Source of the DNA: Frankia sp. R82
GTDB lineage: Bacteria; Actinomycetota; Actinomycetes; Frankiales; Frankiaceae
NCBI RefSeq assembly: GCF_023716925.1
Contig: NZ_JAMQQG010000002.1
Location: forward strand, 1 to 64,000
Direction: 5' to 3'
Length of the DNA stretch: 64,000 nt
The notes beneath the pieces are model-generated. The model searched no databases. It was not told where the DNA came from and worked only from the letters and a program-made list of their open reading frames with translations. The position numbers and the translations under genes are program-made. Position 1 is the stretch's first letter. Each line of letters opens with the position of its first letter. Positions 1 to 64,000 of this stretch are shown one piece after another.

Positions 1-118
1 ACCGCCGGCCGGGCCGGGCGGCACCGCGGCCAGCCCGCACCAACCGTCGCCCGGTTCGGCGGACTCGATCGGCCCGGTCCGGCTGAACGGTCCGGCCAGC
101 CCGGTCGGACCGAGCTGA

Positions 119-1174
119 TCAGACCTGCCTCCTGCCGGCAAGCACGTCGGCAGCCGTGTCCGTGTCCCGGGGCTCGCCCGCATCGGCACCCTGTCCCCGG
201 TCGACGGATTCGTCCCGTGCGGTGACCTGGTCCCGTGCCGCGGCTTCGTCCGGGTTGGCGTCCTTCGCCGGGGGCTCGGTGAGCAGCGACCACACCACCG
301 AGGCGGTGAGCGTAACCGCGATGAAGCCGAGGGACAGCGCGATCGGCAGGTGCCACACGTCGGTGAGCAGCATCTTGATCCCGATGAAGGCGAGGATCGC
401 GGCGAGCCCCGTCGCAAGCCGGTGGAAGCGTTCCATCAGGCCGGACAGCAGGAAGAACAGCGATCGCAGGCCCAGGATGGCCAACGCGTTGGCGGTGTAG
501 ACCAGGAACACCTGGTCGGTGACACCGAGGGCCGCGGGCACCGAGTCGAACGCGAACAGGACGTCGGCGGTCTCGACCACGACGAGCACGACGAGCAGCG
601 GGGTGGCGACCAGTCGACCGGCGCGGCGCAGTACGAAGCGCTGACCGTGGTACTCGCCGGTCACCGGCATGATCCGCCGCAACAGACGGGTCGCGCGGCT
701 GCGGCCGGGGTCCATCTCCACGCCGTCGTCACGCACCATCTTCACCGCGGTGTAGATCAGGAACGCACCAAAGAGGTAGATGACAAAACTGAATCGATCG
801 AGGACCGCGATGCCGACCGCGATGAACAGAAAGCGCAGCACCAGCGCGCCGAGCACCCCGTAGAACAGCACCCGGTGCTGGTAGGCGCGGGGCACCTTGA
901 AGTACGAGAAGATCAGCGCGAACACGAACAGGTTGTCGACGGAAAGGCTCTTCTCGAGCAGGTAGGCAGCGGTGTACTGACCGGCCGCCGCCGGCCCGTA
1001 ACAGGCCCAGATCAGCCCGGCAAAGCCGAGGCCCAGGGATACCCACAGCACGCTCCACCAGGCGGCTTCCCCGAAGGAGATCACATGGGCGCGACGATGG
1101 GCCAACAGGTCGACAGCGAGCAGAGCAAGCAAACCGCCCACAAAGGCAAACCAGGCCCATAGCGGAACGTGCAC
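119..1174 (-). CDS. TerC family integral membrane protein
   Basis: The protein has about 351 residues and seven to nine hydrophobic segments, with the family-typical motif LLEKSLSVDNLFVFALIFSY near residue 75 and a second acidic helix VVETADVLFAFDSVPAALG near residue 200. TerC/Alx proteins are inner-membrane proteins linked to tellurite resistance and metal (manganese) export; the conserved acidic residues inside the helices are present. The C-terminal 50 residues are hydrophilic and rich in Asp, Ala and Arg. I chose the GTG at 1174 because GGAGA lies seven bases upstream; a TTG at 1210 is in frame but has no ribosome site. It stands alone, and no other ter genes are visible. Confidence 0.93.
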   Translation of the reverse strand: MHVPLWAWFAFVGGLLALLAVDLLAHRRAHVISFGEAAWWSVLWVSLGLGFAGLIWACYGPAAAGQYTAAYLLEKSLSVDNLFVFALIFSYFKVPRAYQHRVLFYGVLGALVLRFLFIAVGIAVLDRFSFVIYLFGAFLIYTAVKMVRDDGVEMDPGRSRATRLLRRIMPVTGEYHGQRFVLRRAGRLVATPLLVVLVVVETADVLFAFDSVPAALGVTDQVFLVYTANALAILGLRSLFFLLSGLMERFHRLATGLAAILAFIGIKMLLTDVWHLPIALSLGFIAVTLTASVVWSLLTEPPAKDANPDEAAARDQVTARDESVDRGQGADAGEPRDTDTAADVLAGRRQV

Positions 1175-1402
1175 GAATTTGTCTCCAGTTCCAGGAAAGG
1201 GGTAGGACAAAATGGACCGGATGGAATGGGAGTGATGTCGCCCCGGGTGGACGGGCTCCGTTGCCGGCAGCCACCCGGGGCACGCTTGGCACCGGCGATG
1301 CGTCCGGGCCGTCAGGGCACGACGACGCAGCCAGGGGTCAGCAGGGTCCGGCGGGTCTCAGCAGAAGCAGAAGCAGAGGCAGGGCCAGCGCCACCAGCAG
1401 GG

Positions 1403-2812
1403 TCAGCGCCAGAGGTTGCCGGGACGGACCGGGCCAAGGCCCTGCCCGCGCAGCGGCGCGGTCTCCAGCGCTCGACCGAACTCGGTCGGGCCGACGGTGC
1501 CGACCATCCGGACGCCGCCGTCCGCAGCCTGTTCGAGGACCACGACGCAGCCGGCGGCCGGCCGTTCGGCCAGACGAGCGGGCAGCACAGCGAGATCGTC
1601 CGCCGGAGCCGCGGTGGCCACCATCGGCAGCGGCACAAGCACCCGGTTGACCCGGGTGAGGCCGCGGTCGTCCATCGGCACACTAGCGAGATCGTGCAGC
1701 AGCACCACCCCGGCAGGTCCGCCGGAGAAGTCGGTGACTCCGAAAACACCCTGCCGCGAGGGCAGCACGACGTCACGCAGGGCGTCGTCCACCGTCGTCC
1801 AGGCGGACAGCATCGGCGCGGCGGGCACCATGACATCCCGGGCGGTCAACCCGGCGAAAGCCGCGGCGGTGCGCTGCTGAGCCTGGGACAGCCGGGAGGC
1901 GCCGAGGGCCATCCAGCCCAGCAGCACCGCCCACAGGGCGACGAACCCGACCAGGAACACCCCGGCGGTACCCAGCGCGATCAGCGCCCAGCCGCTGAGT
2001 ACCCCGGCACGGGCCGCGGCGCGCTCCGCGTTCGCCCGGCTGCCGGTGCGGCGCAGCACCCGGTCGGCGATCAGTCGCCCACCGGCGCTGCGGGGACTCG
2101 GCAGGATCTCGACAAAGGTGAGCAGCAGCACGAAGGTACCGACCCACAGCGCCACCTGAGCAGCCAACGCCGTCGTCGTGCCGGGCAGGAGGACCCCGAG
2201 GACGACCAGCATCGCGCCGGCCAGCGCCGTGACACTCAGTCCCGCCCGGGCCAGCTTCGCCTCGATCCGGATCGCGTCGGCCTCGGCATCAGCGCCGTTG
2301 TCCGCGACACCGCCCTGGGTGAACGCCGGGCCGTCTGGCGGCCCGTCCTGCGGCGGCCGGTCGGTGGGCGAGGGCTTGACGAGACCCAGCCCGCCGCCGC
2401 GTCCCGACAAACCGACGCCAGCTCCGAAACCACCGGTCACCCGGTCGACGCTCGTCGTGGTGGGTCGGCCGGGCCCGGCCGAACCGTTCACGACCGGGTC
2501 GCCTGGCCGGGGCCGGCCCGGTGCGACAATCAGCCGGCTGCCGGTCGCGCCCAGGGTGATACCGACGACCGTCAACCCGGCGCGGCGGGCGGTCCGCGCC
2601 CGCATCAGATCGGCGCCCACCAGGACGCCGGCGAGCAGGAGCGCACCGATCAGGCCGCCGCACAGATACGCGGACGCCGGACGGTTCGCCACGGTGGCCG
2701 GCAGTGTCAGTGCACCGAGCAGGACGGTGACGAGCGTCGCTGAGACAGCAAATCCCGGACGCACCGTGATCGGCGGGAGACCTCCCCACCTGGTGGCGCC
2801 GTGGGTACTCAT
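1403..2812 (-). CDS. Degenerate site-2-protease-like membrane protein with CBS-like C-terminus
   Basis: About 469 residues. The layout follows actinobacterial M50 site-2 proteases: N-terminal helices, a helix that normally carries HExxH, a segment like RRAGLTVVGITLGATGSRL, further helices, a segment EILPSPRSAGGRL in place of the usual NLLPxxPLDGGR, then DVMVPAAPMLSAWTTVDDAL, which is the start of a CBS-type domain. The HExxH position reads GADLM (residues 66-70) and the metal-binding Asp of the DGGR motif is replaced (SAGGR, residues 242-246), so peptidase activity is unlikely. A roughly 70-residue Pro/Gly-rich insert (about 100-170) sits between the halves. ATG start at 2812; a longer upstream frame exists but overlaps the divergent regulator gene. 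Confidence 0.72.
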   Translation of the reverse strand: MSTHGATRWGGLPPITVRPGFAVSATLVTVLLGALTLPATVANRPASAYLCGGLIGALLLAGVLVGADLMRARTARRAGLTVVGITLGATGSRLIVAPGRPRPGDPVVNGSAGPGRPTTTSVDRVTGGFGAGVGLSGRGGGLGLVKPSPTDRPPQDGPPDGPAFTQGGVADNGADAEADAIRIEAKLARAGLSVTALAGAMLVVLGVLLPGTTTALAAQVALWVGTFVLLLTFVEILPSPRSAGGRLIADRVLRRTGSRANAERAAARAGVLSGWALIALGTAGVFLVGFVALWAVLLGWMALGASRLSQAQQRTAAAFAGLTARDVMVPAAPMLSAWTTVDDALRDVVLPSRQGVFGVTDFSGGPAGVVLLHDLASVPMDDRGLTRVNRVLVPLPMVATAAPADDLAVLPARLAERPAAGCVVVLEQAADGGVRMVGTVGPTEFGRALETAPLRGQGLGPVRPGNLWR

Positions 2813-3148
2813 GGCCGCTCGGACTCCTTCCCGCTGGTCCCGCCCGACGCCGGTCGTCGATCTCGCGGCAACCGGTGCGACGACCGGGCTCTTGTCAGAC
2901 TCAACGTCTGTCCTCCCCGATCTGGTCCCGGCAGACACCGCACGAAGTGGACGAGTTCGCCTATAGTTTTGTTGCCGACACTCGGCAAGAAATGTCCAGA
3001 TCACACTCTGAGTACACCCCCAGACACACCCCCTGGCACACCGTCGGACATACAGATACGGCGGCAGACACGGACACACCGGCAGGCGCGAGGGCACGCC
3101 CTGCGCAGACACCGAAGCAGGCACGAGGGCGGAAGCGGAGGGCCCCGA

Positions 3149-4822
3149 ATGCCCGATGGCGCGGGTGGTCGGACCGCAGGCAGCCGGAACCGGAACGTCG
3201 GCGGCCACGCACGGGACGACCGGAGCGAACCCACGACCGGCACGCCGCCCGACGACGAGGACGTTCCCGCGGGACTCCCGGAGACGAGCCTGACCCGGCT
3301 GCCACGGGCGGCCGTCCTGGCCGCTGCCGACTCCCGGCTGCATGCCGGGCTGCTGGGGGACTACCTCGCCGTGCTCGCTGCCGCGGCGGACAGCGGGCGG
3401 CGGCTCACCCAGGCCGAGCTGGACCAGTTCCGGGCGCTCGGGCAGATCGCCGCCGAGTCGGGCGCGCCGCTGCGGGCCCTGGTCGACCTCTATCTCTCGG
3501 CGACGTGGCGGGTGTGGCCGTCGCTGCCGGCCGTGCGCGCCGCCGACCGGGCCGCCCGTGGTCTTCGTGACGTCCGCGCCGCCCAGGACGCCCGTGGGGG
3601 GAGGCCAGCGGTGTCGGGTGGGGCGGCCGGGGCGGTCTCGCGGACCCGGGCGGCCGCGTCCGCGGTGCTGCGGGCCAGCGATGACGCCGTCGCCGCCGTC
3701 TGCGAGGGCTATGAGGCGGCTCGAACGGCCCGGGCCCGCTCGGAGGAGGCGCTGCGCCGCGAGCTCGTTGACGACCTGCTGACCGGGACGTCGGATGTCG
3801 GCCAGCTGCTCGACCGGGCCATCGCGTTCGGCCTGCGGCTCGAGGCGCCGCACTCGGTGCTGGTCGTCGCCGGCAACCGGCGGTTTCTGGACGGGCGGGC
3901 GCTGACCCGAGCAGCGCAGGAACTGCTGCGGACGCACAGTCTCACCGAACCGCTCGTGGCGACCCGCGACGGCCTGCTCGTCTGCGTGGTGCCGGCGCAC
4001 AGTCAGCTGACCCACACCGCAGGACCGGCGAGCACGGCCGCCGCCAGGCTGAGCACCTCCCCGCCGGCTGGCAGCTCGGCCACGGCCAGCCCGGCCAGCC
4101 CGGTTGGCCCGGTTGGCCCGGTTGGCCCGGTTGGCCCGGTTGGCCCGGTTGGCCCGGCAGCTCACGCCTCGTCCGGGGCAGTACCGGCGACCGATCCAGG
4201 TGTCGAGGCGGGGGCCCGGCGTCCACCCCGACCGGCCGGGCGTCGTCCGGCCGATGCGACTGGTCCGTCCGGGCGCGGCCTCGGGTTCTCCCCGCTGCCG
4301 GCGTTCGCCTCGCCGCCCGAGTCCGGCGCAGCCGTCGCGGCGCTGGCCGCACGGTTACACGGTGAGGCAGGGCTGGTCTGGCGGATGGGCACGAGCCGGG
4401 CCCGCAGCGGCGTTGCCGGGGTGCGCATCGGCTTCGAGGAAGCCCGCTCGGCGGCCGAGCTCGCAGGTCGTCTGGGCCTCGCCGGCGCCGTCGTGCACAC
4501 CGACGACCTGCTCATCTACAAGGTGCTACTGCGTGACCGGGAAGCGCTGGCGGAGCTCGTCGACGCGGTGCTGTCTCCGCTGCGCTCCGCACGCGGTGGC
4601 GCCGCGCCGCTGCTGGACACCCTGGACGCGTACTTCTCCACCGGCGGGGTGGCCCTGGCCGCGGCCCGCCGGCTGCATCTGTCGGTGCGGGCGTTGACCT
4701 ATCGGCTGGATCGCATCCACACCCTGACCCGGCACGATCCGACCTCACCGACCGACCGCTACGTCCTGCAGACGGCCGTGCTCGGCGCCAGGCTCATCAG
4801 CTGGGATCCAGCCGCCCCATGA
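3149..4822 (+). CDS. PucR/CdaR-type transcriptional regulator
   Basis: About 557 residues. The C-terminus carries the PucR-type helix-turn-helix: LLDTLDAYFSTGGVALAAA followed by RRLHLSVRALTYRLDRI, the usual LxTLxxYLxxGxxxxxAAxxLxxHxxTxxYRLxxI pattern. The N-terminal half has a RsbR/PucR-like helical region (VLAAADSRLHAGLLGDYLAVL onward) and a GGDEF-like middle part. Between them lies a low-complexity Pro/Ala linker with six VGP triplets encoded by a 9-bp tandem repeat. The ATG at 3149 has GGAAGCGGAGG just upstream. It is divergent from the site-2-protease-like gene and lies 63 bp before uvrB. No ligand can be inferred. Confidence 0.85.
   Translation: MPDGAGGRTAGSRNRNVGGHARDDRSEPTTGTPPDDEDVPAGLPETSLTRLPRAAVLAAADSRLHAGLLGDYLAVLAAAADSGRRLTQAELDQFRALGQIAAESGAPLRALVDLYLSATWRVWPSLPAVRAADRAARGLRDVRAAQDARGGRPAVSGGAAGAVSRTRAAASAVLRASDDAVAAVCEGYEAARTARARSEEALRRELVDDLLTGTSDVGQLLDRAIAFGLRLEAPHSVLVVAGNRRFLDGRALTRAAQELLRTHSLTEPLVATRDGLLVCVVPAHSQLTHTAGPASTAAARLSTSPPAGSSATASPASPVGPVGPVGPVGPVGPVGPAAHASSGAVPATDPGVEAGARRPPRPAGRRPADATGPSGRGLGFSPLPAFASPPESGAAVAALAARLHGEAGLVWRMGTSRARSGVAGVRIGFEEARSAAELAGRLGLAGAVVHTDDLLIYKVLLRDREALAELVDAVLSPLRSARGGAAPLLDTLDAYFSTGGVALAAARRLHLSVRALTYRLDRIHTLTRHDPTSPTDRYVLQTAVLGARLISWDPAAP
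4102..4158 (+). repeat. 9-bp tandem repeat coding VGP, about six copies
   Basis: Six tandem copies of GGTTGGCCC (phase arbitrary) lie inside the PucR-type regulator gene and encode Val-Gly-Pro repeats in the linker before the C-terminal half. Being in frame, copy-number change would alter linker length without a frameshift. Confidence 0.9.
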
Positions 4823-4885
4823 CCCCGCCCGCCCGGGCGGACAGCCGGACGGAAACTGTCGGAGGGCTGTGGTGTTCTGGAGGAT

Positions 4886-7018
4886 GTGAGCACAGCGTTC
4901 GAACGGCCCACCACCGACCTCGAGCGGACGCGCGCCCCGTTCGAGGTCGTGTCCGACTACATCCCTGCCGGTGACCAGCCGGCCGCGATCGAGGATCTGG
5001 CCCGGCGGATCGAGGCCGGCGAGTCCAACATCGTCCTGCTCGGCGCGACCGGAACCGGCAAGTCCGCGACGACGGCCTGGCTGATCGAACGGGTGCAACG
5101 CCCGACGCTGGTCATGGCGCCGAACAAGACCCTCGCCGCCCAGCTGGCCAACGAGTTCCGTGAGCTGCTGCCGAACAACGCCGTCGAGTACTTCGTGTCG
5201 TACTACGACTACTACCAGCCCGAGGCGTACATCGCGCAGACCGACACCTACATCGAGAAGGACTCCTCGATCAACGAGGAGGTGGAGCGGCTGCGACACT
5301 CGGCCACGATGAACCTGCTCACCCGCCGCGATGTCATCGTCGTCGCGTCGGTGAGCTGCATCTACGGCCTCGGCACCCCGCAGGAGTACATCGACCGGAT
5401 GGTCCGCCTGCGCGTCGGTGAGGAGATCGAGCGCGACGCGCTGCTGCGCCGGTTCGTGGATGTCCAGTACGCGCGCAACGACCTGGCCTTCACCCGGGGC
5501 ACGTTCCGGGTGCGCGGTGACACGGTGGAGGTGTTCCCGGTCTACGAGGAGCTCGCCGTGCGCATCGAGATGTTCGGGGACGAGATCGAGCGCCTCACCT
5601 ACCTTCATCCGCTCACCGGCGAGATTGTCCGCGAATCGCAGGAGATCTTCGTCTTCCCCGCCACGCACTACGTCGCCGGCCCGGAGCGGATGGAGCGGGC
5701 CATCGCCGGCATCGAGGCGGAGCTGGCGGAACGCCTGGCGACGATGGAGGGCCAGGGCAGGCTGCTCGAGGCCCAACGGCTGCGGATGCGCACCACCTAC
5801 GACATCGAGATGATGCGCCAGGTCGGGTTCTGCTCGGGCATCGAGAACTACTCCCGGCATATCGACGGCCGTGACGCCGGTACCCCCCCGCACACCCTGC
5901 TCGACTATTTTCCCGATGATTTCCTGCTGGTCATCGACGAGTCGCACGTGACGGTCCCACAGATCGGCGGGATGTACGAGGGCGACATGTCCCGCAAACG
6001 CAACCTGGTCGACCACGGCTTTCGACTGCCCAGTGCCATGGACAACCGCCCGCTGCGCTTCGAGGAGTTCCTCGAACGGATCGGCCAGACCGTCTATCTG
6101 TCGGCGACCCCCGGTTCCTACGAGCTGGGTCGGGCCGACGGGGTGGTCGAGCAGATCATCCGCCCGACCGGCCTGCTCGACCCGGAGGTCATCCTCAAGC
6201 CGACGAAGGGCCAGATCGACGATCTTGTCGGCGAGATCCGCACCCGCACCGAACGTGACGAGCGGGTCCTGGTCACCACCCTGACCAAGAAGATGTCCGA
6301 GGACCTCACCGACTACCTGCTCGAACTCGGTATCCGCGTGCGCTACCTGCACAGCGAGGTCGACACGCTGCGCCGGGTGGAGCTGCTCACCGAGCTGCGC
6401 CGCGGCGAGTACGACGTGCTCGTCGGCATCAACCTGCTCCGCGAGGGCCTCGACCTGCCCGAGGTGTCCCTGGTCAGCATCCTCGACGCGGACAAGGAAG
6501 GCTTCCTCCGTTCGGAACGATCGCTTATCCAGACCATTGGCCGCGCCGCGCGCAACGTTTCCGGCCAGGTGCACATGTACGCCGACAAGGTCACCCCGTC
6601 CATGCGCTACGCCATTGACGAGACGAACCGCCGCCGGGCCCGGCAGATGGCCTACAACGCCGAACGCGGCCTCGACCCGCAGCCGCTGCGCAAGAAGGTC
6701 GTGGACATCCTCGACGACATGGTCCGCGAATCCGCCGAGGGCGAACTGATCGGCGGCGGCGGGCGGGCGCAGTCGCGGGGCAAGGCACCCGTGCCCGGCA
6801 TGAAGTCCCGTTCTGGGCGCAGCGACGCCGTCGGCCGGCATGCCGCCGAGCTCGCCGGCATGCCCTCCCACGAGCTTGCCCAACTCATTCGCCAGCTCGA
6901 CGATCAGATGCACGAGGCGGCCCGGGAGCTGCAGTTCGAACTGGCCGCCCGTCTGCGCGACGAGATCGCCGAGTTGAAGAAGGAGCTGCGCGGCATGGGC
7001 GCCGCCGGCGTTCAGTGA
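4886..7018 (+). CDS. uvrB: UvrABC excinuclease subunit B
   Basis: A 710-residue helicase-like subunit of nucleotide excision repair that verifies damage delivered by UvrA and recruits UvrC. Visible features in order: Walker A GATGTGKS (53-60), the UvrB beta-hairpin [11 protein letters not shown] (about 106-116), the DESH Walker B box near residue 350, helicase motif [15 protein letters not shown] near 513, a QTIGRAARN motif VI, and a C-terminal UVR coiled-coil (about 670-705) for UvrC contact. Length and order are normal. The GTG at 4886 follows TGGAGGAT; an overlapping ATG at 4884 is out of frame. Its stop overlaps the end of convergent coaE by seven bases. Confidence 0.99.
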
Positions 7019-7620
7019 CCCGCGGCCGCATCACGGCGGGCCAGCAGGGCCTGCCAGACCTCGTCGACGCGGGCGTCGAGGTCTGGCAGGCTGCCGCCGT
7101 TGTCCACGACCAGATCCGCGGCGGCGCGGCGGCGCGCGTCGTCGGCCTGGGCGGCCATTCGGGCCTGCGCCTGTTCACGCGGCAGCCCGCGCGCCTCGAG
7201 CCGGTCCAGACGCAGCTCACTCGGCGCCTCGACGACGAGCACGACGTCATAGGCGTTCTGGGCGCCCACTTCGACGAGCAGGGGGATGTCGTGCACAACG
7301 ATGTCATCAGCTGACGCGTTCGCGATCCGCCTGGCGGTCTCCGCCTGGATCAGCGGATGCACGATCGCCTCCAGCCGACGGCGAGCCGCCTCGTCGGCGA
7401 ACACGATCCGCCCCAGCGCCGGCCGGTCCAGGCTGCCGTCGGCGGCAGCGACCCCGGGGCCGAACTCCGCCAGCACCGCCTCGAGACCCGCGGTGCCCAC
7501 CGCCACCACCTCCCGGGCGATCTGATCGGCATCGATGAGCACGGCGCCGTGCGCCACCAGCCGCGCCGACACCGCGCTCTTGCCCGAGCCGATGCCACCG
7601 GTAAGTCCCACCCTGAGCAC
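7012..7620 (-). CDS. coaE: Dephospho-CoA kinase
   Basis: About 202 residues; catalyses the last step of coenzyme A synthesis, ATP-dependent 3'-phosphorylation of dephospho-CoA. The N-terminus holds the P-loop [11 protein letters not shown], followed by the DAD motif ([12 protein letters not shown]), the HPLI segment and the VHDIPLLVE lid/substrate motif typical of CoaE. The GTG at 7620 was chosen because the family begins directly with hydrophobic residues and the P-loop; an in-frame upstream extension of 54 residues shows no homology. Unlike many actinobacteria, where rpsA and other genes lie between coaE and uvrB, here the two genes converge and share seven bases. Confidence 0.96.
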
Positions 7621-7734
7621 GCTGCCGAGTCTGCCAGGCACACCCGGCCGGTGTCCCCGCCCCGGCGCACCGGTGCCGCCTGCGGACTTGGCACACTGTG
7701 CGAGGTGGAGGCCGAAGGGACGGACATCACCGGG

Positions 7735-8505
7735 ATGCCCACGGCCGGCCGGGTGCGGCGCTGGATCCTTTGGTCCCATCATCTGTGGCCGGTGCTGCTC
7801 ACCGGAACGCTGATCGGGGTCGGCGTGCTGGGGCTTGCCCTGGTGCCCGTGCTCAGCAGCCGAGCGCCGCTGCTGCTGGTCGCGTTGCGACCGACCTGGG
7901 GGGTACTCGTCCTGGTCGGAGGCACGGTCCCGTTCGTCCCGACGCTGCTGCTCGCGGCGTTTCTGCGCGGTCTGCTCGACGTCGGCTACTTTGCGCTGGC
8001 TCGCAACAACATCCGCTCGGTGCTGCTGCGTTCGTTGGGCGGCAGTCGGCTCGTCGCGGCGCTGACCCGGCCGAACACCCGGACGCCGCTGCTGTGGTTC
8101 TGCCTGGTGAACACGAACATCGCGGTGGACGCGGCCCTGGGCGCCGGCGATGTGCCGATCCGTCGCTTTCTGCGCTTCCTGGCCGCCGGTTCACTGCTGC
8201 AGACCGCCGTGTATCTGACGGCGGCGCGGGCGGCCTCCCCCGGCATGCGCCGCGCCGTGGACTGGCTGGACGCCCATATGACCTGGTTCGTCGTCGGTGG
8301 TCTGGCACTCGCACTCATTCGGGTCGCCGCGAGATCCGGACGGCGCGTGTACTCCCGGTCCATCCTGGTCCCCGGCTCCGATACGGGCCGAGGAGTGCGC
8401 CGCGCCGCGCGAGAGCCTCGCGGGAATGGTCGCAACACGCCGAGTCCCGACATCCACCGTCCGCTGACCTGCCGGCACACGGTGGACATCCCGGGAAACG
8501 AGTAG
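7735..8505 (+). CDS. Conserved membrane protein of unknown function
   Basis: About 256 residues with five or six predicted membrane segments (for example VLLTGTLIGVGVLGLALVPV near residue 20 and MTWFVVGGLALALIRVAA near 180) and a basic, hydrophilic C-terminal tail. The stretch RPTWGVLVLVGGTVPFVP, then LLDVGYFALARNN, recalls the re-entrant loop region of DedA/VTT-type membrane proteins, but similarity is too weak to assign. The start may be ATG 7735 or GTG 7705; neither has a clear ribosome site. The gene is divergent from coaE. Confidence 0.7.
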   Translation: MPTAGRVRRWILWSHHLWPVLLTGTLIGVGVLGLALVPVLSSRAPLLLVALRPTWGVLVLVGGTVPFVPTLLLAAFLRGLLDVGYFALARNNIRSVLLRSLGGSRLVAALTRPNTRTPLLWFCLVNTNIAVDAALGAGDVPIRRFLRFLAAGSLLQTAVYLTAARAASPGMRRAVDWLDAHMTWFVVGGLALALIRVAARSGRRVYSRSILVPGSDTGRGVRRAAREPRGNGRNTPSPDIHRPLTCRHTVDIPGNE

Positions 8506-8598
8506 GAAGGTCGGCAAGGCGACGGATCGTTCTCCTCACCGCCGCCGTCCATCCGGTGCCGAATCCGGCCCGGTCCCCGTTCCCGTCATGGAGCCGCC

Positions 8599-9774
8599 AT
8601 GTCCCCCGCGCGCCCCTTTCGGCCCGGCCGTGCCCACCCGCCGTCCGGCTCCGCCCACCCGCTGTCGTCCGAGCATCCGCCGTCGCGGTTCGGATGCCGG
8701 CCGCTCGGGCCGGGCGTCCCGCACTGCCGCACAGTGGCCTGCGCCGTCCCGCCGCACATCCTGGAACGCATCGCCCGCCACGGCAGCGAGCCACAGCGCG
8801 GCTGGGCGCTGGCCACATTGGTCCGAGACAGTTCGCATCGCACGATCCGCGCCCATGAGTCGCTGCTGCGGGCCCTCGATGACGGCGGCGAGCCGGGCGT
8901 ACCGGCCGAGGCACCCCGTCCCCGCCGGACCGTCGCCGACGCCGGCGGCACCGAGACCCTGCCGGGTGTGACCATGCGCAGCGAGGGCAACGGGCCCGTC
9001 GAGGATCCCGCTGTCAACGAGGCCTACACGGCGCTTGGCGCCACGTTCGACTTCTACTCGGCGGTCCTCGGCCGCGATTCCATTGATGACGCGGGCATGT
9101 CGCTGGTTGCCAGCGTTCACTACGGCGACCATTACGACAACGCCTTCTGGGACGGCGGGCAGATGGTCTTCGGTGATGGCGACGGCCAGATCTTCCGTCG
9201 TTTCACCCTCTCGTTGGATGTCATCGGCCATGAGCTCACGCACGGTGTGACCGAGCACGAGGCGTCGTTGGCGTACGTCCAGCAGTCCGGCGCGCTCAAC
9301 GAGTCGATCAGCGACGTGTTCGGCTCGCTCGTGCGCCAGTACGCCCGGAGCGAGACCGCGCAGCAGGCTGACTGGCTGATCGGCCAGGAGTTGCTCACCG
9401 ACGCGGTACAGGGCGTGGCACTGCGCTCGATGAAGGCGCCTGGCACCGCTTACAACGACCCGGTGCTCGGGGTGGACCCCCAGCCGAGGCAGATGTCTGA
9501 CTATGTGTACACCACGTTGGATAACGGTGGGGTGCACATCAACTCCGGCATCCCGAACCGGGCGTTCTATCTGACCGCGGTCGCCCTCGGTGGCCATGCC
9601 TGGGAAAAGGCCGGCCCGATCTGGTACGCCAGCCTGCGCGCCATCCGGATCCAGGAGAACGTGTCGTTTCGGTTGTTTGCCGCGGTCACCGCCCGGCAGG
9701 CCGAGGAACTGTTCGGCGCCGAGGAGCGACGTGTGGTCACGGAGGCGTGGCGGGAGGTGGAAGTCATCCCCTGA
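8599..9774 (+). CDS. M4 family (thermolysin/protealysin-like) metallopeptidase
   Basis: 391 residues. The zinc motif HELTH is at 211-215, followed by the third zinc ligand in GALNESISDVFGS (Glu at about 235), and the catalytic-domain motif NGGVHINSGIPNRAF with the transition-state His near 313. The N-terminal region RTVACAVPPHILERIARHG matches the short propeptide of protealysin-type M4 enzymes, which lack a conventional signal peptide; none is seen here, so the enzyme may be cytoplasmic or leave by an unknown route. Protealysins are often followed by an emfourin inhibitor gene; none is present. ATG start with GGAG six bases upstream. The 3' end overlaps the convergent GGDEF/EAL gene by 11 bases. 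Confidence 0.95.
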   Translation: MSPARPFRPGRAHPPSGSAHPLSSEHPPSRFGCRPLGPGVPHCRTVACAVPPHILERIARHGSEPQRGWALATLVRDSSHRTIRAHESLLRALDDGGEPGVPAEAPRPRRTVADAGGTETLPGVTMRSEGNGPVEDPAVNEAYTALGATFDFYSAVLGRDSIDDAGMSLVASVHYGDHYDNAFWDGGQMVFGDGDGQIFRRFTLSLDVIGHELTHGVTEHEASLAYVQQSGALNESISDVFGSLVRQYARSETAQQADWLIGQELLTDAVQGVALRSMKAPGTAYNDPVLGVDPQPRQMSDYVYTTLDNGGVHINSGIPNRAFYLTAVALGGHAWEKAGPIWYASLRAIRIQENVSFRLFAAVTARQAEELFGAEERRVVTEAWREVEVIP

Positions 9775-12700
9775 GCCCGCTCGGTGCGGCGGCGTGCTCC
9801 GGCGGGTCGAGCAGGGTCGTCCCGCTCGTCCGGTCCTCGCCTGCGCGCAGCCGGACCAGGGTGTGCGCGGACTGGCGGGCCAACAGGGTGAGGGCGCGGA
9901 TCACCACCGGGTCGACCGCGCTGCGGTTGTCCGCCCACCGGGCAGCGATCGCGCCGAGCAGGCCGCCCTCACCCGCCAGCGGGATCAGGAGCACCGATCC
10001 GAGCCGGAACCGGGTCGCCATCTCACTGTTGATCAGCGGTGATTCGCGGGCGTCCGCGAGGAACAGCGGTCCCTGGGAGCGCAGCGCAGCCTGCAGCATT
10101 CGGCCGGCTTCCGGCTGGCGGGCCTCCCCCAGCGGTATCACCGGCGGGCCACCTGACCGGGTGCGCGAGCCGAACACCCGGTAGATCGTCGACCCCGGCA
10201 CCTCGGAGAGCAGCAGAACCAGGTCGTCAGCACCTACCAGGGCCTGCGCCGCGTCGGTGATCGCCCTGACGGCGTGGTCGAGGTCCTGGGCGAACCAGAG
10301 CCGGTCCAGGTCAGTCAGGGCATCGCTGACCAGCGACATCACGCTGGCCTCGCGGCGTGCCTCCAGCAGGGCCGTGACCTGGCCGGCGAGCGCCATCAGC
10401 GCACGTCGCTGCCCCACGGTCAGGCAACGCGGCGACCGGTCGGCCACGACCAGCGCGCCGAGGGTCGTCCCGGCTCCGGTGCTGATCGGCGCCCCGGCGG
10501 CAAAACCGATCTTCTCGCCGGTGGCGTAGCACCGGCCGGTCGTGGCGGATTCGGCATCGACGGCAGGGTCCTGGATCTCCACGAAGGCCCGCCCAGTGAT
10601 CACTTTTGTGGCGATCCCACATTCCTGGACAGGAATCCACGATCCGGTTCCGATGTGGGTCTTCGACCATTCACGATCACCGTCCCGAAAGATGATCGTC
10701 GCTGTCGCGCATCCGGTGGCCTCAATGGCGATGGACGCGATCGTCTCGAAGGCAGGTTCCGGAGCCGTCCGAAGTAGGTGCAGGTCGTCGAGAATGGTCA
10801 GTTCCGCGAGTCGCGGGTTGGCCGAACTGCCCGGCCACACGCCGCTCGACGTGGCAGACCCGTCTGTCGGGGCAGACCTGTCTGTCGGGGCAGAGCCGTT
10901 GGCGGTGGCAGAGCCGTTGGCGGTGGCAGAGCCGTTGGCGGTGGCAGAGCTTCTGGGGGAGGCCGCGCCGGGGGCGGCGATGGGTGAGCCGGTGGCGGCG
11001 CGGCGAGGGGAGGCCGGTCGGCGTCCGGCGCGGACGGGGTAGCCTCCCGCGGCCTGTGCCTGCAACAGCGCCGTCATCCGCACGGCCGGCAGCGGCGGGG
11101 AGATCGCCGTTCCCTGCAGCAGGTCACAACCGAGATCGACCATCATCGACTGGGTGCGCTCGTCCTCGATGCCCTCACCGACCACGCGCAGGCCGAGGCG
11201 GTGCCCGAGCTCGATCACGGAACGCACGATCGCCGCGTCCGGCGCGCTGCCACTGGCATCCGTGACGAAGCCACGATCGATCTTGACCTCGTCGAAGGGC
11301 AGGGTCTTGAGGATCTCCATCGAGTTGTAGCCGGTGCCGAAATCGTCCAACGAGACCTCGACGCCCTGTGCACACAGCTGGCTCAGCATCGCCGCGGCGC
11401 GCTCGGGCTGGGTCAGCACCGCGCTCTCGGTGATCTCCAGGGTGAGCGCGTGGCTGGGCAGGCCATGCGTGGCGAGCGCGCCGACGACTGCCCGTGGCAG
11501 GTCGTCCAGAACGAACATCCGTGGGGACAGGTTCACCGACACCGCCAGGTGGAGACCAGCCGCGTTCCAGACGGCGCACTGGCGGGCTGCCTCGCCGAGG
11601 ACCCAGCGAGTCACATCCGCAATCATCGGCGATCGTTCGACCATCGGCAGAAAGTCACCGGGGGCCAACAGGCCACGGGTGGGATGGCGCCACCGCAGCA
11701 ATGCCTCGACGCCCACGATCGCCCCGGAATGCGCGGACTGGAGCGGCTGATAGTAGAGCACCAGTTCCTGACGAGCGATGGCGGCGCGTACCTGCGCGTA
11801 CAACGCGATCTGCGCGGGCTGGACGCCGATGATGCCGGGCGCCCAGACGGCGACACTTTCCCCTTCGTGTCGGGCGCGGGCCAGCGCCGCGTCGGCGCAG
11901 GTCAGCAGGCCAGCCATCGAGACGTCGTCGCGGGGCGCGACAGCGATGCCGACCAGGGCGTCCATCGCGACGTCGACCGCGCAGACCCGAAACGGCCCCT
12001 GCACCCGGCGCAGTACCTGCCGGCCGAACTCCGCCCGCGGATCGGCACCGAGCGATGGCGCCGGTCGAGCGGTCGAGGTCGCTGGTGTGGCCGACGGCGG
12101 GGCCACCGTCGATGTTGACGTTGACGAGGTCGTCGAGGACGAGGCGCGATACCGGAAGACCAGAACGAACTCGTCACCACCGGCGCGTCCGACGATGGCC
12201 GGTGCCGGCGTCATGATCCGCAGCCGGCGGGCGACGTCCTGCAGCAGCTGGTCGCCACCGGCATAGCCGAAAGCATCGTTGATCTCGTGGAACCGGGTGA
12301 CGTCGACCAGGACGAGAACCGCCTCGTCGCCGCTGGACAGGATCGAGGCGACCACACGTTCACCGTGGTGGAGGGTTCCGCTGCGGTTGGGCAGCCGGGT
12401 CAGGGCATCGATCTCGTCGTGGCGTGGCCCCGAGCGGATGAGCAGCGTTCCCGCCGCGACGACGCACAGCGCCGCGGCCATTGCCGGCCCGCCGAGGGTG
12501 TTCAGATCACCGCCCGCGCAGGCGCCGAGAACCAAGATCGCGACGATGAGCCCGAGGGTGGCTGCCGCCGCTCGTAGCCGAGCCCATGCGACATAGATCG
12601 CGAGCGCCACGAACCACAGCAGGTAGGCCGATGCGTCGTCCGACGAGGATGCATGGGCCAGCCCGAAGCCAAGGAGCACGGCGAACGCGACCGCGATCGT

Positions 12701-12904
12701 CGGCGGCGCCCAGCCGGGCATCGACCGGGCGACCCAGCGCACTGCCAGGGCGGCTACCGCGACCACGCAGACGAGCCAGCCGATCCACCAGGGCCGCAGG
12801 GCCGAGCCCGGCAGAACGACCGCGAGCAGGAATACCGCGGTGATGCCGAGCAGAACCAGAACCAGGACCCGCCTGCGTTCAGTGAGTACTCGCTCGGTGC
12901 CCAC
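9764..12904 (-). CDS. GGDEF-EAL-GAF membrane signalling protein (c-di-GMP)
   Basis: About 1046 residues. Order: five or six N-terminal membrane helices (residues about 10-155), a GGDEF domain with intact AGGDEF (242-246), an EAL domain with intact EALLR (about 400) and DDFGTGYNSM loop, a low-complexity Ala/Thr/Asn/Ser linker encoded by an 18-bp repeat, and two GAF-like domains. The motifs suggest both synthesis and breakdown of cyclic di-GMP are possible. A Ser/Thr/Pro-rich insert of about 40 residues interrupts the GGDEF domain just after the active-site hairpin. The GTG start at 12904 has GGGGGAGGGAA nine bases upstream. The signal sensed by the GAF part is unknown. Confidence 0.93.
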   Translation of the reverse strand: MGTERVLTERRRVLVLVLLGITAVFLLAVVLPGSALRPWWIGWLVCVVAVAALAVRWVARSMPGWAPPTIAVAFAVLLGFGLAHASSSDDASAYLLWFVALAIYVAWARLRAAAATLGLIVAILVLGACAGGDLNTLGGPAMAAALCVVAAGTLLIRSGPRHDEIDALTRLPNRSGTLHHGERVVASILSSGDEAVLVLVDVTRFHEINDAFGYAGGDQLLQDVARRLRIMTPAPAIVGRAGGDEFVLVFRYRASSSTTSSTSTSTVAPPSATPATSTARPAPSLGADPRAEFGRQVLRRVQGPFRVCAVDVAMDALVGIAVAPRDDVSMAGLLTCADAALARARHEGESVAVWAPGIIGVQPAQIALYAQVRAAIARQELVLYYQPLQSAHSGAIVGVEALLRWRHPTRGLLAPGDFLPMVERSPMIADVTRWVLGEAARQCAVWNAAGLHLAVSVNLSPRMFVLDDLPRAVVGALATHGLPSHALTLEITESAVLTQPERAAAMLSQLCAQGVEVSLDDFGTGYNSMEILKTLPFDEVKIDRGFVTDASGSAPDAAIVRSVIELGHRLGLRVVGEGIEDERTQSMMVDLGCDLLQGTAISPPLPAVRMTALLQAQAAGGYPVRAGRRPASPRRAATGSPIAAPGAASPRSSATANGSATANGSATANGSAPTDRSAPTDGSATSSGVWPGSSANPRLAELTILDDLHLLRTAPEPAFETIASIAIEATGCATATIIFRDGDREWSKTHIGTGSWIPVQECGIATKVITGRAFVEIQDPAVDAESATTGRCYATGEKIGFAAGAPISTGAGTTLGALVVADRSPRCLTVGQRRALMALAGQVTALLEARREASVMSLVSDALTDLDRLWFAQDLDHAVRAITDAAQALVGADDLVLLLSEVPGSTIYRVFGSRTRSGGPPVIPLGEARQPEAGRMLQAALRSQGPLFLADARESPLINSEMATRFRLGSVLLIPLAGEGGLLGAIAARWADNRSAVDPVVIRALTLLARQSAHTLVRLRAGEDRTSGTTLLDPPEHAAAPSGLRG
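10890..10950 (-). repeat. 18-bp tandem repeat in the EAL-GAF linker
   Basis: Three full copies plus a partial copy of GCAGAGCCGTTGGCGGTG (plus-strand reading) encode repeated Ser-Ala-Thr-Ala-Asn-Gly in the linker between the EAL and GAF regions. A related, diverged 18-bp unit continues on its upstream side in the gene (higher coordinates). Confidence 0.85.
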
Positions 12905-13561
12905 GAAACGATTCCCTCCCCCAACCGGCCCAGGATCTTCAAGACCGGTACGCCCCAAGCCGCCACACCTCGCAGATCTCCGGCGCGGCCGACCAGGATC
13001 TGCAGCACGCGGGCCACGACTGCCAGGTCGGGGCGCCCCGCCGCCCGGCGGCCCCACGTCCAAACGCCTTTGCCGGTGCCCACCGGGCCATATGGGCGAC
13101 CGCGCGGGGGATGGTCCCGGAATGCCGCGCCGTCACCGAGGCGAGGGTCAAGCTTTCTCTACCATGTCCGGCGTGACCCGCCGCCTAACCTGCTCGCCAG
13201 CATCTTCACCCTACGTAGACGCAAGAGTGGAGGCCCATATCCCCTTTGCCCCCAGATACAGCTAGAACGTATACGTCGGAACCGGCTTCGTCCACGACAG
13301 GAACCCTCGAACCGGAGGATCGCCGCCGGACGACGGAAATCGTCCGGCCAAAGCCGACCGTGCGTTGGACGCGAGTTCGGGACCCGTTGTCTCCCGGTTC
13401 AATGACCTACCTGAACGCATTATTCATCATTAAACCGACATAATGGACAAAAATGCCCAAGCGGCGCCGGACGATCGATCTGGAGGACTGGTCAACGAGA
13501 GGACACCGCGGCTGTGCGCAACAGAGTGCAGCGGAATAGTGCCTTTCGGTAGACGGCGCTT
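12905..13561. other. Intergenic region between polA 3' end and the GGDEF/EAL gene 5' end
   Basis: About 650 bp without a convincing gene. The part nearest 13390-13460 is clearly richer in A and T than its surroundings. Both flanking genes are on the minus strand, so the region must hold the polA 3' untranslated end and the promoter of the GGDEF/EAL gene. A 65-codon plus-strand frame at 13246-13443 has no ribosome site and no recognisable content. Confidence 0.5.
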
Positions 13562-16333
13562 TCAGTGGGCGGCGTCGTCCCAGGTGCGACCGGAGCCGAC
13601 GCTGACGTCCAGGGGCACCGACATGGCGTAGGCAGCGGCCATTTCGGCCCGCACCAGGGCCTCGACCGGCTCGCGCTCACCGGGGGCGATCTCGAGGACG
13701 AGCTCGTCATGCACCTGGAGCAGCAGCCGGGAGGCGAAGGCACCGCTCCGCAGGGCCCGGTTCACTCCCAGCATAGCGATCTTGATGATGTCTGCGGCGG
13801 AGCCCTGGATGGGGGCGTTGAGTGCCATCCGCTCGGCCATCTGCCGGCGTTGGGAGTTGTCGCTGGTGAGGTCGGGCAGGTAACGGCGGCGGCCGAGGAT
13901 GGTCTCGGTGTAGCCGTCACGGCGGGCACGTTCGACGACACCACGCAGAAAGTCCCGGACGCCGCCGAAACGGGCGAAGTAGGCGTCCATGTGCTCGCGT
14001 GCCTCGTCAGGAGCGATGCCGAGCTGGGAGGCGAGCCCGAACGCGGACAGGCCGTAGGCGAGGCCGTAGGACATCGCCTTGATCCGCCGGCGCAGCTCCG
14101 GGTCGACCTCGGCCACGGGTAGGCCGAATGCCTCGGCGGCCACGAAGGTGTGCAGGTCCTCACCGGAGCCGAAGGCCTCGATGAGACCCTCGTCGCCGGA
14201 CAGATGCGCCATGATCCGCATCTCGATCTGCGAGTAGTCGGCGGTGAGCAACGTCTCGTAGCCGGCGCCGACGACGAAGGCCTGCCGGATCTGGCGGCCC
14301 TCGGCGGTACGGATCGGGATGTTCTGCAGGTTCGGGTCGGTGGACGACAGCCGGCCGGTGGCCGCGATGGTCTGGTTGAAGGTGGTGTGGATCCGCCCGG
14401 CGTCGTCGATCATCGGCAGCAACGAGTCGACGACGGTCTTGAGCCGGGCCACATCCCGGTGGCGCAGCAGCACCGGCAGCAGCGGGTGGTCCGACTGCAC
14501 GGCGAGCCAGGCCAGCGCGTCGGCGTCGGTGGTGTAGCCGGTCTTGATCTTCTTGGTCTTGGGTAGCCCGAGCTCGTCGAACAGGATCTGCTGGAGCTGT
14601 TTGGGCGAGCCGAGGTTGAACGCCCGCCCGACGATCTCGTGGGCCTGGGCGGCAACGGCGCTGACCTCGCCGCCGTAGTGCTTCGCAAGCTCGAGCAGAT
14701 GGTCCTGATCGGCGGCGATACCGGCGCGTTCCATCCCGGCGAGCACCGTGACCAGCGGCAGTTCCATGTCACGCAGCAGGGTGGCGGCGCTGCGACGTTC
14801 GAGGTCGGCATCGAGCTCGTCGGCGAGTTCCAGACAGGCCCGTGCCCGCACCGCATCGGCCTGCGACTGCTCGGCCTCGCCGGAACCGTCCAGCGTGAGC
14901 TGCCCGTCACCGGTGGGTTCGGCAGACAGATCCCGATGCAGATAGCGGGCAACCAGATCACCGAGATCGAAGGAGCGCTGCCCGGGCAGAGCGAGGTAGG
15001 CGGCGAGCGCCGTGTCACTGGTGACGCCGGCGAGGGTGAGACCGAGTTCGGCGAAGGCGAGCATCGGACCCTTGACGTCGTGGCCGGCCTTGGGCTGGGC
15101 CGGGTCGGCCAGCCAGGCTCCGAGCGCGTCAAGATCGGCCGGAGTGAGGGTGGTGGGATCGAGCCAGGCGGCGGCGTCGGCCGTGGCCAGGGCCAGCCCC
15201 GACAGCACACCGGTACCGCGCCCCCAGGTGCCGCGGGCATGCAGGCCGGTCCGCCCGGCGCCGCGGGCGTGCGCGGCGAGCCAGTCGGCCACCTCGTCGG
15301 GCCCCAGGGTGGTGACGACGACGTCGAACCCCTCCTCCACCGGTGGCGGGGTGGTGGCCAGCGCCGCGTAGAGGCGTTCCCGCAGTACCCGGAACTGCAG
15401 GGTGTCGAACAGCTGGTGGACGGCCTCCCGATCCCACGGGCGCAGGCGCAGCTCGTCCGGCCCCAGCGGCAGGGGTACGTCCCGCGAGAGTTCGGTCAGC
15501 GCACGGTTACGGATCACCGAGGACAGGTGGGCACGCAGGGACGCACCGGTCTTTCCGCCGATCTCATCGGCGCGGTCGACCAGTTCCGCGAGCGAGCCGA
15601 ACTGCTGGATCCACTTGGTGGCAGTCTTCTCCCCCACGCCGGGCACCGAGGGCAGATTGTCCGACGGGTCGCCACGCAGGGCCGCGAAATCGGGATACTG
15701 CACCGGGGACAGGCCGTACTTGGCCTGCACCTCCGCCGGGGTGAAGCGGGTCATGTCCGAGATGCCCTTGCGGGTCATCAGTACGGTGACCTGCTCGTCG
15801 ACGAGCTGCAGGGCATCGCGGTCACCGGTGACGACCAGCACCTGCATGCCGGCCGCGCTGCCGGCCGTGGCAAGGGTGGCGATCACGTCGTCGGCCTCGA
15901 AGCCGGCGGCGCTGACCCCGGCCACCGCCAGCGCGTCACACACCTGGTGAATGAGGCTGACCTGGCCGACGAAGTCGGAGGGCGTCTCGGCCCGGCCGGC
16001 CTTGTACTCGGCGTACTGGGTGTGGCGGAACGTGGGCGTCGGCAGGTCCCAGGCGACGGCGACGTGGGTGGGCCGCTCATCCCGCAACACGTTGATGAGC
16101 ATGGAGGTGAACCCGTAGACGGCGTTCGTCGGCTGGCCGGTGGTGGTGGAGAAGTTCTCCACCGGCAGCGCGTAGAAGGCCCGGTAGGCCAGCGAGTGCC
16201 CGTCGAGCAGCAGCAGGCGCGGCGCGGCGGCATCAGCGGCGGGGGCACCGGCGGGCGCGGAGCTGCGGGCACGGGTGGCGGACCGGGCTGCGGTCGCCCG
16301 ACCGGAGGACGATGTCGACGAGGTCACGGGCAC
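13562..16333 (-). CDS. polA: DNA polymerase I
   Basis: 923 residues. The N-terminal 5'-3' exonuclease domain begins with LLLLDGHSLAYRAFYALP and carries the FEADDVIATLA and GDPSDNLPSVPGVGEKTA metal and helix-hairpin-helix motifs. The middle 3'-5' exonuclease-like domain lacks the usual acidic metal ligands, so proofreading is probably absent, as in other actinobacterial PolA. The polymerase domain has motif A (LLTADYSQIEMRIMAHL), motif B (RRIKAMSYGLAYGLSAFGL) and motif C (LLLQVHDELVLE). It fills gaps in repair and removes RNA primers. The GTG start at 16333 was chosen; a second in-frame GTG lies two codons later. A Ser/Ala-rich 35-residue N-terminal extension precedes the conserved part. Confidence 0.98.
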   Translation of the reverse strand: MPVTSSTSSSGRATAARSATRARSSAPAGAPAADAAAPRLLLLDGHSLAYRAFYALPVENFSTTTGQPTNAVYGFTSMLINVLRDERPTHVAVAWDLPTPTFRHTQYAEYKAGRAETPSDFVGQVSLIHQVCDALAVAGVSAAGFEADDVIATLATAGSAAGMQVLVVTGDRDALQLVDEQVTVLMTRKGISDMTRFTPAEVQAKYGLSPVQYPDFAALRGDPSDNLPSVPGVGEKTATKWIQQFGSLAELVDRADEIGGKTGASLRAHLSSVIRNRALTELSRDVPLPLGPDELRLRPWDREAVHQLFDTLQFRVLRERLYAALATTPPPVEEGFDVVVTTLGPDEVADWLAAHARGAGRTGLHARGTWGRGTGVLSGLALATADAAAWLDPTTLTPADLDALGAWLADPAQPKAGHDVKGPMLAFAELGLTLAGVTSDTALAAYLALPGQRSFDLGDLVARYLHRDLSAEPTGDGQLTLDGSGEAEQSQADAVRARACLELADELDADLERRSAATLLRDMELPLVTVLAGMERAGIAADQDHLLELAKHYGGEVSAVAAQAHEIVGRAFNLGSPKQLQQILFDELGLPKTKKIKTGYTTDADALAWLAVQSDHPLLPVLLRHRDVARLKTVVDSLLPMIDDAGRIHTTFNQTIAATGRLSSTDPNLQNIPIRTAEGRQIRQAFVVGAGYETLLTADYSQIEMRIMAHLSGDEGLIEAFGSGEDLHTFVAAEAFGLPVAEVDPELRRRIKAMSYGLAYGLSAFGLASQLGIAPDEAREHMDAYFARFGGVRDFLRGVVERARRDGYTETILGRRRYLPDLTSDNSQRRQMAERMALNAPIQGSAADIIKIAMLGVNRALRSGAFASRLLLQVHDELVLEIAPGEREPVEALVRAEMAAAYAMSVPLDVSVGSGRTWDDAAH

Positions 16334-16507
16334 GCGGCGAGTCTAGGCCGTGGGTCCGACAGTTTCGTGGCCTGTGGGCGGTCCGTCGCTCCACGCAGCA
16401 CACCGGGACCGTCCCGCGAACGCCCCGGTCGGACCGAGCGCACCGCTGGGAGCACACCGGTACGGAGCCGGCGGCGGTCGGGACGGAGCTGACGATGACC
16501 AGAAGCG

Positions 16508-16993
16508 GTGATTAGGCTCGCGCAGGTGACGAACACGGACGCGGATCCCGACCGCGGCTCCACCACCCCCGTCGAGGGGCCCACGCACGGGGAAGAGCTG
16601 GTCGCCTACCTCAACGGCGTCCGCGGCGAACTGGAACAGCACATGGGCATCGTGCTGACCGAGGCCGCGGCCGAGCGCGTGGTCGCGACGATGCCGGTCG
16701 AGGGCAACCGGCAGCCGTACGGGCTGCTGCACGGCGGAGCATCCGTCGCACTCGCCGAGACGGTGGGGTCGATCGGCGCCGCGCTCGGTGCGCCGGCGGG
16801 ATCCCTTGCCGTGGGCATCGACATCAACGCGACTCATCACCGGTCCGCCACCACGGGGACGGTCACCGCGGTCGCCACCCGCCTGCACGGCGGGCGCACG
16901 CTGGCCACCTACGACATCCGGATCACCGATGACGCCGGACGCGCCGTGTGCACCTGCCGACTCACCTGCATGATCCGCTCCGGCTCCCGGTAA
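16508..16993 (+). CDS. PaaI-family hotdog-fold thioesterase
   Basis: About 161 residues. The central stretch NRQPYGLLHGGASVALAETV carries the HGG motif of the hotdog-fold 4HBT/PaaI family, followed by the strand region SLAVGIDINATHHRSA. Members hydrolyse acyl- or aryl-CoA thioesters. The first 30 residues are poorly conserved in type, and the start could be GTG 16508 or GTG 16526. It is divergent from polA across 174 bp; a hotdog thioesterase next to polA and pdtaR is a common actinobacterial arrangement. The natural substrate cannot be told from the sequence. Confidence 0.92.
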   Translation: MIRLAQVTNTDADPDRGSTTPVEGPTHGEELVAYLNGVRGELEQHMGIVLTEAAAERVVATMPVEGNRQPYGLLHGGASVALAETVGSIGAALGAPAGSLAVGIDINATHHRSATTGTVTAVATRLHGGRTLATYDIRITDDAGRAVCTCRLTCMIRSGSR

Positions 16994-17182
16994 CCCCGGC
17001 GGTATCCGAACGGACACACCAGGCCGACCCAGGTACATTGACCCGATACGGCGATGGGCCTAGCCTCATCGCCCGTGGCACCCGGGTCACGCGAGTAGAC
17101 AACGTGCGGACGCGGGGAAGGTCCGGACGGCACCAAAGCCGATCCCGGGTGCCACACACAGATCGAGGTCCTCCGCCGCCGG

Positions 17183-18358
17183 TCAGGGCTTGGCGAGGGT
17201 GTCGACGGGGCCGAGTACCGTCCGTTTGCCGCCTCGAACCCGGTAGACGTACACGGTGGAGCCGTCCACGTTGCCGTCCCTGCCGAAGGTGATCTGTTTG
17301 GTGACGCCGGGGATGTTCACCGAGCCGAAGGCCGCCACCACCGCGGAGCGGTTCGCCGCGGAGCCGAGGCGGCGCAACGTGTCGATGATCGCGTTGGTGG
17401 CGTCGTACGCCTCGCCGGAGTAGGTCCCCGGGCGGGTGCCACTGTTGACGGCACGGAACTTCCCGACGAACCCGGCGGCGGCGGGGTCGCTGTTCGGGTC
17501 CCCGCAGGCGCAGGTGAGCAGGACTCCCTCGGCGTTGCCGGCGCCGGCCTGGTGAATGAGCTGGTCGTCGTTCGCCCCGTCCCCGGAGACGATCTTCCCG
17601 GTGAAGCCCTTGCCCCGCAGTGCCCGCACGAGCAGTGCCAGCTCGGAGTAGTACCCCGAGTAGTAAAGGACGTCCGGGTCAGCGGAAATGATCTTGATGG
17701 CCTCGGAACCGTAGTCCTTCGTCGGGTTGATCCCGTCATGGATGACGTTGAGACCGTGGGCGTTCAGCGCCCGCTCCAGCGCGCCGGACAGGCCGATGCC
17801 GTACTCACTGCGATCGTCCAACGAGAAGACGGTCCGGGCCTTGAGTACCTTGGCCAGGTACTCGGCGGCCGCCGTGCCCTGCACGCTGTCAGGAGCGATC
17901 ACCCGGAAGAAACTGGTGAACCCGAGGTCGGTCAGGGCCGGCGCAGTGGCCGACGGACTGACCGAGAGCAGTCCGGCCGCGCTGTACAGCGGCTCACTCG
18001 CTTTCGTCGGCCCGGAGAACACCGGTCCCACGACGGCGACGATGTTCGGGTTGTCAACGAGCTTCTGTGCCGCGGTCGGGCCCTGCGCGGCCAAACCCTG
18101 GTCGTCGGCGGCGACGATCCGCAGCCGGAACGGCAGGTCGGGGCGCTGGTTGGCGAGGTCCACGGCGGTGAGCATGCCGTCGTAGGCGTTGAGGCCGAGC
18201 TGTTGGTTCTCGCCGGACAGCGGACCCTGGAAGCCGAGGACGTACTCCTCGCGACCCCCGCCACCACCGTCCGATCCGCCACAACCGGCCAGGATGGCCG
18301 CGGCCATCATCGTTGTCGCGATCCCGAGTGCTCCGACGCGCCGTCCCGCCGCCCTCAT
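17183..18358 (-). CDS. Branched-chain amino acid-type ABC transporter substrate-binding lipoprotein
   Basis: 391 residues. A short basic N-terminus and hydrophobic stretch end in the lipobox LAGC, so it should be a membrane-anchored lipoprotein. The mature part follows the LivJ/periplasmic-binding type I pattern: GFQGPLSGENQQLGLNAYDG, then VAVVGPVFSGPTKASEPLYS, and SGEAYDATNAIIDTLRRLG near the end. It would deliver an amino acid or similar small ligand to an ABC permease, but no permease or ATPase gene is in the window. ATG with GAAGGGCG eight bases upstream. A perfect inverted repeat lies about 105 bp upstream. Confidence 0.92.
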   Translation of the reverse strand: MRAAGRRVGALGIATTMMAAAILAGCGGSDGGGGGREEYVLGFQGPLSGENQQLGLNAYDGMLTAVDLANQRPDLPFRLRIVAADDQGLAAQGPTAAQKLVDNPNIVAVVGPVFSGPTKASEPLYSAAGLLSVSPSATAPALTDLGFTSFFRVIAPDSVQGTAAAEYLAKVLKARTVFSLDDRSEYGIGLSGALERALNAHGLNVIHDGINPTKDYGSEAIKIISADPDVLYYSGYYSELALLVRALRGKGFTGKIVSGDGANDDQLIHQAGAGNAEGVLLTCACGDPNSDPAAAGFVGKFRAVNSGTRPGTYSGEAYDATNAIIDTLRRLGSAANRSAVVAAFGSVNIPGVTKQITFGRDGNVDGSTVYVYRVRGGKRTVLGPVDTLAKP

Positions 18359-18462
18359 GTCACGCCCTTCGTCGCTTCGCCATCACCATTGATGGCTACA
18401 GGTATCCGACAGATAACCTGTTGTGACGAAACCTAGCCGAGCGGATGCACCCAACGACAACT

Positions 18463-18486
18463 ATAGGTAAGCGTGTCGTTACCTAT
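18463..18486. promoter_or_regulatory. Inverted repeat ATAGGTAA-8-TTACCTAT, possible operator
   Basis: A perfect 8-bp inverted repeat with an 8-bp spacer lies upstream of the substrate-binding lipoprotein gene and downstream of the second binding-protein gene, both on the minus strand. No T-run follows, so a regulator site is more likely than a terminator. Confidence 0.45.
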
Positions 18487-18575
18487 TGCCGCTTCACGGG
18501 GACCGGTGCGGACGGGACGGCGGCCGCAGCGACCATCGGTCCCGCCGAACCCGATCGGCCGGGCGACCGGGACGG

Positions 18576-20105
18576 TCAGTGGGACCGGGTGGTCAGGGCG
18601 ACGAAGCGTTCGGCGAGCACCGTGTAGAGCACGACCGACGGGGAGCGGGTGTCCCCGAACCGGTCGAACTCGATCGTCCCGCTGACACCGACGAACGTGC
18701 CCCGACCGATCGCGGCCACGAGATCGCGCCGGACGGCGGCGTCCACGCCGGGCCGTCCCGGCAGAACGGCCGCGGCTGCCCGGATGATCGCCCGGGCGGC
18801 GTCGTAGGCGTAGGCGGCGACGGCCGGGACCGACTCGGCCCGGCGCTGCGCAAGCTGCACAGCCGCATCGTGATCGGTCTGTTCGTCGGCGCTGCGGCCG
18901 GGTGCCACGCTCGGCGACGTCGGTCCACCGGAGGAGTTCACGGCCGGCTGCCCGGAGCCGGCGGCCGAGGTCGCGCTGCTCGTGCGCGGCGACCGGGTGG
19001 TGTTGCCCGGGCCCGGCACGCCACCGAAGCGCTGCGCGTAGGCGGCGACGAAGGCGCCGGCAGCCGGCAGCCGGGTCGGTGGGGTCAGCAGACTGGTGAT
19101 CAGATCGCCGTCGGCCGCGGTCTTCGCCTCGTCGGTGTACCGCGGGCGCAGCAACGCGTCCGACCCGAGGACCTGGACGGACAGTCCCCCCTCGGCCAGA
19201 CGGGCCCGGAGCCTGCCCGCAAAGGACGCGGCGGTATCGAGGTAGACGAGGTCGGGCCCCTCCTGCTCCAGGGATGCCGCCACGTCATCGACCTCGGGAC
19301 CGTCGTCGTCGCCGCGGATCGGGTACATCGCGGTCACCGAGGCGCCCAGGGCGGTGGCGTGCGCGGCGAACCGGTCGGCGAGCGTGGTTCCGTAGCGGGG
19401 TTCGCCGTCGACGACCGCGATGTGCCGGCGGCCGAGCGTGCGCACGGCGTAGTCAGCCGCCACCTGGGCCTGCAGTTCGTCCGTGCCGGCCAGGCGGAAG
19501 TAGCTCGGATAGGGCCGAGTCCGCGGCTCGGTGCCCACACCGGTGAGCCCGGGGTCGGCGTTGGACGGCGAGACGACCGGAACGCCCGCGGCGGCAAGCG
19601 TCGGCACGGCGACCCGGGCAACCAGCGAACTGACCGGTCCGACCACGCCGATGAGCCGCTCGTTCGCCGCGAACGCGTCGGCGGCCTGCGCCCCGCCGTC
19701 CGGGCGCGCCAGGTCGTCGCGGCTGGACAGCTCCAGGCGCCAGCCCGCGATCACACCGGACTCGTTGGCCTCGTCGACGGCCAGCGCCACCGCGTTGCGT
19801 ACGGCCGCGCCATCGGCCGAGAGGTCACCGGACAGCGGCGCCATCACACCGATCGTGGCGACCTTCGTACCCGTCCCGTCAGAGCCGTCACCGCCCAGCG
19901 CCGACGCCAGGACGAATCCCAGCAACGACGGCACCGCCAGCATGACGACGGCCAGCAGCCCGAGGAGCACCCGCCCCCGGCGGCTGCGTGCCCGCCCGCG
20001 CGCCCACCGCCCGAGCCTGCCCGCCAGGGTGGCGGACGCCGCCCACCCGCCCGCCGCCGCGCGGGACACCGCCCGCGCCGCCGCCCGCAGGACGGGCGAG
20101 ATCAC
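18576..20105 (-). CDS. Membrane-anchored substrate-binding (periplasmic-binding type I) protein
   Basis: 509 residues. A basic N-terminus leads to one membrane helix (VLLGLLAVVMLAVPSLLGFV, about residues 45-65), then a binding-protein fold: VATIGVMAPLSGDLSADGA, LIGVVGPVSSLVARVAVPTL and GVPVVSPSNADPGLTG, typical of Leu/Ile/Val-type receptors. A Ser/Gly/Pro-rich stretch near residue 380 interrupts the C-terminal lobe. Its GTG start overlaps the stop of the pdtaR-like gene (GTGA), so the two are probably translationally coupled. There is no lipobox; anchoring is by the helix. Ligand unknown; it may act as a sensor rather than a transporter part. Confidence 0.85.
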   Translation of the reverse strand: MISPVLRAAARAVSRAAAGGWAASATLAGRLGRWARGRARSRRGRVLLGLLAVVMLAVPSLLGFVLASALGGDGSDGTGTKVATIGVMAPLSGDLSADGAAVRNAVALAVDEANESGVIAGWRLELSSRDDLARPDGGAQAADAFAANERLIGVVGPVSSLVARVAVPTLAAAGVPVVSPSNADPGLTGVGTEPRTRPYPSYFRLAGTDELQAQVAADYAVRTLGRRHIAVVDGEPRYGTTLADRFAAHATALGASVTAMYPIRGDDDGPEVDDVAASLEQEGPDLVYLDTAASFAGRLRARLAEGGLSVQVLGSDALLRPRYTDEAKTAADGDLITSLLTPPTRLPAAGAFVAAYAQRFGGVPGPGNTTRSPRTSSATSAAGSGQPAVNSSGGPTSPSVAPGRSADEQTDHDAAVQLAQRRAESVPAVAAYAYDAARAIIRAAAAVLPGRPGVDAAVRRDLVAAIGRGTFVGVSGTIEFDRFGDTRSPSVVLYTVLAERFVALTTRSH

Positions 20106-20701
20106 GAGGTCGGCAACGCCTCGCCCGACAGGACCGCCTCGGCGACAGCGCGCATGGTGCGCCGTTGGTTCATCGAGGTCCGCTGGATCCAGCGGAACGC
20201 ATCCGGCTCGGTCATGCCGTGCTCGGTCTGGAGCACGCCCTTCGCCCGTTCGATGATCTTACGGGCCTCCAGGCGGCCCTGCAGGTCCTCAACCTCGGCC
20301 TCAAGGCTCACGATCTCGGTGAAACGGCTCATCGCCATCTCGATCGTGGGCAGCAGGTCCTTCTTCTGGAACGGCTTGACGACGTAGGCCATCGCGCCGG
20401 CCTCGCGGGCCCGCTCGACGAGTTCCCGCTGGCTGAACGCGGTGAGGATCACCACCGGCGCGATGCGGTCCTTCGCGATCCGGGCGCCGGCCTCGATGCC
20501 GTCCATCCGGGGCATCTTGACGTCGAGGATGCACAGGTCGGGCCGCAGCTTGCCGGCCAGGTTGACTGCCATCTCACCGTCGCCGGCCTCCCCCACGACC
20601 TCATACCCCTCCTCCTGCAGCATTTCCCGCAGGTCGAGCCGGATCAGCGCTTCGTCCTCGGCGATCAGGACCCGGCGCGGGTTCGAGGAGGGCTGGCTCA
20701 T
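20102..20701 (-). CDS. pdtaR: ANTAR-domain response regulator (PdtaR-like)
   Basis: 199 residues. The N-terminal receiver domain has the acidic pair (LIAEDEALIRLDL), the phosphoacceptor Asp in LCILDVKMPRMDG, and Lys in VVKPFQKKDLLP. The C-terminal ANTAR RNA-binding domain follows, with LQGRLEARKIIERAKGVLQ and GMTEPDAFRWIQRTSMNQRR. PdtaR-type proteins are phosphorylated by PdtaS-type kinases and bind paired hairpins in nascent RNA to prevent termination. The ATG at 20701 has GGGAGTAC nine bases upstream. It is coupled by GTGA overlap to the binding-protein gene. The linkage of this regulator to polA and branched-chain amino acid transport genes is known in other actinobacteria. Confidence 0.96.
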   Translation of the reverse strand: MSQPSSNPRRVLIAEDEALIRLDLREMLQEEGYEVVGEAGDGEMAVNLAGKLRPDLCILDVKMPRMDGIEAGARIAKDRIAPVVILTAFSQRELVERAREAGAMAYVVKPFQKKDLLPTIEMAMSRFTEIVSLEAEVEDLQGRLEARKIIERAKGVLQTEHGMTEPDAFRWIQRTSMNQRRTMRAVAEAVLSGEALPTS

Positions 20702-20722
20702 CGAGGCGTACTCCCGGTCTCG

Positions 20723-22957
20723 TCAGGTATGCCACCAGTGTGGCAGGGCAGTGATTGACGTCCGCCCGGGCAGGGCAGGGCGGGAGGTCGAAACGCACCC
20801 TACCCGGATAGAGTCTTCAGCGAGGCGTTCCGGTCCGGATCGATCAGGAAGGCCCCGCTCCGCCCACCCGCCACGCCGCCCGCCCGCCGCACCACCCGGC
20901 CCGACCGCACCACCCGCCCGATGATCCACCAGCCCGACACCCCTACGATCCACCCGTAGGCCCCGGTACTCCAACGGCAGAGAGACGGTGCTCAAACCAC
21001 CGACAGTGTGGGTTCGAATCCCACCCGGGGTACGTACAGCATCTACGCGCCGTGGATGCCCAGTGGCTGCCGGGTGCGGCCCGGGGGCGGCGGCCGTCAC
21101 TCCCGCCAGATGGGCAACCTTGTCGAGGTCTGCCACCGGAATCTTGATCATCATGTGCACCTCCTGCCTTTCGTGATCGAGGTGGACGGTGAGCTGAGTG
21201 CTTTCGTAGAGGCGTCGCTGCAACGCTTCCGGCGCCTGGCGGAGCTTGAGGTGCAGCTCCGGCAGGGCGTCGAGGAGGGCGAGGCTGTCTTGGCCTGGCC
21301 GGTCGGGTTCGGTTTCGTCCGCCGCGTCGAGATCCTTGATCTTCCCGAGGGCGGTCTTACGCTCTGCGTCGAGCTGGTTGTAGCTACTGCGCAGTCCCTG
21401 GGTGAACGGGTCGTCGGGGTCGCCGTCCTGCGCCTGGCGGAGCAGGTTGCCCTGCCTGCGATCAAGCTCGTCGATCTTCTTCTGGAGTCGGCCTCGCTCG
21501 GCTGCTCGTTCCCGCTCGGCGCGGTCATCGTAGGTCGCGAGTTCGGCGTTCAGGAGGGCGATCCTGTCGCGCCCGAAGACGCGTTCGGCGTAGAAGTCGG
21601 CGATCGCGGCTTCAAGGACGTCTTCGCGGATACGGACGCTCTTGGGGTGTCCGACGAACTTGTCGTCACGGCCCCGGTTGTTCGCTCGGGGCCAGCACTT
21701 GTACCAGACAGGTGCGCTGGGATCGCGGACGGTTCCGAACATCCGCCGCCCGCAGGTGCAGTGGATCATGCCCCGGAACACGTAGGTCCGTTTGGTCGCG
21801 GGGTGGCGGTTGAGTTCGTTGTGCTCGCGGGAGCCGCGTCGGGTCTGCCGGTTGGCGTTGAACTCGTCGAACATCCACTTCGGGATCAAGGGTTCGTGGA
21901 CGGGTTCGGATGACCACACCCACTTCTCCGGCCCGTTGACCGCCCCATGCCGGGACCGGGTCGCCCGCCGGTTGAACACCTGATAGCCGGTGTATTTCGG
22001 GTTACGCAGCAGATCGGCCACCGTGGACTTCGACCATGCCCCTCGTGCCCGGCGGGCCCCACCGGGCGGCTCGGGTGGGGGGTAGCGCTCCAGGTCGGCG
22101 TTGAGCTGCTCGGCGATCTCGCCATAGCCAAGTTTGCGGTAGTAGCGCCAGTGCGCGATCTGCGTGACTGTCTCCCCGCGTGCCCCGTCGGGTTCGAGGC
22201 GGGTCTTGGTCGCCCCCCGGTCGGCTTTTATCGAGTTCGGGTGCCGGTAGCTCTTCGGCCGGTAGCCGTAGGGCGGTTTGCCGATGTTCCAGCCGTCGCG
22301 GACATGGGTGCACAGCCCACCCCAGCTACTTTCGAGGGTGTTCCAGACCTCGTACTCGGCGACCGACTGGTTGATCCGCCGTTGCAGGATCGCGGAGGCC
22401 CGCGGCCCGTCGACCTTGATCGGTTCGTTCCACGCCAGCAGCGCCACGCCGGCCTGTTCGAGCCGGCGTTCGATCGCGAGGTTCTCGTACATTCGCCGGG
22501 CGATCCGCGACATCGACTCGCAGATCACCGCATCGAACCGGCAGTTCGGATGATCCGCCTCGGCCAGCAGGTCGTCGATGCCACCGTCGCGGGGGATCGG
22601 GATGTCGAACCGGGACACGTCGGCCCCGTGGCCGCGCTGATCGAGTTCCTTGCGGCCCGACTCCACGTCGTAGAAGTGCGCGACGATCACCCACGACTCC
22701 GGCAGGGCGGACTTCGACCGGTCCAGCTGGCGGATCAACGACTGGCGGGGGTCCTGCTGCTCCTCGGTCGAGGTCCGCCCGGCGAACGCGACCCGGATCT
22801 CCCGATCCAACCCCGCCAGCGGCAACGCGAACGGCGACACCGCCAGATCCGACAACCCGCGCAGCGCCGGGTTCGCCGGATCCGCCGCCCGGCTCGCCGG
22901 CCCGGGTCCCGGACGGTCCCGCCCGGCCGTCCGGGACGGTCGGCCAGGATCGTTCAT
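20723..22957 (-). CDS. Large serine recombinase / integrase reading through the tRNA
   Basis: 744 residues as open. The resolvase domain begins near residue 54 with VAFAGRTSTEEQQDPRQSL, where Ser63 is the expected nucleophile. It continues with the FDAVICESMSRIARR helix, a recombinase domain (TVADLLRNPKYTGYQVFNRR), a zinc ribbon (GMIHCTCGRRMFG ... KCW) and a long coiled coil (about 485-560). The final roughly 100 residues are not normal protein: residues about 642-666 are the antisense translation of the tRNA at 20960-21032, and the rest is flanking chromosome. The native C-terminus was probably changed when the element inserted. ATG start with GAGGAGG; ATGA overlap with the small upstream gene. 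Confidence 0.93.
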   Translation of the reverse strand: MNDPGRPSRTAGRDRPGPGPASRAADPANPALRGLSDLAVSPFALPLAGLDREIRVAFAGRTSTEEQQDPRQSLIRQLDRSKSALPESWVIVAHFYDVESGRKELDQRGHGADVSRFDIPIPRDGGIDDLLAEADHPNCRFDAVICESMSRIARRMYENLAIERRLEQAGVALLAWNEPIKVDGPRASAILQRRINQSVAEYEVWNTLESSWGGLCTHVRDGWNIGKPPYGYRPKSYRHPNSIKADRGATKTRLEPDGARGETVTQIAHWRYYRKLGYGEIAEQLNADLERYPPPEPPGGARRARGAWSKSTVADLLRNPKYTGYQVFNRRATRSRHGAVNGPEKWVWSSEPVHEPLIPKWMFDEFNANRQTRRGSREHNELNRHPATKRTYVFRGMIHCTCGRRMFGTVRDPSAPVWYKCWPRANNRGRDDKFVGHPKSVRIREDVLEAAIADFYAERVFGRDRIALLNAELATYDDRAERERAAERGRLQKKIDELDRRQGNLLRQAQDGDPDDPFTQGLRSSYNQLDAERKTALGKIKDLDAADETEPDRPGQDSLALLDALPELHLKLRQAPEALQRRLYESTQLTVHLDHERQEVHMMIKIPVADLDKVAHLAGVTAAAPGPHPAATGHPRRVDAVRTPGGIRTHTVGGLSTVSLPLEYRGLRVDRRGVGLVDHRAGGAVGPGGAAGGRRGGWAERGLPDRSGPERLAEDSIRVGCVSTSRPALPGRTSITALPHWWHT
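20960..21032 (+). tRNA. tRNA-Leu(CAA), unusual short variable loop
   Basis: 73 nt fold into a complete cloverleaf: acceptor stem of seven pairs (G1-U72 wobble, others Watson-Crick), a 3-bp D stem with GG in its loop, a perfect 5-bp anticodon stem, loop CTCAAAC with T33 and anticodon CAA, a 5-nt variable loop, and a perfect 5-bp T stem with TTCGAAT. Position 73 is A; no CCA is encoded. Anticodon CAA decodes UUG (Leu), but bacterial leucine tRNAs normally carry a long variable arm, which is missing here. It serves as the likely insertion target of the adjacent recombinase element. Confidence 0.85.
21010..21040. other. Putative attachment-site (left junction) at the tRNA 3' end
   Basis: The tRNA is intact, and recombinase-element sequence starts at or near its 3' end, the usual place for tRNA-directed integration. 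The exact core cannot be set because no second copy of the tRNA 3' end was seen inside the window, so the right junction lies outside it or has diverged. Confidence 0.35.
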
Positions 22958-23340
22958 GCTGCCTCCTCATCTGATCCACTGTTGCCGGTGGCCTCGCCGG
23001 CGTCCCAGAGCAGCAGGTCCCGGATCGCGCCCACGAGCTCCGCCCGGAGCCGGGCGGCCCCCGGGCCACTGATCGTCTCGACCTCGCCGTGAAATACCCA
23101 CCGCCGGCCCGGCCGTCCCCGTCCGCCTTCCGAAGGGGCTCGCAGCGCGACGACTCCCGCGTCCTCCGCCTCCGTTTTCTCCCCCATTGACCCGTGGGGA
23201 TCTTCTGCGGCCGGGGCGCCGCCCGCAGCGGAGGGCTGCCCGATCTGGCCAGGGTGGCCAGGGTCGCGCTGGGCGATCGGCGGCCCGTCGCCGTCGGCGT
23301 CCGGGTTGTCGATGGGACCGGTGGGACGGGCAGCCGTCAT
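22954..23340 (-). CDS. Small protein co-transcribed with the recombinase
   Basis: About 128 residues; unrecognised. The N-terminal 60 residues are Pro/Gly/Asp-rich and the rest reads RWVFHGEVETISGPGAARLR, then ELVGAIRDLLLWDA, a short alpha/beta-like segment. The ATG at 23340 has TGGAGG six bases upstream and the stop overlaps the recombinase start (ATGA), so it is translated with the integrase and may help or control it. The same frame stays open to a GTG at 23778 that also has a good ribosome site (GGAAGGAGG), giving 274 residues; the added part is low-complexity and its third-codon-position GC falls, so I prefer the short form. Confidence 0.65.
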   Translation of the reverse strand: MTAARPTGPIDNPDADGDGPPIAQRDPGHPGQIGQPSAAGGAPAAEDPHGSMGEKTEAEDAGVVALRAPSEGGRGRPGRRWVFHGEVETISGPGAARLRAELVGAIRDLLLWDAGEATGNSGSDEEAA

Positions 23341-24691
23341 AGAGCCTCCAGGCGCCGAAGGAAAGGACCAGACAGAGGCAGAGGAGGCCAAGATCGGGCA
23401 GCCGCTCCCAGCAGGGCACGGGGCAGTATCCGGCTCATTGACAGAAACAGTAACACCCGGACGGGCCGGAAGGGAACCCGCGAAGCACGGAAAATACTCC
23501 GATCCGGGAATTGACCGCGGACACAGCACCGTCTGAGCTGGATGCGGATTCCCACCCGCCGGAGAGTTCGAGGAAGGTCCAGGAATAGAGCCGGGTCCGG
23601 ACCCGGACTCCTCCCCCGCCGCCGTGCCAGGGCGAGGCGGATCGGCGGGAACCGCCGGTGGTCCCGAGGGCGCGGGTGCGGGATGCGGTCCGTCTGGCTG
23701 CTGTGCTGCAGGGGTTACCGGACGCAGCGGGCGGGGAGAGCCGGGACGGTCGGGGTTCGTGTGGGCCTGGTCGGTCACGAGGCGGGCCTCCTTCCGTGCG
23801 GCGCGAAACGCCGCTATATAGGAATCCGGTTTTCAGGCCCACTTCGGACAGTTGATCTCCAAAGTTGTTGAAGAGTTGTCCGATGGGCGACGGAAGAGAA
23901 TTGGCTCGGAGGACCGCCGAAAAGCACCGCCCCCACTCCCCGACTAGTAGGAATGGGGCCCACCCACCGGACCGCCAGGATTAGAGATCAAAATATGGTC
24001 CGACGTGCGTCCACAGGGAAAAGTGGTGCCATTGACTAGTCCAATCGGATGATGATCGCCGAACAACGCGACAACCTCCATCGCGAAGATCACAAGCGCC
24101 CGTCGCCGTCGCTGGCAGCTCCGGCCCTCGGGGAGCGACCGACGAAGATCACCACGTCGCGCCATGGGCGACCATCGGCCCGGCCGGCAGGCGGATCGGG
24201 CCTCGCGCGGCCTGCCCGCGTGACGATCGAGACGGGTGCGCCGCCCCAGGAGTAGGGATGTTGGAAGCGACCGGCGGGAGCAGCCTCGGGAAGTCGCCAA
24301 CGCGGCGCGCGCTGCCTGGCGTCAGCCGTTCGCGCACACAAGGGAGATCGTTTCGCGGGCATGGCGGCCGTCCTTTCCGATGCCTCGGGATTCGGACGGG
24401 CCTAGCGCACCACACCGTGCCCAGCGAAAAGCCAGCACGATCTACCACATCCTGCCCAGCAAGATCGCTGGGCAGTCAACCGAGCACAGCCGACCCGTGC
24501 AGCCGCTCCCCACCCGTCCGGCCCGCAGCCGTACGCCGGCGGCAGGATCCGATCACCATCGGACCTCTGACCTGCAACGCTGTGATTCGCGAGCATGCAC
24601 AGGAGACCGCTGGGCACACCGTCAGCGGCCCTCCGTGGCAGGCTCCGCTGGCACCTGCAGAAACCGACCGGGCCTCAGAGCAGAGGTGGGA
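23341..24691. other. Long non-coding or unresolved stretch upstream of the recombinase operon
   Basis: About 1.35 kb. It includes a possible N-terminal extension of the small recombinase partner (GTG at 23778), a 16-bp palindrome CCGGGTCCGGACCCGG at 23591-23606, and an AT-richer patch near 23810-23900 that could hold the operon promoter. Frames between 23900 and 24690 lack ribosome sites and recognisable content. Confidence 0.4.
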
Positions 24692-25273
24692 TCACGCGGC
24701 CACGATCGTGGCCGCAAGGGCGACCCGGTGATCCTTCGCCCAGGGCAGCCCCAGCATTGCCCGTGGTCCGCGCAGCACCTCATCCGCGCGCTTGCCTAGG
24801 AGGCGGGCCGCCTCAGCCTCAACGGTTTTCGGGTCATAGAGATGGATCGCCCAGCCGCGGTTCCGCGCCACGTCGGCCAGCACCTGCCGGTACATGATGG
24901 CGTCGGCACGGCTCTCGTACGGGACGCGTCGTTGTACGGCGATGTCGGCCGGGAAGCCAGCCGGCCAGGTCCGCAGCGAGAGCGAGCTGATCGGTGCGGA
25001 CAACACTGCGGCCAGCTCCTCGAAGGCCGCCGAAGCGGCCCGGACCACGCAGGCACGGACATCGGCCACCAGCGCCGCGAGTTCGGTGTCGCTGAGCCGC
25101 TCCCCCGACCGGTGGAGCTGGTGAGGACCGCCGGCATGGTGGATCGGCGCCACTGGCAGGCCTGGTTCGATCAGCTCGATCCGCCGGCGGTCCACGACCC
25201 GATGATCCCCCGTCGCCGTGACAGCTACGGCCCAGCCGAAATGATCAGCGGTGCCCAGACGCATGGCAGCCAT
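24692..25273 (-). CDS. Hypothetical protein, nuclease-like or RNase H-like in outline
   Basis: About 193 residues; family not recognised. It begins MRLGTADHFGWAVAVTAT, continues RVVDRRRIELIEPGLPVAP, then a helical middle region, SLSLRTWPAGFPADIAVQRR, and RNRGWAIHLYDPKTVEAEAA. An early DHFGWAVAV strand followed by a VVDRRRIEL strand resembles an RNase H-like ribonuclease/transposase fold, but this is only an impression. The GTG/ATG choice is ATG 25273, with GGTGG upstream; a second ATG follows three codons later. Codon use has the strong third-position GC of a real gene. It stands alone between two non-coding stretches. Confidence 0.7.
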   Translation of the reverse strand: MAAMRLGTADHFGWAVAVTATGDHRVVDRRRIELIEPGLPVAPIHHAGGPHQLHRSGERLSDTELAALVADVRACVVRAASAAFEELAAVLSAPISSLSLRTWPAGFPADIAVQRRVPYESRADAIMYRQVLADVARNRGWAIHLYDPKTVEAEAARLLGKRADEVLRGPRAMLGLPWAKDHRVALAATIVAA

Positions 25274-25481
25274 GGTGCCACCATGAGCGGGAACAGCCGC
25301 AGCGACCTCGAAGACGCCAGATAGGCAGATCTGGGCTCCGGCGCGTTCGGAGTCCGACCGTTCCCCCTGAGACGCGCCGACCGGCCGACCCGGTCCGACG
25401 ATCGCCCGTCTATCCATGAAACAGGGCAAGGATCACCCCGACCGTCCGCAAGGGCACGAACCCGCCCATTCCCAAGGTCCG

Positions 25482-25503
25482 GGTCCGGGTCCGGACCCGG
25501 ACC
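25482..25503. repeat. 22-bp perfect palindrome of GGTCCGGGTCC
   Basis: GGTCCGGGTCC is directly followed by its reverse complement. A shorter version of the same core, CCGGGTCCGGACCCGG, occurs at 23591-23606, 1.9 kb away. Confidence 0.75.
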
Positions 25504-26144
25504 GGGTCCGGTCGGCGATCCGACCGAGCTCCGCCCGCCAGCGGACGGAACCGACCAAGACCATCGGGAACGGCCCGCCCGGCACGACAGGTAACGCTCA
25601 GAGCCGGCAGGTTCAGCAAGGCCGGCGAGGCGAAAGCGCGGGTCGCCGCCAGCGAGGCCAGCTCGGACCAGCAGAACCCGGGCGTTCAGAACATCGCGCG
25701 CAGCCAGCGGGAGCCCACGCGGTGCCAACGCGTCGCCACTCCGCGCATCCGGCGGAATGGGCGGGCAGGTAGGTGGACGGGCGGGCATGTCGGCAGGCAG
25801 GTGGGTGGGTAGGGGGATGGGCTCGCTGCAGCCGGCGAGAACAGCGCGGACACAGGACCGGCAGATGAAGACCGGTATCGGCACAGGTAGGCAGGCCCCA
25901 CGGGGACGAGACCAATTCGGGTCGGCGAGACCGGCCCGGCGCCGCTCGGTGCCGAGCCGCAGGCGGACAGGCCAGAGACCGCGGGGACGGGCAGGGACTC
26001 GGCGAGGCCCGTAGGACCTGATGAGACCAGCACGAGCCGTTGAGGCCGGTCCGACCAGCGAAGCCGCCAGAAGCAGCAAGGACGGCGAGTCACGCGACCA
26101 AGGCCCAACACACGAGCGGGGACCGGCAGAACTGGCACTATGGC

Positions 26145-26198
26145 GAGGCCACCGAGGCCACCGAGGCCACCGAGGCCACCGAGGCCACCGAGGCCACC
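26145..26198. repeat. 9-bp tandem repeat, six copies of GAGGCCACC
   Basis: Six perfect head-to-tail copies lie in non-coding DNA, just before the terminator hairpin. There are no spacers, so this is a microsatellite-like array and not a CRISPR. Confidence 0.92.
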
Positions 26199-26225
26199 GA
26201 GGGGATTGAGGGGATTGAACAGGAA

Positions 26226-26256
26226 GGAGCCTCCGAGCATGACGCTCGGAGGCTCC
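26226..26256 (-). terminator. Strong hairpin terminator, 13-bp perfect stem
   Basis: GGAGCCTCCGAGC, a five-base loop ATGAC and the exact reverse complement form a 13-bp stem 20 bases after the stop codon of the minus-strand gene ending at 26276. There is no long T-run, as is common in high-GC actinobacteria. Confidence 0.8.
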
Positions 26257-26275
26257 GTTGGGGGTAGCGGCTGTG

Positions 26276-27085
26276 TCAGTCGTCGGCGGTAAGACGCTTC
26301 CTCGCCTGGTCACGGTGGGTCAGTTCGTCGCGGATCGCGTCACAACGTTCGGTGAGTTCGCGCGCTTCCGCGTGGGCAGCGTCCCGGACTTTGATCACGG
26401 AGCGACGTGATCCGTACTTGCCGCCGTAGGTCTGTTGGGCGACGGTCGCGAACATGCCGGTGCGTCCAAGGTCATCGTCCTGGTTCGCCACGTCCATGAC
26501 CTTCTGCAGGGTCGGGAACTCACGTCCGTCTCCCCACGCCGCATCGAAGATCACTTCCGACATGGCCGCGAGGAAGGTAGACGCGGCCAGATGCTTCGCC
26601 TGCTGCTCCGCCACGTCCGGCGTGGCCGCTTCTGGCTTGCCGGGACGGTAACCGTTACGCTTGGCAGCGTCCCCAACGGCCCACTGGCGGATCAGGGCAC
26701 GGTCCACGAGGAACATCTCTCCGTTCCTCGGCTGGTACCGCCACTGGTCGGGTTCACGGGTGGCCACGTCGACCGAGGCGACCACACACCCACGAATGAT
26801 CATTCCGAACCGGCGGGCGAAGATCAGGACTGCGTCCTGGGCGATGTCGTCGGACACATCGTCACTGCCGTAGATCCCGCGTCCGTCCCGGGCGATCGTG
26901 GCCGAGCGGTCAGCGCGCTTGCGGGACCGGGCCGAGTCCGCCTTCCAGCAGTACCGGTGCGCGTGCTCGACGATCGCGACCCAGTCCGCTTCGGTGACCC
27001 GCGCCATGTCCTCCGCCGTGACCGCCTCGGCAACAACGGAAGGAATGTCCCGAGAGAAGAACGAGGAAATGAAGGAATTCGACAT
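26276..27085 (-). CDS. Hypothetical accessory-region protein
   Basis: 269 residues; function unknown. It is hydrophilic and helical. The segment GSDDVSDDIAQDAVLIFARR (residues about 75-95) faintly recalls sigma-factor region 2, but no region 4 helix-turn-helix follows, so I do not assign it. The second half contains AEQQAKHLAASTFLAAMSEV, and the C-terminus is strongly charged (RELTERCDAIRDELTHRDQA), probably a coiled coil. The ATG at 27085 has GGAG six bases upstream. It is a single-gene unit with an AT-rich leader (27086-27340) and a clean terminator. Confidence 0.75.
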   Translation of the reverse strand: MSNSFISSFFSRDIPSVVAEAVTAEDMARVTEADWVAIVEHAHRYCWKADSARSRKRADRSATIARDGRGIYGSDDVSDDIAQDAVLIFARRFGMIIRGCVVASVDVATREPDQWRYQPRNGEMFLVDRALIRQWAVGDAAKRNGYRPGKPEAATPDVAEQQAKHLAASTFLAAMSEVIFDAAWGDGREFPTLQKVMDVANQDDDLGRTGMFATVAQQTYGGKYGSRRSVIKVRDAAHAEARELTERCDAIRDELTHRDQARKRLTADD

Positions 27086-27816
27086 GGAAGACTCCACACA
27101 AGAAGGGGGTTTAGCGCCGCACGCCGGACGCAACGCGCCGATAACCAATAATCCCTCCCACTCCAGCGGAAATCAATACCCCGAGACAGCCTTTCTTGGA
27201 TTCTCCGAAGATTTCCCCGACAACGTTCCTGCAGGTCGGAGGCCCCTTTAAATCGCGACACAGAAAAAGAAAATGGAAGAGCTAACCCCGACGGTCAGCG
27301 TCAAAGAAACAACAAATACAGGGGAGGTGAAATGCGAATGATTTCGATGGATTGAGGCTGCCCAGAAAAGGGGCTCTATGGCCGGCTCGCGGGCCACTCT
27401 CCGTCACCTTCCCGCCGCCGTCCCGACTATCTCCCGGTACCCGGGGGGTACCAGTCGGGCTGTTCTTGGGCGGTGCCAGCAGGACGCCGACCTGCACGAG
27501 TCCTCGACGGCAGAGTAGCTCATCAAATGGGAGACCGGGATGCGTACCGGATGGGCTACCGGACGGGCTCTCCGATGGGCGTGTAGCGATCGGGGGTAGA
27601 TGGCCACCCGTCGTGATGGTTGACCAGTAGATGGTCAACAGCCGGGATAGTTGGCCAGCCTGCGGAAGCGCCGGGAGATGCCGGTAGCAGGCCGACGAAG
27701 GAGTTGACCTCAAGCGGACTTGAACTCTTAGCCTGACCGTCGCAGGGTCGAGCGGTCTTATCGGCCCCACACCTTGTCAACGACGGCCGTTCGGCGCAGG
27801 AGCACTGAGGAGCACC
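27086..27816. other. Intergenic region with AT-richer leader
   Basis: About 730 bp. The part from 27140 to 27350 is AT-rich for this genome and probably carries the promoter of the minus-strand gene starting at 27085. Frames at 27282-27770 (minus) and 27352-27630 (plus) have no ribosome site and no recognisable content. Confidence 0.45.
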
Positions 27817-28236
27817 GTGCCTCATCTGAGGGACATCACCGACCGAGCAGAACTTGCCGCCCTGGTCGGTCAGCTTGGGCGCTGGCTGGACACCGGCGAC
27901 GACAAGGAGGGGCGCGCGATCTTCCACGAGGACGCCATCATCCACAGCGCTCGCGGCGGCGCCACGGGGATCGACGACATACTCGACTATTCGCGGCGCA
28001 CCAGCGACGACAACGAGAACTCTCAGCATCTGATCACCGACGTGCTCGTCGAGCTTGACGGGGACCGCGCCACTATGACGGCGAATGAGCTTGTCGCGTA
28101 CTTCCCGTCGAGACAGGTCTTTCCCCCGCTCTTGAGGCTCGTCGGCCTGCGTTTCGCGTTCCAGGCGCTCCGCGCCCAAGACGGGTGGCGGCTCACCCGC
28201 GTTGAGGTCACACCGCTCTGGCGGCAGGAGGCTTGA
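27817..28236 (+). CDS. SnoaL-like / NTF2-fold protein
   Basis: 139 residues. The pattern ITDRAELAALVGQLGRWLDT, IFHEDAIIHSARGG, LVELDGDRATMTANELVAYF and a final GWRLTRVEVTPLWR matches the cone-shaped NTF2-like fold of SnoaL_4-type proteins. These include ring-closing cyclases, dehydratases and many uncharacterised small-molecule enzymes. The GTG at 27817 follows GAGGAGC. It stands alone, so no pathway can be inferred. Confidence 0.85.
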   Translation: MPHLRDITDRAELAALVGQLGRWLDTGDDKEGRAIFHEDAIIHSARGGATGIDDILDYSRRTSDDNENSQHLITDVLVELDGDRATMTANELVAYFPSRQVFPPLLRLVGLRFAFQALRAQDGWRLTRVEVTPLWRQEA

Positions 28237-28422
28237 CCGCGCTCCCGATCAGACCCGTCCGCCTGGCCGGGTTCACGGCCTCCGACGTCCGCGGGCACGC
28301 TCATGGGCCAATCGCCGCGTTGGCCAACAACGGCCGCGTCCGGCGGCGCTGGCACTGGCCAACAACCGCGGCATGCCAGCTCGGAGGAGACGGATCTACC
28401 GGCGGGCCGCCGCTGTAGTTGG

Positions 28423-28779
28423 TCAGGAGCTGGCGTGCCGATCCGGCCTACTTGGCGAGGTTCGCTGGTCACGGTCTCGCAGCGCTCCTGCTGCGCAGTC
28501 TGCTGGCGTGCCAGCGATCGCCAGCTGGGGCAGCGGTTGTCCGGCTGTTCCGCTGGCGCTTGCGCCCGCGGCGTCCTCGGGCTCCCAGCGCAGCAGGTCG
28601 CCCGGCTGGCAGTCGAGCACCTCGCAGAGCGCGGCGAGGGTCGCGAAGCGCACCGCCCTGGCGCGGCCGTTCTTGAGTACCGCCAGGTTGGCGGGAGTGA
28701 TCCCCACGCGGTCCGCGAGCTCGCCCACGGACATCTTCCGCCTGGCCAGCATCACGTCGATGTCGACGGCGATCGGCAT
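28423..28779 (-). CDS. XRE-type (YozG-like) HTH regulator partner of DUF2975
   Basis: 118 residues. The first 65 residues are a compact helix-turn-helix: MLARRKMSVGELADRVGITP, then ANLAVLKNGRARAVRFATLA and LCEVLDCQPGDLLRW, the HTH_26/YozG pattern. The rest is an Ala/Gly-rich tail of about 45 residues. The ATG overlaps the stop of the DUF2975 gene by one base (TGATG), the usual arrangement of this pair. It probably represses its own operon; two inverted repeats just upstream of the operon are the likely operators. Confidence 0.9.
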   Translation of the reverse strand: MPIAVDIDVMLARRKMSVGELADRVGITPANLAVLKNGRARAVRFATLAALCEVLDCQPGDLLRWEPEDAAGASASGTAGQPLPQLAIAGTPADCAAGALRDRDQRTSPSRPDRHASS

Positions 28780-29270
28780 CAGATCACCTCGTCCAGCTCG
28801 GCCTGCAACTGCGACGCCTCGACATCACGAGCAACGGCCTGGGCAAGCAGCATCCGCAGCACGAGCACGAGGAGCGCGACCCCCAGGACGGCCAAGCCGA
28901 CCCCGCCCATGATGACGGTGACGCCCGGGTCGTCCCGCTGACCCGGCGCATTGAGAACCGTGACCGCGAACCACACGAGGGCAGCCGCCACGATCGCACC
29001 GATCACGACGTCCACGTACCGGAAGGCGGCGCGGGAGAACACCGTTCCGCGCCGCACCATCGTCACCAGCCGCCCCACACAGAGCAGCACAACCTGGACC
29101 GACACCATGCCCAGGATCGTGATCACGCGCAGCGGGGTCAGCGGGAGCGACCCGTCCTCCGGGTCGCTCCCGCTGACCAACGCCCACACCATCCCCGCCT
29201 GTACGAACACGGTGCCTGCGAGCACCACCACGAGCACAGCGCGCAGCGCCCCCACCGTCAGCCGTCCCAT
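28779..29270 (-). CDS. DUF2975 family membrane protein
   Basis: 163 residues with four membrane helices: LRAVLVVVLAGTVFVQAGMV, VITILGMVSVQVVLLCVG, VVIGAIVAAALVWFAVTVL and MGGVGLAVLGVALLVLVLRM. The linker VTMVRRGTVFSRAAFRYV between helices two and three is the DUF2975 signature. Members are paired with a small XRE regulator, as here, but their role is unknown. The ATG at 29270 follows GGAAGG at eight bases; an in-frame GTG lies one codon upstream. Confidence 0.9.
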   Translation of the reverse strand: MGRLTVGALRAVLVVVLAGTVFVQAGMVWALVSGSDPEDGSLPLTPLRVITILGMVSVQVVLLCVGRLVTMVRRGTVFSRAAFRYVDVVIGAIVAAALVWFAVTVLNAPGQRDDPGVTVIMGGVGLAVLGVALLVLVLRMLLAQAVARDVEASQLQAELDEVI

Positions 29271-29281
29271 GACCCATCCTT

Positions 29282-29298
29282 CCATCGATTCACGATGG
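29282..29298. promoter_or_regulatory. Inverted repeat CCATCG-5-CGATGG upstream of DUF2975 operon
   Basis: A perfect 6-bp inverted repeat with a 5-bp spacer lies 12 bases before the DUF2975 start codon, next to a second palindrome, consistent with autoregulation by the operon's XRE protein. Confidence 0.45.
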
Positions 29299-29302
29299 GA
29301 AT

Positions 29303-29319
29303 CTATCGAATATCGATAG
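29303..29319. promoter_or_regulatory. Inverted repeat CTATCGA-3-TCGATAG, probable operator
   Basis: A perfect 7-bp inverted repeat with a 3-bp spacer lies 33 bases before the DUF2975 start in an AT-richer spot. It is the best candidate operator and promoter core for the DUF2975/XRE operon. Confidence 0.55.
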
Positions 29320-29511
29320 GCCAGGCAAAGGCTGGGACGGAGGGCAGACGACGGTTTCGCGCCGCAGCGAGACGCCGCCACCCTGTCTCCCCGCGCTTGC
29401 GGCGGCCAGCTCTCGGCCCGGGGGAGGGAGAACGCGGCACACTCATGGCAGCGCCCGGTGGCGCGACATCCGATCAGCCGTTCGTGACCTCAGCGACCCG
29501 CACCCGGTCCG

Positions 29512-29532
29512 TCGTGGTGGTGGTGGTGGTGG
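29512..29532. repeat. GTG triplet repeat, seven copies
   Basis: Seven uninterrupted GTG triplets sit 31 bases downstream of the methyltransferase stop codon (minus strand), in non-coding DNA. Confidence 0.85.
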
Positions 29533-29563
29533 TGTGCCGACCAGTCGATGCCGCAGAACACCT

Positions 29564-30469
29564 TTACCCGCGGCCGAGTTCGGCGGTGAGGAAGCGCGTG
29601 TCGAGCCAGGGCCGGGTGGTCTGTCCGGTGAACGGGTCGGTCAGGTCGCGGCCGTAACGGTCGGCGATCTCGGTGTCGTCGTCCTCGCGGACGGTCCAGC
29701 CGTTCGGGTACAGCCACTGGGCCGGGTGCGGACGGGGCTCGGTGTTGAACAGCGATCGCGCCTCGATACCGGACCGGCGGCTGAGCTGCTCCAGCGTCGC
29801 GGTGTCGGAGGCCAGACGGTCCAGGTCCGCGAAGCGGTCCAGCGCGAGGCGGCTGCCGACGGCGGACAGCTGGTGGATCTTTCGCAGCAGGTGTTCCTCG
29901 GCGGTGGCAGGAAGGTAGCCGAGCAGACCCTCCGCAACCCACACGGTCGGCACCGTCGGGAGAAACCCTGCCGCGGTGAGCGCGCCCACCCAGTCCTCGC
30001 GCAGGTCGGTGCCGACCGCGACACGCCGGCAGCCAGGCGCAGTCCGGCTGCCGCGCAGCACGTCGTTCTTGAAGGCGAGCACCCCCGGCTGGTCCAGTTC
30101 GTAGAGGGTGACGTCGGACGGCCAGGGCAGTCTGAACGCCCGCGTGTCCAGGCCCGCGGCAAGCAGAACGACCTGGCCAGCTCCGTCGCGGACCGCGTCC
30201 AGGATGACGTCGTCGTAGAACCGCGAGCGCACGCCGATGAAGCGGGAGGTATGTAGGGACAGTCTGTGCTGGTCACTCACCGGTTCACCCTCGGCGGGCC
30301 AGCGCAGTGGGAACGGAACCGGCGAGTCCACCGCGCCCAGGAACACGGCCCCGAACGGGTCGTCGATGAGCGCGTCGGGCATCGACGACTCCACGCTCCG
30401 AGATGCGGCTATACCGAGGGCCGTGATGCCGGGACCGGTGACAATGTCCCAGGTCCGCTGCTCTGCCAT
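29564..30469 (-). CDS. SAM-dependent methyltransferase, LCM/TIGR00027 family
   Basis: 301 residues. The N-terminus has the family helix region ALGIAASRSVESSMPDALID, the motif FYDDVILDAV, and the SAM-binding motif VVLLAAGLDTRAFRLPWP. It continues with LYELDQPGVLAFKNDVL and VWVAEGLLGYLPATAEEHLL, all typical of actinobacterial leucine-carboxyl-methyltransferase-like enzymes, which methylate small molecules or polyketides. The ATG at 30469 follows GAAGGGAA at eight bases. A perfect 9-bp inverted repeat about 50 bp upstream may control it. The substrate is unknown. Confidence 0.94.
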   Translation of the reverse strand: MAEQRTWDIVTGPGITALGIAASRSVESSMPDALIDDPFGAVFLGAVDSPVPFPLRWPAEGEPVSDQHRLSLHTSRFIGVRSRFYDDVILDAVRDGAGQVVLLAAGLDTRAFRLPWPSDVTLYELDQPGVLAFKNDVLRGSRTAPGCRRVAVGTDLREDWVGALTAAGFLPTVPTVWVAEGLLGYLPATAEEHLLRKIHQLSAVGSRLALDRFADLDRLASDTATLEQLSRRSGIEARSLFNTEPRPHPAQWLYPNGWTVREDDDTEIADRYGRDLTDPFTGQTTRPWLDTRFLTAELGRG

Positions 30470-30516
30470 GCCGTGTTTCCCTTCACTGTGGGGAGCCAAC
30501 AGGAGGCTGGCCGTGA

Positions 30517-30538
30517 CCTGGGATGATCCCATCCCAGG
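30517..30538. promoter_or_regulatory. Inverted repeat CCTGGGATG-4-CATCCCAGG, possible operator
   Basis: A perfect 9-bp inverted repeat with a 4-bp spacer lies 48 bp upstream of the LCM-type methyltransferase start, in its promoter region. Confidence 0.55.
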
Positions 30539-30658
30539 CCTGGGACCCACCTCCACTGGCCGCCGACCACCACGGCCCCGAACTCCTTCCTGGGCGGACG
30601 CCGTCGACAGGACCAAGCGATAGCGGCCACCAGGACCCGACCCAGCAAAGGGCTTTGG

Positions 30659-31690
30659 TCATCCGCCCCCGGTGATCAACGCGGGAATGGAGATCACCTC
30701 GACCTGGACCGTCGAGACCGTGGTCAGGCCCTCGAACGCTCCGGTCTGACCGGCGCCGGCCCAGGTCACATTCCAGGTCACTGTGGCGGTCACGGGGAAC
30801 GTCCCGCCCGGCTGATCTTCCGACACATGCTGGTAGGTGTGGCCGCAGTCCGGCGATGACGCCTTCGGATCAGCATCGGCGCGGTACGGGGTGCCCGGCC
30901 CGGCACAGCGAACCTCGGAGCCGTCACCCATCGTCCACACCACGCCGACAGGCATGGCCGTGGCGGTGACGGAGACGCCGCCGGCGGCGGCCGTCGCGGA
31001 GGCCGGATTCCAGCCGGCCGGATCCAGCCACATCCACGTCGGCAGGCGGATCAACTGCCGGCCCGTCGGACTCAGCCCAATCGCCGGCCCCCGCAGATGC
31101 AACTGGTTCCGGGCCTGCTCCGCGAGCGCCACTGGATCCGGGGCAGCATCGGCCGGCCCTCCCTGCCCATCTGCGATCCACACCGGAGGTCGATACAGCG
31201 CGTCTCGCACGCCCTGGGTCTGGCACTGGTATACGTACCAGGCCCCGGGCTGCCCGTCCGGAACGGTCGCGGCCAGCTGCACACGGAGACCTCCGGGGTG
31301 GCCCAGTGCGGTCACGATGCGTGGGCCGTCACGGTGCGGCACGGTCTGGAACAGCACCGGCTGGGTCGCGTCGGAGGGCGGCTGGAAGGCGCTGCGTACG
31401 TAGGAGCAGCGGGCGAGTTCTGATGGATCGAGCGAGGTGTCACCCGGCGGACGGGTGCGCCTACCGCCGTCTGGCGATGGAGTGCCGCGGTCGGGCGCCT
31501 GCGGCGTTTCCTGGCGGGGCGGGGCGGCGGGCTCCGCTCCCTGGCCCGCGCCAAGCTCACATCCAGGATGCGGGTTCTGCGCGCACGTCGTGAACGCGTA
31601 AGGATCCCGCGCGAGCGCCGGAACCGCGGACACGGCTACCAGAGCCAGGGATGTCGCGGCCACGGCCGCCGAACGCCATGACCTCAGCAT
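30659..31690 (-). CDS. Secreted protein of an integrative-element transfer region
   Basis: 343 residues. A signal peptide runs from MLRSWRSAAVAATSLALVAV to PALA, and the mature part starts with a Pro/Gly-rich linker. The rest carries VWIADGQGGPADAAPDPVAL, LIRLPTWMWLDPAGWNPASA, a PKD-like stretch VVWTMGDGSEVRCAGPGTPY, and HTYQHVSEDQPGGTFPVTAT. Proteins of this type are found beside small lipoproteins and type IV-like transfer ATPases in actinomycete conjugative elements; this is from memory of the family. The ATG at 31690 lies inside the end of the upstream lipoprotein gene (7-bp overlap). The transfer ATPase genes are not adjacent here. Confidence 0.85.
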   Translation of the reverse strand: MLRSWRSAAVAATSLALVAVSAVPALARDPYAFTTCAQNPHPGCELGAGQGAEPAAPPRQETPQAPDRGTPSPDGGRRTRPPGDTSLDPSELARCSYVRSAFQPPSDATQPVLFQTVPHRDGPRIVTALGHPGGLRVQLAATVPDGQPGAWYVYQCQTQGVRDALYRPPVWIADGQGGPADAAPDPVALAEQARNQLHLRGPAIGLSPTGRQLIRLPTWMWLDPAGWNPASATAAAGGVSVTATAMPVGVVWTMGDGSEVRCAGPGTPYRADADPKASSPDCGHTYQHVSEDQPGGTFPVTATVTWNVTWAGAGQTGAFEGLTTVSTVQVEVISIPALITGGG

Positions 31691-32149
31691 GATCCGAGGC
31701 CTTCGACCGCGAACCGGGTGACCTTCCACGACCCGTCCTGGTGGAGACGCACCTCGGAGGTCACCGCCCGCCGACCGCCCGGTTCGTCGTCGACCAGGCT
31801 GCCGTCAGTGCGGTACTGACAGGCTGCCGGACAGCACCTGCAGGGCCGAGCCCGAGGCGTAGCGCCCCAGCTCCGGAGACTGCCAGTTCGAGGTCTGGCT
31901 GGCTTCCGCCATCGCGTTCCACAAGCTGACGTAGGCATCGATCGCTTGCCGCTCGGCGTCGGCCGCGGCCGACGCCGGTGTTGGGGATGGCGCTGGTGTG
32001 CTGGACGGCGTCGGGGGTGGAGGCGGCGCGGAATCGCCATCGGAGCCGCAGCCCGTGACGGCAGCCACCAGTGCGACGGCCGCCAAGCCACTGATTATGA
32101 TCGTCCGGCCTGGTCGGTTCTGATACCGAGAGCTGTTGCGACCTTCCAT
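31684..32149 (-). pseudogene. Broken lipoprotein gene (internal deletion with frameshift)
   Basis: The ATG at 32149 (GAGGTGG upstream) begins a lipoprotein: IIISGLAAVALVAAVTGCGS with lipobox VTGC, a Pro/Thr linker, then a helical region ending RYASGSALQVLSGSLSVPH and a stop near 31805. A second frame overlaps the break and continues CQYRTDGSLVDDEPGGRRAV to WKVTRFAVEGLGSC, ending at 31684 just inside the next gene. The two frames read as the first and last parts of one protein. Compared with the family, about 40 central residues seem missing at the junction, so a deletion that also shifts frame is the simplest explanation. A sequencing error alone would not explain the missing part. Confidence 0.7.
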
Positions 32150-32866
32150 CGCGTCCACCTCGCGCGGTCGTGGCGTCGGCCCGTGGCACAGCGACTGCGG
32201 ACCGTCTCTACCCATACGTACCGCACGATGTCGGACTCGTCTCGTTCTAACTTTGGAGTCGGAACGGCCGGCCAGCATGATTTGACACTTTCAGCCCATT
32301 TTGACCCGATGACAGATAGACCGTACGGGCCATTCACGTAGACCAAATGAACTAGGCGACTGCTGGCACGTGGCGAACTTGGGGCGGCCCTTCGGGGAGT
32401 TAACCAGTGCAGCGGCTGCGAGAAGCGGAGCGGGCTGGGACCAAGGCCGCCGTACCGGGAAGCAGCCTCCGGACCCGAGGGCGAAGTTGAACCGGCACGA
32501 CGGCCGCATCGTGCACGCACCGAGCCGGGTGTCGGCTGGGCTCGTTAAGTCTCGGAATGCCGCCTCGATGCTGTCGGATGCGACGACCGCAGGAGGAGAC
32601 GGGCCCTCCGACTGCGTCTCATTGTCCAGGAAAATGCTAGCTCGACCGTTTCCTGATGGCCAGGATCACGCGCCGGCATCCATGACGGCAATCCGACACG
32701 CCGAAAACCATGGATTCGGGCCGACATACACTCCCGATCAGCCGCTTGCGCCACCAGATCATCGACAGCACCCCGATCGAATGAGCCTAGTGCGCCATCA
32801 AGATAAGCAATGTCAAATCATTTTAATGATCAATCTTTAGTGGTTCCTAAAGAGGAAGGGATGTAG
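32150..32866. other. Intergenic region with falling GC
   Basis: About 715 bp. GC content drops towards 32866, ending in the AT-rich leader of the next gene. A plus-strand frame at 32370-32840 lacks a ribosome site and looks random. No gene supported. Confidence 0.5.
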
Positions 32867-33574
32867 TTGAGAACATATTCAGTAGGATCAGGCCACCCTA
32901 GGCCGACAACCCACGCCGCCCTTATCGCAGTCTTGGTCATGGGACTGACGGCTGTCACCCTCTTCGTGACCCCCGGTGTCGCGAGGGCCGACGAGGAAAC
33001 TGTCTGCGGCTACCGGACCTACGATCCCGATCGGGATGGTCTCAACCTCGGCAGCTTTCTCGGCGACGGCCAGGGACGCGTCAACGATAAAATTCGACGG
33101 TTCTTCGGGTGGGACGACTGGACTTGCGCTCCGCTCAGGGATGCAGCCGAGATAGGTGCCGCGCAGATCGTCGGAAATCCCTACACAAAGATCATAAAAT
33201 TCCGCGTTAAACTTCCCCGAGAAGTACAGTTCTTCCTTTTCGTAAGGAAGGTTGTGGAGCACAGCGGCCAGGCCGAACCATCTCCCGCTGAGCTTCCCGC
33301 AGTCGGACCTTCCGTCATCCAGGCGCCAGTATCGTGGACCGGCGGCGCCGGCCTGTGGCTGAACAGCGGACCTGGGAGCGGAAAACTCCTAGTTGTGATA
33401 CCCGAGCAGACGATGCTGACCATCGGTTGCCAGGTACGCGGTCCAGCGGTTACCGGCCCGTACGGTAGAACTGATCTATGGGACTACGTCACCACCCCTG
33501 ACGGCCACCAAGGCTTCGCAAGCGATGCATTCATCTTCACGAATACCTCCGATCAGGTAGCGCCAGCTTGCTAA
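32867..33574 (+). CDS. Secreted protein with C-terminal SH3-like domain
   Basis: 235 residues. A signal peptide (THAALIAVLVMGLTAVTLFV, cleavage likely after ARA) is followed by an unrecognised middle region with several Cys (VCGYRTYDPDRDG, WDDWTCAPLRDA). The C-terminal 75 residues, GAGLWLNSGPGSGKLLVVIP to GHQGFASDAFIF, resemble a bacterial SH3 domain, often a cell-wall binder. The start is TTG at 32867 with GAGGAAGGG six bases upstream; an ATG six bases earlier is followed at once by a stop. GC content and codon use are lower than in neighbours, a sign of recent transfer. Confidence 0.85.
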   Translation: MRTYSVGSGHPRPTTHAALIAVLVMGLTAVTLFVTPGVARADEETVCGYRTYDPDRDGLNLGSFLGDGQGRVNDKIRRFFGWDDWTCAPLRDAAEIGAAQIVGNPYTKIIKFRVKLPREVQFFLFVRKVVEHSGQAEPSPAELPAVGPSVIQAPVSWTGGAGLWLNSGPGSGKLLVVIPEQTMLTIGCQVRGPAVTGPYGRTDLWDYVTTPDGHQGFASDAFIFTNTSDQVAPAC

Positions 33575-33865
33575 GCCTGACGGCGAGCGGTGGGGCCGGG
33601 GCCGATCGGGCCAGGAGGCTAGGGAACAGCGGACTCTAGCTCCGATCCTGTTCGCGCCCCGGATTCACCAGCAGCGACTGCGTGCTGGACCTCCCCGCGT
33701 CCAGCCTGAATTCGATACGTAAACCGTCGCCGCCGACCTCAATCAGCTGCTTGGCCAACCAGCCCAGTCACCTCATCATCGGCGTCAGAACAGACGCGTA
33801 GCCCATCGAGGTCCCCAGCCCCCGCCGACAGCTCAGCCAGTTGCCCTGGCCGAAGCGGCACCATG

Positions 33866-34366
33866 TCAGCTGAAGGCCGGGGATGACGCGTCCGCACAGG
33901 CGGGATCGCAGCCACTCACTCTATCTGCAAGCCGCAGGCGCAAGTGGCCGACACTACTGCTCCGCATCGAGTCGATCACCAGCCTGTCTGCGGGCCGGAG
34001 GCAGGCGCGGTCGTGGACGTCGAGCAGGCTGTGCACGTCTGTCCCGTAGGTGGCTGCGAGCAGCGCGAGAACCTGCGGGGTGAGCCGCCGCCGTTCGGCC
34101 GGGTGGGGCCAGTGCTCCAGCTCACAGAGGTGGGGACCGGTCATAGTCGCTCTGCCGTCGGTATCGATGTCCAGGATGGCCGCGTGATCGTTGATGTGCT
34201 CCGCAGCGCGGAGGAGCGTCCATCCGTGGGCGTGGCGGAACGCTGCGCGGGGACGGAAGCGGTAGCGGCGGATGAACTCTCCCGCGATCTCCGCGGATGT
34301 TGACCCCGCGTCCAGCATGCGATCGCGTAGATCCTTCTGTTCCGCCTTCAGGCTGGCTTTCCTCAT
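33866..34366 (-). CDS. Short HTH protein, paralogue of the regulator N-terminus at 41730
   Basis: 166 residues. The first 130 residues match the N-terminus of the large regulator at 41730-43427 almost motif by motif: EIAGEFIRRYRFRPRAAFRH, GWTLLRAAEHIN, DGRATMTGPHLCELEHWP and VLALLAATYGTDVHSLLDV. This is an XRE-like DNA-binding domain of actinobacterial regulators. The C-terminal ligand/TPR part is absent, leaving a 30-residue tail. The ATG at 34366 has GGGAGGG seven bases upstream. It is either a truncated copy or a stand-alone DNA-binding form that could compete with the full-length regulator. Confidence 0.85.
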   Translation of the reverse strand: MRKASLKAEQKDLRDRMLDAGSTSAEIAGEFIRRYRFRPRAAFRHAHGWTLLRAAEHINDHAAILDIDTDGRATMTGPHLCELEHWPHPAERRRLTPQVLALLAATYGTDVHSLLDVHDRACLRPADRLVIDSMRSSSVGHLRLRLADRVSGCDPACADASSPAFS

Positions 34367-34380
34367 GGCCGCCCTCCCGG

Positions 34381-34986
34381 TCAGGTCCTGACACTGATGC
34401 GGTGCGCGACAGATTCGGGTGGACGGGGGCGGTGCCAGCGGTCCAGTCCGCGCAGCGCATCGGCGACCCGCCGCAGGGTTTCCGGGTCGGTGCGGTAGGC
34501 GATCGGCTCCGTGGGCTCCGGCCCGACGGTCGGTGTTCGGGTCGGCATCGCTGTAACCATGGCCGCTGGCTCCGGCACCAGGCCGCTAGAGATCTCCGCC
34601 CACACGACCTTGCCCTGGGTCTTGGCGCGGTACCACGACCATCGGCTGCTCAGCGCGCCGACCATGAGCAGGCCCCGGCCGTCCTCGCTGTCGGTGTCCG
34701 GGTCGGTGATGCGGGGGCCGGCGTCGTTGCTGTCCCACACCTCGATCAGGATGCTTCCGCTGGTCGCGGTGAGCCGTATGGCCATGACGTCGTCCGGGTG
34801 GCTCGCCTTCGCGGCGTTCGAGGCCAGCTCGCAGACGACGACCTCAGCGACGCTGACGGCGTCCGGGTCCACGGACCACGTGGTGAGCATGTGCACGGTG
34901 CTCCTGCGCACCCTGGGGACAGCGGCGGTCGTGGACGGGAAGTGCGCCACCGCCACCCGGATCGCGGAGGAGGCGCCCCCGGTCAT
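34381..34986 (-). CDS. RsbW-like ATP-binding protein (HATPase_c_2)
   Basis: 201 residues. The core has the GHKL ATPase N-box VVVCELASNAAKASHPDDVM, the G1-like box LIEVWDSNDAGPRI and the G2-like box EDGRGLLMVGALSSRWSWY, as in anti-sigma/regulatory kinases of streptomycetes. The C-terminal 60 residues are Pro/Glu/Arg-rich. It lies 14 bases upstream of the short HTH gene in the same direction. The gene group (ATPase, HTH, DUF397, XRE-DUF5753) resembles the whiJ/abaA-type regulatory clusters known in Streptomyces. Confidence 0.9.
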   Translation of the reverse strand: MTGGASSAIRVAVAHFPSTTAAVPRVRRSTVHMLTTWSVDPDAVSVAEVVVCELASNAAKASHPDDVMAIRLTATSGSILIEVWDSNDAGPRITDPDTDSEDGRGLLMVGALSSRWSWYRAKTQGKVVWAEISSGLVPEPAAMVTAMPTRTPTVGPEPTEPIAYRTDPETLRRVADALRGLDRWHRPRPPESVAHRISVRT

Positions 34987-35035
34987 GCCGATCCCCGCGC
35001 AGCACTGCGCGTGCGGCGACTGGTGATCGTGGCGC

Positions 35036-35329
35036 TCATCCGCGTGTGGGTCGCGCGGGCAGGCAATGCGACGAGTCCCCCACGCCCTGGGCCAGGCTGG
35101 ACAGGTCGCAGCCCGGGAGAACGGCGAACTCTACCCACGCGACCAGCTCGCAGCGCGCCTGCGACAGACGGCGGCTGACCTTCGCCACCCGGTCATCCAC
35201 GGTCAGGGGAAGGCGGGTCAGCGCCTGCCGCAGGCGCCGGTGCGCCCACTCGTGGGCGGTGTCAAAGTTGCCGAACGCGCCCAGCGGCCGTCCCTCCGCG
35301 TCCCACACCACGTACCGGTGTTCCTCCAT
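35036..35329 (-). CDS. Small hypothetical protein
   Basis: 97 residues; not recognised. It begins EEHRYVVWDAEGRPLGAFGN, then FDTAHEWAHRRLRQALTRLP and ARCELVAWVEFAVLPGCD. A strand-helix-strand pattern suggests a small alpha/beta fold. ATG at 35329 with GGGGGCAGGG nearby. It precedes the RsbW-like gene by about 50 bp and is divergent from the XRE-DUF5753 gene; the shared promoter region holds an inverted repeat at 35453-35469. Confidence 0.7.
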   Translation of the reverse strand: MEEHRYVVWDAEGRPLGAFGNFDTAHEWAHRRLRQALTRLPLTVDDRVAKVSRRLSQARCELVAWVEFAVLPGCDLSSLAQGVGDSSHCLPARPTRG

Positions 35330-35452
35330 GGCCCTGCCCCCTTGCCGACCGGAAACGATCTCCTGGCGTGCCCTTCGTTCCGCACCCCAGCGCCGTCATG
35401 GGCGGCGCTGGGGTACTGGCAGAATGCACCCGCGGAACTCTCATACGCAAGT

Positions 35453-35469
35453 ACGTATGGCAGATACGT
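35453..35469. promoter_or_regulatory. Inverted repeat ACGTAT-5-ATACGT in a divergent promoter region
   Basis: A perfect 6-bp inverted repeat with a 5-bp spacer (GGCAG) lies 63 bp upstream of the XRE-DUF5753 gene and 124 bp from the divergent small gene. A related GTAT...ATAC palindrome occurs at 52982-53002. Confidence 0.55.
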
Positions 35470-35531
35470 GAGTCAGCGTTGATCGGCCCGAGACAGGGGC
35501 TGGCAGACTGCTACCGGGAGAAGGGAGGGCG

Positions 35532-36401
35532 ATGCCGAGCACACCAGGCCCTACCGTGCGGCGCCGGCGCCTGGGCGCGGAGCTGCGCCGCCTACGGGAG
35601 GCCAAGGAACTGACCGTCGACCAGGCCGGGGAACACATCCACCGCAGCGGGCCGACGATCAGCCGGATGGAGACCGGCCAGTTCCGGTTCGTCCTACGTA
35701 ACGTCTCGGACCTGCTCGACCTCTACGGCGTCACCGACGCCGAGCAGCGCCAAGCCCTGCTGGCGCTGGTGAAAGAGAACCGCAGGCCCGCCTGGTGGCA
35801 CTCCTACGGCGATCTCGTACCCCGCTGGTTCCAGGTCTACATCGGCCTGGAAGCCGAGGCCTCCACGATCACGACCTTCGAGAGCCTGCTCGTCCCCGGC
35901 CTGCTCCAGACCGAGGACTACGCCCGCGCGGTCATCCGCGCCGCCTCACCGGAGCTGCCCGCCCACGAGGTCGACCGGGCCGTGGAAGTCCGGATGAACC
36001 GGCAGAAGATCCTCACCGGAGACCAGCCCGTGCAGCTGTGGGCGATCCTCGACGAGGCCGTGATCCGCCGGCACGTCGGAAGCCCCACCGTCATGACCCG
36101 GCAGCTGGACCGGCTGATCGAGGCGGCGGAGCAACCCGCGGTGACGATCCAGGTCGTGCCGTTCACCGCGGGCGCCCACGCCGGCATGATCGCAAGCTTC
36201 ACGATCCTGGGCTTCCCTGACACCGGCGGAGCTTCCGAGACGGTCTACATCGAAGCTCCCACGGGCAGCCTCTACCTGGAGAAACAGGCCGAGGTCCGAC
36301 GCTACGAAGCCTGGATGAACCAGCTCCGCAGCTCCGCCCTCGCACCCACCCCCAACACCCTCTCGATCATCAAAGCGGCACGTGAGGACCTACAGCGATG
36401 A
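35532..36401 (+). CDS. XRE-family regulator with DUF5753 domain
   Basis: 289 residues. The N-terminal HTH reads RLGAELRRLREAKELTVDQA, then HIHRSGPTISRMETGQFRF. The C-terminal DUF5753 domain has EAEASTITTFESLLVPGLLQ, TEDYARAVIRAASPEL and VEVRMNRQKILTGDQPVQLW. These regulators usually pair with a DUF397 protein, as here (ATGA overlap), and take part in development or antibiotic control in Streptomyces (WhiJ-like). ATG at 35532 with GGGAGAAGGGAGGGCG directly upstream. Confidence 0.95.
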   Translation: MPSTPGPTVRRRRLGAELRRLREAKELTVDQAGEHIHRSGPTISRMETGQFRFVLRNVSDLLDLYGVTDAEQRQALLALVKENRRPAWWHSYGDLVPRWFQVYIGLEAEASTITTFESLLVPGLLQTEDYARAVIRAASPELPAHEVDRAVEVRMNRQKILTGDQPVQLWAILDEAVIRRHVGSPTVMTRQLDRLIEAAEQPAVTIQVVPFTAGAHAGMIASFTILGFPDTGGASETVYIEAPTGSLYLEKQAEVRRYEAWMNQLRSSALAPTPNTLSIIKAAREDLQR

Positions 36402-36610
36402 CCACCCACGGTGCGGACGCCCCACTGAACTGGCGCAAGAGCAGCTACTCCGGCGGCACCGGCGGCAACTGCGTCGAGGTCGCCACTCTCCCCGACGGCG
36501 GCCGAGCCGTCCGCGACTCCAAGAACCCAGACGGACCGGCCCTGCACTTCACACCCGCCGAATGGGCCGCCTTCCTCGCCGGCGCACAGGACGGCGAGTT
36601 CGACCAATAG
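36398..36610 (+). CDS. DUF397 family small protein
   Basis: 70 residues. The signature LNWRKSSYSGGTGGNCVEVA followed by RDSKNPDGPALHFTPAEWAA is diagnostic of DUF397. Overlaps the XRE-DUF5753 stop by ATGA, so it is co-translated and probably acts as the partner or antagonist of that regulator. Confidence 0.96.
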   Translation: MTTHGADAPLNWRKSSYSGGTGGNCVEVATLPDGGRAVRDSKNPDGPALHFTPAEWAAFLAGAQDGEFDQ

Positions 36611-36998
36611 CGCAGACGCAGTTGTGTTCCTGGGCTCCGAACGCCTGCGCGGGTCCCTCGATCGTGTCGTGGGGACGGAGTCGAGGCCCCGCTGCCCCAG
36701 GGGGTGGGGCCGGCCAAGGGTCGCTCATAGACCATTGGCTGACCTCGACGTTTACCTCTCGCCGGGCGTCTCCGGGTCGATCCAACGATAGATCCGACTG
36801 GCTGTTCAGCGCGCTGGCGAAATCGGGAAGGAAGGCATCGGGCCGGTCAGTGGCCAGCCGCCAGCGGATTGCTACGGCTTCCTCGATCGCGACCACCGCG
36901 TCCTTCCGCCGGACTACCGGACCGAGCCAAGGGTCGCTCATCACCACAGGCCGAGCTGGACAGTTCCGAATAGCAATCAAGGAGAGATCGTGATCGCG
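36611..36998. other. Intergenic remnant of a TPR unit flanked by direct repeats
   Basis: On the minus strand at about 36778-36902 the translation DAVVAIEEAVAIRWRLATDR then PDAFLPDFASALNS copies one TPR unit of the neighbouring trypsin-STAND-TPR gene, in the same reading frame but beyond that gene's stop codon. Identical 16-bp copies of GCCAAGGGTCGCTCAT at 36713-36728 and 36926-36941 bracket the fragment. Confidence 0.7.
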
Positions 36999-39900
36999 TC
37001 ACGATTGATCGTTTTTGACCTTCGACAGGGCGCCTCGTTCATGATCGATAGTCTTTGCTTCGGCGTGTCGGCCCGTCGCGCGGAGTAGGTCCGCCAGGTT
37101 ATTCAGCGCCGTGGCGAGGTTGGGGAGGAAGGCGTCGGGTCGGTCAGCCGCCAGCCGGCGGTAGGCAACAACAGCTTCCTGGATAGTGGCTAGAGCTTCC
37201 TCGGGCCGTCCCAGATCCCCCAGATCGATGGTCAGGTTATTTAGCGAGCCGGCAAGATTCGCGAGGAACGTGTCAGGCCGGTCAGCGGCGAGTCGCCGGT
37301 AGGTAGCGACGGCATCTTGGATTGCAGCCAATGCGTCTTCCCTGCGCCTTAGGTCCCCCAGCCGTATCGCCAGGTTATTCAGTGAGATTGCTAGGTCGGG
37401 GAGGAAGGTGTCGGGTCGGTCGGCGGCAAGCCGACGGCGGATCGCCACGGCTTCCTCGATCGCAGCCAGCGCTTCGTCATGGCGACCCAGATCTCCCAGG
37501 GCTGCCGCTAGGTTGTTTAGCGAGGTGGCGAGGTTGGGGAGGAAGATGTCGGGTCGGTCGGCGGCAAGCCGACGGCGGATCGCCACGGCTTCCTCGATCG
37601 CAGCCAGGCCTTCTTCTCTGCGCCTTAGATTCCCTAGTTGGACCGCCAGGTTGTTCAACACGGCGGCAAGGTCGGGAAGGAAAGCGATGGGTCTGTCGGC
37701 GACGAGCCGCCGGTAGGTAGCGACAGCTTCCTCATTGATGGCTAGGGCGACTTCCGGCTCTCGTAGGTCCCCCAGCCGGTTCGCCAGGTTACTCAGTGAG
37801 ACTGCTAGGTCGGGGAGGAAGGTGTCGGGTCGGTCGGCGGCAAGCCGACGGCGGATCGCCACGGCTTCCTCGACCGCAGCCAGCGCTTCCTCGGACCGCC
37901 CCAGATCGGCCAGCCGGACCGACAGGTCGTTCAACGCGGCGGCAAGGTTCGGGTGGTGGGGTGCACCGTGGCGTGTCCGGGTGGTGTGGACGTGTTGCAG
38001 GGTCGCAGCGAGGTCGAGCAGACGCAGGCTATACCGCGGAAGACTGTCAATCATGGCGGTGAGAGTGGGCTGGTCGAGGCGGGGTGCGATGGTGGTTAGG
38101 GCGTCGGCGGTAGGCCGGTGGTCCGCTGCTTCGATCGCGACCCGGAGTGCGATCGGGGCGCGGGTGGTCGGGTCGCCAGTGAGCAGGGTGGCTAGAAGGG
38201 CGGTGAGTTCGGGGTGCGCGGGTGCGGCACGGTTCAGGACGGTCAGCGCCTGGTAGATCTGTGTGGTTGATGCGCCGACGATGGTCTGTTCGGCAAATTT
38301 GGGATCACCGGTGTGGCTGGAGAGGTGACAGGCGAGGAAGTGTTCCGCAAGCCGGTCGGGGCTGATCCCGCCCCAGAGTTGCCCGGCCTGGTCAGACGAT
38401 GGTGGGTAGAGCCCTGCGAGCCAGCGTGCCGCCCTGATCCGCTGGTCGTGGGAGCCACCGTCATCCCCAGCAAAGCTCGGGACGCGGGCGAGTATCGCGG
38501 TGGCCTCGGCCAGATTGGTGGCGCCGCAGAGGGTCGCCGCGGCGATGGCCTGTTCCAGGCTCTCGGCGGATCGATGGATGCCGCGGGTGTGGGCGGTGTC
38601 GGTCCAGTACCGCTTCTCGTGACGGAGCAGCCGGTCCGCGACTTGTGCTGGTGATCGGTCCGTGCTGGTGCCGGGTTGGTCGAGTATGGCGGTGAGGGCG
38701 GCCATGTGTATGGCCAGGATCAAGCTGTATCCAGGGTCGGACAGGCCCGGTATCCCGCTCTCAACCTGCCGGGCGCGTTCGGTCCAGTCCACGGCGGGAT
38801 CGAGGTCGGTGAGCCGGCGACCGAACGTGCTGGCAGCGTCGGTGTAAAGGCTCGTCCGGTCAGGTCCGGTGATTTCCACCGCCGGCAGGGGGATGATCTG
38901 CCCATCGTCGGCGAGGGCGTGGCGGAGAGAGAGGTCGTCCCACCAGTCCCCACCTCCGCGGGCGACCAGCACCAGCCGCACTGGAACGCGACTTGACCGC
39001 GCTTCCAAGGTGCTGAGAATGGCGCTGGTGAGATCTTGGCGGGTTTCGGCATAGTCCACGACCAGTAGCACCGGCCGTGTCTGCGTGGCGAGGCGCCCGA
39101 CCTGGCCAGCGCTGTCGGGGCGGGCGAGTCCGGCGAGCCATCCATGGGCGCGCATGCGGGCGGTGAGTGCGCGGGCGAAGCGAGTTTTGCCCTGCCCTCC
39201 CGGTCCGACCAGCAGCCGTACCGCGCTGTCAAAGTCGCTGGTGCACCAGTCTGTGAACTCGGTGAGGAGGGTTTCGCGGCCGTGTAGGTCGATGATCTCA
39301 GCGTCGGCGCGGAGCAACTGTGCCGGTGTCCGGGGCACCGTGGCCGTCGGCGGAGTGAGTAGTCCGGCGAGTTCCACCGATTCCCAGTCGACTCGTCCGC
39401 CGTCGGCGCGGATCAGGTCCCGGAACACGGGATCGTCCAACAGCCGGCGGATCGGTACCGCGGTCAGCCGGCCCTCACTGAACCCGGGGGTGTCGACGAC
39501 GATCACGGCGGATGCGAGCCATACCGGTGCAGATCCGGTGGGGTCGGCGCAGGAGTAGAGCACCGCCCCGGACATCCCTGACCACGGCAACGGTTCCTTC
39601 TCCGCGACCGGTGCCAGCGGCGGAGGATCATCGATGTTGATGTCATAGCGACCGGTCACCAGCCCACCCAACGGGTTCACATGACCGAGGAGGTGGTTCG
39701 TTTCTCGCACCATGTTTGCGCCGCGCAGCACCCGGGGGAACCCAACCGCCTCACAGACAATCCCGGCAGTGCGTCCGGTGAGCACACCCCACCGCAACTG
39801 ATCCACCTTCGGTGGCTTCCACCCGGGGTCGTCGATCTCGATCAGGGCCGCGTCCACCCGGTCCTTGTGAGGTCCAGCCCAGTGCGCTGGCCACACCACC

Positions 39901-40103
39901 CGCCCGGACGTCACCGTCCGCCCGTCCTCGCCGATTCCGACGGTCAACCCGATCTGTCCTGGCGATGCTGGCGCGTCGGGGAACACGACATGCGCGGCAG
40001 TCAGGACCAGCCGGCCAGTGACCAGCAGACCCGACCCCACCGATGTCCTACCGTTCGCCCTAGGCGTGCGGATCTCGGCTACCTGCCCCGGTGGGAACCC
40101 CAC
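36999..40103 (-). CDS. Trypsin-like protease - STAND NTPase - TPR conflict protein
   Basis: 1034 residues in three parts. (1) Trypsin-like domain: His38 in LVLTAAHVVF, Asp84 in DRVDAALIEID, Ser178 in WSGMSGAVLY, a full catalytic triad. (2) STAND-type NTPase: Walker A GPGGQGKT (300-307), Walker B VLLVVDYAE (Asp350), then a helical region. (3) Six TPR-like units of 46 residues (about 715-1010), each like EALAAIEEAVAIRRRLAADR plus PDTFLPDLAxSLNNL. In such proteins the repeats are thought to sense an invader, the NTPase to oligomerise and the protease to act as effector. The GTG start lies 10 bases after the Trypco2 stop. No signal peptide; cytoplasmic action is inferred. Confidence 0.93.
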   Translation of the reverse strand: MGFPPGQVAEIRTPRANGRTSVGSGLLVTGRLVLTAAHVVFPDAPASPGQIGLTVGIGEDGRTVTSGRVVWPAHWAGPHKDRVDAALIEIDDPGWKPPKVDQLRWGVLTGRTAGIVCEAVGFPRVLRGANMVRETNHLLGHVNPLGGLVTGRYDINIDDPPPLAPVAEKEPLPWSGMSGAVLYSCADPTGSAPVWLASAVIVVDTPGFSEGRLTAVPIRRLLDDPVFRDLIRADGGRVDWESVELAGLLTPPTATVPRTPAQLLRADAEIIDLHGRETLLTEFTDWCTSDFDSAVRLLVGPGGQGKTRFARALTARMRAHGWLAGLARPDSAGQVGRLATQTRPVLLVVDYAETRQDLTSAILSTLEARSSRVPVRLVLVARGGGDWWDDLSLRHALADDGQIIPLPAVEITGPDRTSLYTDAASTFGRRLTDLDPAVDWTERARQVESGIPGLSDPGYSLILAIHMAALTAILDQPGTSTDRSPAQVADRLLRHEKRYWTDTAHTRGIHRSAESLEQAIAAATLCGATNLAEATAILARVPSFAGDDGGSHDQRIRAARWLAGLYPPSSDQAGQLWGGISPDRLAEHFLACHLSSHTGDPKFAEQTIVGASTTQIYQALTVLNRAAPAHPELTALLATLLTGDPTTRAPIALRVAIEAADHRPTADALTTIAPRLDQPTLTAMIDSLPRYSLRLLDLAATLQHVHTTRTRHGAPHHPNLAAALNDLSVRLADLGRSEEALAAVEEAVAIRRRLAADRPDTFLPDLAVSLSNLANRLGDLREPEVALAINEEAVATYRRLVADRPIAFLPDLAAVLNNLAVQLGNLRRREEGLAAIEEAVAIRRRLAADRPDIFLPNLATSLNNLAAALGDLGRHDEALAAIEEAVAIRRRLAADRPDTFLPDLAISLNNLAIRLGDLRRREDALAAIQDAVATYRRLAADRPDTFLANLAGSLNNLTIDLGDLGRPEEALATIQEAVVAYRRLAADRPDAFLPNLATALNNLADLLRATGRHAEAKTIDHERGALSKVKNDQS
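37078..37911 (-). repeat. 138-bp tandem TPR-coding repeat, six units
   Basis: Six units of 138 bp encode the TPR array of the trypsin-STAND gene. Long stretches are nearly identical between units (for example around 37411 and 37549, exactly 138 bp apart), so unit number can change by recombination. A stray seventh unit lies downstream of the stop codon. Confidence 0.88.
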
Positions 40104-40113
40104 GGTCTTCGGG

Positions 40114-40413
40114 CTATTCGTCGTCGGCGATCAACGACGATTGGCCGGTCGCCGGGTCTACCGGTTGCAAGCGGATCGTGAGCCGGTGGGTGGAGGTGGA
40201 GGAGCGTTCACCGGACGCGCCGATCGACACCACCCCGATCCGCACCCCACCATCCGCCTTGACACCGGTACGAACCTCGACATTCAGTTCCAGCTCGACC
40301 GGTTCCACCGTGAACCGGACCGGGGCACCAGCCCCCGCGACCATCGCCGCGGTCAACTCCGCCCGCACCGCGCCGATCGCGTCCGCCAACCCCACCCACG
40401 GCCCATCCACCAT
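40114..40413 (-). CDS. Trypco2 family protein, partner of the trypsin-STAND protein
   Basis: 99 residues. WVGLADAIGAVRAELTAAMV, VRFTVEPVELELNVEVRTGV and VGVVSIGASGERSSTSTHRL-like strands (reading IGVVSIGASG) fit the trypsin-co-occurring domain 2 (Trypco2), found next to trypsin-fused STAND NTPases in predicted bacterial conflict systems. ATG at 40413 with GGGGGA six bases upstream; the trypsin-STAND gene starts 10 bases after its stop, so the two form one operon. It may be the protease substrate, adaptor or inhibitor; which is not known to me. Confidence 0.88.
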   Translation of the reverse strand: MVDGPWVGLADAIGAVRAELTAAMVAGAGAPVRFTVEPVELELNVEVRTGVKADGGVRIGVVSIGASGERSSTSTHRLTIRLQPVDPATGQSSLIADDE

Positions 40414-40603
40414 CGGATCCCCCGATCACCGACACCTACCGGATGGTGCACACAGTAACCGGAACCTCGCATCCCCGCCCCACGCCAGGGGCGACCACCC
40501 CGAAGAGGGAAAGCTCGACCCGGAACGCAGATCGATCAAGTGAAGGACCAGGTCAGCGACTGAGGAGTACGCGGGGCCGTCCTCGGGGTCGAAGGTGGGG
40601 CGT

Positions 40604-41578
40604 CTAGGAGTTCTGCGTAGCACGCAGTGCATATTGCACCGGTACGGGTTGGCCAGTGAGGATCAGCTGCCAGCGGCCGTCCTGCCCGCACCTCATCTGG
40701 TCTGCGCGTCCTTCAGGGCCGTCGGAGTCGAGGTATTCGGTAAGCGCGTCCACGTGCAGTCCAGCGGCAGCCGCCGCGGTCACGATCTCGCCCAGGCCGT
40801 GGGGATACTGCACGGTCTCCGTGGTCGTCAGCTGGGTGGCACTGCTCGCGTAGAAGCTGGCGGATCGGATGTGGTGAGCGGTGCTGCCCTGGTACGGGAA
40901 ATCGAACCTGACAGGGTCGACCGAGTCGATCATCTGTGTGAGCGGGTGTCCGTCCACCAGCACCAAGACGCCGCCGGGACGCAGCGCCGTGGCCGCTGCG
41001 GTCATCCACGCTGTTACGTCGGCGATCCAGGACAGCACGCCGTAGGAAGCGAAGACGACGTCGAACGCGCCGGCCAGGTCCGCCGGCAGCTGCTGCGCGT
41101 CCGCCCGGACGAACCGCGCGTCAATCCCCACGGCGGTGGCGAGCACGCGGGCTCGTTCCACCGCGACGGGCGAGAAGTCCAGGCCGGTGACGCGTGCGCC
41201 GAGTCGAGCCCACGACAGCGTCCCCAACCCGAAATGGCACTGCATGTGCAGGAGGTCGACACCCGACACAGACCCGACGGCTGCGGCCATCTCCTCTCGC
41301 TCCCGCGCGCTCAGCATGAGCTGCCCGGCGAGAAAACCCTCGACGTCGTAGTAGTCGTCCTGCCCGTGCAGGCGCGCCAGCTCATCCCAGCGCGCCCGGT
41401 TCAACTCCGTCGCGTCATCCACGAAGCGGACAGCGTAGTGCGGCACATGCCATACGTCCGGGATGCGGGCCCGCGCCACCGCACCCGAGCCAGCGGGAGC
41501 GGGCCGCGCCACGGAGCGTGACCACCGACCGCGACCGCCCAAATGCATCCGACCATCGGGCACTGGCCGCAAGCTCAT
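40604..41578 (-). CDS. Class I SAM-dependent methyltransferase
   Basis: About 324 residues. The SAM motifs are VDLLHMQCHFGLGTLSWARL, VTGLDFSPVAVERARVLA, and FDVVFASYGVLSWI, with LRPGGVLVLVDGHPL after. Residues 1-40 are basic and poorly conserved, so the true start may be further in; ATG 41578 and ATG 41623 are both possible and neither has a strong ribosome site. It is divergent from the HTH/TPR regulator at 41730. A role in tailoring a natural product is possible given the lanthipeptide cluster nearby, but it is not in that operon. Confidence 0.92.
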   Translation of the reverse strand: MSLRPVPDGRMHLGGRGRWSRSVARPAPAGSGAVARARIPDVWHVPHYAVRFVDDATELNRARWDELARLHGQDDYYDVEGFLAGQLMLSAREREEMAAAVGSVSGVDLLHMQCHFGLGTLSWARLGARVTGLDFSPVAVERARVLATAVGIDARFVRADAQQLPADLAGAFDVVFASYGVLSWIADVTAWMTAAATALRPGGVLVLVDGHPLTQMIDSVDPVRFDFPYQGSTAHHIRSASFYASSATQLTTTETVQYPHGLGEIVTAAAAAGLHVDALTEYLDSDGPEGRADQMRCGQDGRWQLILTGQPVPVQYALRATQNS

Positions 41579-41729
41579 GTCACTTTGACCTGGGAATGCT
41601 GTAGTGAGCACGCTCCGGCGCACCGCATGCCCTAACGTGACAGATCCATACCGTAGGATCGCTTCTGGTGGCTGATCGCGGCGGGCGACGGCCTCATTTT
41701 CCCAGTCCAGAGGGTTGGGTGAGCCGGCA

Positions 41730-43426
41730 GTGGCCCGTGTCAGTCAGCGCGCTGAGCAGCGGCAGCTTCGTGGTCGGATGCGCGAGTTCGGTATGAGCCA
41801 TGACGAGATCGCCGGTGAGTTCGGACGGCGGTTTCGCTTCCGGCCCCGGGCCGCGTTCCGGCACGCGTTCGGGTGGACGCTCCAGGAGGCTGCCGACGCG
41901 ATCAATGCTCAGGCGGCGAGCCTCGGGCTCGATCCGGACGGCCGGGCGAGCATGACAGGGCCGCGATTGTCGGAGCTTGAGTCCTGGCCGGCTTCGGGCG
42001 CGCGGCGACCCACCCCGCAGATCCTCGCTCTGCTCGCGCACGTGTATGGCACGGGCATCCATCATCTTCTCGACCTTGAAGACCGCGAGCACCTGGCACC
42101 CGCGGACCTTCTTCTCCTCGACAGCTGCGTGCGCGAGGTCAGCGCGGCGCGCGGCCGGCCGCCGGCCACGTCAGCCGGCGCCGTTCGTGGTCGCGACACT
42201 CCTCGATGGCCCGGGGCTGCGGGCGGGCTGCCGCAGCCTGCGCTTCTGCCGGCATTCGTGGACAATGAGCCAATATCCAGGCCTCCTGCCGTGCGTTCGC
42301 GGACGCCGGTGCCTGTCGGAGTCGAGGGAGAGGGGTCACCGACGAAGCGTCGCGAGGTTCTCGCCGCGGCGGGCGCGTCTGCCGTCGCGGCCCTGCTCGC
42401 CCAGTCGGCGGTGGAGTCGGCGATGTTCGGACAGCGCTGGGAGGAGTCCGATCTCGGCTCGACGACGCTGGAGCACCTTGATCTGGAGGTGCAGCGGTTC
42501 GGCCTGTCCTACTTGCATACGCCGCCCGAGCAGCTGTTCGTCCAGGTCCGCGAATGCCGGCAGTGGGTCTCCGCGATGGTGGCAGGACGCCAGACGCTGA
42601 GCCAGCGGCAGCGCCTGTGCGTCGTCGGTGGATGGCTGTCGGGGCTGATGGGACATCTGGCGCTCGATCTCGGTGACAGCGCCGTGGCTCACGCGCACTG
42701 CCTTACGGCGTGGCAGCTCGCCATGGAGTCCGGCGACGCCCGGCTGGGCGGGTGGGTCCGAGGAACCCAGGCGATGATCGCCTTCTACACCGGCGACGCA
42801 GCGGACGCGTTGCGTTACGCCCTGGCTGGCCTGGACGTCGCCCCGCGGAACTCCTTCCTCCAGACTCGACTTCTCGCGCAGCAGGGACGGGCCCATGCGC
42901 GCCTGGGCGATGCCGACGGTGTCAGCGTCGCGTTCGCCCGTGCGGAGGACTCCTTCGAGTCGGTGACGGAGAAGGCGTCGCACAGCATCTTCTCCTTCGA
43001 CTACCCCTACCTGCCGTTCTACGCCGGCACGGCCTACACAGCGCTCTCCAGGCCCGAGAAGGCGCGGACCTTCGCCCAGCAGGCGGTGACGTTGTGCGAC
43101 GCGGCGGCGGCGAACTGGCCGGTCGCGCGGGCCCTGGCCCGGGTCGACCTCGCGCTCGCCGCGGTGCGACAGAAGGAACCAGACAGGGCGTGCGCCGTTA
43201 CCGTCGAGGCGCTGGAGATCTGCGCGACCGAGCGCCCGGTGGATCTGATCGTTCGCCGCACCGGTGAGGTCATGCGGGAGCTGCGTCCCTACCAGGAGCT
43301 GTCGGCCGTCCGCGACCTGTACGAGCGCCAGACGAACCTGTCCCGCACGGTCCGAGGCGTGCAGCGGACCCCTTCCAACCCCGGCGCCGGTTCAGCGGCA
43401 CATGATCGACAGGCGGACATCCTCTA

Positions 43427-43427
<1 letters not shown>
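41730..43427 (+). CDS. HTH-TPR transcriptional regulator
   Basis: About 565 residues. The N-terminal 130 residues are an XRE-like HTH (EIAGEFGRRFRFRPRAAFRH, DGRASMTGPRLSELESWP), the same family as the short protein at 33866. A Pro-rich linker leads to a Tat-like/hydrophobic spot (REVLAAAGASAVAALLAQSA) and about 330 residues of helical TPR-like repeats (RARLGDADGVSVAFARAEDS-type units). Such regulators often sit beside natural-product or lanthipeptide genes. GTG 41730 is preferred because GGGTGAG precedes it; a TTG at 41715 is in frame. Its TAG stop shares one base with the GTG of the SDR gene. Confidence 0.88.
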
Positions 43428-44206
<779 letters not shown>

Positions 44207-44218
44207 CCGAGATCACCG

Positions 44219-45331
44219 TCACTGAGGGTGTATCGACGTAACGATCGTAGTTTCGGCGGTGCGGGCGGAGCTGAGAACGGACTCCAGCAGCGGTTCAGGC
44301 AGGGTTCCCGCTTTCAGGCCGGAGACCTTGAGAAGGTCGGCGAGCGCCTCGTCCTGCGCGGCGGTCAGTTCGATCACCTGGGTGGGGCGAAGTCGGAGCA
44401 CGTCCCGTGCCGCGTATCCGTCCTCGGTTTCGATCACCTCGTTAACGGCCTGGGCGAGGACGCGGGCGGCGGCGTCCGGGTCGGTGGCGGCGGCGAGAGC
44501 GGCCACGGTCATGCCGAGATGGGCGCGGAAGACCGCGTAGCCAGGAGTCGGGCGTTGTCCCAGGAAGTGCCCGATCATGGTGGTGACGCTCCGTACTGTG
44601 GGTGTGCCCTCGGCGCAGATCACTTCCAGGCAGGAGGCGACCTGGAGCTCCCACGGGTACGTCGGCGTGCCCTCCGCCAAGGTCGTGCGGGCCTTGGCTG
44701 ACGTCCCGTTCAAGCAGTGAGCGAGGATCTTCGCCTGGCGTCCTTCCAGGAGATGCAGTCCGATCCCTCGGTGCGTTCCCGCATGGGTGACCGCGTCGCC
44801 CCAGCGGCCGGCGAGTGCCAGGGCTCGGACGCCGTCCCCGACGAGGTGCAGCCACACCCATTCGCGCAGCTTGTGGCGCTCGTCGCGGGTGCCGGTGAGG
44901 TCGGCCAGCGGGAGGGCCTGGCCGTCGACGATCAGGTCAGTGTTCGACGAGACGGCCTGGAACATCGAGGTGAGAAGCCCGAGCGCCTGCTCCCCGTCGC
45001 TGGCGCGGATCTGGAGCCGGGCGAGGTTGAGGGCCGGTTCGAGCATGTATCTGGCCTGGTGGATGGTGAGCGGGCGCGGGGCGGCGCGGTAGATGTTGAT
45101 GTGCTGCCAGCACAGATCACGAGCGAGGGGCGTCAGGCCACAGTCGCTGGCGAGCAGCGCCGCCTTGTTCAGAGCATGCGCTCCTTCGGCCAGTCCGTCC
45201 GCGCCGTCCCGGGCCGCTGCTTGGGCGATCTCTGCGATCTCCGCAACTCGATCAGACAGAGGCGGACAAGCAAGGCGGGGACGGCCGATCAAGGGGAAGA
45301 AGCAGGCTACAGCCAATGCTGCGGGATTCAT
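44219..45331 (-). CDS. Helical protein of unknown function at the end of the FxLD operon
   Basis: 370 residues; mostly helical, TPR-like. Segments include LARDLCWQHINIYRAAPRPL, EPALNLARLQIRASDGEQAL, EWVWLHLVGDGVRALALAGR and WGDAVTHAGTHRGIGLHLLE, and later PGYAVFRAHLGMTVAALAAA. I do not recognise an enzyme motif. The start (ATG 45331) lies six bases after the stop of the SpaB-C gene, making it the last gene of the lanthipeptide operon. It may be a scaffold or regulator of peptide modification. An initial hydrophobic MNPAALAVACFFPL is not a clear signal peptide. Confidence 0.8.
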   Translation of the reverse strand: MNPAALAVACFFPLIGRPRLACPPLSDRVAEIAEIAQAAARDGADGLAEGAHALNKAALLASDCGLTPLARDLCWQHINIYRAAPRPLTIHQARYMLEPALNLARLQIRASDGEQALGLLTSMFQAVSSNTDLIVDGQALPLADLTGTRDERHKLREWVWLHLVGDGVRALALAGRWGDAVTHAGTHRGIGLHLLEGRQAKILAHCLNGTSAKARTTLAEGTPTYPWELQVASCLEVICAEGTPTVRSVTTMIGHFLGQRPTPGYAVFRAHLGMTVAALAAATDPDAAARVLAQAVNEVIETEDGYAARDVLRLRPTQVIELTAAQDEALADLLKVSGLKAGTLPEPLLESVLSSARTAETTIVTSIHPQ

Positions 45332-45337
45332 GATCCG

Positions 45338-46306
45338 TTAGTCCCCAGGCAGGAGGGCTGTGGCAGCCGCGCGGGCGAGAACGGCCTGGCTGGTGGCGGA
45401 CAGGCCGAACCGGTTCCAGTGGAAGATCAGCACATGGGTGAGGATCGCCCGCAGGCCCCGGCCGAGCTGTGTCCGTGCGGCGGCGTCGCCGAGTTGGCAG
45501 CCGGCGGTGTGGAACGCGGTGAGCCAGGGGGCGGCGTGCGCTACCGGGCCGCCGGGGGCGAACAGGTCGCTGGTGGGCAGGTCGGGGATGGACAGGAGCA
45601 GCCGCACGTTCGCGGCGAGCTGAGCGGTCTTCGGGTGGTCGGCGGCCGGTGAGGCGGGGCGTAGCCCGGCGACCCGGGCGAAGACGTCGCCGCGTTCGAA
45701 GGTGTCGAGGCCGGCCGCCTGCAGCAGGCCGTTGATCAGAAGGATCGAGAGCTCGCGGCGGCCGAGGCCCGGGGTGTCGTGACGCAGGTAGTCGAGGACG
45801 CCGCGGCTGTCGGCGCAGAACAGTTCATGGACGGCGTTCATCCCGGTTGGGCCGCCGAAGGCGAAGGTTTCCGGTTCGTAGACCGTCGACCACCAGCGAG
45901 TGAGTGCTCCGGTGGCGGTCAGCTCATCGAGCACCTGGTCGACGGCCGTGGTGTCCGCGCGGTGCAGGCGGAGCCGCCAGCAGGGGTGCTTGCGCAGGAA
46001 CCACCAGCCGCCGACCACGCCGCCGGTCTGGAGCTGGTCCAGGCGTGGGCCGAGCTGTGTGGCGGCGGTGGCTTCGGCGGTGGACCAGTCGGGGAACTGG
46101 ACCCGTACCTGGTAGCAGTTCTGGTCGGCGCGCTGTTCGAGCGCCGCGAGTCCAGCCGCCTGGTAGACCCGTACCGCGTCGTCCAGGTCGGAGGGACTGA
46201 GCGCGTTGCTGGTGGCTGTGGCGTGCAGGTCGGCGCCAGCGAGCACCGCGATGACGCCGGCAGCGAGGTCTTGGGGGGCGGTGATGCTCAGGCTATGAGC
46301 AGGCAT
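45338..46306 (-). CDS. Stand-alone SpaB C-terminal / thiopeptide-type biosynthesis protein
   Basis: 322 residues. The family core is visible: VGGWWFLRKHPCWRLRLHRA, EPETFAFGGPTGMNAVHELF and LLINGLLQAAGLDTFERGDV, and the C-terminal HVLIFHWNRFGLSATSQAVL. In LanB-type dehydratases this domain eliminates glutamate from glutamylated Ser/Thr. Here it is a separate protein while LanB at 47472-50579 seems to have its own C-terminal domain, so it may act as a second lyase or in ring formation. The ATG at 46306 lies inside the end of lanC (19-bp overlap); another ATG is at 46315. Confidence 0.93.
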   Translation of the reverse strand: MPAHSLSITAPQDLAAGVIAVLAGADLHATATSNALSPSDLDDAVRVYQAAGLAALEQRADQNCYQVRVQFPDWSTAEATAATQLGPRLDQLQTGGVVGGWWFLRKHPCWRLRLHRADTTAVDQVLDELTATGALTRWWSTVYEPETFAFGGPTGMNAVHELFCADSRGVLDYLRHDTPGLGRRELSILLINGLLQAAGLDTFERGDVFARVAGLRPASPAADHPKTAQLAANVRLLLSIPDLPTSDLFAPGGPVAHAAPWLTAFHTAGCQLGDAAARTQLGRGLRAILTHVLIFHWNRFGLSATSQAVLARAAATALLPGD

Positions 46307-47475
46307 GTGTCCCATCCCGTACGTGGCGGTCCGACATGTCGGGTGGATTCCAGCGCCAGGGCAATCCCGGCGGCGCCGGTCAGCAGCCCGCTGTCCTGCT
46401 CGCTGGAGGTGGAGGAGGCGGTAGCGTGCTGCGCGAGCCGGGTGGCGATCGCGGGAAGCCGGCGGCCGAGGGCGGAGCTTCGCGCGTCGCGGGCGGCTCG
46501 ATACGCAGTTTGGTAGATCCCTGCCAGACCGTGGCACAGGCCGAGATCGCTGATCCGGTCGAGCTGGGTGTCGGTCAAGGCCGCGGCGAGGGTGTTCTCG
46601 GCGTCCTGCGCCCGTTGATGATCTTGGGCGGCGAGGGCGGCGAGCTGCTGGGCGCGGGCGATGCCGATCGTGCCGTAGCACCAGGAGACGCGGCCGGGAC
46701 CGGTCTGGGTGGGGCGGCCGGTACGCAGGTCCTCTCGGGTGATCCACTGCGGCCACCAGGGGCTGTCGCGGCCGTCCTGGCGCCACTGGTCGAACCAGGC
46801 GGTCAGGGTGGCGATCGCTTCGTCCTGGCCGTCGACCAGGTGCCCCCCGGCGGTGGCGAGCGCGAGGAGGGCGAGCAGGCCGGCCGCGCCGTGTGCCATG
46901 CCGAGGTTCGCATGCCCGCCCGGGGTCGGCAGAGCGTCGTCCGGGTCATGTGCGACCCACCAGCCCGGCAGGTCGACACCGTTCTCACTGCGCGGCCGGG
47001 TCAGGCTGACCGTGTACCGCAGGACGTCGGCGAGGAGTTCGCTGTCGGGGTGGCTGCGGAGCAGGAGGGCGCCGATGCCGGTCAGGCCGTAGAACAGGTC
47101 GTATTCAGCGAACGTGGTGAGCTCGCCGCGTTCGGCTCTGGTGGCGGCGAGGGTCAGCCGGCGGCGGGTCAGGCGCAGTACGTGGGCGTCCAGCGTGTCG
47201 CGGGCTCTGCGGTAGCGGGGATGTCCGTCGGCGGCGGCGTGCAGGAGGAAGGCGAGGGCGGGCGCCCCGTAGTACAGGCCGGCGCGCTCGGCCGCATCGA
47301 CCGGTCCGGCGACAACCCGCCGGATGTGGGCCTGCGCGGTGTCCCAGCTACCCGTGTCGGTCAGGGCCCGCTCGATCTGCAGCAGCGCCGTCCCGACCGG
47401 GCCCCGGGCCAGGGACTGTCTGACCGCGTCGTCGGCGGACAACGTCTCCACCGCGGCACCGGTGTCGGGGGTCAC
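46288..47475 (-). CDS. Lanthionine synthetase C-like cyclase (LanC)
   Basis: 395 residues. The double-barrel fold is marked by GLTGIGALLLR, GMAHGAAGLLALLALA, VSWCYGTIGIARA and LCHGLAGIYQTAYRAARDA; the Cys of WCYG and Cys-His of CHG are the zinc ligands that activate Cys thiols for addition to dehydroamino acids. It would close (methyl)lanthionine rings in the precursor at 50658-50849. Start GTG overlaps the LanB stop (GTGA), so the two enzymes are translationally coupled. Confidence 0.94.
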   Translation of the reverse strand: MTPDTGAAVETLSADDAVRQSLARGPVGTALLQIERALTDTGSWDTAQAHIRRVVAGPVDAAERAGLYYGAPALAFLLHAAADGHPRYRRARDTLDAHVLRLTRRRLTLAATRAERGELTTFAEYDLFYGLTGIGALLLRSHPDSELLADVLRYTVSLTRPRSENGVDLPGWWVAHDPDDALPTPGGHANLGMAHGAAGLLALLALATAGGHLVDGQDEAIATLTAWFDQWRQDGRDSPWWPQWITREDLRTGRPTQTGPGRVSWCYGTIGIARAQQLAALAAQDHQRAQDAENTLAAALTDTQLDRISDLGLCHGLAGIYQTAYRAARDARSSALGRRLPAIATRLAQHATASSTSSEQDSGLLTGAAGIALALESTRHVGPPRTGWDTCLLIA

Positions 47476-50400
47476 CGGGCACCGGCCAGAGCGAGGCGGC
47501 GCAGTGCGGCGGCGCGGGCCAAGCGCCCGGTCTCCTTCTCCAGGGTCGGATCGACACCGACAGCGCGTACATGGTGCTCGTGCAGGAGAGTCCGCAGCGC
47601 TGTCCGCGGATCACGCTGCCGTGTGAAGGCCTGGTAGTACAGGGCCAGCGCGGTGGCTCGGGCTCTCCAGGCTTTGACGACCGCCTCACCGCCGGCCAGT
47701 TCACGAAGCGCGTGGTGGTCATCGCCGGGATCGGCCAGGTCGAGAGCCTGATCCCGCAGGGTGCGATCCAGGGCGCCGTGCTCCTGCCGAAGGCAGGCAA
47801 CGAGTGCCTGGTACCCGGCCGGCGAGTCGAGGGCGAAGGAGGCAGCCAGGTCTGCCATCGATGCTGCGGCCAGTGCTTGGGCGGAGATCCCGGACGTCTG
47901 GGCTGCCGTGATCTGGGCGATGGCGCAGAGGGTGTCGGCGGCGAACACCGACTCGGCGGCGGCCAGTGCGTCGCCGTCGCCGTAGCGGGCGGGGTGCTGC
48001 GGGGAGGAGGCCAGGGTGAGCTGGTTGGGAAGGCCGCGGGCTTCCAGGTCGGCCGCGAAGGCGGCCACGGCGGCGGAGACCGGCCCATAGTGGTCTGGGC
48101 TGTGCAGGCGCAGGAACACCGCAAGGTACTGATCACTCTCAGGAAGGATCATGTCGCGGTGTCGCCGGACCCACCACAGCCCGACAAGCCCTTCCAGGCT
48201 GGCGACCAGCCTCGGCAGGTGGCCGGTGAGGATGTCGTCGAACCGGGCTGGGTTTCCGACGAGCTGCACCTGCAGCAGCGCCGAGTTACCCGGGCGAAGG
48301 ATCGCTCCCGGCGCTGCGGTCATGGGCAGTGGCCGTGCCGATGGACTGATTGCGGTCAACGGGATCAGCAGCTCGGCCGGCCGGCCTATCCAGCCCTGCG
48401 CGTCGGGCGGACCGTCCTCCTGCACCTCGATGCGGCCGGCCCGCTCCAGGTGGGTCAGCAGCAGCGCCCGGTCCAGGTGGCGATCCAGGTCGAGGGGTAG
48501 ACGAAGCTCGCCGTGGCAGAGCACGACCCGTGCGGGCACGCGCCACCGCTGCTGCCAGGCGCGCAGTGCTTCCTGTCTTTCGTCGCCGGACTGGCCCCGG
48601 GTCAGGTCGGTGGAGGTGAGTATCCAGCGGGCGACGGCCAGCACCGTGCGGCCGTAGCGGATGCGCGGCACGTAGGGCAGGACGCGGGCCGCGCCGAGGT
48701 CGAACCCGCCGAACACGGCGCTGCGGGCGTCGGCGACCTCGGCGAGGAAGCGGGCCAGCGGTGGGCTCTGCACGCTGCTGTCCAGCGCGTGCGGAATCCG
48801 AGGGATCACCCGCCGGCCGGTGGAGCGCTGCACCAGGTACATCTGCGCGCCGTCGGCGGTGACCGCCAGATCGTCAAGTCCGATCAGCCTGACCTCGGGG
48901 CGGCCGGGGGCAGGATGCTCCGAGAGGGAGACGACGTCCGGCAGCAGCGGTTCGACGCGCACCACGTTCTCGTTGTGCGGACGGCGCGGCGGGAACGACA
49001 GCTGCGCCGCCAGCGGCTGGTCGCGCTCCCCCGCCTCAGTGCCGGCCGCGTACGTCGCGGCCAGCCGGTCGCGGTCGGCCGGATCGAGCAGGTGGGCGAA
49101 CCGTCCGGCCATGCTGGTGCAGGTCCGCGGGGCGGCGGTGACCCGCAGACGGAAGTCCCCGCGGTCGATCGCACGCGTCGAGACCGCCCACACCTCGACA
49201 CCGAGCTCGACCCGCTGCGGCGGCACGATGTCCTGGTGCTCCCCGACAGCCAGTTCCTCGACGTCCGCGTCGGTCAGCGCGATCTCCTCGGCCCCGTCCA
49301 CGGCGGCCTGCTGGATCAGGGTCAGGAGCGCGGTGTCGCGGTCGGTCAGCATCCGCCAGGCAGGCCTCGCTCGCGGTGCACCGAGATACCCGCCGGGATA
49401 GCCCAGCCCCGACTCGGCGACCAGCTCCCGAACCGGAACCAGAGCACCGGGGCCGTAGCGGGCCCGGAACCGGGCGTGATAATCCAGCCAGGCTGTCGAG
49501 CCGAACGGCTGGCGGGCCAGCCGCAGCAACATGCTGGCCACGAGCGCCGCCTCGGTGAGAACCCGCTCGGGGACAGCGATCCTCGCGTCGAGCCGTGTGT
49601 CGACCGCGAGCATCTGACCGGCCCCCGGTGCAAGCGAGGCCATCCTCGCGGCGATCGTCCGGCGCGTCTGCGCGGCCTGCTGCGGATCGGGGGTGCGGTT
49701 GTGAGTGGCCAGCAGGGCGCGGAGCCTGTCGAGTTCGCGCAGCAGGTCGCTCACGTCAGCCAAGCCCTCCGGGCCAGCTGCACGTAACGCGTCGGCCAGA
49801 TGAGTCAGAGCATCGACGGCTGTCATCGGTGGTCGCAGGTTCGTGATCAGAAGGCCGCCGTCGACCAGACCGTGTACCAGCGCGCGGATCTTGTCCGGGG
49901 AGGCGGTGGGGAACCTTGTTGCCGTCCGTACGACGAGCGCGTCCAGCTGGATCGGGTTGCCGGCCTCCGCCAAGGCGAAACGGACCGGCCGGGTCAGCCG
50001 TACCGACGACTCCCGCAGCGGCCCCGGGCTCGCGGCACCCGCCTCGGCCCGCCGGTGCACGATGACCCGACCGTCGCGCACGATCCGCGCGCTGTCCGCC
50101 ACCACCGTCAGCCGCCCACGCAGCTCCGGATTCCGTTCAAGCTGATCGACCAGAACCGTGACCCACTCTGCATCCGCACGTGCCACAACTCGATGCGCGC
50201 GCCCCACCTCGGCGATAGCCGGCCCGACGGCCGCGGTGCCGATTCCCGCGAACATCCCGAACGGCGTCGCGCGTCGCTGCCACCGCAGCAGATAGGACGC
50301 CACGGCGGTAAGGGCTCGCCGGACCTCCGTCCCGGAACGCTGCCCGGCGCCGTCGTCAAGAATCTGCTCGACGCGGGCGCAGAGATCGGTGGATGCCAGC

Positions 50401-50579
50401 AGCAGCGCCTCCTGTACCTCCGGGCGGGCCCAGGTCTTGGCCAGCCATGCCCGGCCTTCCTGCTCGACCGCGACGGAGTCGGACAGGTCGAGATCAGCAG
50501 GCAGATCGAGGCCGCCCGGGTCCGTCGAGGCGCGGACCTGGAGGAAGCCGGTGTGCTGGTAGCGCGGGGGCACGGACAT
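47472..50579 (-). CDS. Class I lantibiotic dehydratase (LanB)
   Basis: 1035 residues. The N-terminal part (MSVPPRYQHTGFLQVRASTD) and body follow the Lant_dehydr_N glutamylation domain: ASYLLRWQRRATPFGMFAGI, VRPVRFALAEAGNPIQLDAL-like segments, ENVVRVEPLLPDVVSLSEHP and WQQRWRVPARVVLCHGELRL. The C-terminal 280 residues contain GLVGLWWVRRHRDMILPESD and look like the glutamate-elimination domain. It dehydrates Ser/Thr using glutamyl-tRNA. ATG start with GAGGAGAGGGAA upstream. It follows the precursor gene by 78 bp in the same operon. Confidence 0.95.
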   Translation of the reverse strand: MSVPPRYQHTGFLQVRASTDPGGLDLPADLDLSDSVAVEQEGRAWLAKTWARPEVQEALLLASTDLCARVEQILDDGAGQRSGTEVRRALTAVASYLLRWQRRATPFGMFAGIGTAAVGPAIAEVGRAHRVVARADAEWVTVLVDQLERNPELRGRLTVVADSARIVRDGRVIVHRRAEAGAASPGPLRESSVRLTRPVRFALAEAGNPIQLDALVVRTATRFPTASPDKIRALVHGLVDGGLLITNLRPPMTAVDALTHLADALRAAGPEGLADVSDLLRELDRLRALLATHNRTPDPQQAAQTRRTIAARMASLAPGAGQMLAVDTRLDARIAVPERVLTEAALVASMLLRLARQPFGSTAWLDYHARFRARYGPGALVPVRELVAESGLGYPGGYLGAPRARPAWRMLTDRDTALLTLIQQAAVDGAEEIALTDADVEELAVGEHQDIVPPQRVELGVEVWAVSTRAIDRGDFRLRVTAAPRTCTSMAGRFAHLLDPADRDRLAATYAAGTEAGERDQPLAAQLSFPPRRPHNENVVRVEPLLPDVVSLSEHPAPGRPEVRLIGLDDLAVTADGAQMYLVQRSTGRRVIPRIPHALDSSVQSPPLARFLAEVADARSAVFGGFDLGAARVLPYVPRIRYGRTVLAVARWILTSTDLTRGQSGDERQEALRAWQQRWRVPARVVLCHGELRLPLDLDRHLDRALLLTHLERAGRIEVQEDGPPDAQGWIGRPAELLIPLTAISPSARPLPMTAAPGAILRPGNSALLQVQLVGNPARFDDILTGHLPRLVASLEGLVGLWWVRRHRDMILPESDQYLAVFLRLHSPDHYGPVSAAVAAFAADLEARGLPNQLTLASSPQHPARYGDGDALAAAESVFAADTLCAIAQITAAQTSGISAQALAAASMADLAASFALDSPAGYQALVACLRQEHGALDRTLRDQALDLADPGDDHHALRELAGGEAVVKAWRARATALALYYQAFTRQRDPRTALRTLLHEHHVRAVGVDPTLEKETGRLARAAALRRLALAGAR

Positions 50580-50657
50580 GGCGATTCCCTCTCCTCGCCG
50601 GTGTGGGATCCGCCGTCGGCACCCGAGTCGGGCGGGTGCCGACGGCGGACGGCTGGG

Positions 50658-50849
50658 TCAGGACGGGTCGTTGGAGGATGTGCTGCACGCGCTGGTGCTG
50701 CAGCTCTGGCCGCAGCCGTCACTCGTGTCGCACATCATGATCGCGATCCGGGTGGTGGACTCCACCACCCGCATGTCCAGTTCCAGTTCCGCGTCGTCAA
50801 GCGCGAAGTCCACGGACTCCGCCTGGTCGGCCATCAGCACCGGCGACAT
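50658..50849 (-). CDS. FxLD family lanthipeptide precursor
   Basis: 63 residues. The leader holds the FxLD motif as SVDFALDDAELELDMRVVES. The core is rich in Ser, Thr and Cys: MMCDTSDGCGQSCSTSACST, then SSNDPS at the end. It has four Cys and about eleven Ser/Thr, enough for up to four (methyl)lanthionine rings, plus three Asp for the operon's isoaspartyl-type methyltransferase. ATG at 50849 with AAGGAGTGA seven bases upstream, the best ribosome site in the cluster. It is encoded between the methyltransferase and LanB genes. Confidence 0.93.
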   Translation of the reverse strand: MSPVLMADQAESVDFALDDAELELDMRVVESTTRIAIMMCDTSDGCGQSCSTSACSTSSNDPS

Positions 50850-50913
50850 CGAGATCACTCCTTGTTCTGGTGGGGGATTTCTCGGGTGGGTGGTGCGTCC
50901 TGAACCGGCCGGG

Positions 50914-52161
50914 TCAGCCCGCAACCGGCCAGGAGATCGTGACCAGGCCGTGGGTCTTCGCCAGCACGGCCGTGCCCTCCCCGGCCGGCGGACGGTCGGT
51001 GCCCGTCGGCCAGTAGGCGAAGGTCGGGGCCGGTCCGCCCCGTGCCTGGCGGTCCCAGGCCTGGATCTGCTCGACAAGCGCAGCGGCAGCGGCCTCGCCG
51101 TGCGGGCCATACGCACGTCCGCCGAACTCGACACCGGCGCCGTCCAGCGCCGGGCGCACAGCCAGATAGGCGAACGAGTCACCCTGCACGGCCCCGAAGG
51201 GGAACCAGCTCTTGCGGTCGGCAGCCAGGTCGGTTCCCTCGTCCGCCGCCAGCCGGCAGAAGCCCGGCAGGAAACAGGCGAACCACAGGTGCAGGTCGGC
51301 GAACGACACCCCGTGCCGGATCGTGATCCCGGACCACACCTCGGTCCGCGGTGACGCCAGGACACCGCCCAGAAGATCCAGATCCTGGGGCGGGTCGGCG
51401 TCGAACCGCAGCCTGACGTGACGACCGTGCCCGTCAGGCAGGAGGAAGACCCGCTCGTCGTGGGCACCGGCACCCTGCATGGGGACGAACCCGCACACCT
51501 CCGCCGAGGTGCTCACCAGGTGATCGCCGTCGCGACGGAACCCGATCGACCGGGTGATCCCGTTCATCCGCAGCGGTACGACGATCCGGCCGTCCTCGGC
51601 CAGCTGCGCGAGCCACGCCGGCGAGAGGTCCCACGCACCGGCCGTCACCAAGATCGCGTCGACCCGGTCGCCGAGCTCGGCCACGCCGTCCTCAGCGTCC
51701 GCGCGGATCACCGCGACCCGGTCCGCGTACCCGGTCGTCTCCAGAAGCTCGCGGGCCCGGTCGGTCACCTCGGGATCGATGTCCACGCTGATCACTCGGC
51801 CCGAGGGGCCGACGACCTCAGCGAGGAGCGCGGCGTTGTAGCCGCTGGATCCGATCTCGACCACGCTCATCCCGGGGCCGAGCCCGGCCTGTTCGATCAT
51901 CCGAGCCTGGATGAACGGAGCACTGATCGACGAGATGATCACGTCGTCCGCGGCCCGCTTGACCACCACCGAGTCGTCGGCGTTGTAGGCAACCTCCAGG
52001 GAGGTGCCCTCGGGAACGAACAGGTGCCGCGGCACGGCACGAAACGCCCGCTCTACCTCCAGAGAGGTGATCATGCCGGTCACGCAGAGCTTGTCCACCA
52101 GCGCGTTACGGACCTCAGCCGCCCGGTCCGGGGCGCTGGACGTGCCAATCATCTGAGTCAA
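50914..52161 (-). CDS. FxLD-system protein methyltransferase (PCMT-like)
   Basis: 415 residues. The N-terminal half is an L-isoaspartyl O-methyltransferase fold: VERAFRAVPRHLFVPEGTSL, SSISAPFIQARMIEQAGLGP, MSVVEIGSSGYNAALLAEVV and GRIVVPLRMNGITRSIGFRR. A roughly 170-residue C-terminal extension is family-specific (TWLSFADLHLWFACFLPGF-like, FPFGAVQGDSFAYLAVRPAL). In related lanthipeptide pathways such enzymes methylate Asp to give aspartimide or isoaspartate. I chose the TTG at 52161 because GGAAGGAT lies seven bases upstream; ATG 52152 is three codons inside. It is the first gene of the operon. Confidence 0.93.
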   Translation of the reverse strand: MTQMIGTSSAPDRAAEVRNALVDKLCVTGMITSLEVERAFRAVPRHLFVPEGTSLEVAYNADDSVVVKRAADDVIISSISAPFIQARMIEQAGLGPGMSVVEIGSSGYNAALLAEVVGPSGRVISVDIDPEVTDRARELLETTGYADRVAVIRADAEDGVAELGDRVDAILVTAGAWDLSPAWLAQLAEDGRIVVPLRMNGITRSIGFRRDGDHLVSTSAEVCGFVPMQGAGAHDERVFLLPDGHGRHVRLRFDADPPQDLDLLGGVLASPRTEVWSGITIRHGVSFADLHLWFACFLPGFCRLAADEGTDLAADRKSWFPFGAVQGDSFAYLAVRPALDGAGVEFGGRAYGPHGEAAAAALVEQIQAWDRQARGGPAPTFAYWPTGTDRPPAGEGTAVLAKTHGLVTISWPVAG

Positions 52162-52440
52162 CGAAGATCCTTCCGGGCCGTCTCGCCCCCAGCTCCGCGG
52201 CTGCACAGGCGGAAGATCGCCTGGGCTCTGGTGGGGTGCGTTGTAACGATGGCCCATGCCGAGGCGCGACTCATTCCCCGGGCGGGGAAGATTTGACCTC
52301 GGCTACGCATGGGCTCCTGAGCTGCGGAAACGATGATCGATGCCCTCTCCGGTTCGGCGCATCGGCCACGGATGCGGGTCAGAAAGTTCGCCAACCGGTC
52401 CGTCTGCCGCGCGGGCCAACAGATCTTGACCGGGTGACGT

Positions 52441-52956
52441 TCAGGGTCGCTGCGGAAGCGCCGAGGCAAGGTTGGGGATCCCGGAGGCGAGGAGGCGGTG
52501 CAGGGCGGCGCCGGGGTGGCGGGGCAGCGGGTGCATGGGGACGGCGAAGTACTCGGGTTCGTCGAAGACCGGCTCGCCGTTGGGACGGCGGGCGAACTCG
52601 ACCCGGCCGTAGTCGATGCCATCGCCGTCGTCGTAGCTCATCCAGCTGATCGTCTCGGTCTCGCCAGGCTGGAGGTGGGCGGTGAACAGGGGCCGGGCCT
52701 GGATGGTGTCGCCGTCGTCGTACCAGACATGCGGGACGGCGAAGACCCACCGGTTAACGTGGATGGCTTGGGCCTGGGCTGCGGCGCGGACCTCGAACGC
52801 GAGGCTGGTCGCCCAGCTGGCCAGGTAGTCGTAGTCGCTGAGGATCAAGGTCCGGTCGCCGTGCAACCCCACGATGGCCGGATAGTCGCCCGCGCGGACC
52901 GCGCGCTGCACACGGGCGGTGATGTCCTCGACCAGGGCTCCGGTTTCGCTGTTCAT
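52441..52956 (-). CDS. Hypothetical protein, possible immunity or cargo gene
   Basis: 171 residues; not recognised. Segments: LVEDITARVQRAVRAGDYPA, IVGLHGDRTLILSDYDYLAS, RWVFAVPHVWYDDGDTIQAR, TETISWMSYDDGDGIDYGRV, FDEPEYFAVPMHPLPRHPGA. The acidic, aromatic-rich C-terminal half suggests a beta-rich domain. ATG at 52956 with GGAAGGAAGG eight bases upstream. A perfect 8-bp inverted repeat lies 25 bp upstream. It is upstream of the lanthipeptide operon on the same strand (280 bp gap) but looks independently transcribed. Confidence 0.78.
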   Translation of the reverse strand: MNSETGALVEDITARVQRAVRAGDYPAIVGLHGDRTLILSDYDYLASWATSLAFEVRAAAQAQAIHVNRWVFAVPHVWYDDGDTIQARPLFTAHLQPGETETISWMSYDDGDGIDYGRVEFARRPNGEPVFDEPEYFAVPMHPLPRHPGAALHRLLASGIPNLASALPQRP

Positions 52957-52981
52957 AGCCCAGCCTTCCTTCCGCAATGTC

Positions 52982-53002
52982 GGCGTATCTGGCGGATACG
53001 CC
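52982..53002. promoter_or_regulatory. Inverted repeat GGCGTATC-5-GATACGCC, probable operator
   Basis: A perfect 8-bp inverted repeat with a 5-bp spacer (TGGCG) lies 25 bp upstream of the hypothetical gene starting at 52956. It shares the GTAT/ATAC half-site with the palindrome at 35453-35469. Confidence 0.6.
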
Positions 53003-53645
53003 GCAGGGCCGATCACACCCCTTCACCACTGATGCGCTTCGGCATCGGGCCCGACCGTCCGCGACACGCGCTGGCTTCTCCGCCTGCATGCCATGGGCCG
53101 CTTCGCCGTTTCGCCCCTCGGCCTGATGAAGCGGTCATCGCGGCCGAACCGTCCGGTGGCCGCCGACGGGTCCTCCAACCCGACCTTCGGCTCAGGTGAC
53201 AGGACCTCCCGCCGGGCCGGACTCCGGTCAGGCCGCATGCTGCTGCCGGTCGAGGCTGGCGGGGGTGATCGGCGGCGGTGAGTGGAGACGGCCGGGACAG
53301 GTCGGTAGATCAGCCACCTCGTCACGGTGACGGGTGCTACCTCCATCGTCGGCCTCGCTTAGGCCTGTAGGCGCTGTCTCGCCGCTACGCAGGTGTCCGA
53401 GGAGCGGGATACACCTCAGTGGATTGGTCCCGACCGGTACCAGAGCCGGCCAGTCGACGTAGACCTGACGTCGCGGACGCGGATCGCCGACGCGCCACAG
53501 GGTTCCACCGGCATGATCGGCACGGTGACCTGGTGGACGCAGAGAAGTGTCGAGTCCGAGGCTCAGACGCCAAAGCGGTTCGCACCTATTGGGCGCATTA
53601 CTCTGAGACATGGGACGTAGACAGCCGACGAGCGGGGTGGCGGTC
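53003..53645. other. Intergenic region, no gene supported
   Basis: About 640 bp between the divergent hypothetical genes. The frames at 53023-53346 and 53228-53611 are Arg/Ser/Pro-rich with no ribosome site. The last 250 bp probably contain the promoter of the gene starting at 53646. Confidence 0.45.
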
Positions 53646-54536
53646 GTGACGGAGCAGAACGCGACGGAATCGGGCGGGCCTCCCGTCGATCCGGCGCGCA
53701 GCGGATCTACGGGTTCCGGCGACAGCTCGGCGGGGCAACTCCGTCTTCCCTCACCGGACGTCCTTCGTGAGCGGCTGACGCGGCAAGGACTCGATCCCGA
53801 CGATGTCGGTCAGATGGTGGACGTCTCAGCGGTCGGCATAACAGCGGAATGGTGGCGGAACACCAAGGTCGAGGACTGGCATGCCGGTTCCGACATCGGT
53901 GCCTTGTCTGACACCGACATGTACCGCATCAACACGCACACCACCTCGAAGGTACGAGAACGGCTCAGGAGATGGCGTCGCCAGGAAGGAATTCGCACCA
54001 TCGCCGACGTGGCGAATGCTGACCCGGAGCCCTTGGAGAGGGTTTTGTACAACCTGTACCGCTGGTTCACCAACCCGAAGCGGGTGCTGATTACCGGGGT
54101 CACCCTTCATGACGTGATTGACCGCACTCTCGGCAACGCGCGAGCGCATCCCGACTGCGTCGTACCGGCCGACGTCACGACCGAAACCGAACTCGCTGAA
54201 TACAAGCGGCAGGTGGCGGGCGCCGCCGGCTACGCCCTAACGTCCATGGACACCTACGACCCCCGCTCGGCACTGTACAGTTCAGCACTCCCCGCCACCG
54301 TGTGGGCGACCGGCTGGTGGGGCCTGCCGGACTACCCGTCCCACGTCGACCAGATGTTCACTATACTCGGCAATCCGGGCCACCGAACCTGGAAAGACGA
54401 ACCCATACCACCTCCACCCGCCGGCGTGGATCTTTCGGAAGTCAGAAGAAAGATGCTCACTAAGCCATGGGAACTCCCGGACACCGTGTGCGAGTGGCTC
54501 ATCCACGACGTGGCCGTACAATACATCACCGACTGA
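53646..54536 (+). CDS. Hypothetical protein near the nuclease-STAND system
   Basis: About 296 residues; not recognised. After a Gly/Ser-rich N-terminus it reads LRLPSPDVLRERLTRQGLDP, DDVGQMVDVSAVGITAEWWR, RINTHTTSKVRERLRRWRRQ, EGIRTIADVANADPEPLERV and LYNLYRWFTNPKRVLITGVT, and ends DTVCEWLIHDVAVQYITD. It is hydrophilic and mostly helical. GTG 53646 is preferred (GGGGTGG upstream); an ATG at 53610 is in frame. It converges with the operon of the nuclease-STAND protein, 108 bp from the end of the 357-residue partner. Confidence 0.7.
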   Translation: MTEQNATESGGPPVDPARSGSTGSGDSSAGQLRLPSPDVLRERLTRQGLDPDDVGQMVDVSAVGITAEWWRNTKVEDWHAGSDIGALSDTDMYRINTHTTSKVRERLRRWRRQEGIRTIADVANADPEPLERVLYNLYRWFTNPKRVLITGVTLHDVIDRTLGNARAHPDCVVPADVTTETELAEYKRQVAGAAGYALTSMDTYDPRSALYSSALPATVWATGWWGLPDYPSHVDQMFTILGNPGHRTWKDEPIPPPPAGVDLSEVRRKMLTKPWELPDTVCEWLIHDVAVQYITD

Positions 54537-54644
54537 TCCACCGGACAGTTCGAACGATTCGAGCCTTGACGGCGCATCCAGATCCATTTTCTCCCTGGAT
54601 ACCCAGCAACGATGTTGTCCAGATTGGACTGACACCCGACGGGA

Positions 54645-55718
54645 TCACGGCTGGTGGAATCCGGTATGGATTGACCGAATCGGGACGACTGACGCAGCCA
54701 GCTCCTCACTGTCGGCCAAAATGTGGCCATGGACAGACAGAGTGGCCTGGCGATTGTCGAAGGGTAGTTGCTCGTGGATGCCAGCGACCAGCATCACGCC
54801 TCGTGGATACGGATAGTCGAACGCGAGGATCTCACGTAGACGTGGGTGATCGACGAGAATGAATGAGTTGGAGCGGATGGTGTGCCAGCCATCCGCACCG
54901 TCAAGTAGATCGACCGAGAACACCTGCCCAAGCTGGCGAACCTGGTTGTAGAAGATAAGCTGACTGAACAGGGCGGCGGCTTGCTGGATCAGACGATCGG
55001 CCGCCGTGAGAGCGTCAGTGAACACGCGGGCGCGGCCAGTCAATGACCTGATCGCTTCGTCCAATATTGTTTCCGCCCAGGCCAGCCCACGAAAGTCGTC
55101 GGTGCCGGTGACATCATTCGGTTCTAGATAGCTGACCTTCTGCATGGCGACGCTTGTCGCACGGAGCTGATCTTTGTCGATTTCGGTCAGTGACTTCCAT
55201 GCTGCCTCTACCTCGATCGCAGGTGGGCTGGCCGCGATCGCCGCGCCCAAGTGGGCCCCAGCTTCCAGCTGCGTTGCCTGGTCGACCCCCAGGACGGGTA
55301 TCGTCGGTGGGTTTACTTGGTTGTGGAGCTGCCATGCGCGCAATTGGTGTAGCCATGGCACGTGCATCGACACGTTGAAGGTGGTCCAAGGACTCGGTTG
55401 AGTCAGCTGCGGCGAGCCGGGAAAAGGATAGCCATACAGCCGGGAGCGAATCCACTCGATGACGAGCGTGTAGCCGGCTTCGAGGTCTTTTCCTTTGCCC
55501 TGCCAGTCATCCCTCCGCGGTGAACGAGCACGGGAACTATAACGCGGGTGAGTGGGCAGGTATCGCGACAGGTAGAACGGCTGAGCGGCGATGTGGTGAC
55601 CAGATGTGTCGCATAGATGCAACGGTCCGCTCGCACCGGCGCTGTACTCCTGTACATATGCAGACGACCGCCAAACAGCGGCCAGCTCCCCGACTGCCCG
55701 CCAGATAAGAACGCTCAT
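54645..55718 (-). CDS. Unrecognised protein coupled to the nuclease-STAND NTPase
   Basis: 357 residues. No known motif found. It contains FNVSMHVPWLHQLRAWQLHN, AWKSLTEIDKDQLRATSVAM, a long helical segment RARVFTDALTAADRLIQQAA then LFSQLIFYNQVRQLGQVFSV, and a terminal region REILAFDYPYPRGVMLVAGI, HILADSEELAASVVPI. The start overlaps the stop of the STAND gene (ATGA), so the two are made together and probably work together. It may be an effector, a target or an immunity factor. The presence of both helical and alpha/beta-like parts suggests two domains. Confidence 0.8.
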   Translation of the reverse strand: MSVLIWRAVGELAAVWRSSAYVQEYSAGASGPLHLCDTSGHHIAAQPFYLSRYLPTHPRYSSRARSPRRDDWQGKGKDLEAGYTLVIEWIRSRLYGYPFPGSPQLTQPSPWTTFNVSMHVPWLHQLRAWQLHNQVNPPTIPVLGVDQATQLEAGAHLGAAIAASPPAIEVEAAWKSLTEIDKDQLRATSVAMQKVSYLEPNDVTGTDDFRGLAWAETILDEAIRSLTGRARVFTDALTAADRLIQQAAALFSQLIFYNQVRQLGQVFSVDLLDGADGWHTIRSNSFILVDHPRLREILAFDYPYPRGVMLVAGIHEQLPFDNRQATLSVHGHILADSEELAASVVPIRSIHTGFHQP

Positions 55719-58354
55719 GACATTGGCCAGGTGTGATCGGTGAGCATGGCAAGAGCCTGACCGAGCTCGTGGGCTGCCTGATCCGTGGGATGGCGGCGCA
55801 TCAACGTGGCCAATGTGCTGCCTGCAGTCATGGACGAGTCATCCACACTTTCGCGGTCGGCACGGGTGACCACGCAGGTCACGTCACGGCGGTAGCGCAC
55901 GGGGAGATCCAAGCCGCCAAACGCCCCGGGCTCTGGATCGTCGACATACGCCACCATGCCCTGCGGCCCCAGGATAGCCGACACCCGCTGGCGAACCGGA
56001 GCCGGTAGCGTAGAAGTGACCAGCCGCTTTAGTTCCGCCTCGACAGCACGCAGATACTTCGGGAGAAGTTCGGTGGCCGCATCGGGGTCGGCAGGTGGCG
56101 CCGGCTGGAACACTCGAACGTGCGGACGGTGCGCCCGCCGCACCGCCTTCGCCCACAGCGCGATCGCCAGCTGAAGATTGCCCGTGTCTTTCGGCACCAG
56201 CATCGACGGATGGTCTCGGCTGAGCACCTCGAAGGTGGTGCCGTCGACCAGGTCGCGGCCCTCTCCGGCGAGCGCCACGCCGGTAAACCTGTTGTGCCGA
56301 TACAAACTCAACCCCTTGGACGTGCCGAACAACGGCAGCACGGAGTCGCCGATCAACGCGTCCACCAGCCGTCCCACACCACTGGGCTCGGCTAGGCCAG
56401 AGGCCTGCGGCAGACGCGCCACCCTGCATGCGAGCAGGGGATTTTCCGCCGCAAGCCGGTAGGTTAGATCGTCGCTCAGCCCGGCCATGTCGACCGTGAA
56501 CAACACAGTCTCGTCGTAGCCAGGATCCAACACTGCGGGCAAGGCGACTTGTCCGCGGGCGATAGCGCGAGCGGCCAGATAATCGGCGAACGAGTCGTGA
56601 AGCGGGGCCAAGCCGCTGTCGGGATCGAGCCGCGTAAGCAATCCGACAGCCTGAGCGTGGGACAGCGCGTCGGCGGGGCTGCACTCGTGGCCTCGCCACA
56701 CAGGAAGTCCGCGCAGCGCATCGAGCTCGGCCGACAATGACGACAGCCACGTGTAGTGGTCGGCAGCGCGCAGGCCTCGTCCGATCAGCTGCGCCCAGGC
56801 CGCTCCCATCGCGGCGATGTGAATGTCGTCGTCACCCAGTCCCGCCCGCGCGGCAAGGCCACGCAGGAACAGTCCGTACACGTCGGCCCGACTGTCCGGG
56901 ACACCACCGGCGGATACGGAGAGTGCCATCACGAAAAGCATCGGGTTGTCGACGGTGTCCCCGAGACGATGCTCGATCAAGCTGACCACCTCATCGCCGT
57001 ACCCGTGGGTGCGGGCCAACCGCCGACGTGCGTCCCGGTTAAGCGTGGTCAGCTGGTAGGCAGCCGGCGTCTCCGGCCCGGTCATGACTGTGATCGTCAG
57101 AGAAAGATCCCGACCAGTGGCGATCATCTGAACAGATCGCTGCGCCGCGAACCGTTGAAGGTCTCCACCAAGAGCGTCGCGGGTCTCTGAGTCGACCTCT
57201 GACACCCCATCGATCAGCAGTACCAGCGTGGGCGCTGACAGCAGCGCGTCAACCGCACCGGCCGTCAGGGACTGACCAAGCTGTACTTCGACAGCATGGC
57301 GGATCCGGCGTGGCAGCGCTCCCGCCACGTGCCCGGCTGCCGGGACAATGACCGGCAGGAGGCCACGCGCCGCAGCAACTTCACCAAGGTGCGTCAACGT
57401 GATCGTCTTACCCTGACCCGCGGCCCCGACGAGCACCGCCCGCGCCTGACCCAGGATCACATGTGAGGGTTCAGCGACGTCGGAACGCCTACTCTGCGGA
57501 TGCAAGAGGCGCAGCACCGTCGGTGTCGAGGCAACCGACACCAGGTCGAGCGGCAGAAATCCGCGTACTTGCCGGCCCGTGTCGCTCATCGCGGCCCGAT
57601 ACGCCACGGCCGTCTCCGCTGACCACGCCAGCCCACCCTGCAGAGACGCCTCCTCAATGCCCAGGGCCGTGAGCACATCGGCCCTACTGATCGTGCGTCG
57701 CTTCAGGTCGGTGTCGCCGCCGATGATGAACAGCCGCCGGAACAATGCGTTGGTGGCGTTCACTGCATCGTCGAGCGTGGCTATCCGACCACGGCCGAGC
57801 AGCGTCAGGATGCGCATCTCGGCCTGAGCAAGGACGTGTTCCGTTGTTCCCATCCGCGTGAGGATCTGCACTCTCCGCAGCACCTCCAGCGACGGCAACT
57901 GCACGCCCTTCGGGCCGATGGTGGCCGCTGCCTGGCGCAGCGCCGTCTCGTCCGGCCGTTCCCGCATTTCCTGGATCAGGTCCCGTAGTTCCCGCCCGCT
58001 GCGGTTCAACGACGCATCGGTAACGAACGCGAACTCGGCCTTGTCCGCATCATCCATCTCACCCCACGCGCACAGGATTCTCGCGAGCTCCGCCGCTCCC
58101 CACGTGCCAGGTTCTTGGCGCGTCTTGGCCTGTCGTACCGCGAGACGCCGGCCCCGCCCATCACGAACTTCGTAGTCCACGACGTCATCGGCGCCTTCGA
58201 TCAAAACTGTCTCGGCGTCGCTGTCCACCACGACCAAATCGACAACATCACGTAGCGCCTGCGCCTGTTGGAAAGCGATACCCCTTACCGTGTCTATACC
58301 CGCCACGGCCCCACCCGACTCGGGCCGAGCCGACGCTTCAGCGACCGGCAGCAT
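55715..58354 (-). CDS. Nuclease-like (DUF4297/Cap4-type) - STAND NTPase protein
   Basis: 879 residues. N-terminal about 130 residues: GIDTVRGIAFQQAQALRDVV, then IEGADDVVDYEVRD and LAVRQAKTRQEPGTWGAAEL. This acidic-then-QxK pattern (Asp/Glu around 53-62, Gln75-Ala-Lys77) is that of DUF4297/Cap4-like restriction-fold nucleases. Next comes a STAND/AAA NTPase with Walker A GAAGQGKT (310-317), Walker B VLLIDGVSEVD (Asp382) and MIATGRD. The C-terminal 450 residues are helical and probably sense the trigger. This is the layout of Avs-like anti-phage proteins. ATG at 58354 without a clear ribosome site. The downstream partner is ATGA-coupled. Confidence 0.9.
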   Translation of the reverse strand: MLPVAEASARPESGGAVAGIDTVRGIAFQQAQALRDVVDLVVVDSDAETVLIEGADDVVDYEVRDGRGRRLAVRQAKTRQEPGTWGAAELARILCAWGEMDDADKAEFAFVTDASLNRSGRELRDLIQEMRERPDETALRQAAATIGPKGVQLPSLEVLRRVQILTRMGTTEHVLAQAEMRILTLLGRGRIATLDDAVNATNALFRRLFIIGGDTDLKRRTISRADVLTALGIEEASLQGGLAWSAETAVAYRAAMSDTGRQVRGFLPLDLVSVASTPTVLRLLHPQSRRSDVAEPSHVILGQARAVLVGAAGQGKTITLTHLGEVAAARGLLPVIVPAAGHVAGALPRRIRHAVEVQLGQSLTAGAVDALLSAPTLVLLIDGVSEVDSETRDALGGDLQRFAAQRSVQMIATGRDLSLTITVMTGPETPAAYQLTTLNRDARRRLARTHGYGDEVVSLIEHRLGDTVDNPMLFVMALSVSAGGVPDSRADVYGLFLRGLAARAGLGDDDIHIAAMGAAWAQLIGRGLRAADHYTWLSSLSAELDALRGLPVWRGHECSPADALSHAQAVGLLTRLDPDSGLAPLHDSFADYLAARAIARGQVALPAVLDPGYDETVLFTVDMAGLSDDLTYRLAAENPLLACRVARLPQASGLAEPSGVGRLVDALIGDSVLPLFGTSKGLSLYRHNRFTGVALAGEGRDLVDGTTFEVLSRDHPSMLVPKDTGNLQLAIALWAKAVRRAHRPHVRVFQPAPPADPDAATELLPKYLRAVEAELKRLVTSTLPAPVRQRVSAILGPQGMVAYVDDPEPGAFGGLDLPVRYRRDVTCVVTRADRESVDDSSMTAGSTLATLMRRHPTDQAAHELGQALAMLTDHTWPMS

Positions 58355-59471
58355 GTCACTTAATCAGTCTACTAGCCTCCCACGGCGCGCCCGATCTACC
58401 GTCTCCGGACGGCCTGCGGCATGGCAGCCATCGGGGATCCCCGCTTCTGCCCGCACCTCTGCGGCCGGTGACAGCGATCCACCAATGCTCGACACGTCGG
58501 CAAGCAGCATCAGCCAGCAGACCGCGCTGCCGAGCGGCGAGCGGCGAGCGGCGAGCGGCGAGCGGCGAGCGGCGAGCGGCGAGCGGCGAGCGAGTTTGCG
58601 CAATGGTGTCCTGCTCTGCGGGGTAGTCGACTTTGATTTACCGACATCGGCGGAGGTGCTCTTCTGCGGTCTCGGTCTGGACATCATCCGGGTGGCCGAC
58701 TGATCCCGTTAGCCCGAAGTCAGGCAGTGGGAGGCTCAGCGGAGTCCGCGCGGCCCACACTCGGCCTATCGGCGCATACAAGGGTGAGCGGGGCCGTGGC
58801 GGACACGGTGGCCGGTCAGGCGGTCGAAGAGGGGTGCCAGCCGTAGTGGCGTCCTCCCGTGACGACGAACCTGCCGCATCGACCCAGGATCTTCTCCACC
58901 GGGCGCGCGCCGAGGATGTTCTGCAGCAGAGTGTTCGACAGCCATTTCTCAGGATCGGCGATGGAGTAGCAGACGGTGCTGGCCAGGCAGGCCGGACTCA
59001 TAACCCGGCAGGCTTGCGTGCTGGTATCCGGGCGTATGGAGGTCTGCGCCACCGAAGGGCAGGTTCAGGGGATCGTCGCGTCGCCCGCTGGTGAGCGCTG
59101 CGTACAACGCCGTGAGTGGACCGTCGGCCGGGGAAGGCAGCGTCGAGCTCGTCGCGCCTGCCTGGGCCGAGGCGGTGAGCACGCTGCGGGCGTCGTCCGC
59201 GACGGTGACGGCCTGGTCCTTCTCGTGGCAGGGCACATGAACTCAGCGCCAGCGGTGAGGACTGGACCGTAGACCCTACTCGAAGGAGTGATCACCGCGC
59301 CCCGCATGGCACGGCCAGCAACTGTGCTGCGTCACCGAGCGAGAAGGCGTGCTCTTTTGACTGTCACCGTTCGTCAGCCCACGATGGCCAAGGATCGAGA
59401 GTGGGTTTGTGGCTCAGCTACCAGGCGCCTTCACGATCACCTCCGTAGCCGCTGGCTATCGGCGTGGCACA
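58355..59471. other. Gap with tandem repeat and possible gene debris
   Basis: About 1.1 kb. It holds the promoter side of the nuclease-STAND gene, a 7-bp tandem repeat (58532-58593) and two overlapping minus-strand frames at 58816-59236. The latter end in a protein-like stretch (PEKWLSNTLLQNILGARPVE) but lack a coherent start, so they may be remains of a decayed gene. Nothing firmer can be supported. Confidence 0.4.
58532..58593. repeat. 7-bp tandem repeat of GAGCGGC, about nine copies
   Basis: GAGCGGC is repeated head to tail about 8.5 times, about 180 bp upstream of the nuclease-STAND gene. A 7-bp unit shifts frame with each copy change, so it would not sit well in a coding region; it lies in non-coding DNA. 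Confidence 0.9.
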
Positions 59472-60215
59472 TCAGAGATCGGCCACGCGCGCCCGGCTCT
59501 CTTCGGCCTCGGTCGCCTTCTCGGCCAAGACGGCGCGTGCCCGCTCTATGAGGGCGAGATCGCCCGACTCCTCGATCAGCGCCATCAGGGCTCTGGACCG
59601 CCCCCAACCCTCACGCGACCGGATCATCGACTCGACCCGTTCCTTGCTCCGCGCGGACCTCCGCTCGGTCTCCGCGTCGAGCGCCACCCCGAGGCCTGCG
59701 AAAGACCCGAGGAGCATGAACGTGCTGAGCGTTGCCTTGTAGGCAAGTTCCTCGCCGGTCCGACGAGAGTAGATGAGGCCGGTCACCGGCCACTCGGAGC
59801 CGTACTCCCAGAAGATCAGCGCCACCGTCGCGGTCGGCTCCGTCAGGAAGGCGATCTTCATCTTGTCAACAGCGCGCCGCATCCGGTCGTTCCGCGGCTC
59901 TTCGTCGAAGCCTTCCCCCCCGAACGCGACCGGCTTGAGTTCAATGTAGATGTCGTACCCGGACAACCGGAAGTCCGGAAGCCACTGGCCATCTGGCCCG
60001 GCAAAGCACGTCGGCTCGTACTCCCACTTGAGGCCCTGCCGGTCAAGCCAGCCAGCGAAGTCGGCCTCAAGCCGTGACCGCATCTGCGTGCCCGCATACA
60101 TGGTGGGCCGTGCCTGCCCAGGGATCGGATCGACCACTGTCAGACCTCCTTCTGGAATAAGTGCGCCGAACAGGCGTGCACCAGCCTCGCTCAATCCCGC
60201 CGCCGTCACATGCAC
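59472..60215 (-). CDS. PD-(D/E)XK superfamily nuclease-like protein
   Basis: 247 residues. A clear restriction-fold core: MRSRLEADFAGWLDRQGLKW (Glu50), YEPT, PDGQWLPDFRLSGYDIYIEL (Asp81, Glu92) and Lys94, giving E-x30-PD-x10-ExK. The region following, FDEEPRNDRMRRAVDKMKIA then ATVALIFWEYGSEWP, fits the rest of the alpha/beta nuclease core; the C-terminal 90 residues are helical and charged. Start GTG 60215 is uncertain (GTG 60209 also in frame; no ribosome site). Position next to the nuclease-STAND system suggests a defence or mobile-element role. Confidence 0.82.
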   Translation of the reverse strand: MHVTAAGLSEAGARLFGALIPEGGLTVVDPIPGQARPTMYAGTQMRSRLEADFAGWLDRQGLKWEYEPTCFAGPDGQWLPDFRLSGYDIYIELKPVAFGGEGFDEEPRNDRMRRAVDKMKIAFLTEPTATVALIFWEYGSEWPVTGLIYSRRTGEELAYKATLSTFMLLGSFAGLGVALDAETERRSARSKERVESMIRSREGWGRSRALMALIEESGDLALIERARAVLAEKATEAEESRARVADL

Positions 60216-60779
60216 GGGACAGAAATTAGCGCGCTGGCGAAGAGCACGTGTCGCTTGTACACAGCCAGGATCTCACTCGACGGAGCTGCGCTCCAACTCG
60301 ACCAAGCAGCCCACACACCGACATTCTACTGATCGGACCCGGCGCAGGACCTTCGCCGGCTGACTTCAGGCTGGTCAGCCGCGTATGGCTGAACTTCTCG
60401 ATCTCGGCCCGAGCAGGCCGCGGCCGGCGACGCTGCTGTTCGACCGCGAATCCGCCGCGTACGCATACTTCGCGCTGGGATATCTACTGACTGGCCGAGC
60501 GCGCCCCTCTCTGACGTGGGCGCGACCTCCGGCCGACGCTGGCGGGGTCTGGGGCAACGCAGTGGATGCGGTGGTCTTCCCGTCCACGCAGGACGGTTCG
60601 ATCTGGACCAACCGGTCGGCCACGACATCTTCCTGGCAGCCGTGTGACCATTTCGACCTTCGACAGGATCCAGGCCACGCGCGTGGGGTCGACCCGCACT
60701 GCACCGTCCGGCTGGCACTCGTCTGGTCGGTCGCGATCTGCGGCCTGTAGGCCACTGCATTATCTGATACCGAATCCGA
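60216..60779. other. Gap between nuclease-like genes
   Basis: About 560 bp, containing only the doubtful small frame at 60385-60750. No RNA gene or repeat seen. Confidence 0.35.
60385..60750 (+). CDS. Possible small hypothetical protein
   Basis: 121 codons from ATG with third-position GC around three quarters, similar to real genes here, but no ribosome site and no recognisable domain. It reads PATLLFDRESAAYAYFALGY then GVWGNAVDAVVFPSTQDGSI. Uncertain; it may be a fragment. Confidence 0.3.
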   Translation: MAELLDLGPSRPRPATLLFDRESAAYAYFALGYLLTGRARPSLTWARPPADAGGVWGNAVDAVVFPSTQDGSIWTNRSATTSSWQPCDHFDLRQDPGHARGVDPHCTVRLALVWSVAICGL

Positions 60780-61847
60780 TCAGAATGACGGCAATATCTG
60801 GTCGGAGCCAGACACCCAGCGAACCGTTGAGTGCACAGCGTCGAATATGGCCACACCCGAAACGTTAGTCGGCGCACAGCCAGCCAATGGATCAGGTTCT
60901 GATCTAATTCCCATGGCAATTATTTCAGAAGAGGGGAATTTCCAGCCCTCGCGTGTTGGCGTGCCGATTGTGACTAGAAGCATGTCTGCACCCTTCTTGT
61001 CATGGGAGTGCACAAGGCGTTGAAACTCCGATAGCAGGTCGGCCCGAGTAAGCGTCTGGTCATAGCTAACACCGAGTCGGAAACCGAACGCTTGCTCGAA
61101 TGCTGTTAGCGATGGCGGTCGACGTATGGGCATCCAGCTTGCACGGACCAGCCCATCTTCGCTCGTTTGGATGAGATCGGGAGTCGGCACGTACGAAGCG
61201 AGGAAGTCGGTGACCATTTTCGGCATATGGTCTGGCCGTATGCGAAGGGTTCGACGCACTTCCTCGTCAAAGCCTACGTAGACAACGCACCCTCGATGCG
61301 CCCGAAGGCGGCTCGCTAATTGATCACTTCGTTCGAGCATCCAATCAGTAATTCGTTCGAAGTGGCACCACCGACTCTGGGCGTTCTCGTGTTTCGTGAC
61401 ACCCGGTAGGATTAGTTGCATGGTCTCGACGGAAAGATCTTCACCCTCAATCCGGGCAATAACGTCCGGCGTTTTGTTGGGGTCCATCCCGCACGAGAGA
61501 TCCTTTGCATCAACACGTCCCGAGTAGTTAAGACGCAGGAAAGAAAGGACGTCGTGCAACTCCTGGTTCGCCTTACGATTTCGCGCAAGCTGTCTTCTAT
61601 GTATTCTTTCCGGCATGTCAACCAGAATTTTTGCCACCGGGGATTTCTGCGTATCGGACCCTACGAACGCGTGCAGTTTGATCGCTCCAGACGGATCGCG
61701 TTTCAGTACCATCTGGGATATTGAAATATCTTCTTTCACGTTGAACTGAAATCCCACCCATGGCCCCCACTTGAGGCTCCCCTCGTCGCCACTTTCCGGA
61801 AAAGTTCTCATTGGCATGTAGATCTGTCCTCGGCCTCTTCCGATCAT
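60780..61847 (-). CDS. Hypothetical protein with possible nuclease-like motif
   Basis: About 355 residues. It starts IGRGRGQIYMPMRTFPESGD, then WGPWVGFQFNVKEDISISQM and FVGSDTQKSPVAKILVDMPE. The stretch DPNKTPDVIARIEGEDLSVE followed by TMQLILPG resembles the PD ... (D/E)xT core of divergent PD-(D/E)XK proteins, and KHENAQSRWCHFERITDWML follows. This assignment is weak. GC content and codon use are lower than in neighbours, suggesting recent arrival. Start is uncertain: ATG 61847 is used, ATG 61817 (GAGGACAG upstream) is also plausible. It lies in the defence-type cluster. Confidence 0.7.
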   Translation of the reverse strand: MIGRGRGQIYMPMRTFPESGDEGSLKWGPWVGFQFNVKEDISISQMVLKRDPSGAIKLHAFVGSDTQKSPVAKILVDMPERIHRRQLARNRKANQELHDVLSFLRLNYSGRVDAKDLSCGMDPNKTPDVIARIEGEDLSVETMQLILPGVTKHENAQSRWCHFERITDWMLERSDQLASRLRAHRGCVVYVGFDEEVRRTLRIRPDHMPKMVTDFLASYVPTPDLIQTSEDGLVRASWMPIRRPPSLTAFEQAFGFRLGVSYDQTLTRADLLSEFQRLVHSHDKKGADMLLVTIGTPTREGWKFPSSEIIAMGIRSEPDPLAGCAPTNVSGVAIFDAVHSTVRWVSGSDQILPSF

Positions 61848-62379
61848 GCTGGGCTGTTCTCTCGTGGGGCCAGACCACCGTACGCGGCGGTACCGACACT
61901 TCCGACGCGAGCACAGGTCCCAAGGGCTAGCTCGACGAGTCGTCTGCGGAACCCCGCGGCCTCGTCCGAACGCAGACAACAAGCGAGCAGGATGTCCCGC
62001 ACCAACATGTGTCCGACACCTCTGCCACGAGGCGCCGGGCAGTGTGGAGCCGATCGCGTTGACCAGACCACGGAAGAACGCCAGTCATCCGGCTCCGTCC
62101 TCGCTACTCACGACGTCCAGGCCCCCAGGTGTCCAAGCTCGCGAAACACCTGGATTCCCAGGTCGAGGTGTTCCGCAGCCGGCCGTTGGACGGAGCAGCA
62201 GGCTCGCCGGCCTCCGCCTCCACACCTCCATGGTCTGGATCAAGAAGCTTGCACAATCACCTTGGTCACAACCAATACGCGGCCTAGTCGCGGCAGCGAT
62301 GCCCGTTCGAGCCGAGGGGCCCTGTCTCCTGAATGCAGTGCGCAGGCGGCAGGACCCCTCGGTCGATTCGGAGCTGCGG
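61848..62379. other. Gap before the replication-relaxation gene
   Basis: About 530 bp with no supported gene; the 61846-62565 and 61992-62414 plus-strand frames are Pro/Arg-rich and overlap the real minus-strand gene at one end. Confidence 0.4.
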
Positions 62380-63414
62380 TCAAGCGGCGCGCTGCCGGGG
62401 CTCAGGATCCGTAGGTGGCATCGGCTGGGGCGGGTGGAGCCGTGCCGGGCGCCCGATGTCGCTGTCGGCTGTGGAGCTGTCGGCCAGGGGCTTGGCGGTG
62501 GGGGGCCAGAGTCCGGCCAGCTGGCCCAGGCGCAGGCGACCGGTAGCGGGTTGCGTGAGGGGTAGCCAGCGGGTCAGGGTGGCGTCCAGATGCTGGTCGG
62601 GTTCGGCGAGGTCCGCGGCCGTCGTCGCGACCGGCACCCGCGCCGGGTCATCAAGGTTGCGCAGCGCCTCGGTTAGGACCTCGCGGAGGCGGGCTTCGCG
62701 GCGCAGGGTGGTGGTCCAGATCAGGACCGGCGTGTGGATGCGGGTCGACTTGGCGAGCCGGTCGTAAGCGTCGATCTTGGAGGTGACGCGGCGGAGCGCT
62801 TCGGTGCCGAAGTCCAGTTCGAGGAACCACTCAACCTCGGCGCGGTCCTGCACCCACCGACCGTAGGCATCAGGTCGCACGATGTCCCCGAACGAGCGGG
62901 CGCAGCGTTCCTCCGACCACCAGGCCGCCAGCCGGCCTGTGGCCTCGCGCTGGCGGGCGTGGTGGATCAGCCGGGTGAACATGCCATTGACTGCGACTCG
63001 GTGGGCCAAGTGCAGGGAGTGGGCGATGCCCATGGCCCGGTCATGCTGGTAACCGATCTTCTTCGGGTCCAAGCCGTCCTCGTGCGCGAGGACGGCGGCG
63101 CCGGCGACGTCGAGGACGTAGTGCATAGGCGACAGGCCACTGACGGCCAGGGGCTGGAACCGGTCGAGGACCCGCCAGCGGTACAGCTCCAACAGACGGA
63201 TGTTCGCCGACCGGCGGGTGACCCAGCCGAGTTCGACGATCTGATGGGTGCTCAACACCCGGTGCTCGTGGATCATGCGGGTGATCCACCGGTCCCGTGG
63301 GGTGAGGTGGCGGGCCAGCCACAGTTGGTGCTCACCACTGGACACGATGCGGGCGGTGGGCCGGGCGTAGGTGCGGCGGCCGAGATAGGTCTGCTGCGGA
63401 GGATTCGTGATCAT
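62380..63414 (-). CDS. Replication-relaxation family protein
   Basis: About 344 residues. Winged-helix-like N-terminal region: LTPRDRWITRMIHEHRVLST, HQIVELGWVTRRSANIRLLE then LYRWRVLDRFQPL, followed by HYVLDVAGAAVLAHEDGLDP and HSLHLAHRVAVNGMFTRLIH, and WFLELDFGTEALRRVTSKID. These are the hallmarks of the replication-relaxation (SCO6884-like) family carried by actinomycete integrative and conjugative elements and plasmids. It probably helps initiate or control element replication. ATG 63414 is chosen; ATG 63432 lies upstream. The next element gene (63592 onward) is on the same strand. Confidence 0.9.
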   Translation of the reverse strand: MITNPPQQTYLGRRTYARPTARIVSSGEHQLWLARHLTPRDRWITRMIHEHRVLSTHQIVELGWVTRRSANIRLLELYRWRVLDRFQPLAVSGLSPMHYVLDVAGAAVLAHEDGLDPKKIGYQHDRAMGIAHSLHLAHRVAVNGMFTRLIHHARQREATGRLAAWWSEERCARSFGDIVRPDAYGRWVQDRAEVEWFLELDFGTEALRRVTSKIDAYDRLAKSTRIHTPVLIWTTTLRREARLREVLTEALRNLDDPARVPVATTAADLAEPDQHLDATLTRWLPLTQPATGRLRLGQLAGLWPPTAKPLADSSTADSDIGRPARLHPPQPMPPTDPEPRQRAA

Positions 63415-63591
63415 GCGGAGAGGTCTCCCCAAAGAGGGTCGTCAGGCAGGCAGAGGTCGACGAACAGGCAGGCTGGAATCGGCAGACGGCAGGCCAGGCC
63501 GGAGGCGAGCGGGCTGTCGCGTCCGCGCCGGGACACCGCGCCCGCCAGAACTCGGTGTGCACGCCGGTCCCGCCCGTCGGGGCGGGGACCC

Positions 63592-64000
63592 TCATCCGAC
63601 GGCGGCCAGCGCATCTGTCTCGGCCGGCTCGGCCGGCCCAAGGTCAACCATGTCGACGTGGCCCGGCACGACCACCGCGGGCAGCCCGTCCGCAGCCGCG
63701 TCATCGGCCTCCAGCACGATCGCGGCCGTGCTGACCTCGGATACATCGGCATTGGGGGCGTGTTCCTCCAGCACCCGGTGCGCCTCGGTGCGTAGTTGCG
63801 TGACCAGGGCCCGCGCCTTCTTCGAGCCGACTTTCAGCCGCTTGCGCAGCTCGTCCGAGGAGATCGGACGGCGGTGTTCCTCCCAGTAACGGGCGTCCTC
63901 ACGCCGCGCCCGGTCCAACAGCGAACCATCGACCACCACGGTGTTCGCCTGGTCGGGAACGCGCTGCGCGGGAACCGCACCCACCTCGGCCCGCGGGCTC
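63592..64000 (-). CDS. Partial mobile-element protein (C-terminal part), DUF2637/SpdB-like
   Basis: The frame is open to the window edge, so only the last about 135 residues are seen. It reads LLDRARREDARYWEEHRRPI, SSDELRKRLKVGSKKARALV and TQLRTEAHRVLEEHAPNADV, a small helix-turn-helix-like segment typical of the C-terminus of DUF2637/SpdB-type proteins found upstream of replication-relaxation genes. The membrane part that would confirm this lies outside the window. Confidence 0.6.
   Translation of the reverse strand, partial: SPRAEVGAVPAQRVPDQANTVVVDGSLLDRARREDARYWEEHRRPISSDELRKRLKVGSKKARALVTQLRTEAHRVLEEHAPNADVSEVSTAAIVLEADDAAADGLPAVVVPGHVDMVDLGPAEPAETDALAAVG

Follow-up and report, generated by a model that had tools for sequence, protein, structure and literature searches.

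The window analysed here comprises the 64,000 nucleotides at positions 1-64000 of contig C222 of the Frankia genome under study (G000). On its minus strand, an open reading frame of 744 aa (20723..22957), which starts at an ATG with an AGGAGG-like ribosome site in front, encodes a protein with Pfam matches above cut-offs to Resolvase (PF00239), Recombinase (PF07508), and Zn_ribbon_recom (PF13408). Catalytic domain, Recombinase domain, and zinc ribbon are thus all present, which places the protein among the large serine recombinases. The plus strand carries, across the end of this frame, a tRNA-Leu(CAA) gene of 74 nt (20960..21033; ARAGORN, and Rfam RF00005 at 49.5 bits) that is found with its upstream flank in 35 of 35 searched genomes of the Frankia family. 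Recombinase residues ~642-666 are the antisense of the tRNA ('..RTPGGIRTHTVGGLSTVSLPLEYRGL..'), and the frame remains open on to 20723. This agrees with the original prediction of a recombinase frame that passes through the tRNA into the chromosome. Two tRNA-Leu genes of this genome, CAA (74 nt) and TAA (76 nt; G000:C3:14600-14674), are without the long variable arm, and TAG, CAG, and GAG are normal, at 83-86 nt; short tRNA-Leu genes also occur in some Lentzea.

Residues 1-645 of the recombinase are encoded by the integrated element and are common to the integrated and the predicted excised forms. The remaining 99 aa, residues 646-744 (20723..21023, minus strand), are specific to the integrated form and derive from tRNA antisense and then from the chromosome. 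Stop-free runs of at least 97 codons arise with a chance of 33% from random points on the minus strand of the window and of 21% in a Markov model, so that the length of the read-through alone is unremarkable; read-through of this length is ordinary in GC-rich DNA, and the integrated tail is not conserved. Overall confidence is low in a structure model of the integrated form (mean pLDDT 58.7, pTM 0.33), with pLDDT <50 throughout residues 610-744, which are predicted to be disordered, and with long helices near the zinc ribbon (479-510 and 517-549) that are subject to the same low confidence. As modelled, the catalytic, DNA-binding, and predicted coiled-coil parts all precede the junction. A PDB sequence search gave no recombinase among its matches. 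The start of the recombinase gene is overlapped (ATGA) by an ORF at 22954-23778 that has no Pfam match and lies in DNA kept in related elements; it is possibly a partner or directionality factor of the recombinase.

The element (21024..64000, on to contig position 64697; 43,674 bp in total, by attL/attR mapping) carries two backbone genes near its other end. The first, an spdB/DUF2637-like membrane-protein gene, occupies 63592..64000 of the window on the minus strand and starts at contig position 64562; its DUF2637 match is weak (Pfam E 0.32, in a homologue). In G000 this gene is frame-shifted after about codon 38, through either decay or a draft-assembly error, and it is intact in several relatives. 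The second encodes a replication-relaxation protein (62380..63432, minus strand; Pfam Replic_Relax, 7e-44), and the same gene order is found in a related element (G031) of 11,902 bp. A Pfam scan of 21 of the element's ORFs found neither an FtsK/TraB-type transfer gene nor a RepSA/Prim-Pol replication gene, only Replic_Relax and a weak match to TrbL_3. The cargo includes a class I lanthipeptide-type cluster at 45338-52257 (LanB-like dehydratase, Lant_dehydr_C protein, LanC-like cyclase, and PCMT-type methyltransferase) and, at 36999-40103, a STAND NTPase-like protein whose tetratricopeptide repeats correspond to 138-bp tandem DNA repeats (37091-37942).

Element ends and the reconstructed attP

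Comparison with sites that lack the element located attL and attR of the G000 element and gave a common core of 10 bp, CCCGGGGTAC, at 21024..21033 (no strand) and again at contig 64698-64707. A search for the right end by direct repeats within the window found none, because the core is only 10 bp long and attR sits 0.7 kb past the window end. The rejoined G000 flanks align across the junction with the uninterrupted sites of two related genomes (G010 and G005), so that the search for empty sites proposed earlier was successful; the downstream sequence of a CCA-type site in another genome (G009) had no match in G000. Both ends and an empty site were likewise mapped for an element at tRNA-Arg(CCG) in G028, by comparison with G033, which has no insert. 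There, attR (GATGATGCTGTCCGAGCCTCC-CCGGGGGCAC-C) is ~69 kb away, a span that may include more than one insertion, and the same type of attR signature recurs in G000 at the right-end core.

We joined the two element ends in silico; the attP, the circle, and the 689-aa protein described below are all products of this joining, and the circle itself was not observed. The joined G000 attP reads GATGCTGTAC-GAGCCTCCCCCGGGGTAC-GTACAGCATC, a perfect 10-bp inverted repeat centered on CC. Its element-side arm, GTACAGCATC, lies at 21034..21043 and is also found in other elements, and its partner, GATGCTGTAC, lies at the right end (contig ~64680). Within the 10 bp identical to the tRNA, the central CC takes the first two positions, and from the center of the inverted repeat we infer that these two bases of the attL core are the crossover point; in that case the tRNA gene would owe its last eight bases to the element. 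The sequence of the attP core varies with the target tRNA among the elements.

The recombinase frame is open across the joined attP. It diverges from the integrated form after Gly645 and reaches a stop 44 codons later, giving a predicted excised form of 689 aa in total with the tail EARTASTRNQAKASLVVSARIPAPITPSDGSRPAAARALTGGGA (then stop), so that in the joined sequence attP falls inside the recombinase coding sequence, 44 codons upstream of its stop. This part of the gene occupies contig 64562-64697, and its stop overlaps the start of the membrane-protein gene (TGATG). The frame is unbroken across attP in all seven Frankia elements whose two ends were joined. Closed plasmid and phage records gave no free circular form, only distant recombinases. 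One Lentzea locus (L244) was considered as an uninterrupted gene across the core and rejected, since only 336 codons are open, and it is regarded as a joined remnant.

Conservation of the native tail

The original prediction held that integration would swap the last ~100 residues of the recombinase. The swap itself is supported, with 99 aa specific to the integrated form, but the predicted excised tail is 44 residues and not ~100. The coding stretch after the core measures exactly 44 codons in all 11 right ends found, which come from 11 genomes in three genera of the Frankia family, and the stop/start overlap is TGATG in 10 of them and TGATC in the other (G016). In the recombinase frame, the tail has a dN/dS of 0.39, and frames whose third codon positions differ from those of the tail gave 1.1-1.7. 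One antisense frame has the same third positions, and its low value of 0.46 is expected from codon mirroring. For the seven elements whose two ends are both known, dN/dS was 0.34 for the tail, 0.32 for the coding linker before attP, and 0.18 for the body of the recombinase, and so the constraint on the tail is similar to that on the linker and looser than that on the body. This pattern indicates that the tail is under selection as protein. Integrated tails were dropped as a dN/dS control, since they do not align.

The integrated tails have a different character. Homologues with 64-90% identity adjoin tRNA-Leu(CAA), Arg(CCT), and Arg(CCG), and a more distant one (38%) lies at tRNA-Arg(ACG); in most, the motif GTACAGCATCCACGCG follows the tRNA directly and opens the element. 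The register in which the frame crosses into the tRNA antisense is constant and yields 'RVDAVR(A/T)PG', followed by residues that depend on the target. Counted from DAV, tail length is 23 aa for Arg(CCG), with the stop still within the tRNA, 37-120 aa for Leu(CAA), and 103-167 aa for Arg(CCT); tails of the three sites are mutually unrelated and not conserved between sites. The conserved native tail and the unrelated integrated tails together make the C-terminal swap well supported. In Frankia canadensis (L045 / L191), a 96% identical recombinase fragment passes the att core into tRNA-free DNA (..RVDAVRTPRGATFEP.., then stop), which may be an off-target or a rearranged site of integration. Another family of serine recombinases adjoins tRNA-Leu(GAG) in most Frankia-family genomes (loci L053-L060 and L289-L318); the site is occupied in nearly every genome of the Frankia family, and several ORFs of this family end inside the tRNA antisense.

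A genome scan outside Frankia found 39 loci in Lentzea, Saccharothrix, Kibdelosporangium, Saccharomonospora, Streptomyces, and others, many of which also read into antisense tRNA (Leu, Arg, and Glu tRNAs). Tails of a related type adjoin spdB-like genes in Pseudonocardiales (MLVIEGSFLVDDPGGGA, KLVLESSFVVDEPRGGR, and RLVVEGRFEVDAPGGGF, each followed by a stop), with a TGATG or ATGA overlap. The tail motif of Kibdelosporangium and Prauserella lies out of frame with the recombinase, and relatives of 592-615 aa finish where the core domain ends, lacking both a tail and a neighboring tRNA.

Possible meanings of the C-terminal exchange

We consider it quite probable that the element carries attP inside its own recombinase gene, that the joined gene of the circle is selected, and that the antisense-tRNA tail is a by-product. 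The 3' end of the tRNA is the target, and integration parts residues 1-645 from the 44 native codons. In the excised circle, the 689-residue recombinase would be made, and its translation, probably together with transcription, would continue into the membrane-protein and replication genes. Upon integration, the recombinase would pick up whatever tail the tRNA antisense and the chromosome happen to encode, and the genes downstream would lose their leader and become uncoupled from it. As selection would keep the joined gene of the circle, the C-terminus seen in the integrated copy would follow as a by-product. Best supported by the sequences is that attP lies inside the recombinase gene and that excision would restore both the native tail and the coupling to the membrane-protein gene; coupling and expression of the downstream gene are predicted from the gene arrangement. 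Counted against this explanation are that the circle is a reconstruction only, that the spdB-like gene is frame-shifted in G000, that the motif is out of frame in Kibdelosporangium and Prauserella, that tail-less relatives exist, and that dN/dS is also low in the antisense frame with the third positions of the tail.

Less probably, the recombinase may sense its own state through its reading frame. The tail present only in the circle would then tune the activity or lifetime of the enzyme and couple the membrane gene to it, and integration, at any tRNA, would exchange the tail and so put both the enzyme and the downstream genes into a resting state.

A further proposal, made in the original prediction, is a switch against re-excision, in which the foreign tail would inactivate the enzyme or alter its activity on attL × attR and the element would stay locked in unless released by another recombinase or a directionality factor. 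The tail does differ between the integrated and the reconstructed excised states, and for excision the self-splitting integrases of Archaea are believed to require an intact enzyme of other origin (PMC8371274). Nevertheless, all known domains of large serine recombinases precede the junction, the integrated tails vary by target and come in every length, and some relatives do without a tail, so we consider such a switch unlikely.

Somewhat less probable still is a leader peptide, in which a separate ORF, made up of all 44 codons or of the final ~28 starting at a GTG, is coupled to the spdB-like gene and the in-frame join is incidental. A GTG at codon 16 or 17 in 11/11 tails fits this arrangement, as does the tail-like motif out of the recombinase frame in the two genera named above. 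However, the ribosome site before the GTG is not consistent among the tails, codons 1-15 are also kept as protein (though partly under att constraint), and the join across attP is in frame in 7/7 Frankia elements. The least probable reading, that attP lies by mere geometry at the 3' end of the gene and that neither tail matters functionally, draws on the 21-33% chance of a 97-codon read-through and on the other recombinase families at tRNA-Leu(GAG) and tRNA-Leu(CAA) that also end inside tRNA antisense, but it covers the integrated tail only and leaves the 44 codons under purifying selection and the TGATG at the other end unexplained.

Comparison with known systems

AICEs integrate into tRNA 3' ends in Frankia, where tyrosine integrases have been reported, and in some mycobacterial AICEs integration at a tRNA-Leu gene relies on a serine recombinase; the same 2011 actinobacterial survey called serine-recombinase integration into tRNA genes rare (PMC3218068). 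The element described here resembles AICEs in that its own recombinase integrates at a tRNA 3' end (attL/attR at tRNA-Leu(CAA)); an FtsK-like transfer gene, which typical AICEs have, was not found among the 21 of its ORFs that were scanned. The transfer genes of Tn916 are expressed only after circularization, through a link by transcription (PMC11658703). Here, too, the circle joint would place genes behind the promoter or gene of the other end, with expression predicted mainly after excision, but the predicted link is an ORF across the joint with a TGATG overlap.

In mycobacteriophage BPs, attP also lies in a coding frame, and the integrated and free proteins differ in their C-termini (PMC4557955). 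The gene involved in this integration-dependent immunity encodes the repressor, and the tail lost on integration is an ssrA-like degradation tag (PMC4557955), whereas attP here lies in the recombinase gene and no ssrA-like tag is recognized in the tail.

A similar gene layout is known from the archaeal "suicidal" (SSV-type) integrases, which have attP in their own recombinase gene and are split upon integration (PMC8371274); self-disrupting recombinases were called exclusive to Archaea in a 2021 review (PMC8371274). A search of the open-access literature turned up no bacterial serine recombinase described as having attP in its own reading frame, which is weak evidence of novelty. If the preferred explanation is true, the Frankia element would be a bacterial parallel, built on a serine recombinase, to the self-splitting integrases of Archaea, and a natural example of an integrase edited by integration itself. 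It would explain why annotated recombinases can show odd C-termini read from antisense tRNA. When integrases for genome engineering are mined from integrated elements, their C-terminus may be the wrong one, in which case the natural one should be rebuilt from attR. The SSV-type integrases are tyrosine recombinases (Phage_integr_3) that are divided into an int(N) and an int(C) part, the latter carrying the catalytic portion (PMC8371274). The Frankia enzyme, in contrast, is a serine recombinase that loses only its 44-residue tail and keeps all known domains; as reconstructed from the element ends, it works similarly to the archaeal suicidal integrases, but with serine recombinase domains only it is not a member of that group.
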